Shown here: piece by piece, positions 1 through 64,000 of the stretch | How positions within the stretch are numbered: position 1 is the stretch's first letter | How the letters are laid out: every line of letters begins with the position of its first letter | Source: Isoetes taiwanensis | Taxonomy: Eukaryota > Streptophyta > Lycopodiopsida > Isoetales > Isoetaceae | Length of the DNA stretch: 64,000 nucleotides | Assembly: GCA_021234155.1 (NCBI GenBank) | Contig: JAJEKV010000022.1 | Coordinates: 6,836,132 to 6,900,131 of the forward strand | Direction: 5' to 3' | The notes under the pieces: model-generated | What the model was told of the DNA's origin: nothing | The model's database searches: none | The model's input: only the letters and a program-made list of their open reading frames with translations | Position numbers and translations under genes: made by a program

Positions 1-40
1 ATTGGGGCTACGCCAATTCACTGAGGTGTCGGATGATCTG

Positions 41-62
41 AAATTGGGCGGGCGCCCAATTT
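41..62. repeat. 22 bp near-palindrome, spacer GG
   Basis: Arms AAATTGGGCG and CGCCCAATTT are perfect inverted repeats around a two-base GG spacer. This is the reference form of a motif dispersed over the first 17.6 kb. Confidence 0.9.
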
Positions 63-1195
63 TGCGTCGACCTAGTGCAAACAATTAAGATGATGTGTGT
101 CATATGCTCCCGGTGCCTTCTTTGTCATGCGAGGATTGGAAAATTTGTAATTTGCAAGCGATTAAGAAGTCAACTATGCGTGACACGACTACTTTGTATA
201 TCTTGATGGCCAGTGCGTGGAATAGCATGCCAGAAGTTGCCCGGTTATTCTCGAAGGCGGTTGAAGGGCGAGAAGGAGAAAAATTGAGGTGAAGGATAGG
301 CTTAGACTTTTCACCAATAATTCCATCGCCATTAAAGTCCATGCATCCTCTAGATCTGCAAAGGCTCTTGAAGGAGATCAAGGATGGCACCCACATTCTG
401 AAGGAAGCAAGGATTATCTTGGGAGGCGCACTATGAAGTGTCGAGGCCGGTGGCTGAAGAAGATTGGAACAATGGGCGGGCCCTTATCGGATACATGAAG
501 GAGGTGAAAACTTCCTTTTCAAGACATGGCTGCCTTGAGGCAAGCTCACCCCATATTCACGGAGAATCCAGTGCTTATGTTCTTAAGTAGCATCGGTGGA
601 TGGGATGGGCCTTAAAGAGATGGAGAAGGAAGCTTTCGGGTCCCTCTGACAAAAGTAACGTGAATATCTTCTAGGGCCGATTGAGGAGGGTGGCAAACCT
701 TTCCAAGTGTTTCCACGTTAGTCAAGGGAGGGTTTGTCGTGGGCGTGGTAAACATGACCCGCTTCATTGGATGCGACTTAGGATATACGAAGAAATGGCC
801 AAAAGGAAGATTATGAAAAATTCCTTGACCAGCTAAGCACGATGACGGACCAGCAACTTCTTTGGGTAGCTATATTTATTACCCCAGACCCGCCTCAATG
901 AGTGCCTATCCGCCATGAAGACAATAGCCCGGTGCTTGCCCGTGTTTGGGTTAGTTCCCTACCCGAGACCCCCGGCGAAGCTGCGACTACCTCTAGAGTT
1001 CGAGAGTTGCAATGTCTTGTCTGCTAATGTATGTTGCAGGAGATCTTGGTGACTCATATCAGTCTGAAATAAATATTTAACCCGTAATTCCGACCATCAA
1101 AACAATATGCTAAGTTTCCCAAAGCATTTCTGAGAAAAAGCAGGGACATCGAAAAGAATTTGCTGATCACGAGTAATGCGGCCGGTATGCATTTT

Positions 1196-1216
1196 AAATT
1201 GGGCGCCGCCCAATTT
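1196..1216. repeat. Near-palindrome, one-base spacer
   Basis: Same 10-base arms with a single C between them. The corresponding site in copy B (12,158-12,179) has CC, so one base was lost here or missed in sequencing. Confidence 0.85.
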
Positions 1217-2306
1217 GTATTGACTATCAATGTTTCTAACATTTTTTTTTCCGTGCGACTTATTGGGCATATCGACCTTGAATGCGACAAAGGGTGTGGT
1301 GGGGAAAATCTGAAAAGTGCGGTCCCGATTTGGAAAGTAGGGCGTGCACCTATCTAGTCACAGTTGATCTTGGAAGGTTACCTTTATTCTCGACTTCTTT
1401 TAAATTGGTGCTTTTTAGCCCGGCGGCGGTGTCTGGGAGGGCTATAAAACATTGTCTTTTGAGGCAGACGAGAAGCTGGAAATTAAGCATGCGAGATATT
1501 GAGCAACTCGATGTCATGTTAGGCGAAAAAATCAAGAGCTCCGGGCACTACGAGAATAAAAGAGGAAAGAAAGGCCTCTACTTCAAAAATGCTCCCTCGA
1601 CTCGACTTCACCTTACAAAGGACACCTTGTGGTTTCTAGTCTACAACCATAAGCAGTGCAATCATTTCGAGGCAGGGACAAGGCGCGATTCAAGTCTGAC
1701 TCAAAGAAGGCGTGACCCTAGGCTCTCGGTTGGAACTATTTAGGCGAAGAAAAACAACATCAACGCCTTTGGCGGGGGCCAGATGGTGAATACTCGGGAC
1801 ATGATTGAGGCGACCTCAAAGTTCGGGAAGAGGTTGCTAGGGAGCGACTACATCGTTGTCATGGAAACAGGGGAAGGGGACAATCGGGATGGAAGGATGT
1901 GGTCCCCAACACGATGAAGCGGTCAAGATGTAGGAAGAGGTGGCGAACACGAGAAGACAATCAAAGGTGCACATGATGAGAATGAGGCTGGGGCCGAAGA
2001 TTTTATGCAAAAGAATGGAATTGATCAAAAGGCGGCACAACAACCTCATTGACATAGAACCCAGTGGGGATCATTCGGAAGATGTGCCTCCAGACAGAAT
2101 GAAAAGCGACTTATGAGTTGAAAATCGTGAAATATGTTAATAACAATTGTTCATACTTCTTTTCAGAAATGATAACGTTGCACTCATTTCTTGTCTTAAA
2201 TTTCTCTAGTTACTTTGCTAACCAAATTGGGCGCCCATGAATTTGGCTAACCCTACAAACTATAGCCTTTTATTAAATTTATTTGACCGCTATCCTCACA
2301 TGATGG

Positions 2307-2328
2307 AAATTGGGCGGGCGCCCAATTT
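2307..2328. repeat. Near-palindrome, spacer GG
   Basis: Perfect 10-base arms with a GG spacer, and one further symmetric base pair outside (G...C). The counterpart near 13,288-13,308 in copy B is degraded. A partly degraded site lies just upstream at 2,224-2,244. Confidence 0.85.
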
Positions 2329-2857
2329 CTTGTGATAAGCGCCATCAAACATGAAGTGAAGTGGGGTGCTTGAAGCAGTGGAGATCAAAGAAGCGAGACC
2401 TCGGGGAATTACTCGGTGCGTTACATTATATAATATTGACTATGCTTATTACATCCTTACAACATTATTATATCCTTGTCCGGTACATTAACATATCCGA
2501 GGTGTACAAAGTCACTCGTCGTCGCGCCAAAGGCGTACCATTCGGCTCAAAATATCTGCGATGGGGAAATATCTGGTGGACCTCAACACAGTGGGCTTCA
2601 CTGCAATTACTCATGGGTCCATACGCTTTGGATTTTGGAGCCATGGATCAAGACTAACACAGGTCATATATACTTTGGCAAATATCGTTGTAACTCAAGT
2701 AGCACTTGAAGGATCGGATGTTCTCCGGACGTCCGGCAAAGGAAACCATGAGATGAATCACGGTGGGTTGCTTTTATAGGTGTGAAATTATTGATGTCAA
2801 TTATTGGGCGTACATACTAGCGCAGATGTAGTATAAAGGTACACCTGTCTGACCACA

Positions 2858-2887
2858 CGCGAAATTGGGCGGCCGCCCAATTTCGCG
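2858..2887. repeat. 30 bp perfect palindrome, spacer GC
   Basis: The core arms surround GC, so the whole core is self-complementary. Symmetry continues outward through CGCG on both sides, giving a 30-base perfect palindrome. The counterpart at 13,862-13,883 has one mismatch in the core. Confidence 0.9.
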
Positions 2888-2914
2888 CATCATCGATATG
2901 AGCATTCAAAGGGC

Positions 2915-2936
2915 AAAGTGGGCGGGCGCCCAATTT
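2915..2936. repeat. Near-palindrome variant (AAAGTGGGCG left arm)
   Basis: The left arm is AAAGTGGGCG instead of AAATTGGGCG; the spacer is GG and the right arm canonical. The same variant is kept at the equivalent place in copy B (13,914-13,935), so it predates the duplication. Confidence 0.85.
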
Positions 2937-3979
2937 CACAGGACATGTTGGACAAGTTGCACATATAGAAGACAAGTTGTACTAATACTTTATCTCATAG
3001 ATGATTACAGTCGATTACAACAAGATGACAAGCGTTCATTTAGGGGACTCTTAAGGTCATTTTCACGAGCACCCAGTGATCTTCTCTATCATGTACATTT
3101 GATGCTCTCTATTCCATATCGGATGGATGATAACGTCGAAGGGATCGGGATAATGGCGAGGATTTAAATATTTGTGGTCATCCAGGTCTTCCATGGGTAT
3201 CTCTAGCTTGGCAACCTTTGCTTGAAGTTTAAGTGATTCATCTTGCGGGTTGATGGAATCCGTTCAGGACGAATGAGACCACATGGCTGGGCGAAGGCCA
3301 AATTTGATGGTCAAAATTGGTTTGAGATATATTTATACCACAATCATTATTGAAGGTATTATGCGCAAAAGATTATTGGATGTACATTATATACAACCAA
3401 TAATCTTTCTGATGGTCATCAATAATTCCTTGGCTATAAATATATTTTGCATTGACGACATACCACAACACATTCATTTGCCATGTCTCGCCATCTTCAC
3501 AGGCCCCATGTTGACACCCTTACTTGCCTTATGACCTATGGCGATCTTTATGCTGCGAGTTGAAAGGGATCTCTCGATCCACGGCTGTATCAAGTATAAC
3601 TCTTGGTCGAAAGAAAGACTCCCCGGCCGGTATCATGTTACTATCCATATTGTGTGGGTTCCGGATGAGGCTTTTGAGATTAATAGAATCACCAATAATT
3701 ACAATCTATGACTCATGTATTTCTTAACTTTATATGATATGATGATGTAAGCGTGTTGTGCATGATTACATTGTTATGTTTGATTGTTATCTTGATTCGA
3801 TCTCGTTTTTCGTTTTCCTTTTGCTGCAAGAAGGAAGTGGGTGGGCGCCCAATTTTCTGAAAGTGGAAGCCTTCATGAAACTACCTTCAGGCCATCCCTG
3901 AAGGGGCAAAAGTCGCTGACCCGCCCGGTTTGGAGGAGACTATTCCAGAAAAGAAAATGGGCGGGCAATTTCCTCTGGA

Positions 3980-4007
3980 AGGAAAGTGGGCGGGCGCCCA
4001 ATTTCCT
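3980..4007. repeat. Near-palindrome with extended arms
   Basis: Left arm AAAGTGGGCG, GG spacer, right arm CGCCCAATTT, with flanking AGG and CCT extending the symmetry. Two partial copies lie just upstream, at 3,834-3,855 and 3,955-3,971. Confidence 0.8.
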
Positions 4008-6759
4008 GCAGGGAGGCCTCCATGAAATAAGATATTACTATTCGAGGAAATTGCGCGTCATTGGGATGTTCTCAATGTGAACAAAAACATTCTATTCACA
4101 TAGGAATGGAGTACATGGATGGATTCGTAGATAATAATATCAACTAAACAACATGCGTCGAAAGCATAGGTTGAGCAGGAATGACAATAGATAATAATAG
4201 ATAATATTAAACATGGGCGTTTTAGGTCAATATCGGTTCCATATAATTAGATCCCCGAGTTGGAACTCATTATGTCTTGTCGGCGTCTGATCCGGCCAGT
4301 CATCAATTACGCCGCCGGATAGAAGTCTTTGAGGATGAGTTTGATTACCAAAGCCACCGCTGCCTCTTTTCCTTCTTGTAAAGCTTCTTAAACAACGGCC
4401 CAAGGAAAGTGTTGTGCAGCCAAACATCCTCATTTTTCGGCAACCTCTTGAGCTTACGCCCTGTAAATATGGCGTTTCAAAGAAATCAAGCGACCTTCGG
4501 CTCTACCCACTAAGGTCATCAAGCTCATCGCCATCCTTCATCAACTCTCCACGGCCAGAATGAGCTTCACGAGTTGGCTTCTCATTTCTTACATGCCATT
4601 TTGGTTTATCTAGATTACGCACCTCAACTTTGAAGTTGATTCGCATGAGCTAATATTGGCTCAATGATATAGCTTACATTTTCGCTCATTGTGAATCCAT
4701 ATTGCTTTGGTTGGACCATTACATAACACGAATATGAATCTACACTATCATTTTGCGAATGCGGTGCGTGGCGAGACAAATCTCTGAGGCGCTTGGGCAA
4801 GAGACACAAACTTCGGTTGGCACTTTTTGGGCTTTATAGATACAAGGCCTGCCATCCACCTACTGCACACATTTGAAAATTTGCATCATTCTACTAAATA
4901 AAACCCTTATTTTCTAAAAATCGGGTACATTTGGGAGTCATATGGACTCGGCCAAAGTCCACAATTAATGATTATACTTTACTCTATTTGTTCTTGATGT
5001 GATAGCCGCGAGATGGACACAAGACCCTCACCTTCTTCAACTTTTTGTCGGTGGTTTCTGTTGAGATGCATTATACTAGTGACAGGTTGCCTCAGAGCAT
5101 GTCCCTCACGCTTTATACACTAGGCTGCTGGAATGATCTCGAATGCATTAAAGTGATGAGGCAAGCGGTAATGATAGATGAAAACAAAGATGGTGGAGTT
5201 TAGTACGAAGTAAGATCACATGCTAATCTTATGATAGCAATTATGGATGATAAAGAATATGAAATACTCAAGAAACGAAGGTGAGAAGATTGCTTGGCGG
5301 TGCTATGACTAGATGAACCCCTAGTGAAGAATGTTTTTATGTCGAGACCAATTGCGAAGACAAAGAAGGGACTGCGGATGTGGATATGGACCTCATAGAG
5401 GGGCGAAGAAGGAAGAGGAGGAAAAAGCGGGTCGTGACATCCTTTGTTCACCAATCAGAAGTATAGACTCTTGTTGCGCATAAAGGGGAAGAATTTGAAT
5501 AATCACAGGTTTTTCTTTGGCCTTCGAGTTTTACGATTGAAGCCTTCGCCCTTTGGAGTCAACATTTGGGAGTTTCATGTTGGAGGTTATGTCGGGCGGG
5601 AAGCTACGAAGCTAGCTAGGAAATGTCAAAGTGTGGTCTCACGATGGTCAAAAGCCAGGACTTCCTTGATATTTTTAGAAAGTGTTAGAGGTGGCACCTA
5701 GGGGTCCGATGGGTAGTGCAAAAAAATAGCTTCCACCTCTAAGTCCGAATTACCTCCGAATCGTGCGGGCGGGAACAAATAAAGAAAGCCAGATGGAGCA
5801 CATAAAAGATGAATCTCGACAGCTTGTGAGTTAATATAAATGAGGCATGCCTATAATTCCAATCACATTGGAAAATCCATTGAAGGTAATGTAGAGAACA
5901 GCAGCAGAAGAAGACAAAATCAAGATGATCTGATGGATTGAGCTTCGAGAGTGAGTTAGCATAAGAGTAATGAAATACCATAGTTCCAAACACTAGGTAA
6001 ATGTAGGTGACACTTAGCGGACAGAAGACAACCAGGAGTAAGCTCATCATTGCGGATGTTAGGCAGGAACGAAGGATGTTCTTCAAACAGAAAATCGCGC
6101 CCGGTAGCGATTTCAATTCTCTTTCCTTGTCGACAGTATGTGCTGCCAGATCTAAACTGGTTTCCTCCAAAATTCCGACCATGCGATTTGAATGGAGTGC
6201 TAAGCGTTACCCTAAAGCATGATTAGGCCTATCATGGTATGCGAGAAACCATTTGAGACACGTCACGAAATGGGTATGCTCATGACCGTGTCTGAAGGAG
6301 ATGTTAGACCAAGCTTTCACTTTATTCGTTGTGCAATTTGGTAAATGGAGTAAGCGAATAGAAATATCTGAGGAAGTTTGAGAGTAGTTCTACCGGTCAT
6401 GAAGATTATGGGCATCTGTTTGGGATGAGCAAATGTAAGTCATTCAACGAGAAGGATCCTACAGGTAAAAAAAAATTTGTGAAATGGCAGGCGACGATGG
6501 ATGACTTGGGCGTTCAGGAAGAAGACGTGGTAGCCTTGAACACTTCCTCCACACTACTCGCTCGGTAGTCCTTCGATATCTCACATAGAGTGGTATGTGT
6601 CATTGCCCCACAACCCCTTTGCTACTAGATGTTCATTAAGGAAGAGATACACCAGCCTGCAGGATTTCAGTAGTGTTAAAATCGGTAAGGGAAGGCGAAA
6701 GCAATGCAAATGACCTGGGGGACTCCCATTCAATGGTTACAAGGACAATAAAATTGGTA

Positions 6760-7330
6760 GGGTGCCCTGCGTGTAAGGGGTTTGGATTCCCCTTGTATAA
6801 GGTTAGTATTGGATCTGCGATGAGTCTCTCACAATGGGTAGAAAAAGAAAGTTCTCACTGAAGAGGCCATATCAGCGCTGGGTGGTGGTAGCCCAATTGT
6901 TCGTGGTGGTGGAGGGCTGTAAAGTAGGCACACTTTCACTTTCCCTGATATTTAGAAGCATCACCAAGAAAACACATTAGAGATCTGGTGGCCCACCGGA
7001 CGGTTCACCTATCGGTCATGTGCGAGAAAAGGGACAATATGGGCGGCCAGCCAATTTGTCCCATTCTTACAGAATGGTGACGCCGATTTGAACGAATCGG
7101 CTTATAAAAAGGGTATTATTGATCACGGTCGGTCTCAATGGGTACAAAAAGAAGGTTGTGGATTGCGGCGAGGGACATATCGGCGCTTCTGGAATTGAAA
7201 TCGCCCTGTTGTTAGGTGGTGGTTAAAGACTTGTGAGTAAGCCCGAACTTCGGCGCCCGCCAATTTAGTTGTCACCAAGATAAAACACCAGTCTGGTTTG
7301 CCCATCCGAGGCGATTTCACCTACAGTCAC
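6760..7330 (+). repeat. Degenerate direct repeat pair
   Basis: Two related blocks, about 6,785-7,025 and 7,105-7,330. Shared landmarks in order are 'caatgggta..aaaagaa', 'catatcggcgct', 'ggtggtgg', 'caccaaga' and a closing 'ttcacctaY.gtca'. Both contain a GCC-CAATTT-like motif. No coding function is seen. Confidence 0.55.
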
Positions 7331-7979
7331 CTACACATACACACTAAAGAGAACTAAGAGGCGGAGACACTGGCGGAATTTATCATTGAGCTCCCAAAAC
7401 AAAACAATCGAGCATTGGAAAGGGCGACTACAAACAAGGTTAATGGAGAAAATAAGCGAGCACACAAATCCTGCATGACAATTTCCAGCGAAAGAGGCGG
7501 ACTACGCGCCGAAAATTTGGGTTTATATAAATGTAAGCGGTGCTTAGGTTGAAGAGGAGGGGTAAATCAAAGGTCAAGCCGCCGAAGCGTGAATGGAAGG
7601 TGTGAATGAGCAGGCGTGCTTGAAGAGGTGCGAATGAGCAGTAGTGAATGGAAAGGCGTGATTGATAAAATCGGGTAACATCACATTTGCGGCAATTACA
7701 CATCGAGCTATGGCGAATTTAAGCGTGGAGACAGCACAAACCTTTGGAATCTCGTGGCCATGAATATGAATCGCTGAAGATGTTTTGCGTCTTGTAGAAA
7801 AGATAGTAGCCAAACAAAGCCTTTGCCGAAAAAACAACGAGTTTGAAGGCGCATTTACATTTAAACATGAATTCCCCAAAATTTGAATGTAATTTCCCCA
7901 ATTTTTTAAGTTAAATGTCCCACCTAATTTGAAAATAATGTGTCAGTCCGGAACTTTCAAAAATGAGTTCCGCCTAAAG

Positions 7980-8190
7980 CACGTGCGACACGTGCATGAC
8001 TTTCAATTAATTTTTTAGGCTTTAAATAGCTTGATTTGAAATTCAAAAATCCAGCACTCATTATTAAGGTCCTAATTAATTCCTCACGCTTCGAAGCCAT
8101 CAACGGTCCATTTTATTTCAAAGGGCCAAGCGCTTACATACCGCGACACTTGTCTTAGCCCCAAGAGGTCCATAACCCTTTAAAAGCCCC
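7980..8190 (+). promoter_or_regulatory. Possible promoter with paired G-boxes
   Basis: Two CACGTG hexamers lie at 7,980-7,985 and 7,989-7,994. A TTTAAAAG TATA-like sequence follows at about 8,178. Downstream is an open stretch (8,232-8,498). G-boxes are bound by plant bZIP and bHLH factors. The arrangement resembles a plant promoter, but transcription is inference. Confidence 0.3.
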
Positions 8191-8448
8191 TCATTCTCCT
8201 CATTTGCAGATTTAGAAAATTACGTGCTTCTTTGGCGCTTTGTGCTCCGCTAAACTTTGTCGCCTTCATATTTCTTAACCACGAAAGTGGATTCTCGACC
8301 AGCACTATACTCCCGAACCGGTATGCGAAACCCCGGATGTTCGAGCTCTTGGCCTTGTGTCTCGGCCGGCTTATAAGCCATCTGTTGGCGCCTTCCTCTG
8401 CATTGACCTATCGCACGGGTACCCTGTACACCAAGGAATTCCTGGAGT

Positions 8449-8478
8449 TGATGGCATCTCGCCCCACCACCGGTGGCA
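8449..8478 (+). other. Possible first coding exon ending at a splice donor
   Basis: ATG at 8,449 opens MASRPTTGGK, followed immediately by a good plant splice donor (AAG then GTAAGG). This lies about 270 bp downstream of the TATA-like motif at 8,178. I could not find a convincing second exon, so this may be chance. Confidence 0.2.
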
Positions 8479-8892
8479 AGGTAAGGTGGACTACTTTCTA
8501 AATATAAACTTGAGCGCTTGTTGATTAAGTATCCCCTATAACATCTGGACATATGAACATCTTCTAGATGCCTCTTTCCCCCACGTCATGCATACGTATG
8601 CGGGCCGGAATAGGGCACCCAATTTGCTTCCCCTTAGAGTGTTTCATTTTGCAAAACATTGGACATTGGACCCAATGTGGCGGTAGCCGATTTGCCTATC
8701 CAGACACCAGGCGGTAGCCGGTTACCTATCTGGGAACCCGCGACTACCCGGGATGGTAGGCTTGGTGGGGCTAAATTGAAGCCCAATTTAATCTGACCAA
8801 ATCTACCATCAAAATGTCGTGCTCTCACGAATAAAAAGCGAAGCGATCTTCCACAGTGTGAACAAAATAAGTAGAATTACAATATCTTGTGG

Positions 8893-9080
8893 GATCACGG
8901 CAAAATTGGTAGGCCCAATTTGGTATCGTGGGGATCACGGCAAAATTGGTGGCCAATTTGGCCCAATGACCCTAATCGTCTCCTCGGACTCAAGGCTCAC
9001 CATGAGTTGAGCGAGAAATTGATGCGCCCAATTTGGTGTCTTGCGATGGGGATCAGGGGCAAATTAGGCGGGCCCAATTT
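8893..9080 (+). repeat. Local cluster of partial palindromes
   Basis: The phrase 'gggatcacggcaaaattggt' occurs at about 8,891 and 8,931, each followed by a shortened GGCCCAATTTGG. Further partial motifs lie at about 9,027 and 9,057. It looks like short tandem duplication of a unit carrying the AAATTGGG/CCCAATTT motif. Confidence 0.6.
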
Positions 9081-9302
9081 GCCTCCATCACAACAGTCTC
9101 TTCAGCCCCAAGTCTCCCAAGTACTAACACTACTTTGGATTCTAGGGAATTAATATGCGCCTTGAACAAAGCGGTGCTCGGGTTCCGTCTGGGACCCAAA
9201 TTGCGAGAGGCTATTGCAATAGAGAATGCAAAAGAAGAAGAAGAAAGATCATTTCTTTGGCATCGAGGTTGTGCCCCATGAAGTTTTGCCCGGTTCTCAC
9301 GA

Positions 9303-9611
9303 ATGGGGTGCGGGTGCATAGAGATAGGAATATTCATCCACGGGTCCCGGACAAACCACCTCAAGGATCTTACGCTTTTCTTTGGCAAGATAGGGGCAGG
9401 AAAAATGAATTCGGCCGGGTATCGTCATCGACATGGAGGTGTCGCTGCGAACAATGATGACTTCCTCATCGGCGTTGAAGACACCGTAGATCGGACTTTT
9501 GTCCGTTATAAAGTTCCACTATCTAAGCACGAGCCATGTATGATGAAGCGCAAGTATAAAGGAAAGCCCACATTCTTATTTCGAGAAAGGATGGTATTTG
9601 GACTCATATGA
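9303..9611 (+). pseudogene. Coding-like fragment, unknown protein
   Basis: A 102-codon open frame whose second half (IGVEDTVDRTFVRYKVPL, then a Lys/Arg-rich stretch) has protein-like composition. The start is arbitrary: residues before about 40 look like out-of-frame sequence. A separate frame just upstream (about 9,120-9,280) also looks coding (ALNKAVLGFRLGPKLREA then a Glu-rich run), so a longer gene may be broken by frameshifts. I do not recognise the family. Confidence 0.3.
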
Positions 9612-10285
9612 AAGTTTAAAATTTCGGGTATCAAATCAGAACCCGATATTTTGGATGGCTACTATTTGTCGGGCAGTGGATATTAGAGCACAAGCGAACA
9701 GGTCTAAAAGCAGCATTCCGCGAGTATCGGGGCAAAAACCAACCTAAAGTGTACGATACTAAGTGGCTTAAGTCTAGATACAAGAAAGGTGAGAGACAGC
9801 ACAAAGCTGAGGGGCGGCGCAAATGGAGCCCGAATCTGGCAGTCAAAAAGAAAGCGAGGACACGCTAAGGCTATTCCTTGTAAAATTTGCCACTAAACTT
9901 ATATTGGTGGAATAAGAAGAAGAGAACATCAAAGGTCGCCCGTCACGAGTCGAGAAAGGACCAAAGGCGTGAAGAGGAACCCCCTAAAGCGCATGGGAAA
10001 AGATTTGGGTGGTCCGATGAAGAGGCGCAAAGCGGGGCGTGTTATCGCAGAGCCCAAAAAAGCGGAGAGGGAGTCCTTGTCTTCTTCTTCATCCCGAACA
10101 ACCGGGAGAGTGGCCGGCGGATCGTGAAGTTCACTCCATGCGGTGGCGGCGTCACTCGGGGGGAAGCGGAGACATGAGTTGTCACAAGCGCCATAGCAAG
10201 CATCAAGCAGGGAGAGAATCTACCCTGCGGGGGTGGGCTTCGAGATTGAAGTCGATGTGTTCAAGATGCATAAAGCCCCGCAAAT

Positions 10286-10822
10286 ATGACTTGTAGGGTC
10301 ATAAGTCCGGCACTTGGACACTCTCTACGAATCGTTTATCAGCCATCGGATGCACCCTCCTGTGCTGATGTCGTGCCGTTCGATCCACGGGCCAGGCGAG
10401 CAATAAAGTGGAAGAAGTGGGAGGATGCGCAAAATGCGAATCTTTGGATTGTTAATGGCAACCACTCGACCACGGTTGCTCAAGCGTTTGTCACACAAGC
10501 TTTGGCATGGCCTCTGAAAGAAGCACTTGGCAAGCCCGATATTCTTTTTCTATGCCAAAAAAATCGCAGGAGTCTGGCGGGGAAATCTCCCGCGACAATG
10601 AAATGCGTTCGTGTAAGCCGGGAGAATAATGACATAACAAAGACTATACAGGAAGTATTTTTGAAGAAATTAGCAGCCCAACCAATGGGCATTCTACGGG
10701 AAGCCACGGAAGGGCAAACGCCGGGCACTCCGTCGGTGGGCGTATTCTGTAAGTGCACTACCACCATTACTGGTTCTGCTATCCACAAGTTCGGGGGCGC
10801 CCGCCCAATTTCAACCTATTAA
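10286..10822 (+). CDS. 178-codon open frame with possible ParB/sulfiredoxin-like motif
   Basis: The longest open frame in the first 18 kb. Residues about 30-60 are basic and Trp-rich (RRAIKWKKWEDAQ), then LWIVNGNHSTTVAQ at about 55-69. The Gly-Asn-His-Ser motif after a hydrophobic strand resembles the [DN]-G-[QN]-H-[RS] motif of ParB/sulfiredoxin-fold proteins. RENNDITKTIQEVFLKKL (about 112-130) is predicted helical. The frame lies just before long repeat copy B and ends in a partial palindrome (10,793-10,811). Its true start and end are unknown and it may be a fragment of a mobile-element gene. The fold suggestion is inference from a short motif. Confidence 0.4.
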   Translation: MTCRVISPALGHSLRIVYQPSDAPSCADVVPFDPRARRAIKWKKWEDAQNANLWIVNGNHSTTVAQAFVTQALAWPLKEALGKPDILFLCQKNRRSLAGKSPATMKCVRVSRENNDITKTIQEVFLKKLAAQPMGILREATEGQTPGTPSVGVFCKCTTTITGSAIHKFGGARPISTY

Positions 10823-12157
10823 CCTCTTTTCAAATTGAGGATAGCCCAATTTCATCCGGTGCGACATTAACAACTTCATTGCTGTAAATCTTTGCTCGCC
10901 CAATTTGAAAGCGTTGGGAAATTGTATTTCAATACAAAACATATGTCTTTCCGCCTTTTCTCCCTTAACAATGGGTTGTGTCGGATGATGCGAGGGGTAG
11001 GAAAATAACGGGCGCCCAATTTCGTCTTTTCTGCAAGCAAATTAAGATGATGTGTATCGCCTTATCTGGTGCCTTCTTTGTCATGCGAGGATTGGAAAGG
11101 CATGGCGCTGCAAGCGATTAAGAAGTCAACTATGCGTGACTCGACTACTTTGTATATCTTGATGACGAGTCGTGGAATATATGCACAAAGTTGCCCGGTT
11201 ATTCTCACGAAGCCGGTTGAAGGGCGCGAAGGAGAAAAAATTGAGGTGAAGGATAGGCTTAGACTTTTCACCAATAATTCACATAAGCCCATTAAAGTCC
11301 ATGCATCCTCTAGATGCGCAAAAGGCTCTTTGAAGGAGATCAAGGATGGCACCACATTCTGAAGGAAGCAAGGATTATCTTGGGAGGCGCACTATGAAAG
11401 TCGAGCCCGGTGAGCTGAAGAAGATTGGAACAATGGGGCGGGCCCTTGTGGGATACATGAAGGAGGTGAAGAAACTTCCTTTTCAAGACATGGCTGCCTT
11501 GAGGCAAGCTCACCCCATATTCACGGAGAATCGATGCTTATGTTACAAGTAGCATCGGTGGATGAAGCGAAGGGCATAAAGAGATGGAGAAGGAAAGCTT
11601 TAGGAGTCCCTCTGACAAAGTAGGCGAATATCTTCTAGGGCGGTTGAGGAGGGTGGCAAACCTTTCAAGTGTTTCCACGTTAGTCCAGGAGGTTTGTGCG
11701 TGGGCGTGGTAAACACTTGGCCCGCTTCATTGGATGCGACTTCGGATATACGAAGAAATGGCCAAAGGAAGATTATGAAAAATTCCTTGACCAGCTAAGC
11801 ACGATAGCGGACCAAGGTGACTTTCTTTGGTAGCTATATTTATTACCCGGACCGCCTCAATGAGTGCCTATCCGCCATGAAGACAATAGGCGGTGGTGGC
11901 CCGTGTTTGGGTTAGTTCCTACGAGGACCCCCGGCGAAGCTGCGACTACCTCTAGAGTTCGAGAGTTGCAATGTCTTGTCACTGCTAATGTATGTTGCGA
12001 GAGGCAGCATGACTCGCCATCGGTCTGAGAAATAAATATTTGCTTCGCCAATTCAGACCATCAAAGCAATATGCTAAGTTTCCCAAGCATTTCTGAGAAA
12101 AAGCAGGACATCGAAAAGAATTTGCACGATCACGCGGTGTGCGGCGGTATGCATTTT

Positions 12158-12179
12158 AAATTGGGCGCCCGCCCAATTT
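12158..12179. repeat. 22 bp near-palindrome, spacer CC
   Basis: Arms AAATTGGGCG and CGCCCAATTT around CC. Equivalent to 1,196-1,216 in copy A. Confidence 0.9.
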
Positions 12180-13205
12180 TTGATGACTATCAATGTTTCT
12201 AACATTTGTTTTCCGTGCGCGGCTTATTGGTTTGTATCGACCTTGGTGCGACAAGGGTGCGGCGGTGGGGAGGAATCTTGGGTCGAGAATCGGTTGGAAA
12301 GTAGGGCGTGCACCTATCTAATACAGTTGATCTTTGGAAGGTTGCCTTTGTTCTCGACTTCTTTTCGGTGGTGCTTTTTAGGCGGCGGTGTCGAAAGAGC
12401 TATAAAACATTGTCTTTGAGAGGCGACGAGAAGCTGGAAATTAAGCTTATGCAGATATTCAGAGCAACTTCGATGTCATGTTAGGCGAGAAAAAAATCAA
12501 AGAGCTCGGGCACTACTGAGGAAGATAAAAGAGGGAAAGAAGAAGGCCTCTACTTCCAAAACCGCTCCTCGACCTCGACTTCACCCCCGAGACACCTTGT
12601 CCGTTCTCGTCTACAACTATAAACGAAGTGCAATCAGTTCGAGGACGGGGACAAGAGCGCGATTCAAGTCTGACTCAAAAAGGCGTGACCCTAGGCTCTC
12701 GGTTGGAACTATTTAGGCGAAGAAAAACAACATCAACGCCTTTTTGGCGAGGGGGGACTGGTGAATACTCGGGGACATGATTGAGGCGACCTCAAAGTTC
12801 GAGGAGGAGGTTGCTAGGGAGCGACTGCATCGTTGTCATGGAAACACGGGGAAGGGGACAATCAGGATGGAGAGGATGTGGTCCCCAACACGATGAGCAG
12901 TCAAGATGTAGAGGAAGAGGTGGCGAACACAGAAGACAATCAAGGTGCACATGATGAGAATGAGGAACTGGGGCCCGAAGATTTTATGCAAAGAATGGAA
13001 TTGATCAAAGAGGCAGCACAACAACCTCATTGACATGGAGAACCCGATGGGGATCATTCGGAAGATGTGCCTCAGACAGAATGGCGACTTATGAGTTGAA
13101 AATACGTGAAATATGTTAATAACAATTGTTCATACTTCTTTTTCAGAAATGATAACGTTGCACTCATTTCCTTGTCTTAAATTTCTCTAGTTTACTTTGC
13201 TAACC

Positions 13206-13227
13206 AAATTGGGCGCCCGCCGAATTT
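13206..13227. repeat. Near-palindrome, spacer CC, one mismatch
   Basis: AAATTGGGCG, CC, CGCCGAATTT, with CC/GG extending the symmetry outside. The copy A counterpart (2,224-2,244) is more degraded. Confidence 0.8.
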
Positions 13228-13913
13228 GGCTAACCCTTACAAACTATAGCCTTTTATTAAATTTATTTGACTCGCTATCCTCGCGATAAATTGGCGGGCG
13301 CCCAATTCTTGCGAAGTAAGCGCCATCAAACATGAAGTGAAGTGGGGCTGCGAAGCGGTGGAGATCAAAAGCGAGACCCTCGGGAATTACCAGTGCGTTA
13401 CATTATATAATATTGACTATGCTTATTACATCCTTACAACATTATTATATCCTTGTCGGGTACATTAACATATCCGAGTGTACAAAAGTCACTCGTAGCG
13501 TCGATCAGCGTCCTTGAGGCGATGCCATTCGACTCAAAGATCTGGCGGTCGGGAAGCCAATATCTGGTGGACCTCAACACGCAGGTGAGCTTCACGCAAT
13601 TACTCTTAACTTTGAGTCCATCGCTTGGAATTTGGAGCCATGGATCAAGACTAACACGGTCATATATTTGGGCAAATATCGTTGTAACTCAAGTAGCACT
13701 TGAAGGATCGGATGTTCTCAGGACGATCCGGCAAGGAAACCATGAGAGATGAATGCGGTGGAGCTGCTTTTATAGGCGTGTGAAATTATTGATGTCAATT
13801 ATTGGCGTACATACTTTAGCCCAGCGGTGTAGTATAAGGTACACCTATCTGACCTTGCTTGAAATTGGGCGGCAGCCCAATTTCGCGCATCCTCGATATG
13901 AGCATTCAAGGGC

Positions 13914-13935
13914 AAAGTGGGCGGGCGCCCAATTT
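13914..13935. repeat. Near-palindrome variant (AAAGTGGGCG left arm)
   Basis: Same variant arm, GG spacer and flanks as 2,915-2,936 in copy A. A related site with one core mismatch lies at 13,862-13,883. Confidence 0.85.
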
Positions 13936-14984
13936 CACCAGGACATGTTGGACAAGTTGCACATATAGAAGACAAGTTGTACTAATACTTTATCTCATAG
14001 ATGATTCTGATCCGATTACAACAAGATGACAAGCGTTCATTTAGGGGACTCTTACGAGTCATTTTCACGGGCACCCAGTGATCTTCTCTATCATGTACAT
14101 TTGATGCTCTCTATTCCATATCGGATGGATGATAACGTCGAAGGGATCGGGATAATGGCGAGGATTTAGGCGATTGTGGTCATCCAGTCTTCCATGGGTA
14201 TCTCTCGCTCGCGGCCTTTGCTTGAAGTTTTCGTGATTCATCTTGCGGTTGATGGAATCACGTTCGGGACAGGCCCGAGACCACATGGCTGAGCGAAGGC
14301 CAAATTTGATGGTCAAAATTGGTTTGAGATATATTTATACCCACAATCATTATTGAAGGTATTATGCATAAAGATTATTGGATGTACACCGTATATACAA
14401 CCAATAATCTTGCTCTGATAGTCATCAATAATTCCTTGGCTATAAATATAGCTGCATTCGGCCCCACTGACACATTCATTTGCCATGTCTCGCCATCTTC
14501 ACAGGCCCCATGTTGACACCCTTACTTGCCTTATGACCTATGGCGATCTTTATGCTGCGAGTTGAAAGGATCTCTCTCGATCCTGGTGTATGGTATAGCT
14601 CTTGGTGAAAGAAAGACTCCCCGTGAGTATCATGTTACTATCCATATTGTGTGGGTTGGGTTCCTTGAGGCTTTTGAGATTAATAGAATCACCAATAATT
14701 ACAATCTATGACTCATGTATTTCATAACTTTATATGATATGATGATGTAAGCATGTTGTGCATGATTACATTGTTATGTTTCGAGTTGTTATCTTGGTTA
14801 CGATCTCGTTTTCTCGTTTTCCTTTTGCACGCAAGAAGGAAAGTGGGCGGGCGTAATTTTTCACGAAAGTGGAAGCCTTCATGAAACTACCTTCAGGCCA
14901 TCGAAGGGGCAAAGTCGTGACCTTGGGTTTGGAGGAGACTATTCCCGAAAGAAAATGGGCGGGCGCCCAATTTCCTCTGGAAGG

Positions 14985-15006
14985 AAAGTGGGCGGGCGCC
15001 CAATTT
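14985..15006. repeat. Near-palindrome with extended arms
   Basis: AAAGTGGGCG, GG, CGCCCAATTT, as at 3,983-4,004. A second near-copy lies 32 bp upstream at 14,953-14,973; its copy A equivalent (3,955-3,971) is truncated. Confidence 0.85.
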
Positions 15007-16040
15007 CCTCAGGAGGCCTCCATGAAATAAGATATTGCTGTTCAGAAGTTGCACGTCATTGGGATGTTCTCAATGTAGACAAAAACATTCTATTCACATA
15101 GGAATGGAGTACATGGATGGATTACGTAGATAATAATATCAACTAAACAACATGCGTCGAAGGCATAGGTTGAACAGAATGACAATAGATAATAATAGAT
15201 AATATTAAACATGGACGTTTCAGTCAATATCCAGTTCCACCGCAATTAGATCCCCGGTTGGAACTCGATATGTCTTGTCGGCGATCTGGATCGGCCAGTC
15301 ATCAGATTACGCCATCGGATAGGGAGTCCGAGGATGAGTTTGATTACCAAAGCCACCGCATTTGCCTCTTTTCCTTCTTGTAAAGCTTCTTAAACAACGC
15401 CCAGGAAAGTGTTGTGCAGCCAAACATCCTCCATTTTCAGCAACCTCTTGAACTTACGCCTGTAAATATGGCGTTTCAAGGAAATCAAAGCGACCTTCCA
15501 GCTCTACCACACTAAGGTCATCCGGCTCATCGCCATCCTTCATCAACTCTCCACGACGAATGAGCTTCCTGAGTTGGCTTCTCATTTCTTCTGTGCCATT
15601 TTGGTTTATCTCGTTCTGCACCTCAACCTGAAGCTGATTCGCATGAGCTAATATTGGCTCGTGATATGTACATTTCGCTCATTGTGAATCCATGCTTTCA
15701 TTGCGCTGGTTGGGACCATTCGGTAGCGCGAATATGAATCTACACTATCTTGATTTGCGAATGCCAGAACAACGGCGTGGCGAGACCACGATCTCAGAAG
15801 GCGCTTGGGCGAGACACAAACTTCGGTTGGCACTTTTTTTGTGCTTTATAGATACAAGGCACCTGCCATCCCACCTACACGCACACATTTGAAAATTTGC
15901 ATCATTCTACTAAATAAAACCCTTATTTTCTAAAAACGGGTACATTTGGGAGTCATATGGACTCGACCAAAGTCACAATTAATGAAATTATACTTTACTC
16001 TATTTGTTCTTGATAGCCGTGTACACGAGATGGACACAAG

Positions 16041-16906
16041 ATGATTACATCACCTTCTTCAACACATCGCGGTGGTTTTTACGGTCGAGATGCATTATAC
16101 TATCGTGACAGTTTGCCCTCCGACATGTCCTACGCCTATGCACTAGGCTGCGCAAATGATCTCGAATGCATTAAAGTGATGAGGCAAGCAAGAATGATAG
16201 ATGAAAACAAAGATAGTGAGTTTAGTACGAGAAAGTAAGATCTCACATGTGCTAATCCTTATGATAGCAATTATGGATGATAAAGAATATGAAATACTCA
16301 AGGGGAAACCGGAAGGTGAGAAGATTGCTTGGCGTGCTATCGGCTAGATGAACCCTAGTGAAGAATGTTTTTATGTCGAATCCAATTGGAAGACAAAGGG
16401 AAAGGGACCTGCCAGATGTGGATGTGGACCTCATAGAGGACCTAAGAGGAAGAGGAGGAAGAAAACCTGGTCGACGCCGTCCTTTGTTCACCAATCAAGT
16501 ATGAGCTACCGACCGCGATAAAGGGGGAAGGCTGAATAAGTACCGGGTTTTCTTTGGCCCTTCGAGTTTTTCGATTGAAGCCTTACGCCCTTTGGAGTCA
16601 ACGTGTTGGGAGTTTCATGTTGGAGGTTATGTCGGGCGGGAAGCTCTGAAGCTAGCTAGGAAATGTCAAAGTGTGGTCTCTGATGGTCAAGCCAAGGACT
16701 TCCTTGATATTTTTTTCGAGAAAGTGTTAGAGGTGGCACCTAGGGGTCCGATAGGTAGTGCAAAAAATAAAGCTTCCACCTCTAAGTCCGAATTACCTCC
16801 GGATCCGGGCTGCAGGCGGGAACAAATGAGAAAGCAGATGGAGCACATAAAGATGAATCTCGACAACCCGGCCCGATTAACTATGCGGCCGAACGCGTGC
16901 CTATAA
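16041..16906 (+). pseudogene. Decayed reading frame in copy B, unknown protein
   Basis: Protein-like segments in successive frames. They include HRGGFYGRDALYYRDSLPSD followed by ALGCANDLECIKVMRQARM (about 16,065-16,205), an acidic/basic stretch (DVDLIEDLRGRGGRK, about 16,420-16,460), WEFHVGGYVGREALKLARKC (about 16,608-16,667), then a Ser/Lys-rich segment and a Met/Gln-rich helix near 16,830. Copy A keeps parts of the same frames (about 5,100-5,700), which supports past coding. Frameshifts separate the segments, and I do not recognise the family. Confidence 0.35.
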
Positions 16907-17640
16907 TTCCAATCACATTGGAAAATCCCATTTGAAGGTAATGTAGAGAACCTTGACGAAGAAGACAAAATCCAAGATGATACAGTGGATTCGGAAAGCT
17001 CGAAAGTTAGCATAAAGAGTAATGAAGTACCATAGTTCAAACACTAAGTGATGTGGGCGACACTTCGCGCGGACCGAAGACAACCGAGTAAGCTCATCAT
17101 TGCGGATGTTGAACAGAACCGAAAGGTATGTTCTTCAAACAGAAATGAAAATCGCGCCCCAGCGATTTCAATTTTCTTTTTCCTTGTCCGACAAGTGTGT
17201 GCTTTTCTTATTCTGCATCTAAACCGGTTTCCTCCAAAATTACGGTGTTCGATTTGAATGGAGTGCTACGCAAAACGTTACCTAAAGCACAATTCGACCT
17301 ATCATGGTATGCCTGAAACCATTTGAGAACCGCGTCTGAAATGGGTATATCCATGGCCAGTATCACGAAGGAGATGTTAGACCAAGCTTTCACTTTATTT
17401 CGTTGTGCAATTTGGTGCGTCGATGGCGAATAGAAATATCTGAGGAAGTTTTGAGAGTAGTTCTGAATTACATAGAGATTGGGCATCCGTTTGGGATCGA
17501 GCAAATGTAAGTCATTCAATAACCGAAGGATCCTACAAAAAAAAAAAATTTTTGTGAAATGCTTGGCGACATGATGGATGACTTGGGCGTTGGGGAGAAG
17601 GAAGACATCATTATAGTTGATGATGGCCTTGAAGTGTTGC

Positions 17641-18640
17641 TTCAATCAATCCGCGATCACTAAATCCACCATCCTATCGTCACGAAGAAGATTTTGACAA
17701 AGATGACTTCACCGCCGTTTTGTCGATTGTCTTGCACCGAAATAGCTCTGAGGAGAAAAACGGTCGAAGAGATACAAACACTACACATAACTTGATCGGA
17801 CGGGGAAATTGATAGGGACCTAGAGAAAATCGTTCTAGAAAGGGAACTTTTTGATATATATGTATACAGAAATACACTTTCCAAAAAGTTTTGAATATGA
17901 AATATACTTTACACCAACCTTTCGAATATATATTGTGTTCTTATATCAAAGACATTATTGGTTTCGTGATATGTATTGTTTTTATATTATGTGTATGGTT
18001 TGCTATACTTGCAATAATTTGTATGTATATACCATCAATAATTTAGGTGTGTATAAATAGGTATGCATGAAATTGGCAAACCATCGGCCCGGCCTCATAT
18101 ACACGCTTGTTATTATGGCACATTCTATTACTGCTAGATGAACCATGCGACCTACTGCGGTGCCCTTGAGCTAGAAATAGAACTTCGAGGATCGGGTTTG
18201 ATATCGTTGCTATGAATCCCGGCCCGCTTTCTATCCGATCCCTTTGATGTTGTAATCCATCTTATATGGAATCCGAGCATGGTTTGTTCATGATCGACAG
18301 ATCTCAAACCGCCTCTGGCGCTTTGTCGGACGATGATTGGGATTAGTTTTAAAGTTTATGTTCCACTATAATACGTTATTTATGCGAATAAAATCGGCAT
18401 ACCACGGCGATTTGAACCACGAAAAATCTCCGGTTTGTAGCAACTTGCTTTGTCGTTATTTATTCGTAAAGCACTACAATTTCAATGTTTAGATTTCATT
18501 GTCGTCGGTGATTGTACGAATTAATAAGCAATTTCCTACTTTTTATATTGCCAACATTCTCTCATAATATGGGTCATTAGCACCGAATATTTGGATGCCT
18601 TTGCATTTCAACATAAAATGTATCTTCCTAGCCCGAAAAT
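17641..18640. other. Unassigned AT-rich stretch
   Basis: A short acidic frame (EIDRDLEKIVLERELFDIYV, about 17,805-17,865) continues coding-like sequence from copy B. After about 17,880 the DNA is AT-rich, and I see no gene, repeat or terminal structure. Confidence 0.4.
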
Positions 18641-20830
18641 GAACTCAGTGCAAAAGTGTGGTTAATTCAATATAATGGTCAATAAAAGGCTTATACGGCG
18701 CGATTTTGGAATAGACATAATCCCAATTTAATTGAATGATGGTTATAAAGAGAAGACAGAGACAAAGGAACAATGAAGAAGCAGATAAGAGCAAGTAATG
18801 CCGGAATGCAAACAATGGAATGAATAAAAATGAAGGAGAACACGATGGAGGAATGCTATGAGGGATGGAAACGGGAACATAAGAATGAAGAAGACAATGG
18901 AATAGTGCAGTAAGAGATGAGGGAAGGAACTTATGGGACAAGAGCAGACAGAGCCACGAACATGATGTCATCATCAAAGTAACGATCTCAAATGACTAAT
19001 GTCCAATAAATACTACACTAACAAAGATACTATAAAAGCAAACTATCCTAACTAGCAATAGAAGACAAAGAAACCAAAGAAGGAACCAATGTGACTAATA
19101 TAGTAATAATGTCACTAGAGTTAAACAGAACAATAAGCTAAAGAAAATAAATTAAGAAAACAATGCAAACACAACCAAATAGAGAAAAGATATTAAATGG
19201 AGCTACCGAGATAATGAGGAGTGTATAGAAAATGGAGCGCACCAAACCCATAATGAAGCATGTAGAATCTAATCGAATAAAGAAAGGGAGGAACGAGTCC
19301 ACAAAGGTCACTGCAACAAAAAAGAATGCACAAATGAAGCTGATGGGACACATGGAACAAGTGGAGTGAATTAACAAAGGATCAATTCGAAAGACATAGA
19401 AACAAACACCCAAGTGACCCAATATAAAACACCTACAAACAAACAAATCGACTGATAGACTGGAACAAATGGAGTTAAAGGCACCAAGTACTTGGAAAAA
19501 GGGAAAATATGGAAAAAAGATGAGCAAAGGAGGGAAAAAATCACATTTAGATAACAAAGCAATGGCAAATGGATGGATTAGAATAGCAAAAGCATGTCCA
19601 GGGAATACAAAATAACTGGAATGATGATATCAAGAAAAGAAACAGAACCTAGAGCAAAAAAGGACAACTGTGATAAACCGGACTAAGCATAAAAAATTTC
19701 AACGCACTTGGCAAAGGTGCACAACTCGCAGTTAGAAGCATAGAAATGTTATGCAAAAGACCTGAGTGAAACAACTAAAACGACGACATAAAAGGAGCTA
19801 GAGGTACCAACCACGAGTAAAAGAGATCAATATCTATGCGAAGCAAAAGTTAAACTGAAGCAAAGGACTAAATGTGGCATGCAAAAGGATCAAAAGAACA
19901 TGTATAAGGAATAGCAAAAGGACACAACTAGAACCCATATGGCCAATTGGAATAGTTGTACAACTGGCACCGAGACAAGAAAGCTACTGGCGAAATGCGA
20001 GAGGTAACATCAGATGTCCATACAAAGGTACGATGATTGGAACAACAAAATCATGATATCCTATGCATGAATCAAAGATCAAATGAAACAAATGAGTTAT
20101 AATGCTAAAAAAGGATTAGAGAAGCAGAATGCATTAGCTAAAACCAGATATACACATGTACAAAGCCCAAAGTACAACAAAAAGCCATGTAGTACAAGGA
20201 TTATCTACCTGATGCATATGACCAAAATATGTATTAAACTAACTGTGTTGAATGTTGAAGGCCAAAAGGAAATGAACGAAACTACAAAAGAATTGACGAA
20301 GAGAAAATATGTACTGCCAATATCACCCACCAAATATACGATCATGAATCCACTAGGACGTCTGGAGCACATAGGGCAGCAAAGGGGCCAACGACACAAA
20401 TAGGAGTAAAAAGGAATAGAACCATAGCAAAGTGTACATGAAACCAGAAAATACGGCAATAAAACTAAGAGCAACTGAGGCAAACCATGACAAAGGGACA
20501 AAATGCAAAACTCAGAAGATGGAGGCTAAAGAGACTAATGGACCAAATGGAGTAAAGAATGGCCAACCATCACCGAAGGAACGGGTGGAATATCAAGAAC
20601 AAAATGGGAGAAAACGAAATGAGGTCAACAAACCTACGGTGGAAAGGTTAAACTATTGGAATGTGGATTGCACTAATGTGGCATGGATAATGTAAAAACA
20701 AATTTGAAGAAAATGAAGCAAAAAAGCAAAGGAATTAAGGGAGAACAAAGAGAATTAAAATAAATAAAGAAATAAAGAAATAAACAAAACAGAATAGGCA
20801 ATATGACAAAAACTAAAAACGTATCATTAG
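18641..20830 (+). other. Purine-rich, gene-free tract
   Basis: The + strand is strongly A+G-rich with scattered short A runs. The - strand therefore yields long Phe/Leu/Ser/Cys-rich open frames (for example 19,138-19,557) that are compositional artefacts. No tandem period, domain or splice structure was seen. Confidence 0.6.
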
Positions 20831-21261
20831 AGGATTTTTGAGGTCAATTAAGGGCCACAACTCCATGCCACGTCAAAAAACGCGCGCCCAATGGGGAGGC
20901 GAGCTTGTACAGAATTTTTATACCGAGCCTCGTAAGTGCCTTCCAGGTGTCACCCTTAGGTAGGTTCGGCAATGCACGTGCCCCGTGCCTCTTGGTGTGG
21001 GTACGATAGGACAGAAACAATAATGATGCTCCCGCCCTCAATTCCTGCCCAAGGTTTTTCATTCCAAAACTTAAATCACAAATTCGTGCCAAGAGAGCTC
21101 AAATCGATATGCTCAAATCAATCTGCTTGCCCCGATTCGGTTGAAGTAAATTTGATGAGCTTCTCTTATTAGTACGTCTATTCTGCCACTCCATAATATT
21201 TTATGTATCGTTTTGTTGCTACAATGGGTAAAAAATGTCAAAGATGTGAAATAAAATACTT

Positions 21262-21811
21262 TTAAGTCCATTGTGAAATTGTGAAGTGCTTAAACAAAAT
21301 AGTGCCCACGGTGCGAATAAGCGTCTCCTTTTGGCAAAGGAAACGTGCTTTTCGCACCGTGACCACTATAGCTTTTTGTTCATTTTTTTCCTTTTTTGCA
21401 AGTCTAATTGCTCCCAAAATCTGTTCTGGTAGTTCTTCATCACTTTGAGCTTCAATAAGGAAGGCAAGATCAACGGTTATACTTGTAATATAACCTATGG
21501 CAAGGTGAGGGATTTCTGAGAAAGGTTTATATCCGCTTCTTTGGGTAGTGACCCTTTGTTCATATTCAAGCTCCGCTATGGCGAGCTTTCTTTTTCTGTG
21601 TCCTCCGCCGGATTTAATTTTAAGCAAAGCGGAGAGGAAGGGCTTGCTTTGAAAAGGGAAGAAAAAAAGCGATTAATGCAGATGATAATATATGGGGTTA
21701 AAGACAGTTGAAAGACTAACTTTGGAATTGAAACAATTTGCTGCTCAATCCATGCATATGATTCGTTAACCAAAGATTCATCGACTTGATTTGACAAATT
21801 CGGCTTGCTTT
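21262..21811 (-). pseudogene. Two-exon gene fragment, unrecognised
   Basis: Read on the - strand, a TTTTACAG acceptor precedes exon A (21,811-21,721), which encodes ESYAWIEQQIVSIP. A GTTAGT donor and a 74 bp intron (21,720-21,647) follow, with acceptor TTTCAAAG. Exon B (21,646-21,262) encodes a basic start (HRKRKLAIAELEYEQ), then YKPFSEIPHLAIGYIT, an acidic EAQSDEELPEQILGAIRL segment, and a stop. The exon junction restores frame exactly. Composition is protein-like, but I do not recognise the family. No start codon exon or promoter is visible, so this is a 3' gene fragment or the end of a gene with distant upstream exons. Confidence 0.4.
21307..21361. repeat. 55 bp fold-back hairpin
   Basis: Outer arms CACGGTGCGAA and TTCGCACCGTG are perfect complements. 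The inner part (AAGCGT.TCCTTT / AAAGGA.ACG.GCTT) pairs imperfectly around TGGC. It lies in the 3' part of the - strand gene fragment's last exon. It could be a small MITE remnant or an RNA hairpin. Confidence 0.65.
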
Positions 21812-22464
21812 CTGTAAAATTAGGCATTTATGCAAGTTCCTCCCCAAGAACTCTTGCCGGGTATTCCAAACGCTATCTTGAGCCTAAAAGCTTGAGCAAT
21901 GAGAGGATTTTGAAGGCCCGACTTTGGCTCGGGCTTCTTAGATTTCGTAGATATGCGGAGACCCGGATAAAGAAGAGCCCGAAACCTTAAATTCCATTCA
22001 TTTTCCAATATAGGGACCTTCCTTCCTTCCGAGCTGAACAAAGGATCAGGCCACACCCACGCAGAGAAGCCAAATGTAAAAATCTGAGCAAAGCACTCAA
22101 AGCGAGAGGGCGCCAAATCTCTAAAAATCAGAGCTATGGAATAGAACAACCACAAAGAAACTCCAAGCTCGGTACATAGAAGAGGGGCAAGCGCAGAGAT
22201 AGGTGGAGGAAACAGGTCCACATGGCCTTTCTACAGGGGACTATTAGAGCCCTTTTTCTTGAAGTAACTGGGAGTGGTGCCCAAGAATTTACTATAAAAA
22301 TTTAGTACCCATGATTACCCGCGGGGAAAGAGGCGCATCGAATCAAAGCATCGCAAATTAGGTCTCCCATTGAAGAAACATACGATGGAGTATATAAGCG
22401 AACCTAGAGGTGCATGAGAAAGGGGCACCGCCATAGGCTGGACCGTAAGCTTCCATGCATAAAT

Positions 22465-22565
22465 AACATGATTGATCCAGGAAGCTCGATATGCATGGAT
22501 TTGGGGAAGCGGCTGACAAGATATGACCGAACATGATTGATCCATTTTTTGGAAGCTCGATATGC
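22465..22565 (+). repeat. Short direct repeat pair
   Basis: AACATGATTGATCCA followed by GGAAGCTCGATATGC occurs at about 22,465 and again at 22,530; the second copy carries a T-run insertion. The unit is about 32-36 bp, with 65 bp between starts. Confidence 0.7.
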
Positions 22566-22790
22566 GCTTTGCCAATCCCGCAGTGCATAAAGACTCAAAC
22601 AAGGGAAATATGACCTCCCAATTTCCCCCCAATTTTCCCGCCACACGCATATGTTGTTATTGTCTTGTTTGTAATTAATAAAGCAGTTACGAACAAGACA
22701 AAAGATTATTATAGGTTTGGGATGGCTTTTTGCCCGAGGCTACAGGTTCGGCATGCCATGTTGGCATTTCTTAGAAGGCCCTTAATTGAC

Positions 22791-25700
22791 CTAAAAAATC
22801 CTCTAATGACAAATGATCACAAAAATGAATGACTCCAACACGGAGCTAGGAAAGGACCCAAGTATATGTAATCAAAATGATGAAGTAAAGAAGGATAGCC
22901 ACTTGCCCAAATGTGGACGTGATCTTCGTAAAATAATAAGACTCAACAACTTAAAAGAGAAGCACTTGGAGAAGATTGCAACCATGTAACAAACCACAAA
23001 TGACACGTTATCTAAATTTTCCAACAATCAAGCAATAAACGACCCATTAACTAACTAATATCCACACAAAAGCACTAAAAAGAATGAACCAATGAGACCA
23101 TGTGAAAACTCGTTTGAAGTAAAGGTCAAATATGCCATCAAAATGTGCACATCTTGGCTATTGTATTTACCAAATGTGCACCTCAAATAAGGCAACCACA
23201 ACTCGCATCCTATGGGAATTAAAAAGGCAAAAGTTATGAAGGCCAAAGAAAAACATGTTTAAGCCGAAAAAGACCATCTAAGCCCCAAGGCCCTAACTAG
23301 AACCAAGGTCCCAACTAGGCAAACCAACCAAACTACACGTGAGAGTTGAGGAAAAACAAGTGGAAAGAAGACAAGTGGTAGAAGCCATGAGAGATAAAGA
23401 ATATTACCTGGTTATGAAATGCCATGTAGGATCACGATGACTACCATATAGTTCCAAAACTAGAAAACGACAAAAAGGACGATTGTGCGAAGAAACCCAC
23501 ATGCTTCATTGGGAAAAGTGAACCAACGATATACTATTAAAATGATGAGTTCAAGAAGTACATAAGATGATAAGATACAAATGCTAAAAAAGTTCCATCC
23601 ACGTCATCACGCAAAGATCAATCCATGGACCCCAAGCCCTTTTTAGGAACATGTAAAACAAGGTATCATGTTCCTAACTGGTTTGGCTCAAAATGAATTT
23701 GCAACCACAAGTGCAAGCAAACAAATCAATAAGGCAAACAAATGCCAAATCCATTTTGCACCAGGAGGGAAGGCCACGTGATAAGTAAAGGATACAAGGC
23801 ACATGCATATGAGATCAAGACTATAAGCCACCATAAAATCCTTCAAAAGGATGTAAATGCCATAAAATACTAAAGCAGGGATACCGAAGCAGGGTCCTCC
23901 CTTAATCACAAACAAATTAATTACAAACAAACAGAAACTGCAAGGCGGTGGTCCATAGTCCTGGGACTGTACTTTATCAGACTATGCCACATGGCAAACA
24001 AGCAAGAAAAACAAGAAAATGTGTTAGCATTTGACAGACTTGATCAAGAAATAGACATATAAATGAAAGAAAAGAAAAATACGTTTAGAAGACCAGCATC
24101 ATGTCTTTACCATGCTAAGATGAGCTCGTCTCTGTCACGACCTGAAGTATGAAGTAATCACCAGATAAAACACCTGAAATGATGCACCAACAGCAGGGCC
24201 ATGGCACCAAGAGAACCAATGTGGCCAATGTACCGTAACCAGTAGCAACCACTGGAACCAAAACTTTGATACCTCGTCACTAAAAGTTGCGGAGTTGATG
24301 TCTTGATTGTAACGTTCGTATCTAGAGCCAAACAACACATGTCAATCGCAAACATAGAGGGACAAAAACGAATATGTTAAAAACGATGGCCATAGTTTTA
24401 AAAATAAAAAGAGGAGAAAAGGTGACCACCCCAATATCGGGGGTGCTACCATTGGTCTGAAGGCCCGCAACTGAGCAACCAAATGGGCATGACCGTGAGC
24501 GTACCGGCTCTGCTCCTATCGACAAGCTCAGCCCCTAAAACGTCCTTCATGGATAAAAGAATAAGATGCAAATTGATAAAGACCACAAAGATAAGCAACG
24601 TCACAGTCAACAAAGAGAAATGCAAATTGATAAAGACCCAAAGACCCGATCTCATTTAAGGCCATAAAAGAATGAAATGCAAATCGATAAGCAACTTTAC
24701 GGTGAACATTTAAGGCCATAAAAAAGATATGCAAGCAAAATGATAAGGACCTAAAGACACGCGCATTTAAAGTCACATAAAAAGACAATCACACCCAAAA
24801 TACAAGTGTGCAAAAATAGATAAGTTTATAAAGAACAAGCTCGATTTTATGAGAGATACTTGGTAAGGTATGCAAAAATAAAGATGCTAATAACGTCCAA
24901 CTCAAGATAGTGGCGGTCGTAGTGCACTACAAAAAATCAACTATAATAAAGGCACGGTGGCAGGAATAGAATGAAAACAAAGCATAGGAGTGCACGGCAG
25001 CATAGTCACAAAGTAATAATTTCAAAGTTATGACTTTACCAAATCGAAGATAAGTCCCTGCAAACAATCGCAATGCATTACATTTACGGCAAACCGATTT
25101 GAATTTCAACGCTCCTCGAGCTACAAATGTAATCTTAAAAGGACTAAAGAGAAGCAAGTCGTGACTGAATTAAAACACCACAGATTTAAAGGATCGGTTT
25201 GAAAGCTATAGACCAAGACATGGTTGGTGAAAAAAGCTAAACCTGTAATGTAAGATCAATAAATTTACTTGACACCCACTGTCAGCCCTGTGATGTAGCC
25301 TTGTATTGTACACCTGGAAAAAAAGCCATGGTAAGCCTCCCTTCTATCTAAACTAGATAGTTGGTACCCTTGGAAAGCTACGGCAAGGATGCATGGACTA
25401 TTGAGTCCACCGGTCCCTGCACATGATGCAGAAAACAAACTTCAGGAAAACCACCACCTTCAAACAGTCCAAAAATATGAACTCAGAACAATATATATGC
25501 ATAACCGATACAGACCTGGAACCCAGTTTTAAAACTGAGCAAAGTCGAACAAAGGAAACATGAAACAAATTCAGAGGGAGCAAATCGAACAAAGAAGCTC
25601 CAGCTATTAAATATATCATACTAGAAATGTACACATATCATACTAGAAATGTAAGAGGCGGCAAAAGCCAGTCATGTCCTAAATATTCTTAGCCAGATTA

Positions 25701-26870
25701 AAGCATTAGACAAGACAACTGACCTTAAACTTCAAATGCCCAACAGAGACCATGATTCAGAACTAGATAATCAAAGGATAAAGGCAACATAAATCAAAGA
25801 GAAAGGTTTAAAGAACCCGTGGCATTGAAATGGACAAGAAGACAATCAGCCAAAAGAAATAAAGCAGTAAAACTATCCATAAGGATCCACCGCATCCAAG
25901 AGAAGGATACGATAAGGCAACATGGATCCGGTAGGATATCTTAAGAATTCAAGCTTTATCATCTGTCAAAACTGAACCAAGAGTCGCCCAAAGAGTAAGA
26001 ATAAGGAAAAAAGGCCTCAAATTAGGATGGACAGCTGATGTACCGATTGTGGCTTCAATTAGATCGACTTGACAAGAAAAGGATCGTTGATCGAACATGA
26101 GCATTTAGGGCAAATGCTAAATACAGCCGGAAAACAGCAGGGCAGGCAGAATAAGGCAAGGAAACGGGCCAACAAAAGGGGTGTGCACAGATGGAAAAAG
26201 AGAAAATCGACTGGGTGCGGCACTCAAGGGGCAGAATCCAAATAGGAAGTGTAACCGACACAGATGGGAACCAGAAAAGAAAATAAGCTGGGATTCGGCA
26301 CTACAGGGGCAAAGCCTATATAGACAAGATCAAACACAAGGAGATGAAATCCAATAGTAAAAAGAATCACGCTAGCCCCAAACGTGCAAAAAACAAAAGT
26401 TGAATCAATAGAAAGAAATGATGACTAATTAACTCACCGGAACAACTCCATGAAACAGAGGGGAACTCTTAATCAGGATGTGAAGAAGCAGCAGAACGCC
26501 AAGAGTTGAATGGATACGAAAATGCTAGAGTCGCAGCATCCATCCATATCCATCCCTGCAAAAAACTAGAAGCGACAAATCCAAGACTACAAAACCAAGA
26601 CTACAGGAAGACGGCCGAACATCAGTCCGACTCCATCCTGAAACTTGAAACTTTGAAGCCAAACACTATGGTCGATGTCACGGCCATCATATATCCGAAG
26701 TCCAGAAGTGAGAATCCAAATCCAATACTAAGAAAACAACGATTCATACGATTCATGTGGGTACTTATCCATCCAATGCTAGAGCGCTAAAGGCAGAAAG
26801 GAGAACGAGGGTAAACAAAGTAGAGTAGGATGAATACAACCAAAACTGATAGGATAGAGAAGAAAGAGAA
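22791..26870 (+). other. Second purine-rich, gene-free tract
   Basis: The same A+G bias as 18.6-20.8 kb continues for about 4 kb. - strand open frames here are short, Phe/Cys/Leu-rich and lack domains. No RNA gene or complete mobile element was recognised. Confidence 0.6.
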
Positions 26871-29000
26871 GTCTGGCTCTTTGCTTTTTATACTAGAAGT
26901 TTCATTTTTTGCTAAGAGCATCCTTTTGAGCATCTCGTAACCTCAGTTTGATGTCTAATTTAATGGTTGGCGATTCTATGCAATCCTATCTTTGCATTCT
27001 CTCTTTCATTTGATGCCTCGTTTGTTGCTTAGCGATTCTGTGCAATTCTATCTTTGCATTCTCTATGGTAGCATCATTTGGACCTCGGTCTTGGAATCAC
27101 ACATTTGTTTGGTTTCTTTTATGCCCAGTTGGTAAGTTCGCTCTTTACATATATGTGCGTTTGGCTGTTTCTCGCTAGGAAGACTCTTTTGACATATAGT
27201 ATTTCCATAGTTGGATGTCTAATTGATTGCTTTGCTCTCATAATATTTCTATCTTTCCGTTCTCTTCGACCAGTTTCATATGCCAGGTTTCTCCTGGTCA
27301 ATTATTTTCAGTGTTCATATTAGGGTGTCTCTTTTCTATCTTCTAGAGGTGGTTTCTCTTGTCCATTTCATTATGGTTGGTTTTTTATCGTGTTTATTCA
27401 ATTTCGCAGCATGCCATTGAAGTTCAAATTTGCTCTTTCTAGTGGCTTGCTTGCATTACTAATTCTAGAGGTTTTTGCCCCGTCTCTTTCTTTTGGTCAT
27501 CTCACCTCATAATTCATGGAATAAAATAACGGCTAAGGTTAGCCAAATGGCTATTTTGTAGCAGTTTTGCCAAGAAAAACGGCTAAAGTAAATGGAAAAA
27601 ATGCCCAAAAAAGGGAAAATTTTAGCCCAATTTTTTTGCCGCCCAAGTGAGTTTTTAGGTTGAATAGCCAAACCTTTACCTTCAGACATATCCATCAGGA
27701 CGTCGATTAGCTAAACCTAAGATAGAGTGGGCTTGGAAAAATGGATAGATTAGCCCGAAATTCAACAATGTATGTACTAACTTTAAGAAATTTCAAATAG
27801 GGTTTATATATTTCTTTTTTTTCCACTTTCTTTCTTGTTCCAAGTACAAAGTTGAAGCATTAGAGGAAAAGGAACAATGTAGTCCCTTTTTTTTTTTAGG
27901 TTTTTGAACATGTTCATGTATATTTGTGTCTTGATTTATGTATTTACAATAAATTCAATGTCTTTGCCAATATGCTTGGATTTTTTTAAATTACTATAGC
28001 GTGATGGCTAATATTTGCCTTTCCATTTTGTGAAAGTTTAGCCAAAAGCAAGAAATTATGATGGAGAAAAACCATTTAGTTTAGCCAAGTATTAGAAACT
28101 TCTAGTCCCAATTTGAAGATAGTTTAGCTAAACCTATTTTGGCTACACAAAAATATAGGAGTAGTAATTTATTCCATGTCATAATTTTCCTTAATTTTGT
28201 TTGCCCCATATTTCACATTCTTTCCCTCGAGTTCCATTTTTGCTCTTTGTCCTTCGTTAACCTCTTGCATTGCCTTAGGCTCATCTTTCTGTGTACCCAT
28301 TCTCCAGTTCCCTTTTTGTCATTCTTGTCATTTGACCCTTCATTCATCTTAGTTTTCTTTTCTCTTGTTTGGCCTCTTCGTTTCTCCTCTTGATTCGCCT
28401 TGGTTCTTCTTGCTCTATTGGTGTCCATATGTCTTGCTTTTGTCCATGATCTCTTTTTATCCTTGGTTCTCCATCAGCCTTGCTTAACCGTTTCTTCCTT
28501 GTTGTCTCTTTCACTTAATCGATTATGGTCATCATGTTTTACCCATTTCCCCCATTTTGTTTTGGCTTTTGTCCTTTTTTCATCCTGGTTTGCTCTATTT
28601 TTCTAGGGTAGATTCCTCTTCTATCGGCCACTTGTTGGTATCATAGGACCCATCCTAGGAATGCCACGGTTCTATTGCGTTAGCAATAGAACCGACATTC
28701 CTTGGATGGGGACGTCTTTCCTCGCCTCTCCTATTTATACTGCTTCATTCTTCTTTTCCAGTCATCGGCGTTCTCTTGAGCTCCTTTCCATTCTTTCTTT
28801 TTTGCCTCCACAAGTTTCCCACCCACCTCTCCCTCTCTCATATTGTGGGCTTGTGCGTTGTATCTGCAGTTTTCGATATCTAGTGTTTTTGTTATGATTC
28901 ATTTTTATGTTGTGGTTCCGTGGCCTCCCGTGTTTTGTGCGTAGTCTCTTTTCTCGATGTGGCTCTGTAGCCTTCGGGGCAATATTTAGTGGTTTACTCT
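26871..29000 (+). other. Pyrimidine-rich tract after skew reversal
   Basis: At about 26,870 the + strand changes abruptly from purine-rich to T+C-rich and stays so to about 29 kb, mirroring the preceding tract. Small + strand open frames (28,139-28,393; 28,400-28,606) are Phe/Leu/Ser-rich artefacts. The stretch 27,500-28,140 repeats GGCTAA/TTAGCC words loosely. Confidence 0.55.
28649..28710. repeat. Nested hairpin
   Basis: Inner arms CGGTTCTATTGC (28,667-28,678) and GCAATAGAACCG (28,683-28,694) pair perfectly around a GTTA loop. Outer arms CCCATCCtAGGAATG and CATTCCTtGGATGGG extend the stem almost continuously. The total is about 62 bp, compatible with a small fold-back element or a microRNA-like precursor. 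Confidence 0.8.
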
Positions 29001-29135
29001 TTTTCGGCATAATTAGTTTTTCATTTATTCATTCATGTTTTATCTCAGTGTGGCATTGTAGCCTCTGAGTCAATAATTATTATTCATGTTTTCTCTCGGC
29101 GTGGCGCTGTTGCCTCCGAGATCATATTTATTCAA
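28950..29135 (+). repeat. Degenerate repeats of a GTGGC..TGTAGCCTC unit
   Basis: Three diverged copies of TCTC.G.GTGGC.CTGTAGCCTCcGaG.CAATA.TTA start near 28,951, 29,041 and 29,093, and a weaker one lies near 28,909. Spacing is uneven (about 50-90 bp). Confidence 0.6.
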
Positions 29136-29262
29136 CTCTTCTGTAAGCAATAGGGCAGGGCTAATTCAAATTTACCTCACAACCCTTGGCGCCACTATCC
29201 ATGATATGCGTAAGGTCACCATAGCATGACCTGAAATCAGGAAAAAATGTCAGTCCAAAAGG

Positions 29263-29515
29263 TGTAAGACAGACAATATTGTTGCAATCTTTTTCATCTA
29301 GGTTTTGCTTCTGTCAACACGGAAGAGAGTGCAGAATAAATAAGGAAGTAGCAAGGAACGATTGAAGCCTTCATTGGGCATGATGAAATAACGAAAATCA
29401 TCAGATGAGAAGGGCATTGTTCGTCTTCTTGCATAAGTTTAAGATAAACAACGTTGTTGCAATCCTTTTCATCTAATTTTTGCTTCTGTCAACATGGAAG
29501 TAGAGCGTGCAGAAG
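29263..29515 (+). repeat. Direct repeat pair of about 75 bp
   Basis: Blocks at 29,263-29,335 and 29,440-29,515 share 'gttgcaatc.ttttcatcta', 'ttttgcttctgtcaaca' and '.ggaag...gtgcagaa'. They are separated by about 105 bp of unrelated DNA. Confidence 0.75.
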
Positions 29516-30569
29516 TCATTACATGTTACCTGGCTATTAAATAAGTCGGCCATAACCAAAAGCTCTAAGCACATGATAAAAACCAAAGCGCATTAAATCC
29601 CTGCCTGTGTAATAAATCAACCTTCTCAGGGGCATAAGCTAACACTTATGAAGCTTTCTTTGGCCTGCAATGTTTTCTGAGAAGATTGATTATGCTAGCG
29701 GATTAAAAAGAGAAAATAATAAATCGTGTGGAGCTTTTCGGCCTCTTGAAGATACACCACAACGGTAAGCCACAAGGAAAAGAGGCGAAACTCTTTGATG
29801 CGAGCGGATGGTCATGCAAGGCATTAGCTTGTTGGTCGATCCGGAATATCATCATTTCTTGCTTTGGTATTTAGATTTGCCAATCCATCCCTTGTTCACA
29901 TCTTACGCGGATTAAATGCGCCATTAGCAGAGTACATGCATGTGGCCAGTGCGAACCTCATCAAAACTGCTGCCCTTACATGCATCTGGTCAATTCGAAA
30001 CTCACGAAAACTATTGCCCTATTTGCTTTATCTAGCCCTACTTATCTTCTTGAAATGTTCTCAAGTCGGAAAGTGTCCCTACTTATCTTCTTGAACTGCC
30101 CTTTTAAGGCGAGATGCTTTTCATTTTTCAAAGCTTCCGCAAGTTTATAGAATGCACTAATAGTTCGTAATAGACTGTGCATAGTAGGGTGTGCATTGAG
30201 GTTGAAGTCAAGCTGCAAAAGTTACCTTGTTTGTTATATAGATGTGTGAGACATCCCATAATTGTCTATGTGAAGGGTCATTTATAGTGACATCAAGGTT
30301 TAGATTTTAGTAAATCATAGTAAAATGCCTAGTGTTGCTGGACTAGAAAGCTATTATTGGACAGAATGGTCTTGTAGTCTAATGATTGTTAGTTATCAAT
30401 GTAGGATTTGTAGTCCAACCTAATAAGGTATCTTTTGGGAGATTTTAGTTTTGGCAGCATTTGGAATATTCTTTGAAACAAATGATTCAAGCATATCATT
30501 TCATATTTTTCTCAATCTAAATATAACTCTAAGGGGTGCTTGATGTCACCGGGCTCTCATCAGGATGTT
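29516..30569. other. No gene recognised
   Basis: Mixed AT-rich DNA. A 76-codon open frame at 29,864-30,094 has no recognisable motif. Confidence 0.4.
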
Positions 30570-31300
30570 TTGTTTAAGGTCCATATATTAGGAAGTCACC
30601 AGATAGTCAAGTCCAGTAGACACCTACATATCTTATCCATATCAGGTTGCGCCGAATGGACCATAGTGAACATGTATCAACAGAAAGTTCTAGTACATCG
30701 GGGTTAATCATTGAAGTCACCAGGCAACCAAGTCGAGTAGACACCTACATATCCTATCCATATCAGGTTGCGCTGAATGGACCATAGTGAACATGTATCA
30801 ACAGAAAGTTCTACTACATCGGGGTTAATCATTGAAGTCACCAGGCAACCAAGTCTAGTAGACACCTACATATCCTATCCATATCGGGTTGTGCTGAGTC
30901 AGGCAACCGGGCCTAGTAGACACCTACATATCCTATCCATATCGGGTTCGTCGTTCGGTGCAACCCGATTTGGATAGGATATATAGGTGTCTACTAGGCT
31001 TGGCTGCCTGATGACTTCCGAATATGGACCTTAAACAAAAAAAGGTCCATATTCTGGTGACTTCCTAATATGGACCTTAAACAAAAGGTCCATATTAGGA
31101 AGTCACCAGGCGGCCAAGCCTAGTAGACACCCACATATCCTATCCACTATGGACCATTCGACGCAACCCGATATCGATAGGATATATAGGTGTCTAATAG
31201 GCTTGATTGTCTGGTGACTTCCTCAGATAGACCTTAAACGAAAAAATAATTGGCGCAACCCGATATGGATAGGATATGTAGGGTTGCGTCGAATGGACAT
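30570..31300. repeat. Complex direct and inverted repeat array
   Basis: The phrases GTAGACACCTACATATCC + TATCCATATC and GTTGCG.(C/T)GAATGGAC recur at about 30,615, 30,738, 30,865 and 30,915 in direct orientation. They recur inverted at about 30,965-31,000 and 31,165-31,200, and direct again near 31,115. AAGTCACCAGGCAACCAAG and GGTCCATATTAGG mark unit edges. Adjacent inverted edges (31,020-31,110) form hairpins through AAACAAAA spacers. This looks like repeated fold-back insertion or rearrangement of one short transposon end. Confidence 0.75.
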
Positions 31301-31485
31301 TAATGGACATGTATCAACAAAAAGTTCAGGTCAAAAACCTGAGCGTTAAGAAATGCTTGGTGATTACTTTTGATTCAGGTCAAAAACCTGAGTCTCTGAG
31401 GTTGTGGCGCCCACGGGAATCTGCACGCCTTGATCTGGACCTCAAGAAAACCTTGAGGTCGAAAGCCCATTGGAAAGCACCCTAA

Positions 31486-31625
31486 GGCTGGATTCACATG
31501 CACCATCGCCACCGTCACCATCATGTAAAATGCCATGCCATTTTACGCCCACCATCACGGACCATCACGAATTTACAAAGGGTATAACAGGGCCCCTCCC
31601 CAACCATTGTTGCATGTGAACCGGC
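31486..31625. mobile_element. MITE A, PIF/Harbinger (Tourist)-like
   Basis: 140 bp element starting GGCTGGATTCACATGCACC and ending with a complementary GTTGCATGTGAACCGGC. It is flanked by TAA at 31,483-31,485 and 31,626-31,628, a 3-bp target duplication of the TWA type used by PIF/Harbinger transposases. It is non-coding and would depend on a transposase elsewhere. Confidence 0.75.
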
Positions 31626-31628
31626 TAA

Positions 31629-31771
31629 GGGCCGGTTCACATGCAACCATCACCGGAAGAGGGGGCCTGTTTTGCACAGTGGAAATTGGCGATGGTGGGT
31701 GATGGTGGGCGTAAAACGGTGAGCCCTTTTACACGATGGTGAGGGTCGTGAAGGTGCATGTGAACCCAGCC
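31629..31771. mobile_element. MITE B, adjacent to MITE A
   Basis: 143 bp element starting GGGCCGGTTCACATGCAACC and ending GGTGCATGTGAACCCAGCC, flanked by TAA on both sides (31,626-31,628 and 31,772-31,774). It shares the middle TAA with MITE A. Internally it is related to MITE A in inverted order (ATGGTGGGCGTAAAA versus TTTTACGCCCACCAT), so A and B may be the two arms of one larger fold-back element. Confidence 0.75.
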
Positions 31772-31897
31772 TAAGGAGTCAAAATAAACATGTGATTTTT
31801 GCAATGGACAACTTGCACACGTATCTAAGGAGAAAGAAAAAACAAGTGATGATGCCGAAATTTATACAGTGAACTAAAATAGAAGCTAGATGGAGGT

Positions 31898-31905
31898 TTA
31901 AATAG
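31898..31905 (+). promoter_or_regulatory. TATA-like box of the P450 gene
   Basis: TTTAAATA lies 30 bp upstream of the P450 start codon. The distance is short for a TATA box, so the mRNA leader would be very short, or the real box is the weaker TTTATACA at about 31,860. Confidence 0.3.
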
Positions 31906-31934
31906 AAAGGAAAGGGGCAGTAATACCCATAGAA

Positions 31935-33572
31935 ATGGATTTGAGCGTGTGCATTTTTCTGCTCTTGGCGCTCATTATTGTGTTGTTATTCAGGAAAAAA
32001 TGGGGAGCACAAACTCCTCCAGCTTATTCTTATGCCGCTGTTACACAAAAGAGACGCCTGCCTCCAGCTCCTCCATCACTGCCAATAATAGGCCATCTCC
32101 ATCTCCTCTCTAATCTGCCTCATCGTGATCTGGGCAATCTTTCGATCCGCTATGGCCCCCTGTTCTTCCTTCGCCTTGGCTCTGTCAATTGCGTTGTGGT
32201 TTCAAACGCCCAACTCGCTAAAGAGTTTCTTAAGACCCACGACTCCTTTTTCGCTTCTAGACCCCAGCTTGATGTATCTAGAATTCTTTTTTACAACTGT
32301 AAGGATATCGGCTTTGCCCCATATGGAGAGCACTGGAAGCACATGAGGAAAATTTGCATCCAGGAGCTGTTCACCCCCAGAAAGCTGCAGGGAACCAGGC
32401 GTATCAGAGTTGATGAAATCTCGTGCACCCTGAAATCTATTTTGGAAGATAGCCTTGCAAACAGAGCTGTGGATTTGAACTCCAAACTTTCCAGCCTCGC
32501 TACCAACGTGATCACCAGAATCGCACTTGGCCGGAAATTCTTCGGAGAAGACAGCGCCAAAGGTGCAGAGCAGTTCAGGCAAATGGTTCGAGAAACTTTT
32601 TTCTTGTCAGGCGTGTTTAACATAGGAGATTATTTGCCATGTTTATCAAGGTTTGATCTGCAAGGATACAAGCGAAGAATGGAAGCTGTGCATATACAAC
32701 TTGATGCGTTTCTGGATGAAATACTGGAGGAAGAAATTGAAAAGATTGCGATGTGCGGAAAGGATGGATCAGATTCAGATCATTTGGTAAGGGTATTACT
32801 GCAACTGCAAGTGGGAGGAGGGAAGCTGGAGCACGAGGCAATCAAGGCGGTTATTCAGGTTCTAGCGATAGTTCTTAGGACCAGATTCTGTGCATTTTCT
32901 GCAAGAATTTAGAATAGGTCTAAATTGTAATTTAACTAAGAAGTTTGTATGCCATTACAGGACGTGATATTGGCAGGGACTGACACATCGTCTGTGACCG
33001 TAGAGTGGGCAATAGCAGAGCTTCTTCGATCGCCTGGGATAATGCAAAGGGCACAGACAGAATTGGATGAAGTGGTCGGATTTGAACGGCTGGTGGAAGA
33101 AGAGGACATTCCGAACCTACCCTTTTTGCAGGCAATTGTGAAGGAAACATTTCGGCTTCACCCAGCGGGTCCTTTTCTGGTTCCTCGCGAATCAATTGAT
33201 GAGTGTAAGGTAGCAGGCTACGACATTCCAAAGGGAACCCGTTTGATCGTAAATGCTTGGCAGATCGGCAGGGATCCCCAGTTTTGGAAAAACCCAGATG
33301 TGTTTGATCCTCACAGATTTATTAACAGCAGCATAGATGTGAGGGGCAGGGATTTTGAGCTTATTCCATTTGGAGCTGGACGAAGAATTTGCCCTGGTTT
33401 GTCTCTTGGACTTACCATGGTCCATATCATTTTGGCCTCTTTGATCCATTCCTTCGACTGGGATTCTGTTGAGGAAGTAGACCTCTCAGAGAATTTTGGG
33501 CTCACAATGCCTATGGCAAAACCCTTGCTTGCCTTTGCCACCCCAAGGTATAAAAAGATGATTTCTCCTTAA
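31935..33572 (+). CDS. Cytochrome P450, CYP71 clan (two exons)
   Basis: Exon 1 is 31,935-32,858, then a 102 bp GT-AG phase-0 intron (32,859-32,960), and exon 2 is 32,961-33,572. The product is 511 residues, normal for a microsomal plant P450. An N-terminal membrane anchor (about 3-20) precedes the Pro-rich hinge PPAPPSLPIIGH (43-54). Further signatures are I-helix AGTDTS (313-318), K-helix ETFR (370-373), FDPHRF in place of the usual PERF (423-428), and heme loop FGAGRRICPG (445-454) with axial Cys452. It should be an ER-bound heme monooxygenase using electrons from P450 reductase. The intron before the AGTDTS exon matches the conserved intron of A-type P450s. The motifs point to the CYP71 clan; the family and substrate are not determinable here. 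The reading frame is intact. A MITE pair lies 160 bp upstream. Confidence 0.93.
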
Positions 33573-33829
33573 GAAGTTCTTTTGAATTTGTGGTTGCTAC
33601 AGTTTGTGGCGTATGAAGTCTCAGGCTTTGTTATCTTTGAAACAACAGGTTTAGCATTTAGCCCTGTTGTGTGTCAAAATGCAAATGTACAATTTACTGA
33701 TTAGAAGTGAAAAGCTTAAAGCATCTGTACTGGAGATGTAGCTAGGGATAAATAATAAATATTTTATATCACAAAAAAAAGGTGCTCATATCCCCTGGGA
33801 AATCCCTCATTCAGGAACCAAGGGACTTA

Positions 33830-34940
33830 GGCTGGGATCGCACTAGAGACAACGACCGAACTCGCTAGGCATATTTGGAGCAGGCTTCGGTTTCGGTGGA
33901 GGTGGGTGCCCGAAGATTCATATCGCACTAAGGAGGGAACAATATGCCACATCAACGGTACACGTTGAAATCAAACAACTCCACGGCGCCAAAACTTGAA
34001 GCACGAAGCACACCGCCATCGAAGAAGACGTCTCTTTCTTCGAACTCCCTGCATCAAATGGAGCATGAAGAAGGGCAACGACATGCCTTTCTGGCCAAAT
34101 TCTAGGACCACATCCTTCCTCGTCATCGGATTCATTCTCACCTTTCTCAGGCTTGTTGGAGTCTACCTTCCTGCCTTTCTTCGTAGCAGACTTGTTCCCA
34201 GTGGGCTGCCTGTAGACCTCTCTTTTTCTTCTATACAATAGGATCAGCAATATGTATGGGGGAATCTTGAGAACTTGCTGAATTCACATGGTTTGTTGGA
34301 GGCTGAGAAAGAGAAATTTGTGGATTTCCAGCGTAAGTATGAACACCATATGATGCAGAAGGTAGATTCTGTGATGCTTGGAATGCCAAAGGAGGATTGT
34401 TAGGCTGCTGATGAAACTCAAATGGTAGAGGGCTACGACTAGCAATCCCAAAAGTAGGATGCATGGAGGGTGTGCACATGGAATTGCTGGGCAATTGGCT
34501 TGGAAAGAATGGTATTTGATTGTCACGGGTGCAAATGCTTGAATTTCAATATCGGTGTGCTCCATGTGGAAATCACGCAAAACAAAAGAATGCCAACACT
34601 TTAGATCACGCAATAATTGAATTCTTAGCAATTCGACGTGCTTTACAAAAATTTGCAGATTATTTGCTTGTCTTGTGAAACAGCTTCGACCACTGTATGT
34701 CTTCGTTCACTGCAAGCCGATCATATACTGCAATTTCCTCCAAATATTGTCCACGTATGCAGCAGCCCAAACTTGGGCAGGCAATCTCGCCCGCCACAAC
34801 TTGGCCTCGCCCCAAAGCTCATGGCCCGGTTTGGCCGTTTCGGTCTTGATACCACTTTGTTTGCATTTTGCCACATGGCACTATGCTATTTGGTCCTTCT
34901 CTATTCACCTTCGGTCATTCTAGTAAGTGCAATCCCAGCC
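33830..34940. mobile_element. PIF/Harbinger-like element, 1.1 kb, non-autonomous
   Basis: Left end GGCTGGGATCGCACTAGAG and right end CTAGTAAGTGCAATCCCAGCC are near-perfect inverted repeats. They are flanked by TTA at 33,827-33,829 and 34,941-34,943. The TTA duplication and GGCTGG terminus relate it to the MITEs at 31.5 kb. No transposase catalytic region is visible. The - strand carries a Myb/trihelix-like protein fragment, the kind of second protein that PIF/Harbinger elements encode. Confidence 0.7.
33918..34494 (-). pseudogene. Broken Myb/trihelix-like accessory protein of the Harbinger-like element
   Basis: Two overlapping - strand frames. The first (34,494-34,231) encodes a Pro/Gln/Ser/Asn-rich N-terminus (FEFHQQPNNPPLAFQASQN). 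After a frame change, the second (34,250-33,918) encodes a Lys-rich nuclear-signal-like stretch (TKKGRKVDSNKPEKG), an acidic run (ESDDEEG), and RIWPERHVVALLHAPFDAG, which resembles the first helix of a Myb/trihelix DNA-binding domain. The rest of the domain is missing. In PIF/Harbinger elements a Myb-like protein assists the transposase. The assignment is inference from a short motif and its location inside the element. Confidence 0.4.
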
Positions 34941-34943
34941 TTA

Positions 34944-35252
34944 AGAACAATGGGTGACTTAAGAACAATGGGTTATTTACTTTGCAATGAGGAATTCTTA
35001 AAAAAAAGGGTATATTGTACGAGGAACATTAGTAGAAATAGGGCATTCTTGAACAAAACGGGTATATTCTAATGGGGGAATTAGGAGAAATAGGGGATTG
35101 CAAATGCACATCGAGGCATTTTCATGAAAGAGGCATTTCATAAGGGAATTTACGAATGAATTGGGGTATTTTTAAGAATGGGGATTGGTTCAAAAGGAAA
35201 TTTCTGAATGAATTGGGCTATTTTAAGATAAAAGGGGAATTACAAAAAAAAA
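34944..35252 (+). repeat. Loose minisatellite-like repeats
   Basis: Short recurring words (TAAGAACAATGGGT, GGGTATATT, GAATTGGG, AGAAATAGGG.ATT) run from the element's right edge to a poly-A run at about 35,247-35,262. The same style of sequence (GGGTATT) occurs at 38,165-38,590. Confidence 0.5.
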
Positions 35253-35262
35253 AAAAAAAAAA

Positions 35263-38160
35263 AAGCTGATAAACCCTATCTTCAAAGAGGTCTCATCCAA
35301 AGAAAGGATCCATGCTTGTATGAGTGGCTCCTTGCCATGCAGGAAAAAGCACACTGCATTGTAATAGCTCTTGAGTTGTCCTTCACACTCATGGACAACT
35401 ATTGACGTTATATTGCACTTGAAGTCCTCTGTTGATATATAATATCCTTCTTTGTAAATAGTACCCTTGTAAAGTACCTTGTTGAACTTGAAAGCCTTTC
35501 TTTGCATGAGGGTTCTATTATGCAAACCATTTTTTCATGTCTAGCTAATGGTGTGTATCGAAATAGATATACGCCAAAAAAAAAAATTCTTAAAGGAGGC
35601 TAAATGTATCATATGGCTTTAAAATTTCAAAGGAAAAAGGGTGAGGGCAGGGGACACCTCTCCTGATATGCGATGAAACAAAGGATTTTTTAATTGTTTA
35701 ATCTCAACGGATGCCAAAACCATATTGATCGGAGCTACAGATCTCCCCCATACCCCTGGAGTGCATGTTGCATGCCATTCCGGCTCTGCATTTCAAGGGT
35801 TTTCTATAAAATCTGAAAACAGAGTTTTCAGCTATGGTGATCTTGTTAGCTTGCTGATGCTGCACCATACATATTTCCGGCCAGAAAGGTTAAGCCGCTT
35901 GCACCGTAAGCCAAGATTTTTACATTATATCTATTTCTTTTTATCGGTTCAACTGCAGATGCCTCAAGGAGCCTTTGGCGATGGAAGCTGGACCATACAA
36001 ATATCCCGCCACAAAGATATGCTGCTAGAGCCTTAAAAACATCCTTATATTTTATTACGATTTCTCTGATCTTATTCAACCGCAGATGAATCGCCCCATG
36101 TAGCTTATTGATGCAACAATGGCGATTAAAATATGAAAGAAGCTGAAAATATTGTCCTTAAGGGACTCATTGCTTTCACCAACTCTAGCTTGCACTAACT
36201 CCTTAATTTTTAATCCTTTGTTCAGAGAAATCCAAGACCCTGACAGTTTCTTATAAGAGACCATGTAAATGGCAAAAGGAAAAGGGTTAATTTGAGGGCT
36301 TGATGTTATGGCCAATTCTAGGCTTTGATATATGAGCAACTAGAAATCCATCATTCGCGACTTGAGGTTTCCTATGATGCTTCAACTTCCCTATTCCCAA
36401 ATGTGAAGATTGAACCTATATAGTGGTTGCAATAGACAAGATAGATCTGGTGATTGTTGAGACTGGCCCTGACGATGACACATCCTCCAGGTATGCTACC
36501 TAGCCATTTGTCACAATCAGTTTGTGTAGTTTTCTACTTTGTCATGCTTTTGAAGATTGAAGGGTGGCATTTTGCTTCATTTTGTAGGTGCAGTCAAATC
36601 AACTACGAAAAGGAATTGATTGCTCGCTGACCAGGTAACTTTCTTGCAACAATTAATGGTTTGACCTGTTTAACAAAAACAGATTCAATTACTATTATTT
36701 CACAGTGTCCATATGCTTATGGGTGATAGAAAAGTAAACATACCACAATTTGTAATACAAGGAGATCTGCCTACTAGAAATAGACTGGCCAACCATAAAG
36801 TATCACTTTGCTTGCTTCACTTGCACCTGTGTTGAGAGTGATGTAATAGTGGATGCTTAAATGATTTGTGTCCTATTGTTTGCAGACTGCAGAAGAGGTT
36901 GGACGTACCTAATAACTGTTACTGTGGAGCATATGTTTTTATGCATCGAGGATGCAGGTACATTTTTTGAAGTTAATTTTATAAACGACAAATACACTCA
37001 TTTGCTTGCTAACAGGTATAAGGATAGAGCTTCTTGTGCAGTCATTGCTCTATATGTAGGTGAAACTTTGTAAATGCAACACTCTTGTATCACTGCAACA
37101 CTCTTGTACTATCTTTAGGATTGTCTTACATGTTGTGCTTGTATATTTGCAGTCAAGTAACCCCGATGGTAATTGCATGAAGACTATGGTCCAAATTTGG
37201 CTAGGCTTCTTGTTTTTATGGTAAGTCTTGAGGGTTATCTTGCTTTGAATAATTGAAGGCTTGAGTTTATGTGGACCTTTGGGATTTACATTCAATAAAT
37301 GATGCATGAAATGGAAGCAAGGTCCTGGTGCAGAGGACCAGCGGGCATCTATGAAGTACAAACAGTGAAAGTGTTTTGGTTTAGATGGAGATGAAGGGAT
37401 GGTCATTGAACAATTGGTCAAGAATGGCATGGAGATTTGATCTATGTTTTCTTTTATTAACCTCTGCAAAAAGAATTGTTATTAAAACTTAGTAGATCAT
37501 GCTAGAAGATCTTTAATCATTCATGTTTCATCCATAACCAAAATTCACATATTGAATTGAAGGTTTCATCTGCAAGGGAGTATAGGAGTATGGCCCTCAA
37601 GCAATAATCTATTTTGAAGAGCAGAAAACAATTTCGGCTTCCGTACTTCACATGACAACAAAAGATCAATGGTTGAATGATAGCGAGGAGCCACGAATAA
37701 CATGTTATAATTTTTTTTTTTTAAGAAACGTAATATCTGAATATGGCTGATGACAGATTTAAAAACAAGATGTGTCCAAATAGGTAAAGATCAGATACCA
37801 ATATAAAAAGGTTGATTCTAGCATTGCAAAAATATGTTGGTGCAGAAATATTGCAGAGATATAATAGTGCATTAGTTGGCTAGGGTGCAGCAGAAAAGTT
37901 TCTCAAGTTTGAAGCATGAATGGGAAATTATAGTTTCTTGCGCTGCGTTTTACACAAAGCGATGGAAATACTACACTGAATCTAATTAAATTCTTGAATA
38001 GTAGACTCTTTTGTGAAAGAAGGAAATATTTGATGAACATCTTCAAGCAGCTGCTTGGATTTATTAGCTAATAGCAGTTGTAACCGATATAATCTTGAAA
38101 TATGCACTCTTGTTTCTGAAATAATAAGAAATCTATCAATTTGTTACTGATCACTTATCA
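35263..38160. other. No gene recognised
   Basis: AT-rich DNA. Open frames at 35,725-36,036 (+) and 35,846-36,079 (-) overlap on opposite strands, and neither shows a recognisable domain. A poly-T run lies at about 37,710-37,720. Confidence 0.4.
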
Positions 38161-38164
38161 ATTT

Positions 38165-38590
38165 GTTTTTTAAAATAATGAGTATTATTTTACAAATGAT
38201 AGCAGAGTATTATCTTACAAATTATAACATGGTATTATTTGAACTAGGGTATTATCTTACAAATGACAACAGGGTATGTTATTGAAATAGGGTATTATAT
38301 GAATTAGGATATCATCTTACAAATTATAACAGGGCATGACTGAAAGAGGGTATTATTTGAAACGGGGCATTATCTTACAAATGAGAACAGGGTATAAATT
38401 TACAACCATTGAATGGGGAATTATGACACCAGCGTAACAGGGTATTGTATTACAAATAAGGAAAAGGGGATTGTGGCCAAATACCCCGATTCTAAAAATT
38501 CATTTTATCCTCCGTTGTTTTATAGAAAAAAGGGGATTTTATAGGCACTATTGGGGGGTATTTTTTGGGGTATAGAAGCATCTTTTTCGT
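38165..38590 (+). repeat. Degenerate minisatellite (TATTATCTTACAAAT units)
   Basis: Recurring GGGTATTAT.TTACAAAT.A.AACAGGGTAT units, about 40-50 bp with variable spacing. The tract ends in a GGGGTATTTTTTGGGGTAT tail near 38,570. Confidence 0.65.
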
Positions 38591-38664
38591 TGTGTATTAG
38601 ATGCACCTAGTTGTATAGCTAAATAGATAATAGATAATAGATATTTTATATTAGATGCACCTAG

Positions 38665-38860
38665 ATATAAAAAGATGATTTCTCCTAAGTTCCTCTTTTG
38701 AGTTTGTGGTTGCTATAATTTGTGGTATATAAAATCTTGGGCTTTGTTATCTTTGAAACAACAAGTCTAGCATTTAGCTCTGCTGTGTGTCAAAATGCAA
38801 TAGTGAAAAGCTTAAAGCATCTATACTGAATAGCTAGGGATAGATAATAGTGAGAAGCTT
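38665..38860 (+). pseudogene. Copy of the P450 3' end
   Basis: Starts with TATAAAAAGATGATTTCTCC, the last codons (YKKMISP) of the P450 at 31.9 kb, and continues along its 3' flank ('tttgtggttgct', 'gctttgttatctttgaaacaac', 'tgtgtgtcaaaatgcaa', 'gtgaaaagcttaaagcatct'). The upstream coding region is absent. It shows that the P450 tail was duplicated in tandem or moved with a mobile element. The stop region carries a one-base deletion. Confidence 0.85.
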
Positions 38861-39465
38861 AAAGCATCTATATGTAAAGGACAGTCCAATCCAGCCGTCT
38901 CATCTAATGAATAGATGACACGTGCATCTTTTCTATGTCTGAAAAGTCGTGCAATATCTTACTCTGCGCTTTACCGCTTCTGACTATTTACTCCACTTTC
39001 TGACTATTTTTACCTGCTTTTCTGAGATTTCCACCTGTAAGCAGACACATGGCACGCTTGAATTGGGCCCACCTGCCCTTTACATTATGCCAAAGTTCCT
39101 CCGGGCTTGATTCCGAAGGGTCAACCCAGCCTCTTCGCTCCGTGGGTTGGCAGAGTTTCCCCTCCAGAATCAAGCCTGGAGAAACTTCATCTTATATTGA
39201 GAAGCAAGTAGATTCTCATTCCTGTAACGTGGAAACACTTAGGAAGCATTCTGGAACAAGTAAAAGGCTTCAAAATGCAGGGTAAGTTCTTGGAATGCTG
39301 GATAAACAGGCCAGAATGTGGAGTAAATCCTCAAAATGTAGGTAGAAGCTCTGTTGCTGCTCTGTCGCTCAAGAATTTTTTTACTTACATTCATTGTTTA
39401 AAACAGTGCCACATGGCACGACGTTACTGGCGGATGCGGAAGAATGATTCCTAAGTGTTTTTTAT

Positions 39466-39560
39466 GTGTGTCAAAATGCAATAGTGAAAAGCTTAATGCA
39501 TCTGTACCGAATAGCCAGGGATAGATAATAGATATTTTATATTAGATGCACCTAGTTGTT
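39466..39560 (+). pseudogene. Second partial copy of the P450 3' flank
   Basis: GTGTGTCAAAATGCAATAG, 'gtgaaaagcttaatgcatctgtac' and 'tagccagggatagataatag' repeat part of 38,790-38,860. TTAGATGCACCTAG follows here and also precedes the copy at 38.6 kb. Confidence 0.75.
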
Positions 39561-40137
39561 ATGGTTTTTAAGGGTCAAACGGGCTAAATAAGGGTTGTCT
39601 TATTTGTTTGAAAGAAACTTAAGGATAGTTGTATTGTTTCCATACTTGGGTGGTGTAAATTCTGATTATAATCAGGGCTCGAATTTAATGGTCCAACCAA
39701 CCAGGAAAATTTTGCCCTCAGTTTGATGTTATCAGATAAAAAATCATTTCACCCTTTTTTCAGCCTAGATTTTTTTGCAAAAATAGCCGAAATTCATTTT
39801 ACCTCAGAGAAATTTTTAAGGATGGCCTGATTTTTCGAGATGAACATAATTATGAAACACTGCCATGGGAAATGCAACGGGTCCCTAAATTTAAAAAAAA
39901 TGGAAATGGCAACAGAAGACAGAAACAAATGACATGAGAATCCTTTTTTTTTTTTTTTTTTTTTTGAAGTGGGTTGGGTTCTGTGCCAAGGAACGCCGAT
40001 GTTACGCTGCATGCGGCGTTCCCTTCCACTTTGTGTTTCCCCTTGCAGGATTATAGTTGGCCGAATTGAATGCGAAGAATTTGAAAGCAGGCGCCAGTAT
40101 TCAATGAGAAATCGTAGAGTGAAAAGAAAAAATCTAG

Positions 40138-40355
40138 ATGGGTTGCTGCTCTACAAAATTTAATGTACTAGGATTCTCCTGGGTCTTTTGGCGCCTCAGC
40201 TGGTTCTCATTTTGGCGCCTCAGCTTTGGAAACATGAGTAACATTGGTTGGAATGGTCAGATTAGATGGTCGGATCTTCTAAAAAATAATGAACATATTT
40301 CTATTTCAGGATTAAGCGCGTTTAGAGTTGCTTCTGGAGCCGATCTTCCAAGGTA
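40138..40355 (+). other. Possible exon or chance open frame
   Basis: ATG at 40,138 opens 72 codons beginning MGCCSTKF (an N-myristoylation-type start). The frame ends in AAG followed by GTAAGAATTT, a fair splice donor. No downstream exon is recognised. The upstream T24 run (about 39,943-39,966) argues against an intact gene. Confidence 0.15.
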
Positions 40356-41365
40356 AGAATTTCCAGCTTTGTTTAACCAAATGAGACTTTGGCATATAGC
40401 AGGGCCCTATCAGAGCGACATACATGGATCATCATTTGGGTTTCTAAACTTCAATTTGCTCTTCAAGCGAAGCTTTATCTGCATTATTCAACACCGGGCT
40501 TATTTGAAGGTAAGCATGTCTAATATATTTTTCCATGCTTGAGAACTCCATCGTTATCATTAAGAAATTTAGCTAGCAAATTTGTTAGCAGCAAATTTAC
40601 ATATGAAAGGTTTCTCTTACTGGTTTAGTGTCTACATCTCAAGCTTCTGCCATGTTCTTTTTAGGTTTTTCCGCGTCTGACTTGGTTTTGTTGGGTTTCT
40701 AAACTTCAATCTACTCTTCAATCGAAGCCTTATCTGCATATTGTTCAACACCGGGCCAGTTGAGCATAAATTTCTGGCATATTATGAACTACTGCTCATC
40801 AAATATTTATATAAATAAATAGGAGAAAGAAATGCAGGTCGTGATCTATCATGGGTAGCAATTATTCCTGAAATAGTACAAGATTGTGAACTAGCAAAAG
40901 ACGATGTTCATTGAGAAACAGATTTAAGATCTTACAAGTTTGGAGGAATGGGTTATGTTATTCTAGATTATACTTCTTCAGGCTTGTAGATGTATATTGT
41001 AGATTAAACTTCTTTAGGCTAGCATGTTGATACCTTTTCTGCTTATGTATGAATTTGTGAATGTTATAGGAAACAAGATTGCAAGATCACGAGGTATTGA
41101 ATGGCAAAAGAATCCAATTCAAATTAAGTGATCGAGAATGCAATGCAAGTGGAACTGCAAGATCAATCTATTTACTATACCACAATTCGCAAATCTGAAG
41201 AGTAGAGAGCTTATTTGTGTTTGTAGTTATATAGCTACTAATTTTCTGCTTTTTCAATCTGGATTGTGTGTCTAGAAATATGAGAAATTAATGAGAAGAT
41301 GATCGACATAGAAATTTGACATAGATGAATGTTTATTTTAAAAATTGATTTGAACTAGTTATTGC

Positions 41366-41386
41366 GCCCGGCGTTGCCGGGCCTAG
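41366..41386 (+). mobile_element. Helitron-type 3' terminus
   Basis: A GC-rich 7-bp stem (GCCCGGC, GTT loop, GCCGGGC; 41,366-41,382) is followed at once by CTAG and then T. A 3' hairpin followed by CTRR, inserted before T, is the Helitron signature. The matching 5' TC end was not located, so element length is unknown. Confidence 0.6.
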
Positions 41387-42829
41387 TAATAGTTTGAAAG
41401 GTCATTGCTTAGTGCTAACTTCATAGTGTTTAAGGTTTGTTGGTGTAAGATAAAACTATGAATGTGCTGACAGATAGGATCAAAGCAGGCAAAATACCCA
41501 TATAGATAGTCTCTTCAAATATACATGCATACAATATATTCCATGCATTAATCCACCGTATGGTGCACAATTGTCCTCTTTGAAGCAATTCAGAAAAAAT
41601 GCAAATCAAATATTTCAGATCTATATAGACTACAATATCGATCTTTTGTAAATTTGTAAGGATACGTGACATTCTTAGTTCTTTAGTTTGGTCACCTCTA
41701 CCATAGGTTCATAAATAGAGAACTTCAACACTATAGAACCAAGATTGGTGTATCTATGAGATACCTATATGTAGATAATTTGTTTTGATATATCCCATCC
41801 AGCATTCCATCCGCTTATGCCTGTTAGGGCCCAATTGTCCTTTTTAAAGCTTTGTAAGCAAAAATGCCGATGACATGTTTCCTCCCATGTCAATGGTAAA
41901 ATTTGGTTGTTCATGCACATGTAAGAAATAAGTTATTTAGTTTCCTGAGGCATGTGCAATTTTATGCAACCTAGCTTACAAAAAGATGGTTGCATAACCA
42001 TAGATTTAGCCATGTGTATTGTAAGTAAGAGATGTTAATGTAATTGCCAAAGTCGAGCATGTGTATAACAATGTGATATTAGGGATTGTTGTGGAGAATA
42101 GCTCAATAACTTATAGGGTGGAGAGGTCATGTGATGTACGGGGTTATTTTCAATACAAATGTTTATGTTTGGATGTTGGAAATGGATGAGTGTAGTTATA
42201 TAGGATAATAACTTTTGCTTTGAAGTGTCCTACAATAAGGCCATGCATGGTGAAGTCTTATGTAGTTGAATATGTGATGAGTGTAGATATACAGGACAAT
42301 AATTTAAGCTTTTGAAGGGCATGTTATTGAAAGTTGAGGAGTATTAAGGCTATGTGATGTAAAGTCTTATAGAGTTGATGCAATAGGTTGAAATATATAT
42401 TTGCCTAAAGAAGAGGTGTTATTCTTCCATTTAGGAGGTCCATTCTAATTAAGTCTGGGGCTTTTTTTCTTTTTTTTTTTTAAATTGAAGGCCGAACCAT
42501 GCCTCCAAAACTGCCAAATTGAGCCATGCAGTGCTTCCAATGTGATGTTGAAAATATATATATATAGCTTTTTTGTCAAATGGGTGGAGAAAGGAAAAAA
42601 AAAAAAAAAAAAACTTTACGGTGCAAATCCCATTGTAGAGAAGAATGTGAAGTTCCACTATAAATTGTTTGAAATGGCATTTCATAATCCATGGCAAAAA
42701 AGGTAAACTATGTTAAGTGTTGGCAGATGTCCGTTTCACTAAAATGTATGTGTTGCATCTTTCCATAAGAACAGATGTGTTACATATTATAAAATATCTA
42801 ATATTTTTGTCGCATAAGTGCTAATGGTT

Positions 42830-42985
42830 TTTCATCAAGATGGTGACATTAAAATAATATAACTACTATATGTTTTTGACAAGATAATGATATTTTCATA
42901 ATAGTTTTTTCATCAAGATGGTGATATTAAAGCAATGTAACTGCTAGTGTTTTTTTGTTCAAGATAGTGATATTATAGTAGACAT
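42830..42985 (+). repeat. Tandem repeat, unit about 70 bp
   Basis: TTTTTCATCAAGATGGTGA.ATTAAA..AAT.TAACT occurs at about 42,830 and 42,905, with a third weaker unit near 42,955 (TTCAAGATAGTGATATTA). Confidence 0.6.
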
Positions 42986-43672
42986 AATAATACATATTCA
43001 ACTTAACAACCATTGCCATTTTGCAAACATAAATGGTAGAAGCTTCTACATCAATTGATATACAAAACCTGAACCATTAAGAAAATTGATGTAAGCTCTT
43101 ATATTAAAAAAAAAGATCAAATTTTTCAATGAAAACATGTGCTTTCGATGAATGGGTTGTCCAATATTACTTCGATGATTTCAACCAGTTCAAAGGTCCC
43201 AGCGATTTGAACCCTGGTATTTCCATTCAACCTAAACATGAAACCCACAAAATCACAAGAGCCAAATTGAGCCACATAATAGAGCTGAATTTGATCTCAT
43301 GAGAATCATGCACGCAGAGCCAGATTTGAACCCAGCATACTAAAATATCCAAAATTGAATAACATACCATCACATACATAAAAGTTAGTTTGGTCTAAAG
43401 GGTTTCCAATGCAGCAATTATGTTGTAAAACAACAAAGAGAAATCTACTAATTATTACTATAAGATTCACATTACTAGCAATAAAAAACAAAGCAATTAG
43501 AAACCTGAAAAGAAGAAAAGAACACGTCATGCCATCAAATTCAGAAAGCTGTTAGTGCAAACATTTTGTAGTGAATAACCTACAACAGTGCAAAGAAACA
43601 ATAAATAAAACAACCAACTTTAATTAACACTTCATATTCCCAACTTACAAACTGCCCTGCCTCAAGAAAGCC

Positions 43673-43850
43673 GGAATGCTATGCCAAACGTAGACAACCT
43701 GATATTCACAATCAATTGAGAAAGGAATGCGGGAATGTTGTGCCAAATCTAGACAGCCTGATATTCACAATTAATTGAGGCAGGAATGCAGCAATGCTAC
43801 GCCAGATCTAGACAGCCTATATTCACAATTAAATGATGTGCTACTGTACA
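43673..43850 (+). repeat. Three-copy tandem repeat, unit 59-60 bp
   Basis: Units start at 43,673, 43,732 and 43,792 and share GAATG.T..GCCAAA.CTAGACA + GCCTGATATTCACAATTAA + TTGAG. The third unit lacks one G in the centre. Confidence 0.8.
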
Positions 43851-45090
43851 ATGCTATAACATATAAAAATTCAACCTTGCCATGAAATTTACCTGCTCCT
43901 TTCTAGTGCCATTAATATTCCAGTTGGTAAACAAACTCATTTTTACATTCCATGAGCACTATTGTGGACTGAAACCCCATTTTTTAGACGTATATAATGG
44001 TGTGACGGGCTTCTAAAGAAATCTGAGAATTAACCATCACTTTTATCACAATCTCAAGGTCAACCAGAACCACCTCAAATACTGTGTCAAGCTGACGAAT
44101 TCCTATCTTACTATAGTAAAAGAGTGCTATTCAAATGAGAAAACTTGATAGTATAAACGAAAACTTGATAGTATAGAGAAAGGTTAAAGAGAAGAAGCTA
44201 CCGAACAGTTGTAGAGACTGGTAAAAAGACTCAACATACAACTTGCATTCTCCCTAATCATGTACTAAGCAAAGCAATAGTTTCTGGCACACTATATTCT
44301 TCTTTCATCATAGAGCATCTAACGCTCTAATCTGATACCAACGGCCTGACTGTCATAGCCCCCTGCCATTGAATCAGCATTATAGTTCTTGGGCTGGCTG
44401 CAGAGTGTCATTCCCCCTTCAGCTACCTAGAGAGGATAAAGTCAAGCACATAGATCTGTTAAAGAAAAACAGACAAATATGTAAAAAATAAGCACACAGT
44501 TTGCACCAATGTGATGGATCCTTTCTCCTCCAGAGGCAAGTAAGATAATGCAGGACATAAAGCCCTTGATTGCTTCTATCATGCTGATTGATCTGCATCA
44601 CAAAGGTAAGATGCTTTAAAAACTGGAGATAGAGATTGTATGCTGCTTACCAGAGTGCTGATACGACTAATTCATCTGCGCAGAAGCAGGAGTAGCAAGG
44701 AAGCATCCGCAGAAAAGTAGGAAATGAGAGAACTCGCCGCACTGGATCTGGCCGCCATGTTTTTTAGGGTTAGGGCAAAATGCTTATCAGTTCGTCCACA
44801 ATTTTTTAGAGGGATGTTTCCGTTATTTAAAAAATGCCCCTAATTTATTTCATTTTATCTAAAAAATGCCCCTCATAGTTTTTAGAATTTCAAAAAATGC
44901 CATTTGTCCAACATTATATTGTTAACAAACTAGACTGGTGGTATTATGTTCAAAACTTTTGGGTTTGTTAGTTGGAGAAATATTTGGTAATGCAAGGCAA
45001 ACTGGAATGCGGGATCCCCCCCCAGCCCAAAAAAAAAAAAAAAACTCCCCTTCTTCAGTCGTAGATTAATGGATAGATCGAGAGGCATCT

Positions 45091-45155
45091 TGGGTCCCAT
45101 GACCTCTTGGTCTTTGTGGACGTTAAAAAATCTATTCTATTCTATATTCTTCTAT
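45091..45155 (+). mobile_element. LINE/SINE 3' tail fragment
   Basis: TTGGGTCCCATGACCTCTTG, then 'gtctttgtggacgttaaaaaa' and (TATTC)n. This matches the 3' end of the LINE at 53,480-53,536, which has GGGTCCCATAGGCCAATTGG and the same (TATTC)n tail. Confidence 0.65.
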
Positions 45156-45325
45156 ATGGAAGCTGTCGCAAAATTTCACAAAATAAATCCTCCCATGAAA
45201 GACAAGATATGCTCTTAAAACATTGCAGTGGTGCCATTGACCTTAGATCGAAGAAATCAGAGTTGCTAGTCATTTGACTAGAATAGAGGTAAACTCTATC
45301 AACAATGATTATGCAATGATGTGAG

Positions 45326-45392
45326 AAGAATAGAATAGGATAGAATAGTTTCTTTAAAGTCCACGGAGACCAATAGGTCATGAGATAAGGTT
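45326..45392 (-). mobile_element. Second LINE/SINE 3' tail, inverted
   Basis: The reverse complement reads CTCATGACCTATTGGTCTCC, 'gtggactttaaag', then (TATTC)n. With 45,091-45,155 it forms a convergent inverted pair, about 170 bp apart. Confidence 0.65.
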
Positions 45393-46969
45393 GTCCATAT
45401 AAAAGTCCAATTGTGCAGAGTTTAGCTCTCTATGTATTGCTTTTCCAATGCTTCCCAAGTCTTTTACTCTAGATCATAGAATATATATGCAAAATCTATG
45501 TCTTAAAACATCAAAGGATGTGTCTAGATGAAGAAACAATTGATGGCTTCTATCCTTCATAAAATGGGGCGACTACTTCTATGGAATTGGTTCAAAATTT
45601 GGAAGAGCGGGGTTTAGCCTTCATTTGCACATTTTTAAAGCGAACAACAAACTCTCTAATATGTTCAAAGCTGTCAAAACTACAGTTCGAGTTGAGATTC
45701 TATTTTTATTTGAGCGACTAAAACAAAAAATTGATGAATTCGATAAGTCTTCTTGGGGTCAAAAATCTGGTCAGACTATAATGGAAGGAGAGCATGATGT
45801 AATTCAAAATATTGGAGTCCTCTATGGAAGAACTTGAAGTGTTGTAGTTGTAATTAGCCTAATGTGGAGCAATTTGCTATTTTGAAGTTCAAGTCCACAT
45901 GAAGAGTGTTCCCATGCAAATAGCTTTGCTAGATGTCCACGGCCGAACCTAAAAGCAAACTTCGAGTGTTTTAACCAAAAAGGATTTCTGAGAAGTCGGG
46001 TCTGCTATCCCTTGTCGAAATCCGACCGATCACATGGGAACGTAGCCTTAAATAGAGGAAATTTGGGAATTACGGAATTGTAGGGGTGAATTGGGAAATA
46101 TATTTGATAACACAGGAGAATAATTTCAAAAATTTCCTTCTCAAATCTTTATTATAATGTTTTGGCATGTGTCTTCAATGGAGACCTAAATCGGACGCTT
46201 AGGATTTGGCACATCTAACGGTAAAAAAAAAAGTGCCTTAGGTTTTTGTTTGGTGGCCATCGAACAAAAGAGCATCGGGCTATGGCTGTCGAACCCACAA
46301 TCCCGTCACCTACAGGAAAGCCACAATCCCGGCATCATCCAAGCTTTCTGAGGACGATGCTTTGCAAAATGACGGTTGTGTTTAATTTCGCAATGGAGCC
46401 TGCCACTTTGCCTGCCAACATTGTGAAGACAACTCAAGAGGAGCTCTACAACTGGAGATGCTACTACCCAGTTTGCTGGTATTCCGTTAAACCTTTGTTC
46501 TTCTGAAGATACTACATAATTTATGATATCCGGATCTTGGGGTGATAAGGTCTTCAAGGAAGCCCAAAAATTCTGAAAGGGTTAATCTTCGGCAGAACTC
46601 CACGGCTATGGCAGGAGGAGAAGCTTCTCTTTTATAGACGGAAGTTCCAAGCTCTTTCATCTCTGGCTGTAGGATATGTGTTATTATCTCTTACTAATAT
46701 AATCATGTCTGGAGCAATAATACATGAGGCCATGCCACTTCTAGAACATCATATGGACAGAGTTTGGTTCAGAGCATGCTAAGGGATTTGCTAAGGGCTT
46801 CCCAGTTCTGGATTGCGGTTTGAAGGCTCTTCTTGGAGCTCAAGCTCACCATCTCTATTCTGCATAGGCTTCCTAAGGTAAGCATTTTTGTACTAGCTTT
46901 TGGGTAGGAGCATCTTAATTGTAAAGTATCTTGGGATTCTAATGATCCAAACCTATCTTTAGTTTAGCT

Positions 46970-47435
46970 GTGTGGAAAGAATCCCCTTGGACAGTTGGAT
47001 TTGCATTTGGTGTGCCATTGGAAGGTTTTTATTCATGCAAGCCAAAATACATAAATTTTGAGGGTCGCATAAACCCAGACAGACTCAAAATGGTTGTACA
47101 GAAGGTTGTGATTATTTCCATCATGAGTGTGGATAGCCTGAATCTGCCATAGATATAGCCATAACTATAGCCATAATTTTAAACGTCATCTTTTCAAGGA
47201 AGGAAACTTGAATCATAAGGTGCAAATAGTTATAAAACCTATAGCTGGTTACTCCATTGCATACCTTAAATTAGATCTAGATGGACGGTTGAAGTTGTAT
47301 TCCTGGACGATCACCAGTCGTTTGACATGTTCATATTGGATAGCTCATTTTGACAGGTTAAACATGGTTGATTTGAAGTTCAATATTGTTTCTGAAGACA
47401 GATATAATTATTCGCAAAAGGCAACAGTAGGATGA
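46970..47435 (+). pseudogene. Possible remnant of a G-type lectin receptor kinase
   Basis: The frame at 47,208-47,435 contains YLKLDLDGRLKLYSWTI, similar to the R-L-x-L-D-x-D-G-x-L-R-L-Y-S motif of plant G-type (S-locus) lectin receptor kinases. The frame at 46,970-47,152 (FAFGVPLEGFYSC) could be an earlier part. Stops separate them, and no kinase domain is found nearby. This rests on one short motif. Confidence 0.25.
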
Positions 47436-50259
47436 CATTGTTACTCCAATAATATTTAATGTCTGGACGATGAAGTGCATATAAATATTTGATATGGAAT
47501 GTCAATCTGTGAAGAACTATGCACATTAGAAGTTAATTGCAGATGTCTTCGTTCTTGGAAAATGCAGATATGCAGATAAATCTGGAACAGAGAAAGTTAT
47601 GGAATGGAAGAGGAGATATGACATTCCACCCCCAAATGGTAAAGCCTTGCCATGCGTCCACAACAAGCTGTTGTATATTTCAAGTTCAAATTTGTCGGGG
47701 TTCTATATGGATTCAGAAGTAATTTGAATGTAACGCTACAGATCATTTCAGAACTTGCAAATGCCAAAAATATTATTATTGCAGTCATCATGTATTTTGA
47801 TAGACTGACATCACGGGAGATAAAAGTATTTTTGGTTGTTTGGTCAAAGATCAAGGCCTGAGTTTCTCAATTTATTCCTTCATATATAGGTATGTTTATT
47901 ACTTGGTCTCGCTGCTCTGATTTAATTCAAGTTGAAAAAACACTTTGTTGAAATACTGACCTTTCCTTTTTCTTTCAGCAGAACAACCTTGGAAGGATTA
48001 GCAGGAGGCAGGCCCTGCTCCTTTCTTTGCTGCCAATTCTAATGCATACAACACCATAGGCATTCAGAGTATTGCATGGGCTTTCTGGGGCTATACGCAT
48101 GGAAACACATAGCGCAACATTGCAGGGCAGAATATTCAAGCGACATTAAATTAGCACGACAATGAGTTGGAATTATCACAACTTATTCCCCATGATGTGG
48201 TGGTACTGAAGTTGAATAAAGCACTCTTTCAGTTCTATTCTGGGCCAAGCAGTTGTGTCTCAATTAAAGGTCTAACGTTTTGCAAATTCGTAACTTTTGC
48301 TTCCTGATCTTATTTTATGTTAGGCTTTGCTTTCTTACAACAAAATAACAAAACAGACCAATCCGCCCATGACAGTGAGAGGCAAGCTTCAAGCTTGGTG
48401 TTGCACCTCCGCTCCTGCATTTTGCAAGGAAGCAAGCATAAACAAATGGATTGCCATTTTCGAACTGATGAACACATACACGTTTGCACGCTAAGCCTGG
48501 GTTAAGCAGTTTGCTACATTTGCCACCTCCTTCCGACATATCTGAACGGGCAAGTAAGTCTTATGTTCTTATGCTCGCTTTTGTTCAAGGGCTCAGGGGC
48601 CTCAAATGTTCTTAACCTCTTATATTTTGTCTTCAATCCAACTTTATGTGGCCCATGTTCCATGCCAGTTGGGTGTTGCCCCAATAATGTGGAGCATTTT
48701 TGTATGTATGCTTGAGAAGAAATGGAAATGGTGCTCAAGTTGCTGCTTTGGGCCACATTGTGTCTCACAAGCAAAAACCTTTTCCACATATGTTTTGCAT
48801 CTATCACGTCACACTATTATCTAAGAAAATAACTTGGTTCCAAGATCTTGGAATTTCTTAACAAAAGTACAAACGTTATATACTGTCTTTGTTAGTTAAC
48901 TTGACGATTAACTAACAGGTTTTTGAAGAAACCATTTTTCATTCAATCACTCACGCAATATCATCATAGAAATGGTGAGTAGAGGCTACGTGTTGCAAGA
49001 ACTACTTGCAGATGGGTTGAAGGGGGACAGGCATAAGATATAGCATTGTGACCAAGGAGTAGTAGCTACAATTATGGGACTTGCACAATTCAAATTTTAT
49101 CTTACCTTATTTGCTCTCTCTTCAACCTATTTTGAAGTTTTAAGTTCCTGCAATTGAAGTGACAGTTACGGAAGGGTAGTTGGTAGTTATGGAAGGGTTG
49201 TCTTTTGTTATTCATAATGGTTTGACTTTAACTTCAATATTTTCCTTAATTCTCACATTTTTGCATTGCAATTGTATGGAATCTATAGGATAAAAGATCA
49301 AAGGCTACATCAGATCTTGAAGATGAATACAACATGCACACAGTTTGTGTTTAGCCATCTACATTTGGTCAACCCATCAGGTGAACAATGGAGAGGACTT
49401 CAAGCATTATGAGCAGTTCGTTCAAGTTCTCAATCCAGCTTGAAATCTAGGCAAGTAATTGTAGATGCAGTGGTGGCTTTCAGTTTGTTGTTGCATTTTG
49501 CATTGCCGTTCCAGCCCTTTCGGTGAACGTTTGAGCAATTCATATGCTAGCGGAGACATTGACACCTTCACACAATGTTCTAATGTGCAATTACCTCCAT
49601 CAAATATTAAAAACAATCTAACTACCAATGTTCATGTCAAATGACGTATTTATAGAATGTAAACACAAATGACGTATTTATAGAATTATTTATAGAATGT
49701 AAACATAGTCCAATTGTAAATCTTAAGATGGCAATATTTGCAATACTTGCAACCGTATCAACTAGAACTATCATACATTGTCAATGGATATATTATTATT
49801 TGTTGTGTTATACGATGATCACACTCAACTCTTTACTATCTCAATTAGAATAAACATAGACACACCAGCAAAGATAGAGTCATGACAAATAAAGAACGAA
49901 GAAAGTCTGCAAATTTAGAATTACAATGTTGCAAATATTTGACTTCCAAGAAAGAATATGAGTGTGGGAAAGTTAGAATCACATCGCCAATGGTTATCAA
50001 ATCCTTCATAAAATCCAACATAATACTTAGGCCAGAAGGCTTTAGTCAATGCATTGGCATTGAGCTTGGTTTGGTAGTGGAGGAGTATTATCATTATTAT
50101 TTTGTAGAGATTAGAACTGGAGCAAAAGCAAAGAGCTTTGGTTATTAAAGATGCATATTGATTAAGGAAGGAATCGTGAAGTAAAACAAATTCAGGTCAT
50201 CTCACCATTCTCTTGAACATCATCAACACATTCTTGCCTTATGCGCAGTCTTAACTTAT

Positions 50260-50287
50260 GCCCAGCAATGCTGGGCACCATTACTAG
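50260..50287 (+). mobile_element. Helitron-type 3' terminus
   Basis: Hairpin GCCCAGC, AAT loop, GCTGGGC (50,260-50,276), then ACCATTA and CTAG followed by T (50,284-50,288). It has the same stem length and orientation as the terminus at 41,366. The corresponding 5' end is not identified. Confidence 0.5.
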
Positions 50288-50405
50288 TAGTATTAGTGAA
50301 ATTTTATACTTAGTGACATTTGGGATGTACTTCTCAACATAGGGTGCTTTATTGTGGTGCTATAGCTCTCTTTGTAGATGCTTAATAGTCCATATAGTGA
50401 GTATG

Positions 50406-53400
50406 CAATTCCAGAGCGTCGCTTATAGTTCCACATACCGTGCAACCTTGAGGCACTCAGTCTCGTTGCACAAGACAGACAGGTACAATCGCTACTTGTG
50501 GGTGCGAGTGCAACATGACAGTGGCGACACTCTTCTCATAGCAGCATGCTACTTTCCACATGCCGAGAGCAACTTTTATAACACTCATTTGGATGTGGAT
50601 TGATTGGAGCCTTATGTCGATCTATATGATGACATACAGCAGCACAAACAGTTGGGCAGGGTTATGTTGCTTGGCGACTTTAATGCACGACGTGAGCCGA
50701 AAGGTGTTCCAAAATTTGAGCCCCCGGCAGAGGATGTCTTGCGCTTGAACCCCCAGAGGTGGCTTGGTCAGGATGGCCGTCTTCCGGGCCGCGACTTGTA
50801 GACGGGAGAACCAAGGGGGGCTCGGTGTGGTGGATTATCCGCTAGTTGAGGAGCGGGATCGCACTGGGTTACTCATTTTTCCATCGGGATAGACACTCTG
50901 GGACGAGGAAGTAGACTTGGACCACTGCCCCCTGTTCATGCATCTCCATTGGGAGGCTCCCATGCATCTACTACCTCAACACCTGGGTGGTGTGCCCCAT
51001 TCTTTGGACTATGACCGTGCGTGGACCTATGCCCAGTTGCTTGAGCATGATCTCGGGCGGGGCCAAGTAACTCCCCACACTTCAAGAGCACCGCCTACCG
51101 ACTTCATCTACTCGACGGTACGGTAAAGATGCTTTGGGAGGACGCTCACTAACCTCGTAGTAATACCACCTTCCCCACAAATGATGGTTTGATGATGAGT
51201 GTCAGGAGCTCAAACGCGACACTCCGACAAGTCATCGATCCCATCTTTTCGGCCGGGCCCACAGTCAACACACGCCCTTTCTCAAGAACAAGAAGGCCGA
51301 TACCTCGCAGGAGCATCAAGAAGATGTTTGGTCTCCCTCGGACCCAAGACCCCATGACATTCTCGAGAAGGGTCTTGAGCAAGCCTGCCCACCCACACAG
51401 TGGGAACATCACCGGCAATGGATGAGCATTTGCAGCGGTATGCATTTGACTCGCTGGTTTCCGGCACCAGCCCCTCCATGATAGGCATGCCTCCGGGTTA
51501 TCACGCGAGGGGATGTCATCATGGCCTCTCTGGCTGCCTAGCTAATGGGAAGGCAAAATAGATGATGGCATCAAAAGTGTAACTCCTCGAAATGGGCCGG
51601 GCCCCCACCGGTGCCCCTGGCCCCTCGCGGCATTGTTCGGCACAAAGCATTGCGAAGGTTTCCCTCGCGAATGGACCACTAGTAGGGTAGTGCCCATATA
51701 CAAAGGGACCCTCAATGCCCGCCAACTACCGTACTATTATGGCGACTCTCTCTTTACCAAAACCGCTGGTCGGCATCCTTGAGTTTTTCTGCCAATAATA
51801 AGGGCAGAGGAAACGGAGGTGCGAAGCTCTTACACAGTGTGTTTCCGCCCGCATATTCCATCATTGATCATATCTTCACTCTGCGCACATTGATTGAAGA
51901 TGCTTGAGGAATCGCCGGCGTAACCCCTAATCTCGTTGTTTGCGTGGATTTTGCAAAAGCGTTTGACACGATTACCCGCAAAAGCTATGGGACGTGATTG
52001 TGGCAACCGGGACGGACTTGCTGTACATTTTATATAAATTTTGTCAGGCATGCTCGGGCCGTATCACATCGGCGGTACGGCCGGTGATCCGGTAGCATTG
52101 GAGTCGTCCGGGGTTGCCCCTCTCCCCACACTCTTTGGCCTATACATTGATCGGCTTTGAAGATTGGCTCTCTGAACATGGAGGGGGCTAGCACATCTCA
52201 TGCATCACACAACGGCAACTCATATATCTTGACGATGTCAACCTCATGGCCTATACTCCGTAGGACATGCAACGTCACACTGGATGCTCTTTACACTTTT
52301 GCCAATTCAGCGGCATGCGAGTTAACTTGGCCAAAACTAGGGTGTCTTTGCTAGTTGCATCATCCCGTCGACCAAAGGCTTCCCACATTCACTTACCAGG
52401 CGGGGAGGTAGAGGTGGCTCCGACCTACAAGTACCCAGGGATTGAGTTCTCAACTACCACTCATTGGGATGCATTTATCGGGACGCTGGTCATGGCGGGT
52501 TGGAAAGCACTATATGCCATGCGTAACAACAACCACAAGGCAAAGTTTGCCCCGGGGCCACCATCCACATTTGTTTTGGGCCTTGGTTGAAGCGGTCCCT
52601 TTTGTATGGGGGCGTAAGTGTGGGGTCATTGATATCCCTCAACACCGGAATGACCTCAGCAAAGTGAAAGGCCTTCTTGGCGCTGGCCCCGGGGTGAAGT
52701 CCCGATTCCGCACTTGATCCTACTCCGGAGACATGCTTTCTACCCCTTCAACAAAAGCCGTGCATTGGAACGCCATATCGTTTCCTTCAAAAGGTGGTCG
52801 CTTATGGCTGATACACGCTGTCCCACCTTGCTTTGCCACGCGATGGGTCCCCAATGCCTGAAATCCTCGGCTGAAAGACAAGCAAGCTCTGGTGGTTCTC
52901 CGGGGGGGTGCAGTAAAACAGATGCGTCCATTCAGACAAAGAAAGATCGCGAGGCACTTAAACCCATTCCTAGATGCTACTTTCCTTCGCGCAAGCTCGG
53001 GGATCAGAGGCTCGACGCACGCTAAGCTGGGCACACTATCGCCAACCATAAGTCAATCCTTAGGCTCACAAGAGGCCCACACCGATTTTTGTACACCCAA
53101 AACGCCCATGAAGAAGCCGGACTTATAGCTTCCATTCATGCGGGTGCACATAAATCCCGCATTGAAAGCGGTTGGGCTCGAAGGAATCGCGAGCGAGCAA
53201 AGGCTGCCGCTGAGAGGCGATATGTTCGACACTAGTGCCCCGGCGGCCGTTGCATCGATTATTGACTCTGGCGTCAATGGGATTGTTGGGGTCATACCTC
53301 CGGAGGTTATAGATGCGGACTCGTTTGTGTCCTATGGGACTGTATTGAACTGCCCTATGCAATTGTCTGCCAAAGTGTGCCAAAGATGCTTACGCTGTTA

Positions 53401-53536
53401 AGGTTTTTCCTCGAAAACCCTTCTGGGCGGGGTTTTTAATCATGTCGATGCGAATACGCTTGCTGCTCTCTTTTTGTTTGGGTCCCATAGGCCAATTGGT
53501 CTCAGTGAACGCTAAAAAACTATTCTATTCTATTCT
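50406..53536 (+). mobile_element. 5'-truncated LINE retrotransposon
   Basis: Identical 13-bp duplications TATAGTGAGTATG flank it (50,393-50,405 and 53,537-53,549), and it ends in (TATTC)n. It starts inside the endonuclease domain: AACYFPHAESNFY (about 50,545), LLGDFNAR (50,667-50,690), DHCPLFMHLHW (50,920-50,952). The reverse transcriptase shows VVCVDFAKAFDTI (51,935-51,973), YLDD (52,224-52,235; the usual form is YADD), and RVNLAKTR with YKYPGIEFS downstream. Frames shift repeatedly, so no intact ORF remains. It is a dead copy of an APE-type non-LTR element; the clade was not determined. Perfect flanks suggest a fairly recent insertion. Confidence 0.9.
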
Positions 53537-53549
53537 TATAGTGAGTATG

Positions 53550-56500
53550 TTTATAATTCCACATAGTCACTTCCTTTGGACCTTGCCTTAAATCATGGTA
53601 TGGGAGAGAATGATCGGCCAAAAAAAGATCTACTAGATGATACGTTTTGCCAATCTTACCATTAACTATAAGTTCCAAAGCTTAAAACTTCCTCTTACGA
53701 TATATATCATTCATTGTCATTTCCTCGCCAACATTTTATTATAATAATCCGACAAAATTTATAGTAACATAGCAAAATTTCATGTTCTAATCACATGCGC
53801 ATACCTGGGCCTATCAAAATTAATTGTCAACCTTATTATGTAACCAATACATTAAGTTGAATCGTAATAAACGGGCATGTGTTTATGCAAGTCGTATGAG
53901 TATATGCTCATGGAATTATAGTATAGGCAAATAAAAAAAAAAAGGGACTTTGGGCTTGTCGCAATTCATGGAGTAGCCATTATTAGTATTAAACCCATTA
54001 TTAGTATTAAACCACTACAAGTTCTAACAAACCATATAATATCGTTGAGAATTAGCTTTAATACCAATATCATAAACCACCATGAGTATTGAAAAACCAC
54101 TATTGTATGTGGTTTTCTTCTACCAAGTAAGTTTATGCATAAAAAACCACATAGATGGTGGTTTTTAGATGAATTTATACTAGTTAAATATAGTAGTTCA
54201 TTTTTGGGCTCCTTGTGGCAGAGACTACAAACTTGATGCCAAAGTTCAAGCTTCATAAACCTATCAAACTAACCAAGTATAACAAAAATCATAACACGAA
54301 ATGCAACTTTGATAACACTTGTACTATAACGGCAACTCCTTCCAGTTAACCGATCCATCAAAGCAATATCAAACTAAATAATCTAACATAAATTTGTACC
54401 TGGTTTGGAGTGAATAGCCAAAAAATAGGACTTGAAGCAATTTTGAAATCATGGCATGCATATTAAGATGCTACACATCCTACTGTAGCCAGAAAAGGGA
54501 AAGCTTCAACCTCTACCTCAAAGGATCAGAGATCTCACATAATAAAAGGAGTGCCATTTTACTTAGATGTCTTCGAACTGAAAAATAAACAAATTTCTTC
54601 ACATCAGTTTTCTGGAATGACATATACCAGTTTATTCGATATAATAGAGGGAGAGCCAAAGAGACAAACCCATGCTCGTCATAAGCTGAGTTTGCTTCTT
54701 TGTTTTGTAAAAATGCACCAAGTACAAAAGGTTTTCAAAAGTAAAAACTTTGCATGGAGCTTTTTACCCTTATCTTTGTCATTTATATCTTTGTCTTTTT
54801 TCTTCTTTGAAAAATTCCTCCAGGTATCAAAGCATATCCTTTTTAAAAACACAGAACATGCATTAAAGAGCAATTATTAACGCCAAAAACCTGTCAGTGA
54901 AACAAAAGATATAGTGAATGTCCCATTCATACCTTCTTATCCGTATACCACATATTCTCCACAATCTGAGAGATAATAGCCGCTGCATAAACATTTAATA
55001 GATGAAATGATTAAAAAACAGTTCTATTGTTTTTACAATGTATTCACAATAGAACATCATTTGATTTAAATGAAGAGCAATAATACTCCTGATAGCTTCA
55101 TCCAGATAGTAGTTTACATGTTAGCTTGCATTATAAATGCAAGAGTTAGAGCGCCCCTATGCAAGGGCATATATCTAGAAAGTTAGGGACAAAGTTAATT
55201 TGGCATAAATTTATGGCAGCCATAAACTGGATCTTGCGCAAAGAACTTGAACGTTGGCAGCAGAATGAATTTTTCACAGATATGTGAAATTAGACATGTG
55301 AATTTCTCAATGGAAAATGTCTCAATAGATATGTGAATTTCTCAATGGAAAATATCTGGACAGACACAAAATAGAAGTTACTTACTAAATATACACTCAC
55401 CTTGTAGGGCAATGTACACTCTTGAATAATACGGACCTTAAGCTCCAGTGATGTAATGTTCACAAATTTCAGTTTCTCATCCATGTGCACCTGCATATTT
55501 TTGACAACTTACATTATAGCCCTTCTTGCTGGTACTTGATGATCCTAGATAGCTTGACATTCTAAACACATACACCATTAATTATCCCTGCTAATTATAC
55601 CATCGCCAATTTAATCCTATGTACAGAATCAACTGAATAAGGGTCAAAGCATGGAGCTGGGGGGCATTTTTGCGCCAGCCAAGCACCCTATAAGCACCTA
55701 ATGCTGAAAACTTTATTTATTTTTATCTTTTTTTCTATAACTCCGATGAAGCTGAAATTTTGTATTCCAAGGCGTAATATGAATGCGTTTCAGGAAAAAA
55801 TATCAGAAAAATAAAAGAAAAATATTTTTCAAAAGTACAAAGAAAACAGCCCCAAAAAGCACCCACTAAGCACCATGTGTCGCTGACACAAAAAGTGTCC
55901 TCCACCTCCATGCTTTGACCCATAACCCTTCATGAAGATGGAATAAATTTTCATACTTGGGTAGCTGATTTCAAGCTTGCAGGAGCTGGATCGGATGGCT
56001 TAGCGTCATTTTCATAGGGCCTGCATCTATTTGTTATACCAATCCCTCCAACTCATGGGAGTAAGTCTTCCCTGCCTCACTTCACATCTCTCAGCTCGTG
56101 GTCTTCCAAGGTACATTTAATTCCAGAATCTGCATCTTCTGGGCATCTTCTTAACAAATTATTTATTAGCTTTCAAGTTCAAGGTTTTGCTTCTTGCAAT
56201 AGAGATAGATTTTCTATCATTTTATATATAGAGAATTGAACTCTGTGTGTTTTTCTGCCATATGTCTTGAAACGACATACTGTTTTAGCTGCTCCAAACA
56301 AAACTAAGCTCTTTAAGGAGGTGAGATTTCATCAAGCCCATAAGTAAATTGGAGATGATTCTAACCCATAGGATCTAGAGATCTTTTGCTGTGCAGAATG
56401 GATAATTTTGTTACAGAGTTGACATACATCAACTTCTCTTCGAGATAAAAAAAATACCACCCTCAATGAATCCTCCATCATTACCAATTTACATATCTAC

Positions 56501-59500
56501 CTTCTTATCTGTCCATTTTATGCCTGATCAGACCTATGTATATTTTGCTATGATGGCAGCCTGGCTGTCAGATATTTATTACACTGCCTTGTTGTTAGTA
56601 AATGCCAATTTTAATACAATAGTAGAACGGAGAAGAAAAGAAATAATAATGATACATGAATTGAGTGGCCAGCATTGGTCTGACTGATACCTAATATGTT
56701 CCTTGTCTTAACAAAATTCCTTTAACATTCATAAGAGCATTTGTAAGAGCTGCAAATCTAGAAAAGTTACATAGGCTCAAGAATATCGTTAAGGACTGCA
56801 AAAATTGAATAACACCTTCCATCAATATATTCTTGTCTTAACAAAATTTACATGTAGAAGATTTATGTTTTGATATCCAGAAAAGTGGCATAAGCCTGAG
56901 CATCTCCTGCTTCCGTGAGAATGTTTGCATCCATCTTCATCTCAAAGATATGACTTTAAAACTATCTTCCTTGCATAAGAGATGTACGTTCGTCATTATA
57001 GAAGTTCATTGTCAAAGAAGGTATTATCTTTCTTAACCTTGAAGAATCATGATCCATGCAATATGTGCACATGCAGTAATTGAGACAACAAAAGAAGTGC
57101 TAAATTTCTGTCCAGCAATGTTATGCCGTGGTGCATTCATGCTGCCAAAGACAATATTTCGTTACGACTTTTGATGAATATACAATGATACCTTCATGCT
57201 TTCATTGATGTTAAGCTCCAGTACCTGCATGAGAGGAGAATATGTTAAGCTCTAGTGCCTGCATCAGAGGAGAATAAACAGGATTTAAAACATGGTAAAA
57301 ATCATTTACACATTTTTCAGTTTTAGATTGTAGAGTCACCATTCTCTAAGAGTTAACCTGGCCTTCCTTGCTTCACTCTAGCTCGGCATTCTAAGCTCTA
57401 GAGGTAGCATATCATCAGCTTCAAGCTTGACATATTATGCATATACAAAGAGTACGCAGACCATTAGACACAATCTTCCTGCAATCTTCTCGCACTTCTA
57501 GAATGATCAGCATGAGAAATTTGCATTTTCAAAAGAGTGTCAACTGGATAATTTATAATCTGTCAGATGAGATTCCTTACAGATATATGCACATGGCAAA
57601 ATTCATTGATAGAAAAGTTAGGTGCTTGTTAGGCATAAAGGAATAAATGCAAGAACAGTTCTTTATATCTCTCAGCAAATACTGTAAATGAGCTGAAAAA
57701 TAAAAGTTTGGCATGGATCTAGCAACAATTCATGGTTAGTACTTATCGAGACGGTATTCCTGAAAATGATTTAGGTAGATGTTGAAGCAACCCTCTAAAC
57801 ATACATCTACTCTAAAACAAAATAGATAAAATTCATAGCAATAATAAATAGTATACATTGGGCTCATGCCTATGTAAAGGAAACGAAATGCAACATTGAT
57901 GGCATAAATTTACCCTAATCATATTGCAGAGACCTATCTTTAAATCATTGCTTGTGTTTCTGGCATTCGCCACAACTAGATTGATCTTGGTCTCTAATGT
58001 TGCAGCCCATGGGCAAACTAAACCCTCATGAAAAGTAAGAATCTTCATACTTGCATTGAAGAAGCAAGCTTAGTAAGGAATATGAAGCACGCTCATGTGA
58101 ACACAAAAACGCCTGGATATAACATAGCGTAAGGTTGGAATGCAGGAAAGAAATGGTTTTTGCCATTGTTGCCACTGCCCATCCCATTTGCAAAGTAGAA
58201 CCATCTTCCTTTCAATGTAGAATAACTACAAAAGCTTAAAATTTTAAAAGGTTTTATTCTTCCTCTTATTCAAGCGTAATCACATTTGAAATAAAAAAAA
58301 TCAAACTCTCACCTGTAGATCTATGTAATAAAAGAATAGAATAGAATAGAAAACCGATCTATGAAAGGTAAGATGGAAGAAAAGGAAAACCGATCTTGAG
58401 CAATCGATGCATCTTGGCACTGAAATTATAGACTGAAGGCAGATGCCAAACACCCATGAAAATCCCGAGCCTGGTGATTGGATCATCACCTGTATGCCTG
58501 AGTTATTGCAATTTCATAAGAGCAGGAAGCTATCTTCATGGATGCCACGATGTTGCATGTGGATTCCTTGTGGAAATCCAAGAACAAAAACCCTAGCACA
58601 GACTTCTACGATTTTTGGATCTTCGAAGACCATTGCTCCCGATTTTTAGAACGGTAAAACATTTCGGCCACCAGAAAAAACAACAATCTTAGAAAATGAA
58701 GTTAAAAAAAAAAAAAATAACTTTTCTGCGACATTGAATACTTTCAAATTAACAAGATTGATATATTCACTTCCATGTTTCATCTCGCATCTTTAACTGG
58801 TGCCATAAATTGCTAGATCTGCAATTTTTTCAAAATGTTTTAAGGCCCTAATTTCTATTTCTAAAACGTCCTTTTCTGCATTATTATATACCTGAAAACA
58901 ATGTAGAGCTTGTCAAATAGAGATTCTCAATCCAATTATAGACAAACTTAAAGCCACACAGTTGAGACGACTGACATCACTGCGAAAGCAGAGATGCATA
59001 AAAATAATCAATACAGATTTAAAATCAACAATGGCCTAAGCCACTAATTCTAAACATCTTGCCTACTCCTCCAACTTATCAAGCTATTTCCTAATGTACC
59101 TAATTGATTTCTAAAATTGGGCTAAAAGAAATAAAACAAAAGCCTACCTTACCATCAAATGATACACATGCCACGCAACATGCAAAAGTATTGGCATATG
59201 TCGCTGCTGCCCCTAATGCAAGTTGCGTTACAAACTACATATATTAAACAAAGAACTTTGACAAATTGGTTACCTCTATTATTGCAGAAAATATACAGAT
59301 TAACACCTGCAAAATGGAAAAAACAAAAACTGAATACTGCCATCTTAACATCATGAAACATCTGCATTCAACACAATACAATGTCCAAACATGTAATCTT
59401 GATATCCCTTAACCTTAGAATTGTAGCGAAAATTGTCCACTCCATTGCATAACATAGCTAAAATTTTCTTTACTGGTGTCTTGTGTTGCGGCAAATGCAG

Positions 59501-60305
59501 GTAGGGCATAGAATAAGTAGCTATAGGTTGGTCTTCAGCTTCCTTGCTTGCAAATTCTGAGCAATGCAAGCCTATATGCAAGACATCAATGCATGGCCAT
59601 TTTCAAAATACTCTGCAAACAGCAAACTAGGACAACATGCAAAATTACAAACCTCTTCAATAGGCATGGCTACACTCAAATCTTTTTATGCGTAATATCT
59701 TTCATTTTTTTCATTTATTCCTTGCACAGATCAAGATGTCATAAGAATACAATCATCATACACATGACTATTCCAATGGCCATGCCAAGCATAGGCGTTC
59801 CAGACTCTTGCACAAGGCACCCAAAGATTAACTGTTATTAGTTTTTCACGATAATTTTTCCTTAAAACCACTATAATAAAGTAATGTTACTAAGTGGGTT
59901 AATGTGTTGAATAACCACGACTAGTTACACAATGTGATTCTTACTCATAGTTTTTTATTCTAGTTTGTTACTGTAGTTCACCACGGTGGTTTTTAATGCT
60001 AGTTAGTCTGTTAAGTTTTATCCTATATTTTTATATTGCTTTATTATATTTTAAGTACGTGGCTTTAATTAAGTTGCTTATTGTTTTGAACATAAACCAT
60101 TGTTGTTCAACATAATAAGCTTTGGCAACCTTTTATTACAAATCAATGGTTTGGTTACTAAATATAATAAGCCGTGTGCAAGTTGGAAATCATTGCAAGT
60201 TAAGATGCTCTAAATGTGTCACCATTGTTATAATTTTCTCCAACAATTAGTTATGGTCTATGCATCAAATTCTTAACATTTTTATTCAATAACTAGTAGT
60301 GATTT
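53550..60305. other. No gene recognised; AT-rich DNA with small repeats
   Basis: About 6.7 kb. Visible structure: TATTAGTATTAAACC repeats (53,980-54,015); GTGAATTTCTCAATGGAAAA twice (55,298 and 55,334); a pair at 57,200-57,270 ('atgttaagctc.agt.cctgcat.agaggagaat'); and (GAATA)n at 58,334-58,350. Open frames are under 110 codons without recognised domains. Confidence 0.45.

Positions 60306-60357
<52 letters not shown>
60306..60357 (+). repeat. (TAGA)n microsatellite
   Basis: About 12-13 uninterrupted TAGA/GATA units. Confidence 0.97.
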
Positions 60358-61009
60358 TATTTTTACGTCATGCCACATTGGCAGCGTCCATGAGAACAAA
60401 TTAAGAAATGTTTATTGATCATCTCACTTTGAGATGAAAAATAGATATTTTGCATACCATCAAATGAATTTGGTCTATGAAATGTTGTGATGTTTAACAA
60501 AACCATATGCATAAAACAATACAAGCAGGGATTTGAACCCTGGTATTCCCGCTAGTAATAGACACTCCCTCTGCACACACTATACAAATTAAACAACAAA
60601 TTTAATTGAAGAACTCCATGCCTTGTTAGTTAGAACCATGACGTTTTTATATTGAAACATCATGAAAACAATATATATTGTGGCGATAAACTTGACGATT
60701 TATATATAGCTCAAACTCAAGGTTCCTAAGAAATTTGATCCCTACTATTTCCATTTGGCCAATCCAGCTGGTTAAGAGAAGAAAAGATCCATCCTTTATC
60801 CATCCAAGTTCTAGCATGTAATACTTGCTAGAACTTGATAACTCTGATTTATGTAACAATGGTTTGTAATTAACCCTGATCCTTTGAGCATGCACTTGTT
60901 TTTGCACACAGTAAGAAGATCTTAAATGTCTTGCCATAAGTAAGGAGCTGTTTAAAAAGAGCTGAAACGCTGTAAGGAGCTGTTTAAATAGCCTCTATCG
61001 TAAGTATCG

Positions 61010-61082
61010 TATCGGAGGAGGGATTTGAACCCCCGCGCGCGAATTGTGATTCCGCTGTTCTAACCGACTAAACTATTCCGAC
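61010..61082 (-). tRNA. Mitochondrial tRNA, anticodon CAC as read
   Basis: 73-nt cloverleaf. Acceptor GTCGGAA pairs with CTCCGAT (one A-C mismatch and one G-T). D stem GTTT/GAAC, anticodon stem GCGGA/TTCGC with loop ATCACAA, T arm GGGGG-TTCAAAT-CCCTC. The encoded anticodon is CAC (Val). One C-to-U edit would give CAU (Met or Ile) or UAC (Val), so identity is open. A C-to-U edit would also repair the A-C mismatch. The CCA tail is not encoded. As part of a nuclear insertion it is probably not functional. Confidence 0.7.
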
Positions 61083-61533
61083 CACTCACCGCACCGATTC
61101 CACCCCACCATCTGAAATATCAAGCAAGCGAACACATAAGCATAAGTAAGGTTTAATTAATTAATTCGTGTGCTGCTTTTGGCTGAAGACAAGAAGGCTT
61201 CTAATTCGCCAGGAATAGGCGTAATAGCGGAATGAAAGAGGGGGCCTACCAAAGCTATTTATCCAATAGTTACATATGATGCCTCCACAGGTTGACATCC
61301 AATCCAACCCGAAGGTGAACGATCTATAGAAAACAACCAAAACAATTTGTCATGGATAGGGCGAGAACTCGAACTACGTACATATGCAGTATTCGTAGGA
61401 GGCGGGGCCGGTGATGACACAGAAACTAATCCTATGGCGGCTACACCCCCTGATTTGTTAGGTATACTTCAGGGGATCGCATGGATGGGTGAGGGATGCC
61501 GTTCTGACACAATATAAGCTGAGGGTGGATTCC

Positions 61534-61899
61534 GGTAGTAGGGCGCGAGCTCTCGTGGTCCATGCGTGATCCATCGAATCGGCGCGTGCTACTGAGCCGT
61601 GAAGAAGAAGAAGAAAGAAGTAGCACGCTTTTAGCGACGGCCGCGGCGTGTTCTCACTCGATCCACGCAAGGCCGCCCTCGACTCGAGGGTTGTTTCTTT
61701 TCTTGGGTTGACCACCCCATTATCATATCATCATCTCTCTTCTTTCGGGGCTCCCCAGCGAGCACCCCTCGTGGTGGGTTCCTCAGACGCCTCCCCAAGA
61801 CGGCTAGTGCCGACGGGTCCCTCCAGTGCTCCCATACCGCGTCAGTGTGCATGCAATATGCTCTTCCGGGAAGGGTGCCACAGAGATCGCTACCCGCAC
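61534..61899 (-). other. cob intron 2, group II-like (position 787)
   Basis: It begins GTGCGGG, as group II introns do, after the first base of codon 263. Exon 3 resumes near 61,533. Length is about 366 bp. I could not pick out a standard domain V. A stem GCGTGCTACT/AGTAGCACGC (about 61,585-61,630) encloses a TTC repeat and lies where the 3' domains should be. Confidence 0.6.
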
Positions 61900-61993
61900 C
61901 AGGTATATAATTGTCAGGATGCCCCAGAAGATTAGGTGCATGAAAAACCGAAAGAGAAAGAGAGATGGCAAATGCTACCCAACCTGCTGGATC

Positions 61994-62453
61994 CGAGGGT
62001 AGACACACACGAGTCCCTCACAGGACCGTACACGGTGGTTTCCCATCATACGGCTCGCCCCCCTTACTTCTTCTCCCGAGGTACGTTCCGCAAGGAGTTT
62101 GACCCAGAATGCGTGACAGACATCATGAGGGCGCGTGGTTCTCGGTACATCGCCGCCCCCCGAGTCGGGACTCGTGGAGGTTCCCCCTTTCTCTTCTCCT
62201 TTAACTAGTTCTTCTTGGTTGGTCTCAGGACACGCAGGGGTCTCCCTTTCCCTCCCCAAAGCTGGAAGTACTCATGCTGGTGCCCGGAGCATGTGACTCT
62301 ATTCACAACGATGCGATCTAGCTAGAGGTTTCCCACCCACGAGCTCCAGCCCCCAGCGCTATCACTTGGGTGGTCCGTGGTGGGTTCAGTGCCGACTGAC
62401 CCGGCACAATGTCTTCGCGACACCAGCGATACAGAGGGGCTCGTTCTCCGCAC
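61994..62453 (-). other. cob intron 1, group II (position 693)
   Basis: It starts GTGCGG directly after codon 231. Domain V is clear at 62,056-62,023: GAGCCGTA, a bulged stem with GAAA loop, and TACGGTCC, 34 nt. The end is near 61,994 (CTACCCTCG before GAT of exon 2). Length is about 460 bp, with no maturase ORF, so splicing would rely on trans-acting factors. Confidence 0.85.
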
Positions 62454-63211
62454 TTTGACGTGGGAATGGAGATAAGGAGCTGTTTTATCCGCAGAAGAAT
62501 TGATACCTGATGGGTTATTGGATCCGTATTTATACGGTACAGCCGGATGAACGATACTAGCGCCTACTATTGGAAAGGGAAGTAAGTAATGAGGGCTAGA
62601 AAAACGATTTGAGGTGGCATTGTCTACGGAGAAGCCACCCCGAGGCCGAGTTACTATAGTGTCTCCTACGACGGGTGTGGCGCTAGCTGGGCTCGTAATC
62701 GCTGTCACTCCCCGAAAGCTCATTTAACCCCATGAGGGTACGTATCCCATAAGAACTGTTATGATCATTGATGAGAGAATGACCGCTCCAATACACCGAA
62801 CTGATTCCCTAAGACTCGCATAACTCCCATGATGTGAACCGCAAAGAATATAAGAATGAACCACAATGAAAAACGGACTGGCCCCATTAGCATGCATATG
62901 ACGGAGCCACCAGCCTCCTTTCACATCTCTCATTATGTGTTCTACGCTTGAGAAAGCTGGATCCACATGAGGTGTATGATGCATAGCTAGAAAAACTCCT
63001 ATAATTATCTAAATGACTGAAAAAGGACCAACTAACAGACCAAGGACCCGCCGATAACTTAAATTGCTCAGAGTCAGATGATCTATCAAATGATGGTTAA
63101 GTGTAGGAAATAGAGGTTATTTGAGAATCGATGGTCGTCTGGCCATACTATGCTTTTTTGTTCGTTGACACAGCGCGTAACCGATGGAGCCATACACCCT
63201 CGATGAATTCA

Positions 63212-63283
63212 CGGAGTACAGCCAAGTGGAACGGCATCGGTTTTTGATACCGACACGCAAAGGTTCGAATCCTTTCACCCCAA
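63212..63283 (+). tRNA. trnQ: Mitochondrial tRNA-Gln (UUG), needs C-to-U editing
   Basis: 72-nt cloverleaf with anticodon loop TTTTGAT (anticodon TTG), anticodon stem TCGGT/ACCGA and T arm AAAGG-TTCGAAT-CCTTT. The body closely matches plant mitochondrial tRNA-Gln. Acceptor CGGAGTA against CACCCCA has three mismatches; each becomes a U-A pair if the C is edited to U, restoring UGGAGUA/UACUCCA. Position 8 is C where U is universal, again editable. It lies 65 bp from cob and diverges from it. Confidence 0.85.
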
Positions 63284-63390
63284 AGTTAGCCGTTCCGTCC
63301 GACTGTCACGTGGTGCAAACGAACTACGCTTACCCCTATCCTATCCTAATCGAAGTTCAAGTTCCAAGCATATAATATATATCTATCTGC

Positions 63391-64000
63391 TATGCTCAAA
63401 TCTCATAGCCTTTGTGGTGGTGCCTTGCTCGTGTTTCCGTTGCCCCATTGGGTCCCGTTTGGCTCGTTCATGGCGGTTGGTTCCACTCCATTGTGGCACC
63501 TTTGTGGCCTCGTTCCGGATTGCCGGCCTTGTTGTGGTTGGTGGCCCCTGCTCTCGCCGCAATTCATAGGCCTTGGATGCCGAACAATGTTCCAAAATTC
63601 ATGCCAAGGATCATCCCCAACAAGTAACATGTCCCCTTCATCTTATATTATAATGTTATTGTGTAAGTGTTGGACCCAGCCCTAATTTGGGCGGCCCAGA
63701 TTTGATGAAATCAATGGAAGAGATGATGCCACGTCAGATTAACATGGTTTTTTTTTTGCTAGGGTTAGCGAGGGCGGCCATCGCACCTTCGAGCACAATC
63801 TCTGGAACAATCTCTGGAACAATCTCTGGAATTTGGATGCTCAGAATGGTGCTAGAGGTGGGGCTGGAAGCGAAAATGTCAAGGTATAGGGATTATTTTG
63901 TGCCTCCAATTTCTGGTCATGTTTGTGAGCCGGATCTCATGTCTTCATGGCTAGGCATGGACAGTCGTATGTGCTCTGGCGCTGATGATCTGCCAAGATG
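63391..64000 (+). other. Unassigned sequence at window end
   Basis: Open in + frames at 63,392-63,685 and 63,412-63,627 with Trp/Pro/Cys-rich, non-domain sequence. From about 63,740 a frame runs to the window edge and contains SGTISGTISG from a 12-bp repeat, then acidic and Met/Ser-rich sequence. It could be a 5' exon continuing outside the window. No family is recognised. Confidence 0.3.
63795..63830 (+). repeat. Three tandem copies of a 12 bp unit
   Basis: ACAATCTCTGGA repeated three times without change. It is in frame with the open reading frame that reaches the window end, adding Thr-Ile-Ser-Gly repeats. Confidence 0.95.

Follow-up and report, generated by a model that had tools for sequence, protein, structure and literature searches.

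What is a 22-bp near-palindrome that recurs through a long repeat of the lycophyte Isoetes taiwanensis, and what does it do there? The window analyzed here (64,000 nucleotides of contig JAJEKV010000022.1, assembly GCA_021234155.1, positions 6,836,132 to 6,900,131) contains 12 sites with up to three mismatches to AAATTGGGCG-NN-CGCCCAATTT, scored on the arms only, including 4 exact sites; 11 palindromes have at most one mismatch. One hundred dinucleotide shuffles of the window gave no match at up to three mismatches (mean 0.00), so the dispersed palindrome described in the original prediction is real. A search that allowed five mismatches found 18 sites in the 64-kb window, none of them past position 17,640.

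The repeat that holds the palindromes, previously listed as a long repeat of unknown kind, is a DNA transposon with terminal inverted repeats (TIRs), about 12.3 kb long here, tandemly duplicated and flanked by 4-bp target site duplications (TSDs). The two repeat copies in the window come from one tandem duplication, in which the segment from -4294 to 6526 recurs as 6527 to 17600. Copy 1 is full length; its 3′ part lies at 1 to 4979 (forward strand, as are the following features), and its start was located at -7283 by extension into DNA outside the window. The right TIR of copy 1 and the TSD TACT (4980-4983), identical to the TACT at the left end, occupy 4951 to 4983, and seven other copies (L002, L003, and L005-L009) stop at 4979/4980 with unrelated flanks. 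The 3′ flanking DNA (4980 to 6526) is another dispersed repeat that forms part of the tandem duplication and is found again at 15996 to 17600. Copy 2 (6527 to 15995), a product of the same duplication, is 5′-truncated, starting at about element position 2990, and has its right TIR followed by the same TACT flank at 15967 to 15999. An LTR retrotransposon or LARD was rejected after inspection of the DNA upstream and of further copies: the 6.5-kb direct repeat sits within a 10.8-kb tandem duplication, and B and C are solitary copies bounded by TIRs.

TIRs and TSDs were looked for in two of the three clades of related elements described below, clades 1 and 2. The TSD is exact in six of seven copies (A, TACT; C, TGTA; F, TATT; G, AAAT; J, TATT; K, CATG) and inexact in B (TCTT/TTTT). 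Imperfect TIRs of about 25 bp are present in A, B, C, F, and G, and the genome contains 494 forward and 524 reverse TIR matches at up to two mismatches (controls, 0). Relatives of the element encode a transposase with a DUF7869 domain, in frames of 987-1136 amino acids, and a second protein (gene 2). The 1075 amino acid frame of J has Pfam DUF7869 as its sole match above the cut-off (E = 1.1e-38). Gene remnants in the window include the 5′ part of a transposase gene (6528 to 6755, reverse strand, DNA match to F 3099-3334) and a gene 3 remnant with the right end (4179 to 4984, reverse strand, DNA match to F 16370-17194). Two broken gene 2 exons on the forward strand were recognized by eye, one at 1282 to 1743 resembling the region of F, H, and J around LDFFSGGAFSRAA, and one at 10274 to 10822 resembling the region of I, K, and F that contains IVNGNH.

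The exact palindromes have the spacer GG (41-62 and 2307-2328), GC (2862-2883), or CC (12158-12179). Mapped to F, the sites at 41 and 12158 lie in gaps between gene 2 coding blocks that we read as introns, and the site at 2307 lies between genes 2 and 3; at 2862 the symmetry continues to CGCG...CGCG. A fifth site that the original prediction implied to be perfect, 13206-13227, has one arm mismatch, as do 2915-2936 and 3983-4004 (both an AAAGTG variant), 13862-13883, 13914-13935, and two palindromes starting at 14952 and 14985 in a 33-bp tandem repeat (14952-15006). Counterpart sites had been noted in both repeat copies, and five pairs are found about 10.95-11.0 kb apart (1195/12158, 2307/13287, 2862/13862, 2915/13914, and 3983/14985). 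Assembly errors may account for some of the sites first described as degraded. Five copies of the element disagree at 12-18% of C in CG, CAG, CTG, and CCG and at 2-5% in six other C contexts, and since disagreement is highest at CG and CHG, degraded sites are unreliable; among the disagreements, transversions are about as common as C>T. The published assembly is described, in the excerpts of PMC8566536, as built from ONT v9.4.1 reads with racon and pilon.

The palindrome is a family-specific DNA signal that these transposons have outside their protein-coding parts. The genome-wide count that had been proposed gives 5,256 sites for the clade 1 dyad AAATTGGGCG-NN-CGCCCAATTT, 2,826 for the clade 2 dyad AAATGGCGCC-NN-GGCGCCATTT, and 3,557 for the clade 3 dyad AAAGTGTATTCC|GGAATACACTTT, together 11,639 in one genome (at most one mismatch; controls, 0, that of clade 1 being the reversed pattern). 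Fifteen loci were sampled by DNA, TIR, or protein similarity, independently of the palindrome. None contains two of the three dyads, two (M and Q) contain none, and the clade 2 copies K and P are concordant. Locus Q has transposase and gene 2 matches and a weak candidate dyad, picked from Q itself. The sequence AAGCACAATTTCATTA recurs in the TIRs of A, F, and K despite the differing dyads (J deviates at two bases), so the dyad does not simply track the element ends. That sister families have different palindromes of like design suggests a matching DNA-binding regulator for every family, encoded by that family. No earlier report of palindromes in Isoetes transposons was found in the literature searched, and a looser search had nothing relevant among the matches listed.

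The clade 1 dyad contains TGGGC, the core of plant site II elements, and the elements could have recruited sites of host transcription factors (TCP/site II or E2F-like). We consider this very unlikely: the cores of clades 2 and 3 are different ones at positions of the same kind, which also leaves the TCP link proposed earlier unsupported, and the constrained 20-22 bp exceed the length of such host sites.

Sites occupy the DNA separating gene 2 from the divergent transposase, the gene 2 gaps read as introns, and the DNA between genes 2 and 3. In six loci (F, H, I, J, K, and N), none of 75 sites (at most two mismatches) overlaps a conserved coding block, and these blocks take up 41-83% of the spans. 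Tandem arrays are clear in H, P, and N and less clear in F and the window; those of H, with periods of about 52, 68, and 72 bp, are placed ahead of the transposase, ahead of gene 2, and within a gap of gene 2, and that of N is directly upstream of the transposase ORF. Units that resemble half-sites also occur close to the right end of K. When F is compared with A, B, C, G, and I (12, 12, 12, 10, and 3 sites; sites in arrays and in related copies are not independent), the outer half-sites have identities of 0.88-0.92 and the flanks 0.67-0.73. The inner half-sites do not exceed the flanks in two of the five comparisons (B, 0.68/0.68; C, 0.67/0.67), and in G the gain is small (0.74/0.69).

Dispersed sites with site-specific symmetric flanks could also come from a tiny palindrome that spreads within the transposon, one of the roles first suggested. 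Filled and empty sites were compared between copies: none of the 33 comparisons made in six pairings (F/I, I/F, F/C, C/F, G/C, and F/A) shows a clean 22-bp empty allele, nor do the six-copy alignment blocks examined. Eleven of the 12 F sites have a recognizable orthologous counterpart in A; the twelfth, F 3263, has none in A or C, where the flanks align poorly. A mobile mini-palindrome or MITE, which calls for both filled and empty sites, is not supported by this comparison, and we regard spread of this kind as extremely improbable.

Symmetry continues past the core to an extent that differs from site to site. In clade 1, to which the permutation test applies, it extends by a mean of 1.31 bp (0.54 in permutations), and 9 of 58 clusters, which are not fully independent, extend by at least 3 bp (1.56 in permutations, with 0 of 5000 reaching the observed extension). 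Among the clusters, for instance, B 12796 and D 2838 represent one site. Symmetric flanks of 10 bp occur at K 10644 and at one L005 site. Site-specific symmetric flanks are not expected from simple protein binding. They would fit a structural element, with dyads that form DNA cruciforms or RNA hairpins in replication or RNA processing and flanks under selection for pairing, but template-switch correction, a process that acts on imperfect palindromes, could yield such symmetry without function. The spacers of 0-2 bp favor dimer binding over hairpins, and A, A2, C, and E have the right flank CGCGCATC of one site in common and unlike left flanks, and so show no compensatory change there. A structural role appears unlikely, and the replication hairpin first suggested is weakened by the spacers, although the symmetric flanks may reflect a structural role.

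We favor, with a probability of about 0.58, sites for a dimeric, element-encoded, clade-specific regulator that works like VANC in another superfamily. The 22-bp palindrome would be a two-fold symmetric binding site of two 10-bp half-sites and a 2-bp spacer, retained outside conserved coding blocks and amplified into tandem arrays in some sub-families. We infer binding by a protein of the transposon family itself (gene 2 or the transposase), its dimerization, and an anti-silencing effect; it would most likely act on family-specific transcription or counter silencing in trans, the part played by VANC in VANDAL transposons. Each sampled clade has its own dyad, and most likely regulator and site changed together. 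Of the roles in the original prediction, a protein-binding array is the one that fits the non-coding placement, the arrays, the outer half-sites conserved above their flanks, and the clade-specific replacements, whereas the mobile palindrome and the TCP link find no support and the hairpin loses ground.

Of the proteins, only the transposase was found in all three sampled dyad clades, and the array of N adjoins its ORF. The palindromes could be transposase binding or autoregulatory sites, like the subterminal repeats bound by TNPA that cluster at the ends of En/Spm (CACTA) elements. This is doubtful, as the sites are interior and in gene 2 gaps rather than mainly terminal (the K units near the right end aside), and clades 1 and 2 have a conserved TIR start but different dyads. 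For gene 2 as the binder, the single clade 3 locus read (N, 9.9 kb) has no gene 2 match, so gene 2 could act as the binder in N only if it is encoded elsewhere. Between K and clade 1, gene 2 has 23-37% identity (42% in one 64 amino acid piece) and the transposase has 31-41% in long alignments and 58% over a 353 amino acid core; outside that core, the faster change of gene 2 is modest.

In two of four sub-families, gene 2 begins with the histone H3 tail, MARTKQTAR, and the other two have near-variants. There is a hint that the protein ends in a methyltransferase-like domain: sub-threshold matches to a PHROG DNA methyltransferase (E = 0.027 in H, 0.24 in K, none in I) fall in the same place as those to RsrI (E = 0.86 and 0.14), and unrelated chains outscored RsrI in one search (a sensor protein, E = 0.0069; ClpB, 0.023). 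H gene 2 has a Pfam match under the cut-off to bPH_9 (E = 0.0025). The IVNGNH motif of gene 2 resembles ParB, but a ParB-like domain was rejected, with no match for it in Pfam, a PDB profile, or PHROGs. Tentatively, an H3-tail protein (MARTKQTAR / MARTKSTARK), perhaps methyltransferase-like, could be tethered by clade-specific palindrome arrays to all copies of the family, where the displayed tail would attract or block chromatin enzymes and keep the elements open; we doubt that this new class of anti-silencing is at work. No histone-mimic transposon protein with ARTKQTAR was among the literature matches listed. A transposon protein that begins like the H3 tail would offer direct access to the way the elements cope with host chromatin. 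The 11,639 dyads of three kinds would provide a natural series of regulator and site pairs in which to follow shifts in DNA-binding specificity.

Among known systems, En/Spm resembles the one proposed here in that an element-encoded protein would act on repeated short motifs. The ends of CACTA elements start with CACTA/CACTG, with a 3-bp TSD; the ends here start with AAGC and the TSD is 4 bp, and membership was rejected. Membership in VANDAL/MULE was likewise rejected: MULE TSDs are 8-11 bp, and the J frame has no MULE transposase match in Pfam. Sola elements, in the excerpts of PMC3627910, have AT-rich 4-bp TSDs and short TIRs, and Sola1 is reported for Physcomitrella in those of PMC9033089. 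The elements here share a 4-bp, usually AT-rich TSD and TIRs; the transposase of one Sola2 element, with 888 amino acids (PMC3627910), compares with the longer frames here, and the likeness to Sola is one of TSD, TIR, and size. DUF7869 was not mentioned in the literature searched. Sequence-specific anti-silencing by transposons is described for Arabidopsis VANDALs, with the anatomy of VANC targets, in the excerpts of PMC5735166 and PMC10398659. The dyads here are 22-24 bp, in contrast to the nine-base VANC motif, and the elements differ from VANDAL in transposase and TSD, so the likeness is one of motif anatomy, with a putative protein link. In a VANC-like system, a protein encoded by the element binds the motif and strips DNA methylation in trans. 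As far as those excerpts go, both systems are DNA transposons with several genes, and both have a one-family motif that lies in introns, between genes, and in non-coding DNA of the termini, is amplified into tandem repeats, and differs among related families. Like anatomy with another transposase in a lycophyte would point to more than one origin of private control sites.

The 22-bp near-palindrome, which had been described as dispersed over positions 1-17,640 of the window, is real and far above chance. With up to three mismatches there are 12 window sites, all inside 1-17,640 and four of them exact; 100 shuffled sequences gave none. The proposed genome-wide count (1,658,258,908 bases, 1,110 contigs) bore this out, with 5,256 sites at no more than one mismatch and zero for a reversed-pattern control. 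Other features of the window are a cytochrome P450-like gene in two frames (31902-33572, plus strand; the first frame matches Pfam p450 at E=6.5e-32), tRNA-Val(cac) (61009-61082, minus strand), tRNA-Gln(ttg) (63212-63283, plus strand), and clustered repeats, both direct and inverted, that include a 121-bp tandem unit (30568-31246).

The palindromes, or dyads, lie in a transposon with terminal inverted repeats (TIRs). The full element is 12.3-12.5 kb long in A (the first window copy) and in loci B and C, whose inverted ends are AAGCACAATTTCATTAATTATGGAC and AAGCATAATTTCATTAATTGTGGAC, the right one slightly damaged in A and B. These ends have 494 forward and 524 reverse matches in the genome (up to two mismatches; controls 0). 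The two target duplications, of 4 bases, match exactly in A, C, F, G, J, and K; those of B have a single-base difference. To the left, copies run past the window edge, up to window -7283. We also found a 6.5-kb direct repeat in the window (49-6524 and 11009-17600, 86%). It is rejected as a pair of long terminal repeats, as seven other copies end at window 4979/4980 (equivalent to 15995/15996) and give way to unrelated DNA; an eighth fetched copy, L004, ends before this point. A unit comprising the element end and its flank (-4294 to 6526) is repeated in tandem as 6527-17600, a duplication that may be an assembly error. A further dispersed repeat adjoins the element end at 5100-6500 and is co-duplicated with it; of its 830 first-look candidates, 40 were scored. 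Just upstream of the element copy in B is a long diverged tandem array with an internal inverted repeat (B 3633-7512; G000:C1025:9152120-9155999).

The original prediction also allowed for the terminus of a tiny mobile palindrome, but comparison of filled and empty sites gave no clean 22-bp empty allele, either in the alignment blocks examined for A, the truncated window copy A2, B, C, D, and E or in 33 site comparisons among F, I, C, G, and A in six pairings. Both comparisons place the dyads at common positions with varying centres, and 11 of the 12 sites in F have a recognisable counterpart in A. Identity between copies is 0.88-0.92 in outer half-sites, 0.67-0.83 in inner parts, and 0.67-0.73 in flanks. 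Flank symmetry, in 58 clusters from 114 clade-1 sites, extends by a mean of 1.31 bases, compared to 0.54 when left and right flanks were re-dealt among sites; nine clusters extend by at least three bases, compared to 1.56 permuted (reached in 0 of 5000 permutations). Possible causes are structure, a wider binding site, or repair of imperfect palindromes by template switching.

Five copies disagree at 12-18% of positions at the C of CG, CAG, CTG, and CCG, compared to 2-5% in six other C contexts, and transversions are about as frequent as C>T at disagreeing C. The CG/CHG concentration, observed in the alignment of A-E, suggests methylation-linked base-calling noise in the repeats of this assembly. 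Since the excess fits decay and, equally well, methylated cytosines that were miscalled in an assembly from nanopore data, not too much should be read into the state of any single site.

None of 75 sites (up to two mismatches) in F, H, I, J, K, and N overlaps a conserved coding block, and these blocks occupy 41-83% of the spans (blocks taken from protein alignments and reading frames, spans from TIRs where known and otherwise from the available locus sequence). H has dyad arrays upstream of both the transposase and gene 2, the latter array stopping about 110 bases short of the gene-2 start, as well as an array within a gap of gene 2 and a pair after gene 2. J has a pair at 5394 and 5498, ahead of a gene-2 start near 5640.

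F, H, and I contain the transposase, gene 2, and part of gene 3, whereas nothing in J matches gene 3. Searches gave no assignment for gene 3. The 17.1 kb of copy F include a stretch without a match in C (F 10260-16227) that may be inserted. The J transposase is an intact frame of 1,075 amino acids (DUF7869, E=1.1e-38). Searching the genome with 353 amino acids of this transposase yielded 13,568 first-look candidates (115 scored), and identities among the matches listed form two groups, 100-63% and 58-54%. A PF25273 search gave 9,910 candidates (150 scored) and no match in any of 14 control genomes. Gene 2 gave 1,868 candidates (150 scored), with 51-100% identity among the matches listed.

Gene 2 starts with MARTKQTARVPG in F (5033, L018) and H (5323, L022), MARTK*TARMPG, with one codon a stop, in I (5436, L024), and MARTKSTARKPG in J (5640, L026). 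These openings are of the MARTKQTAR or MARTKSTARK type, the former of which is the N-terminus of histone H3. An in-frame stop six codons upstream makes the methionine the first available start in H and I. With up to two substitutions, such a start occurs in 5 of 11 loci scanned (F, H, I, J, and a broken MARTKQIAF in E) and is absent from A, B, C, D, G, and K, as well as from P and Q; decay or assembly noise may explain its absence from A-D and G. The far part of gene 2, around LDFFSGGAFSRAA, has a sub-threshold likeness to DNA methyltransferases.

Dyads were counted in 15 loci chosen by DNA, TIR, or protein similarity, without use of the palindrome. At up to three mismatches, the ten clade-1 loci (A-J) have 3-26 of their own dyads each and none of those of other clades. 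K (clade 2), with a transposase 58% identical to that of J in the 353-amino-acid core and 40% overall, has no clade-1 dyads and 15 of AAATGGCGCC-NN-GGCGCCATTT; P, a second copy of this clade, has eight, and N (clade 3) has five of AAAGTGTATTCC|GGAATACACTTT. Genome counts are 2,826 for the clade-2 dyad and 3,557 for the clade-3 dyad (controls 0). Read by eye, the half-sites seem to have an outer AAA(K)TG in common and to differ in their inner letters. The N array (L031; N 2741-3051, reverse complement) has perfect palindromes of up to 34 bp in a ~42-bp tandem array upstream of a 987-amino-acid transposase frame, and its 24-bp core accounts for the 3,557 genome sites. M and Q, 2 of the 15 loci, have none of the three dyads at up to three mismatches. 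Q has seven sites (up to four mismatches) of GAAATCGC-N4-GCGATTTC, a motif derived from Q itself (shuffle mean 0.39, largest 3 in 100 shuffles; 0-4 sites in other loci).

We predict, with a probability of about 0.58, that the dyads are sites for a dimeric, element-encoded, clade-specific regulator that would most likely act on transcription or silencing. We weigh this slightly lower because gene 2 outpaces the transposase only modestly and because M and Q are without the dyads. Gene 2 is the first candidate for the putative regulator in clades 1 and 2, with the transposase second; the transposase is the only candidate seen in clade 3.

The comparison system is VANC, a protein of Arabidopsis VANDAL transposons. 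VANC targets are described (PMC5735166; PMC10398659) as motifs that are specific to one family, occupy introns as well as intergenic and terminal non-coding DNA, occur in tandem repeats, and differ between related families. The dyads resemble the targets so described in family specificity, non-coding placement, tandem repeats, and motifs that differ between clades. The element differs from VANDAL in its transposase and target duplication, which rule out membership; its 4-bp AT-rich duplications may make it a relative of Sola, going by PMC3627910. It is from these VANC-target-like features, in an element that is no VANDAL, that we read the dyads as putative regulator sites.
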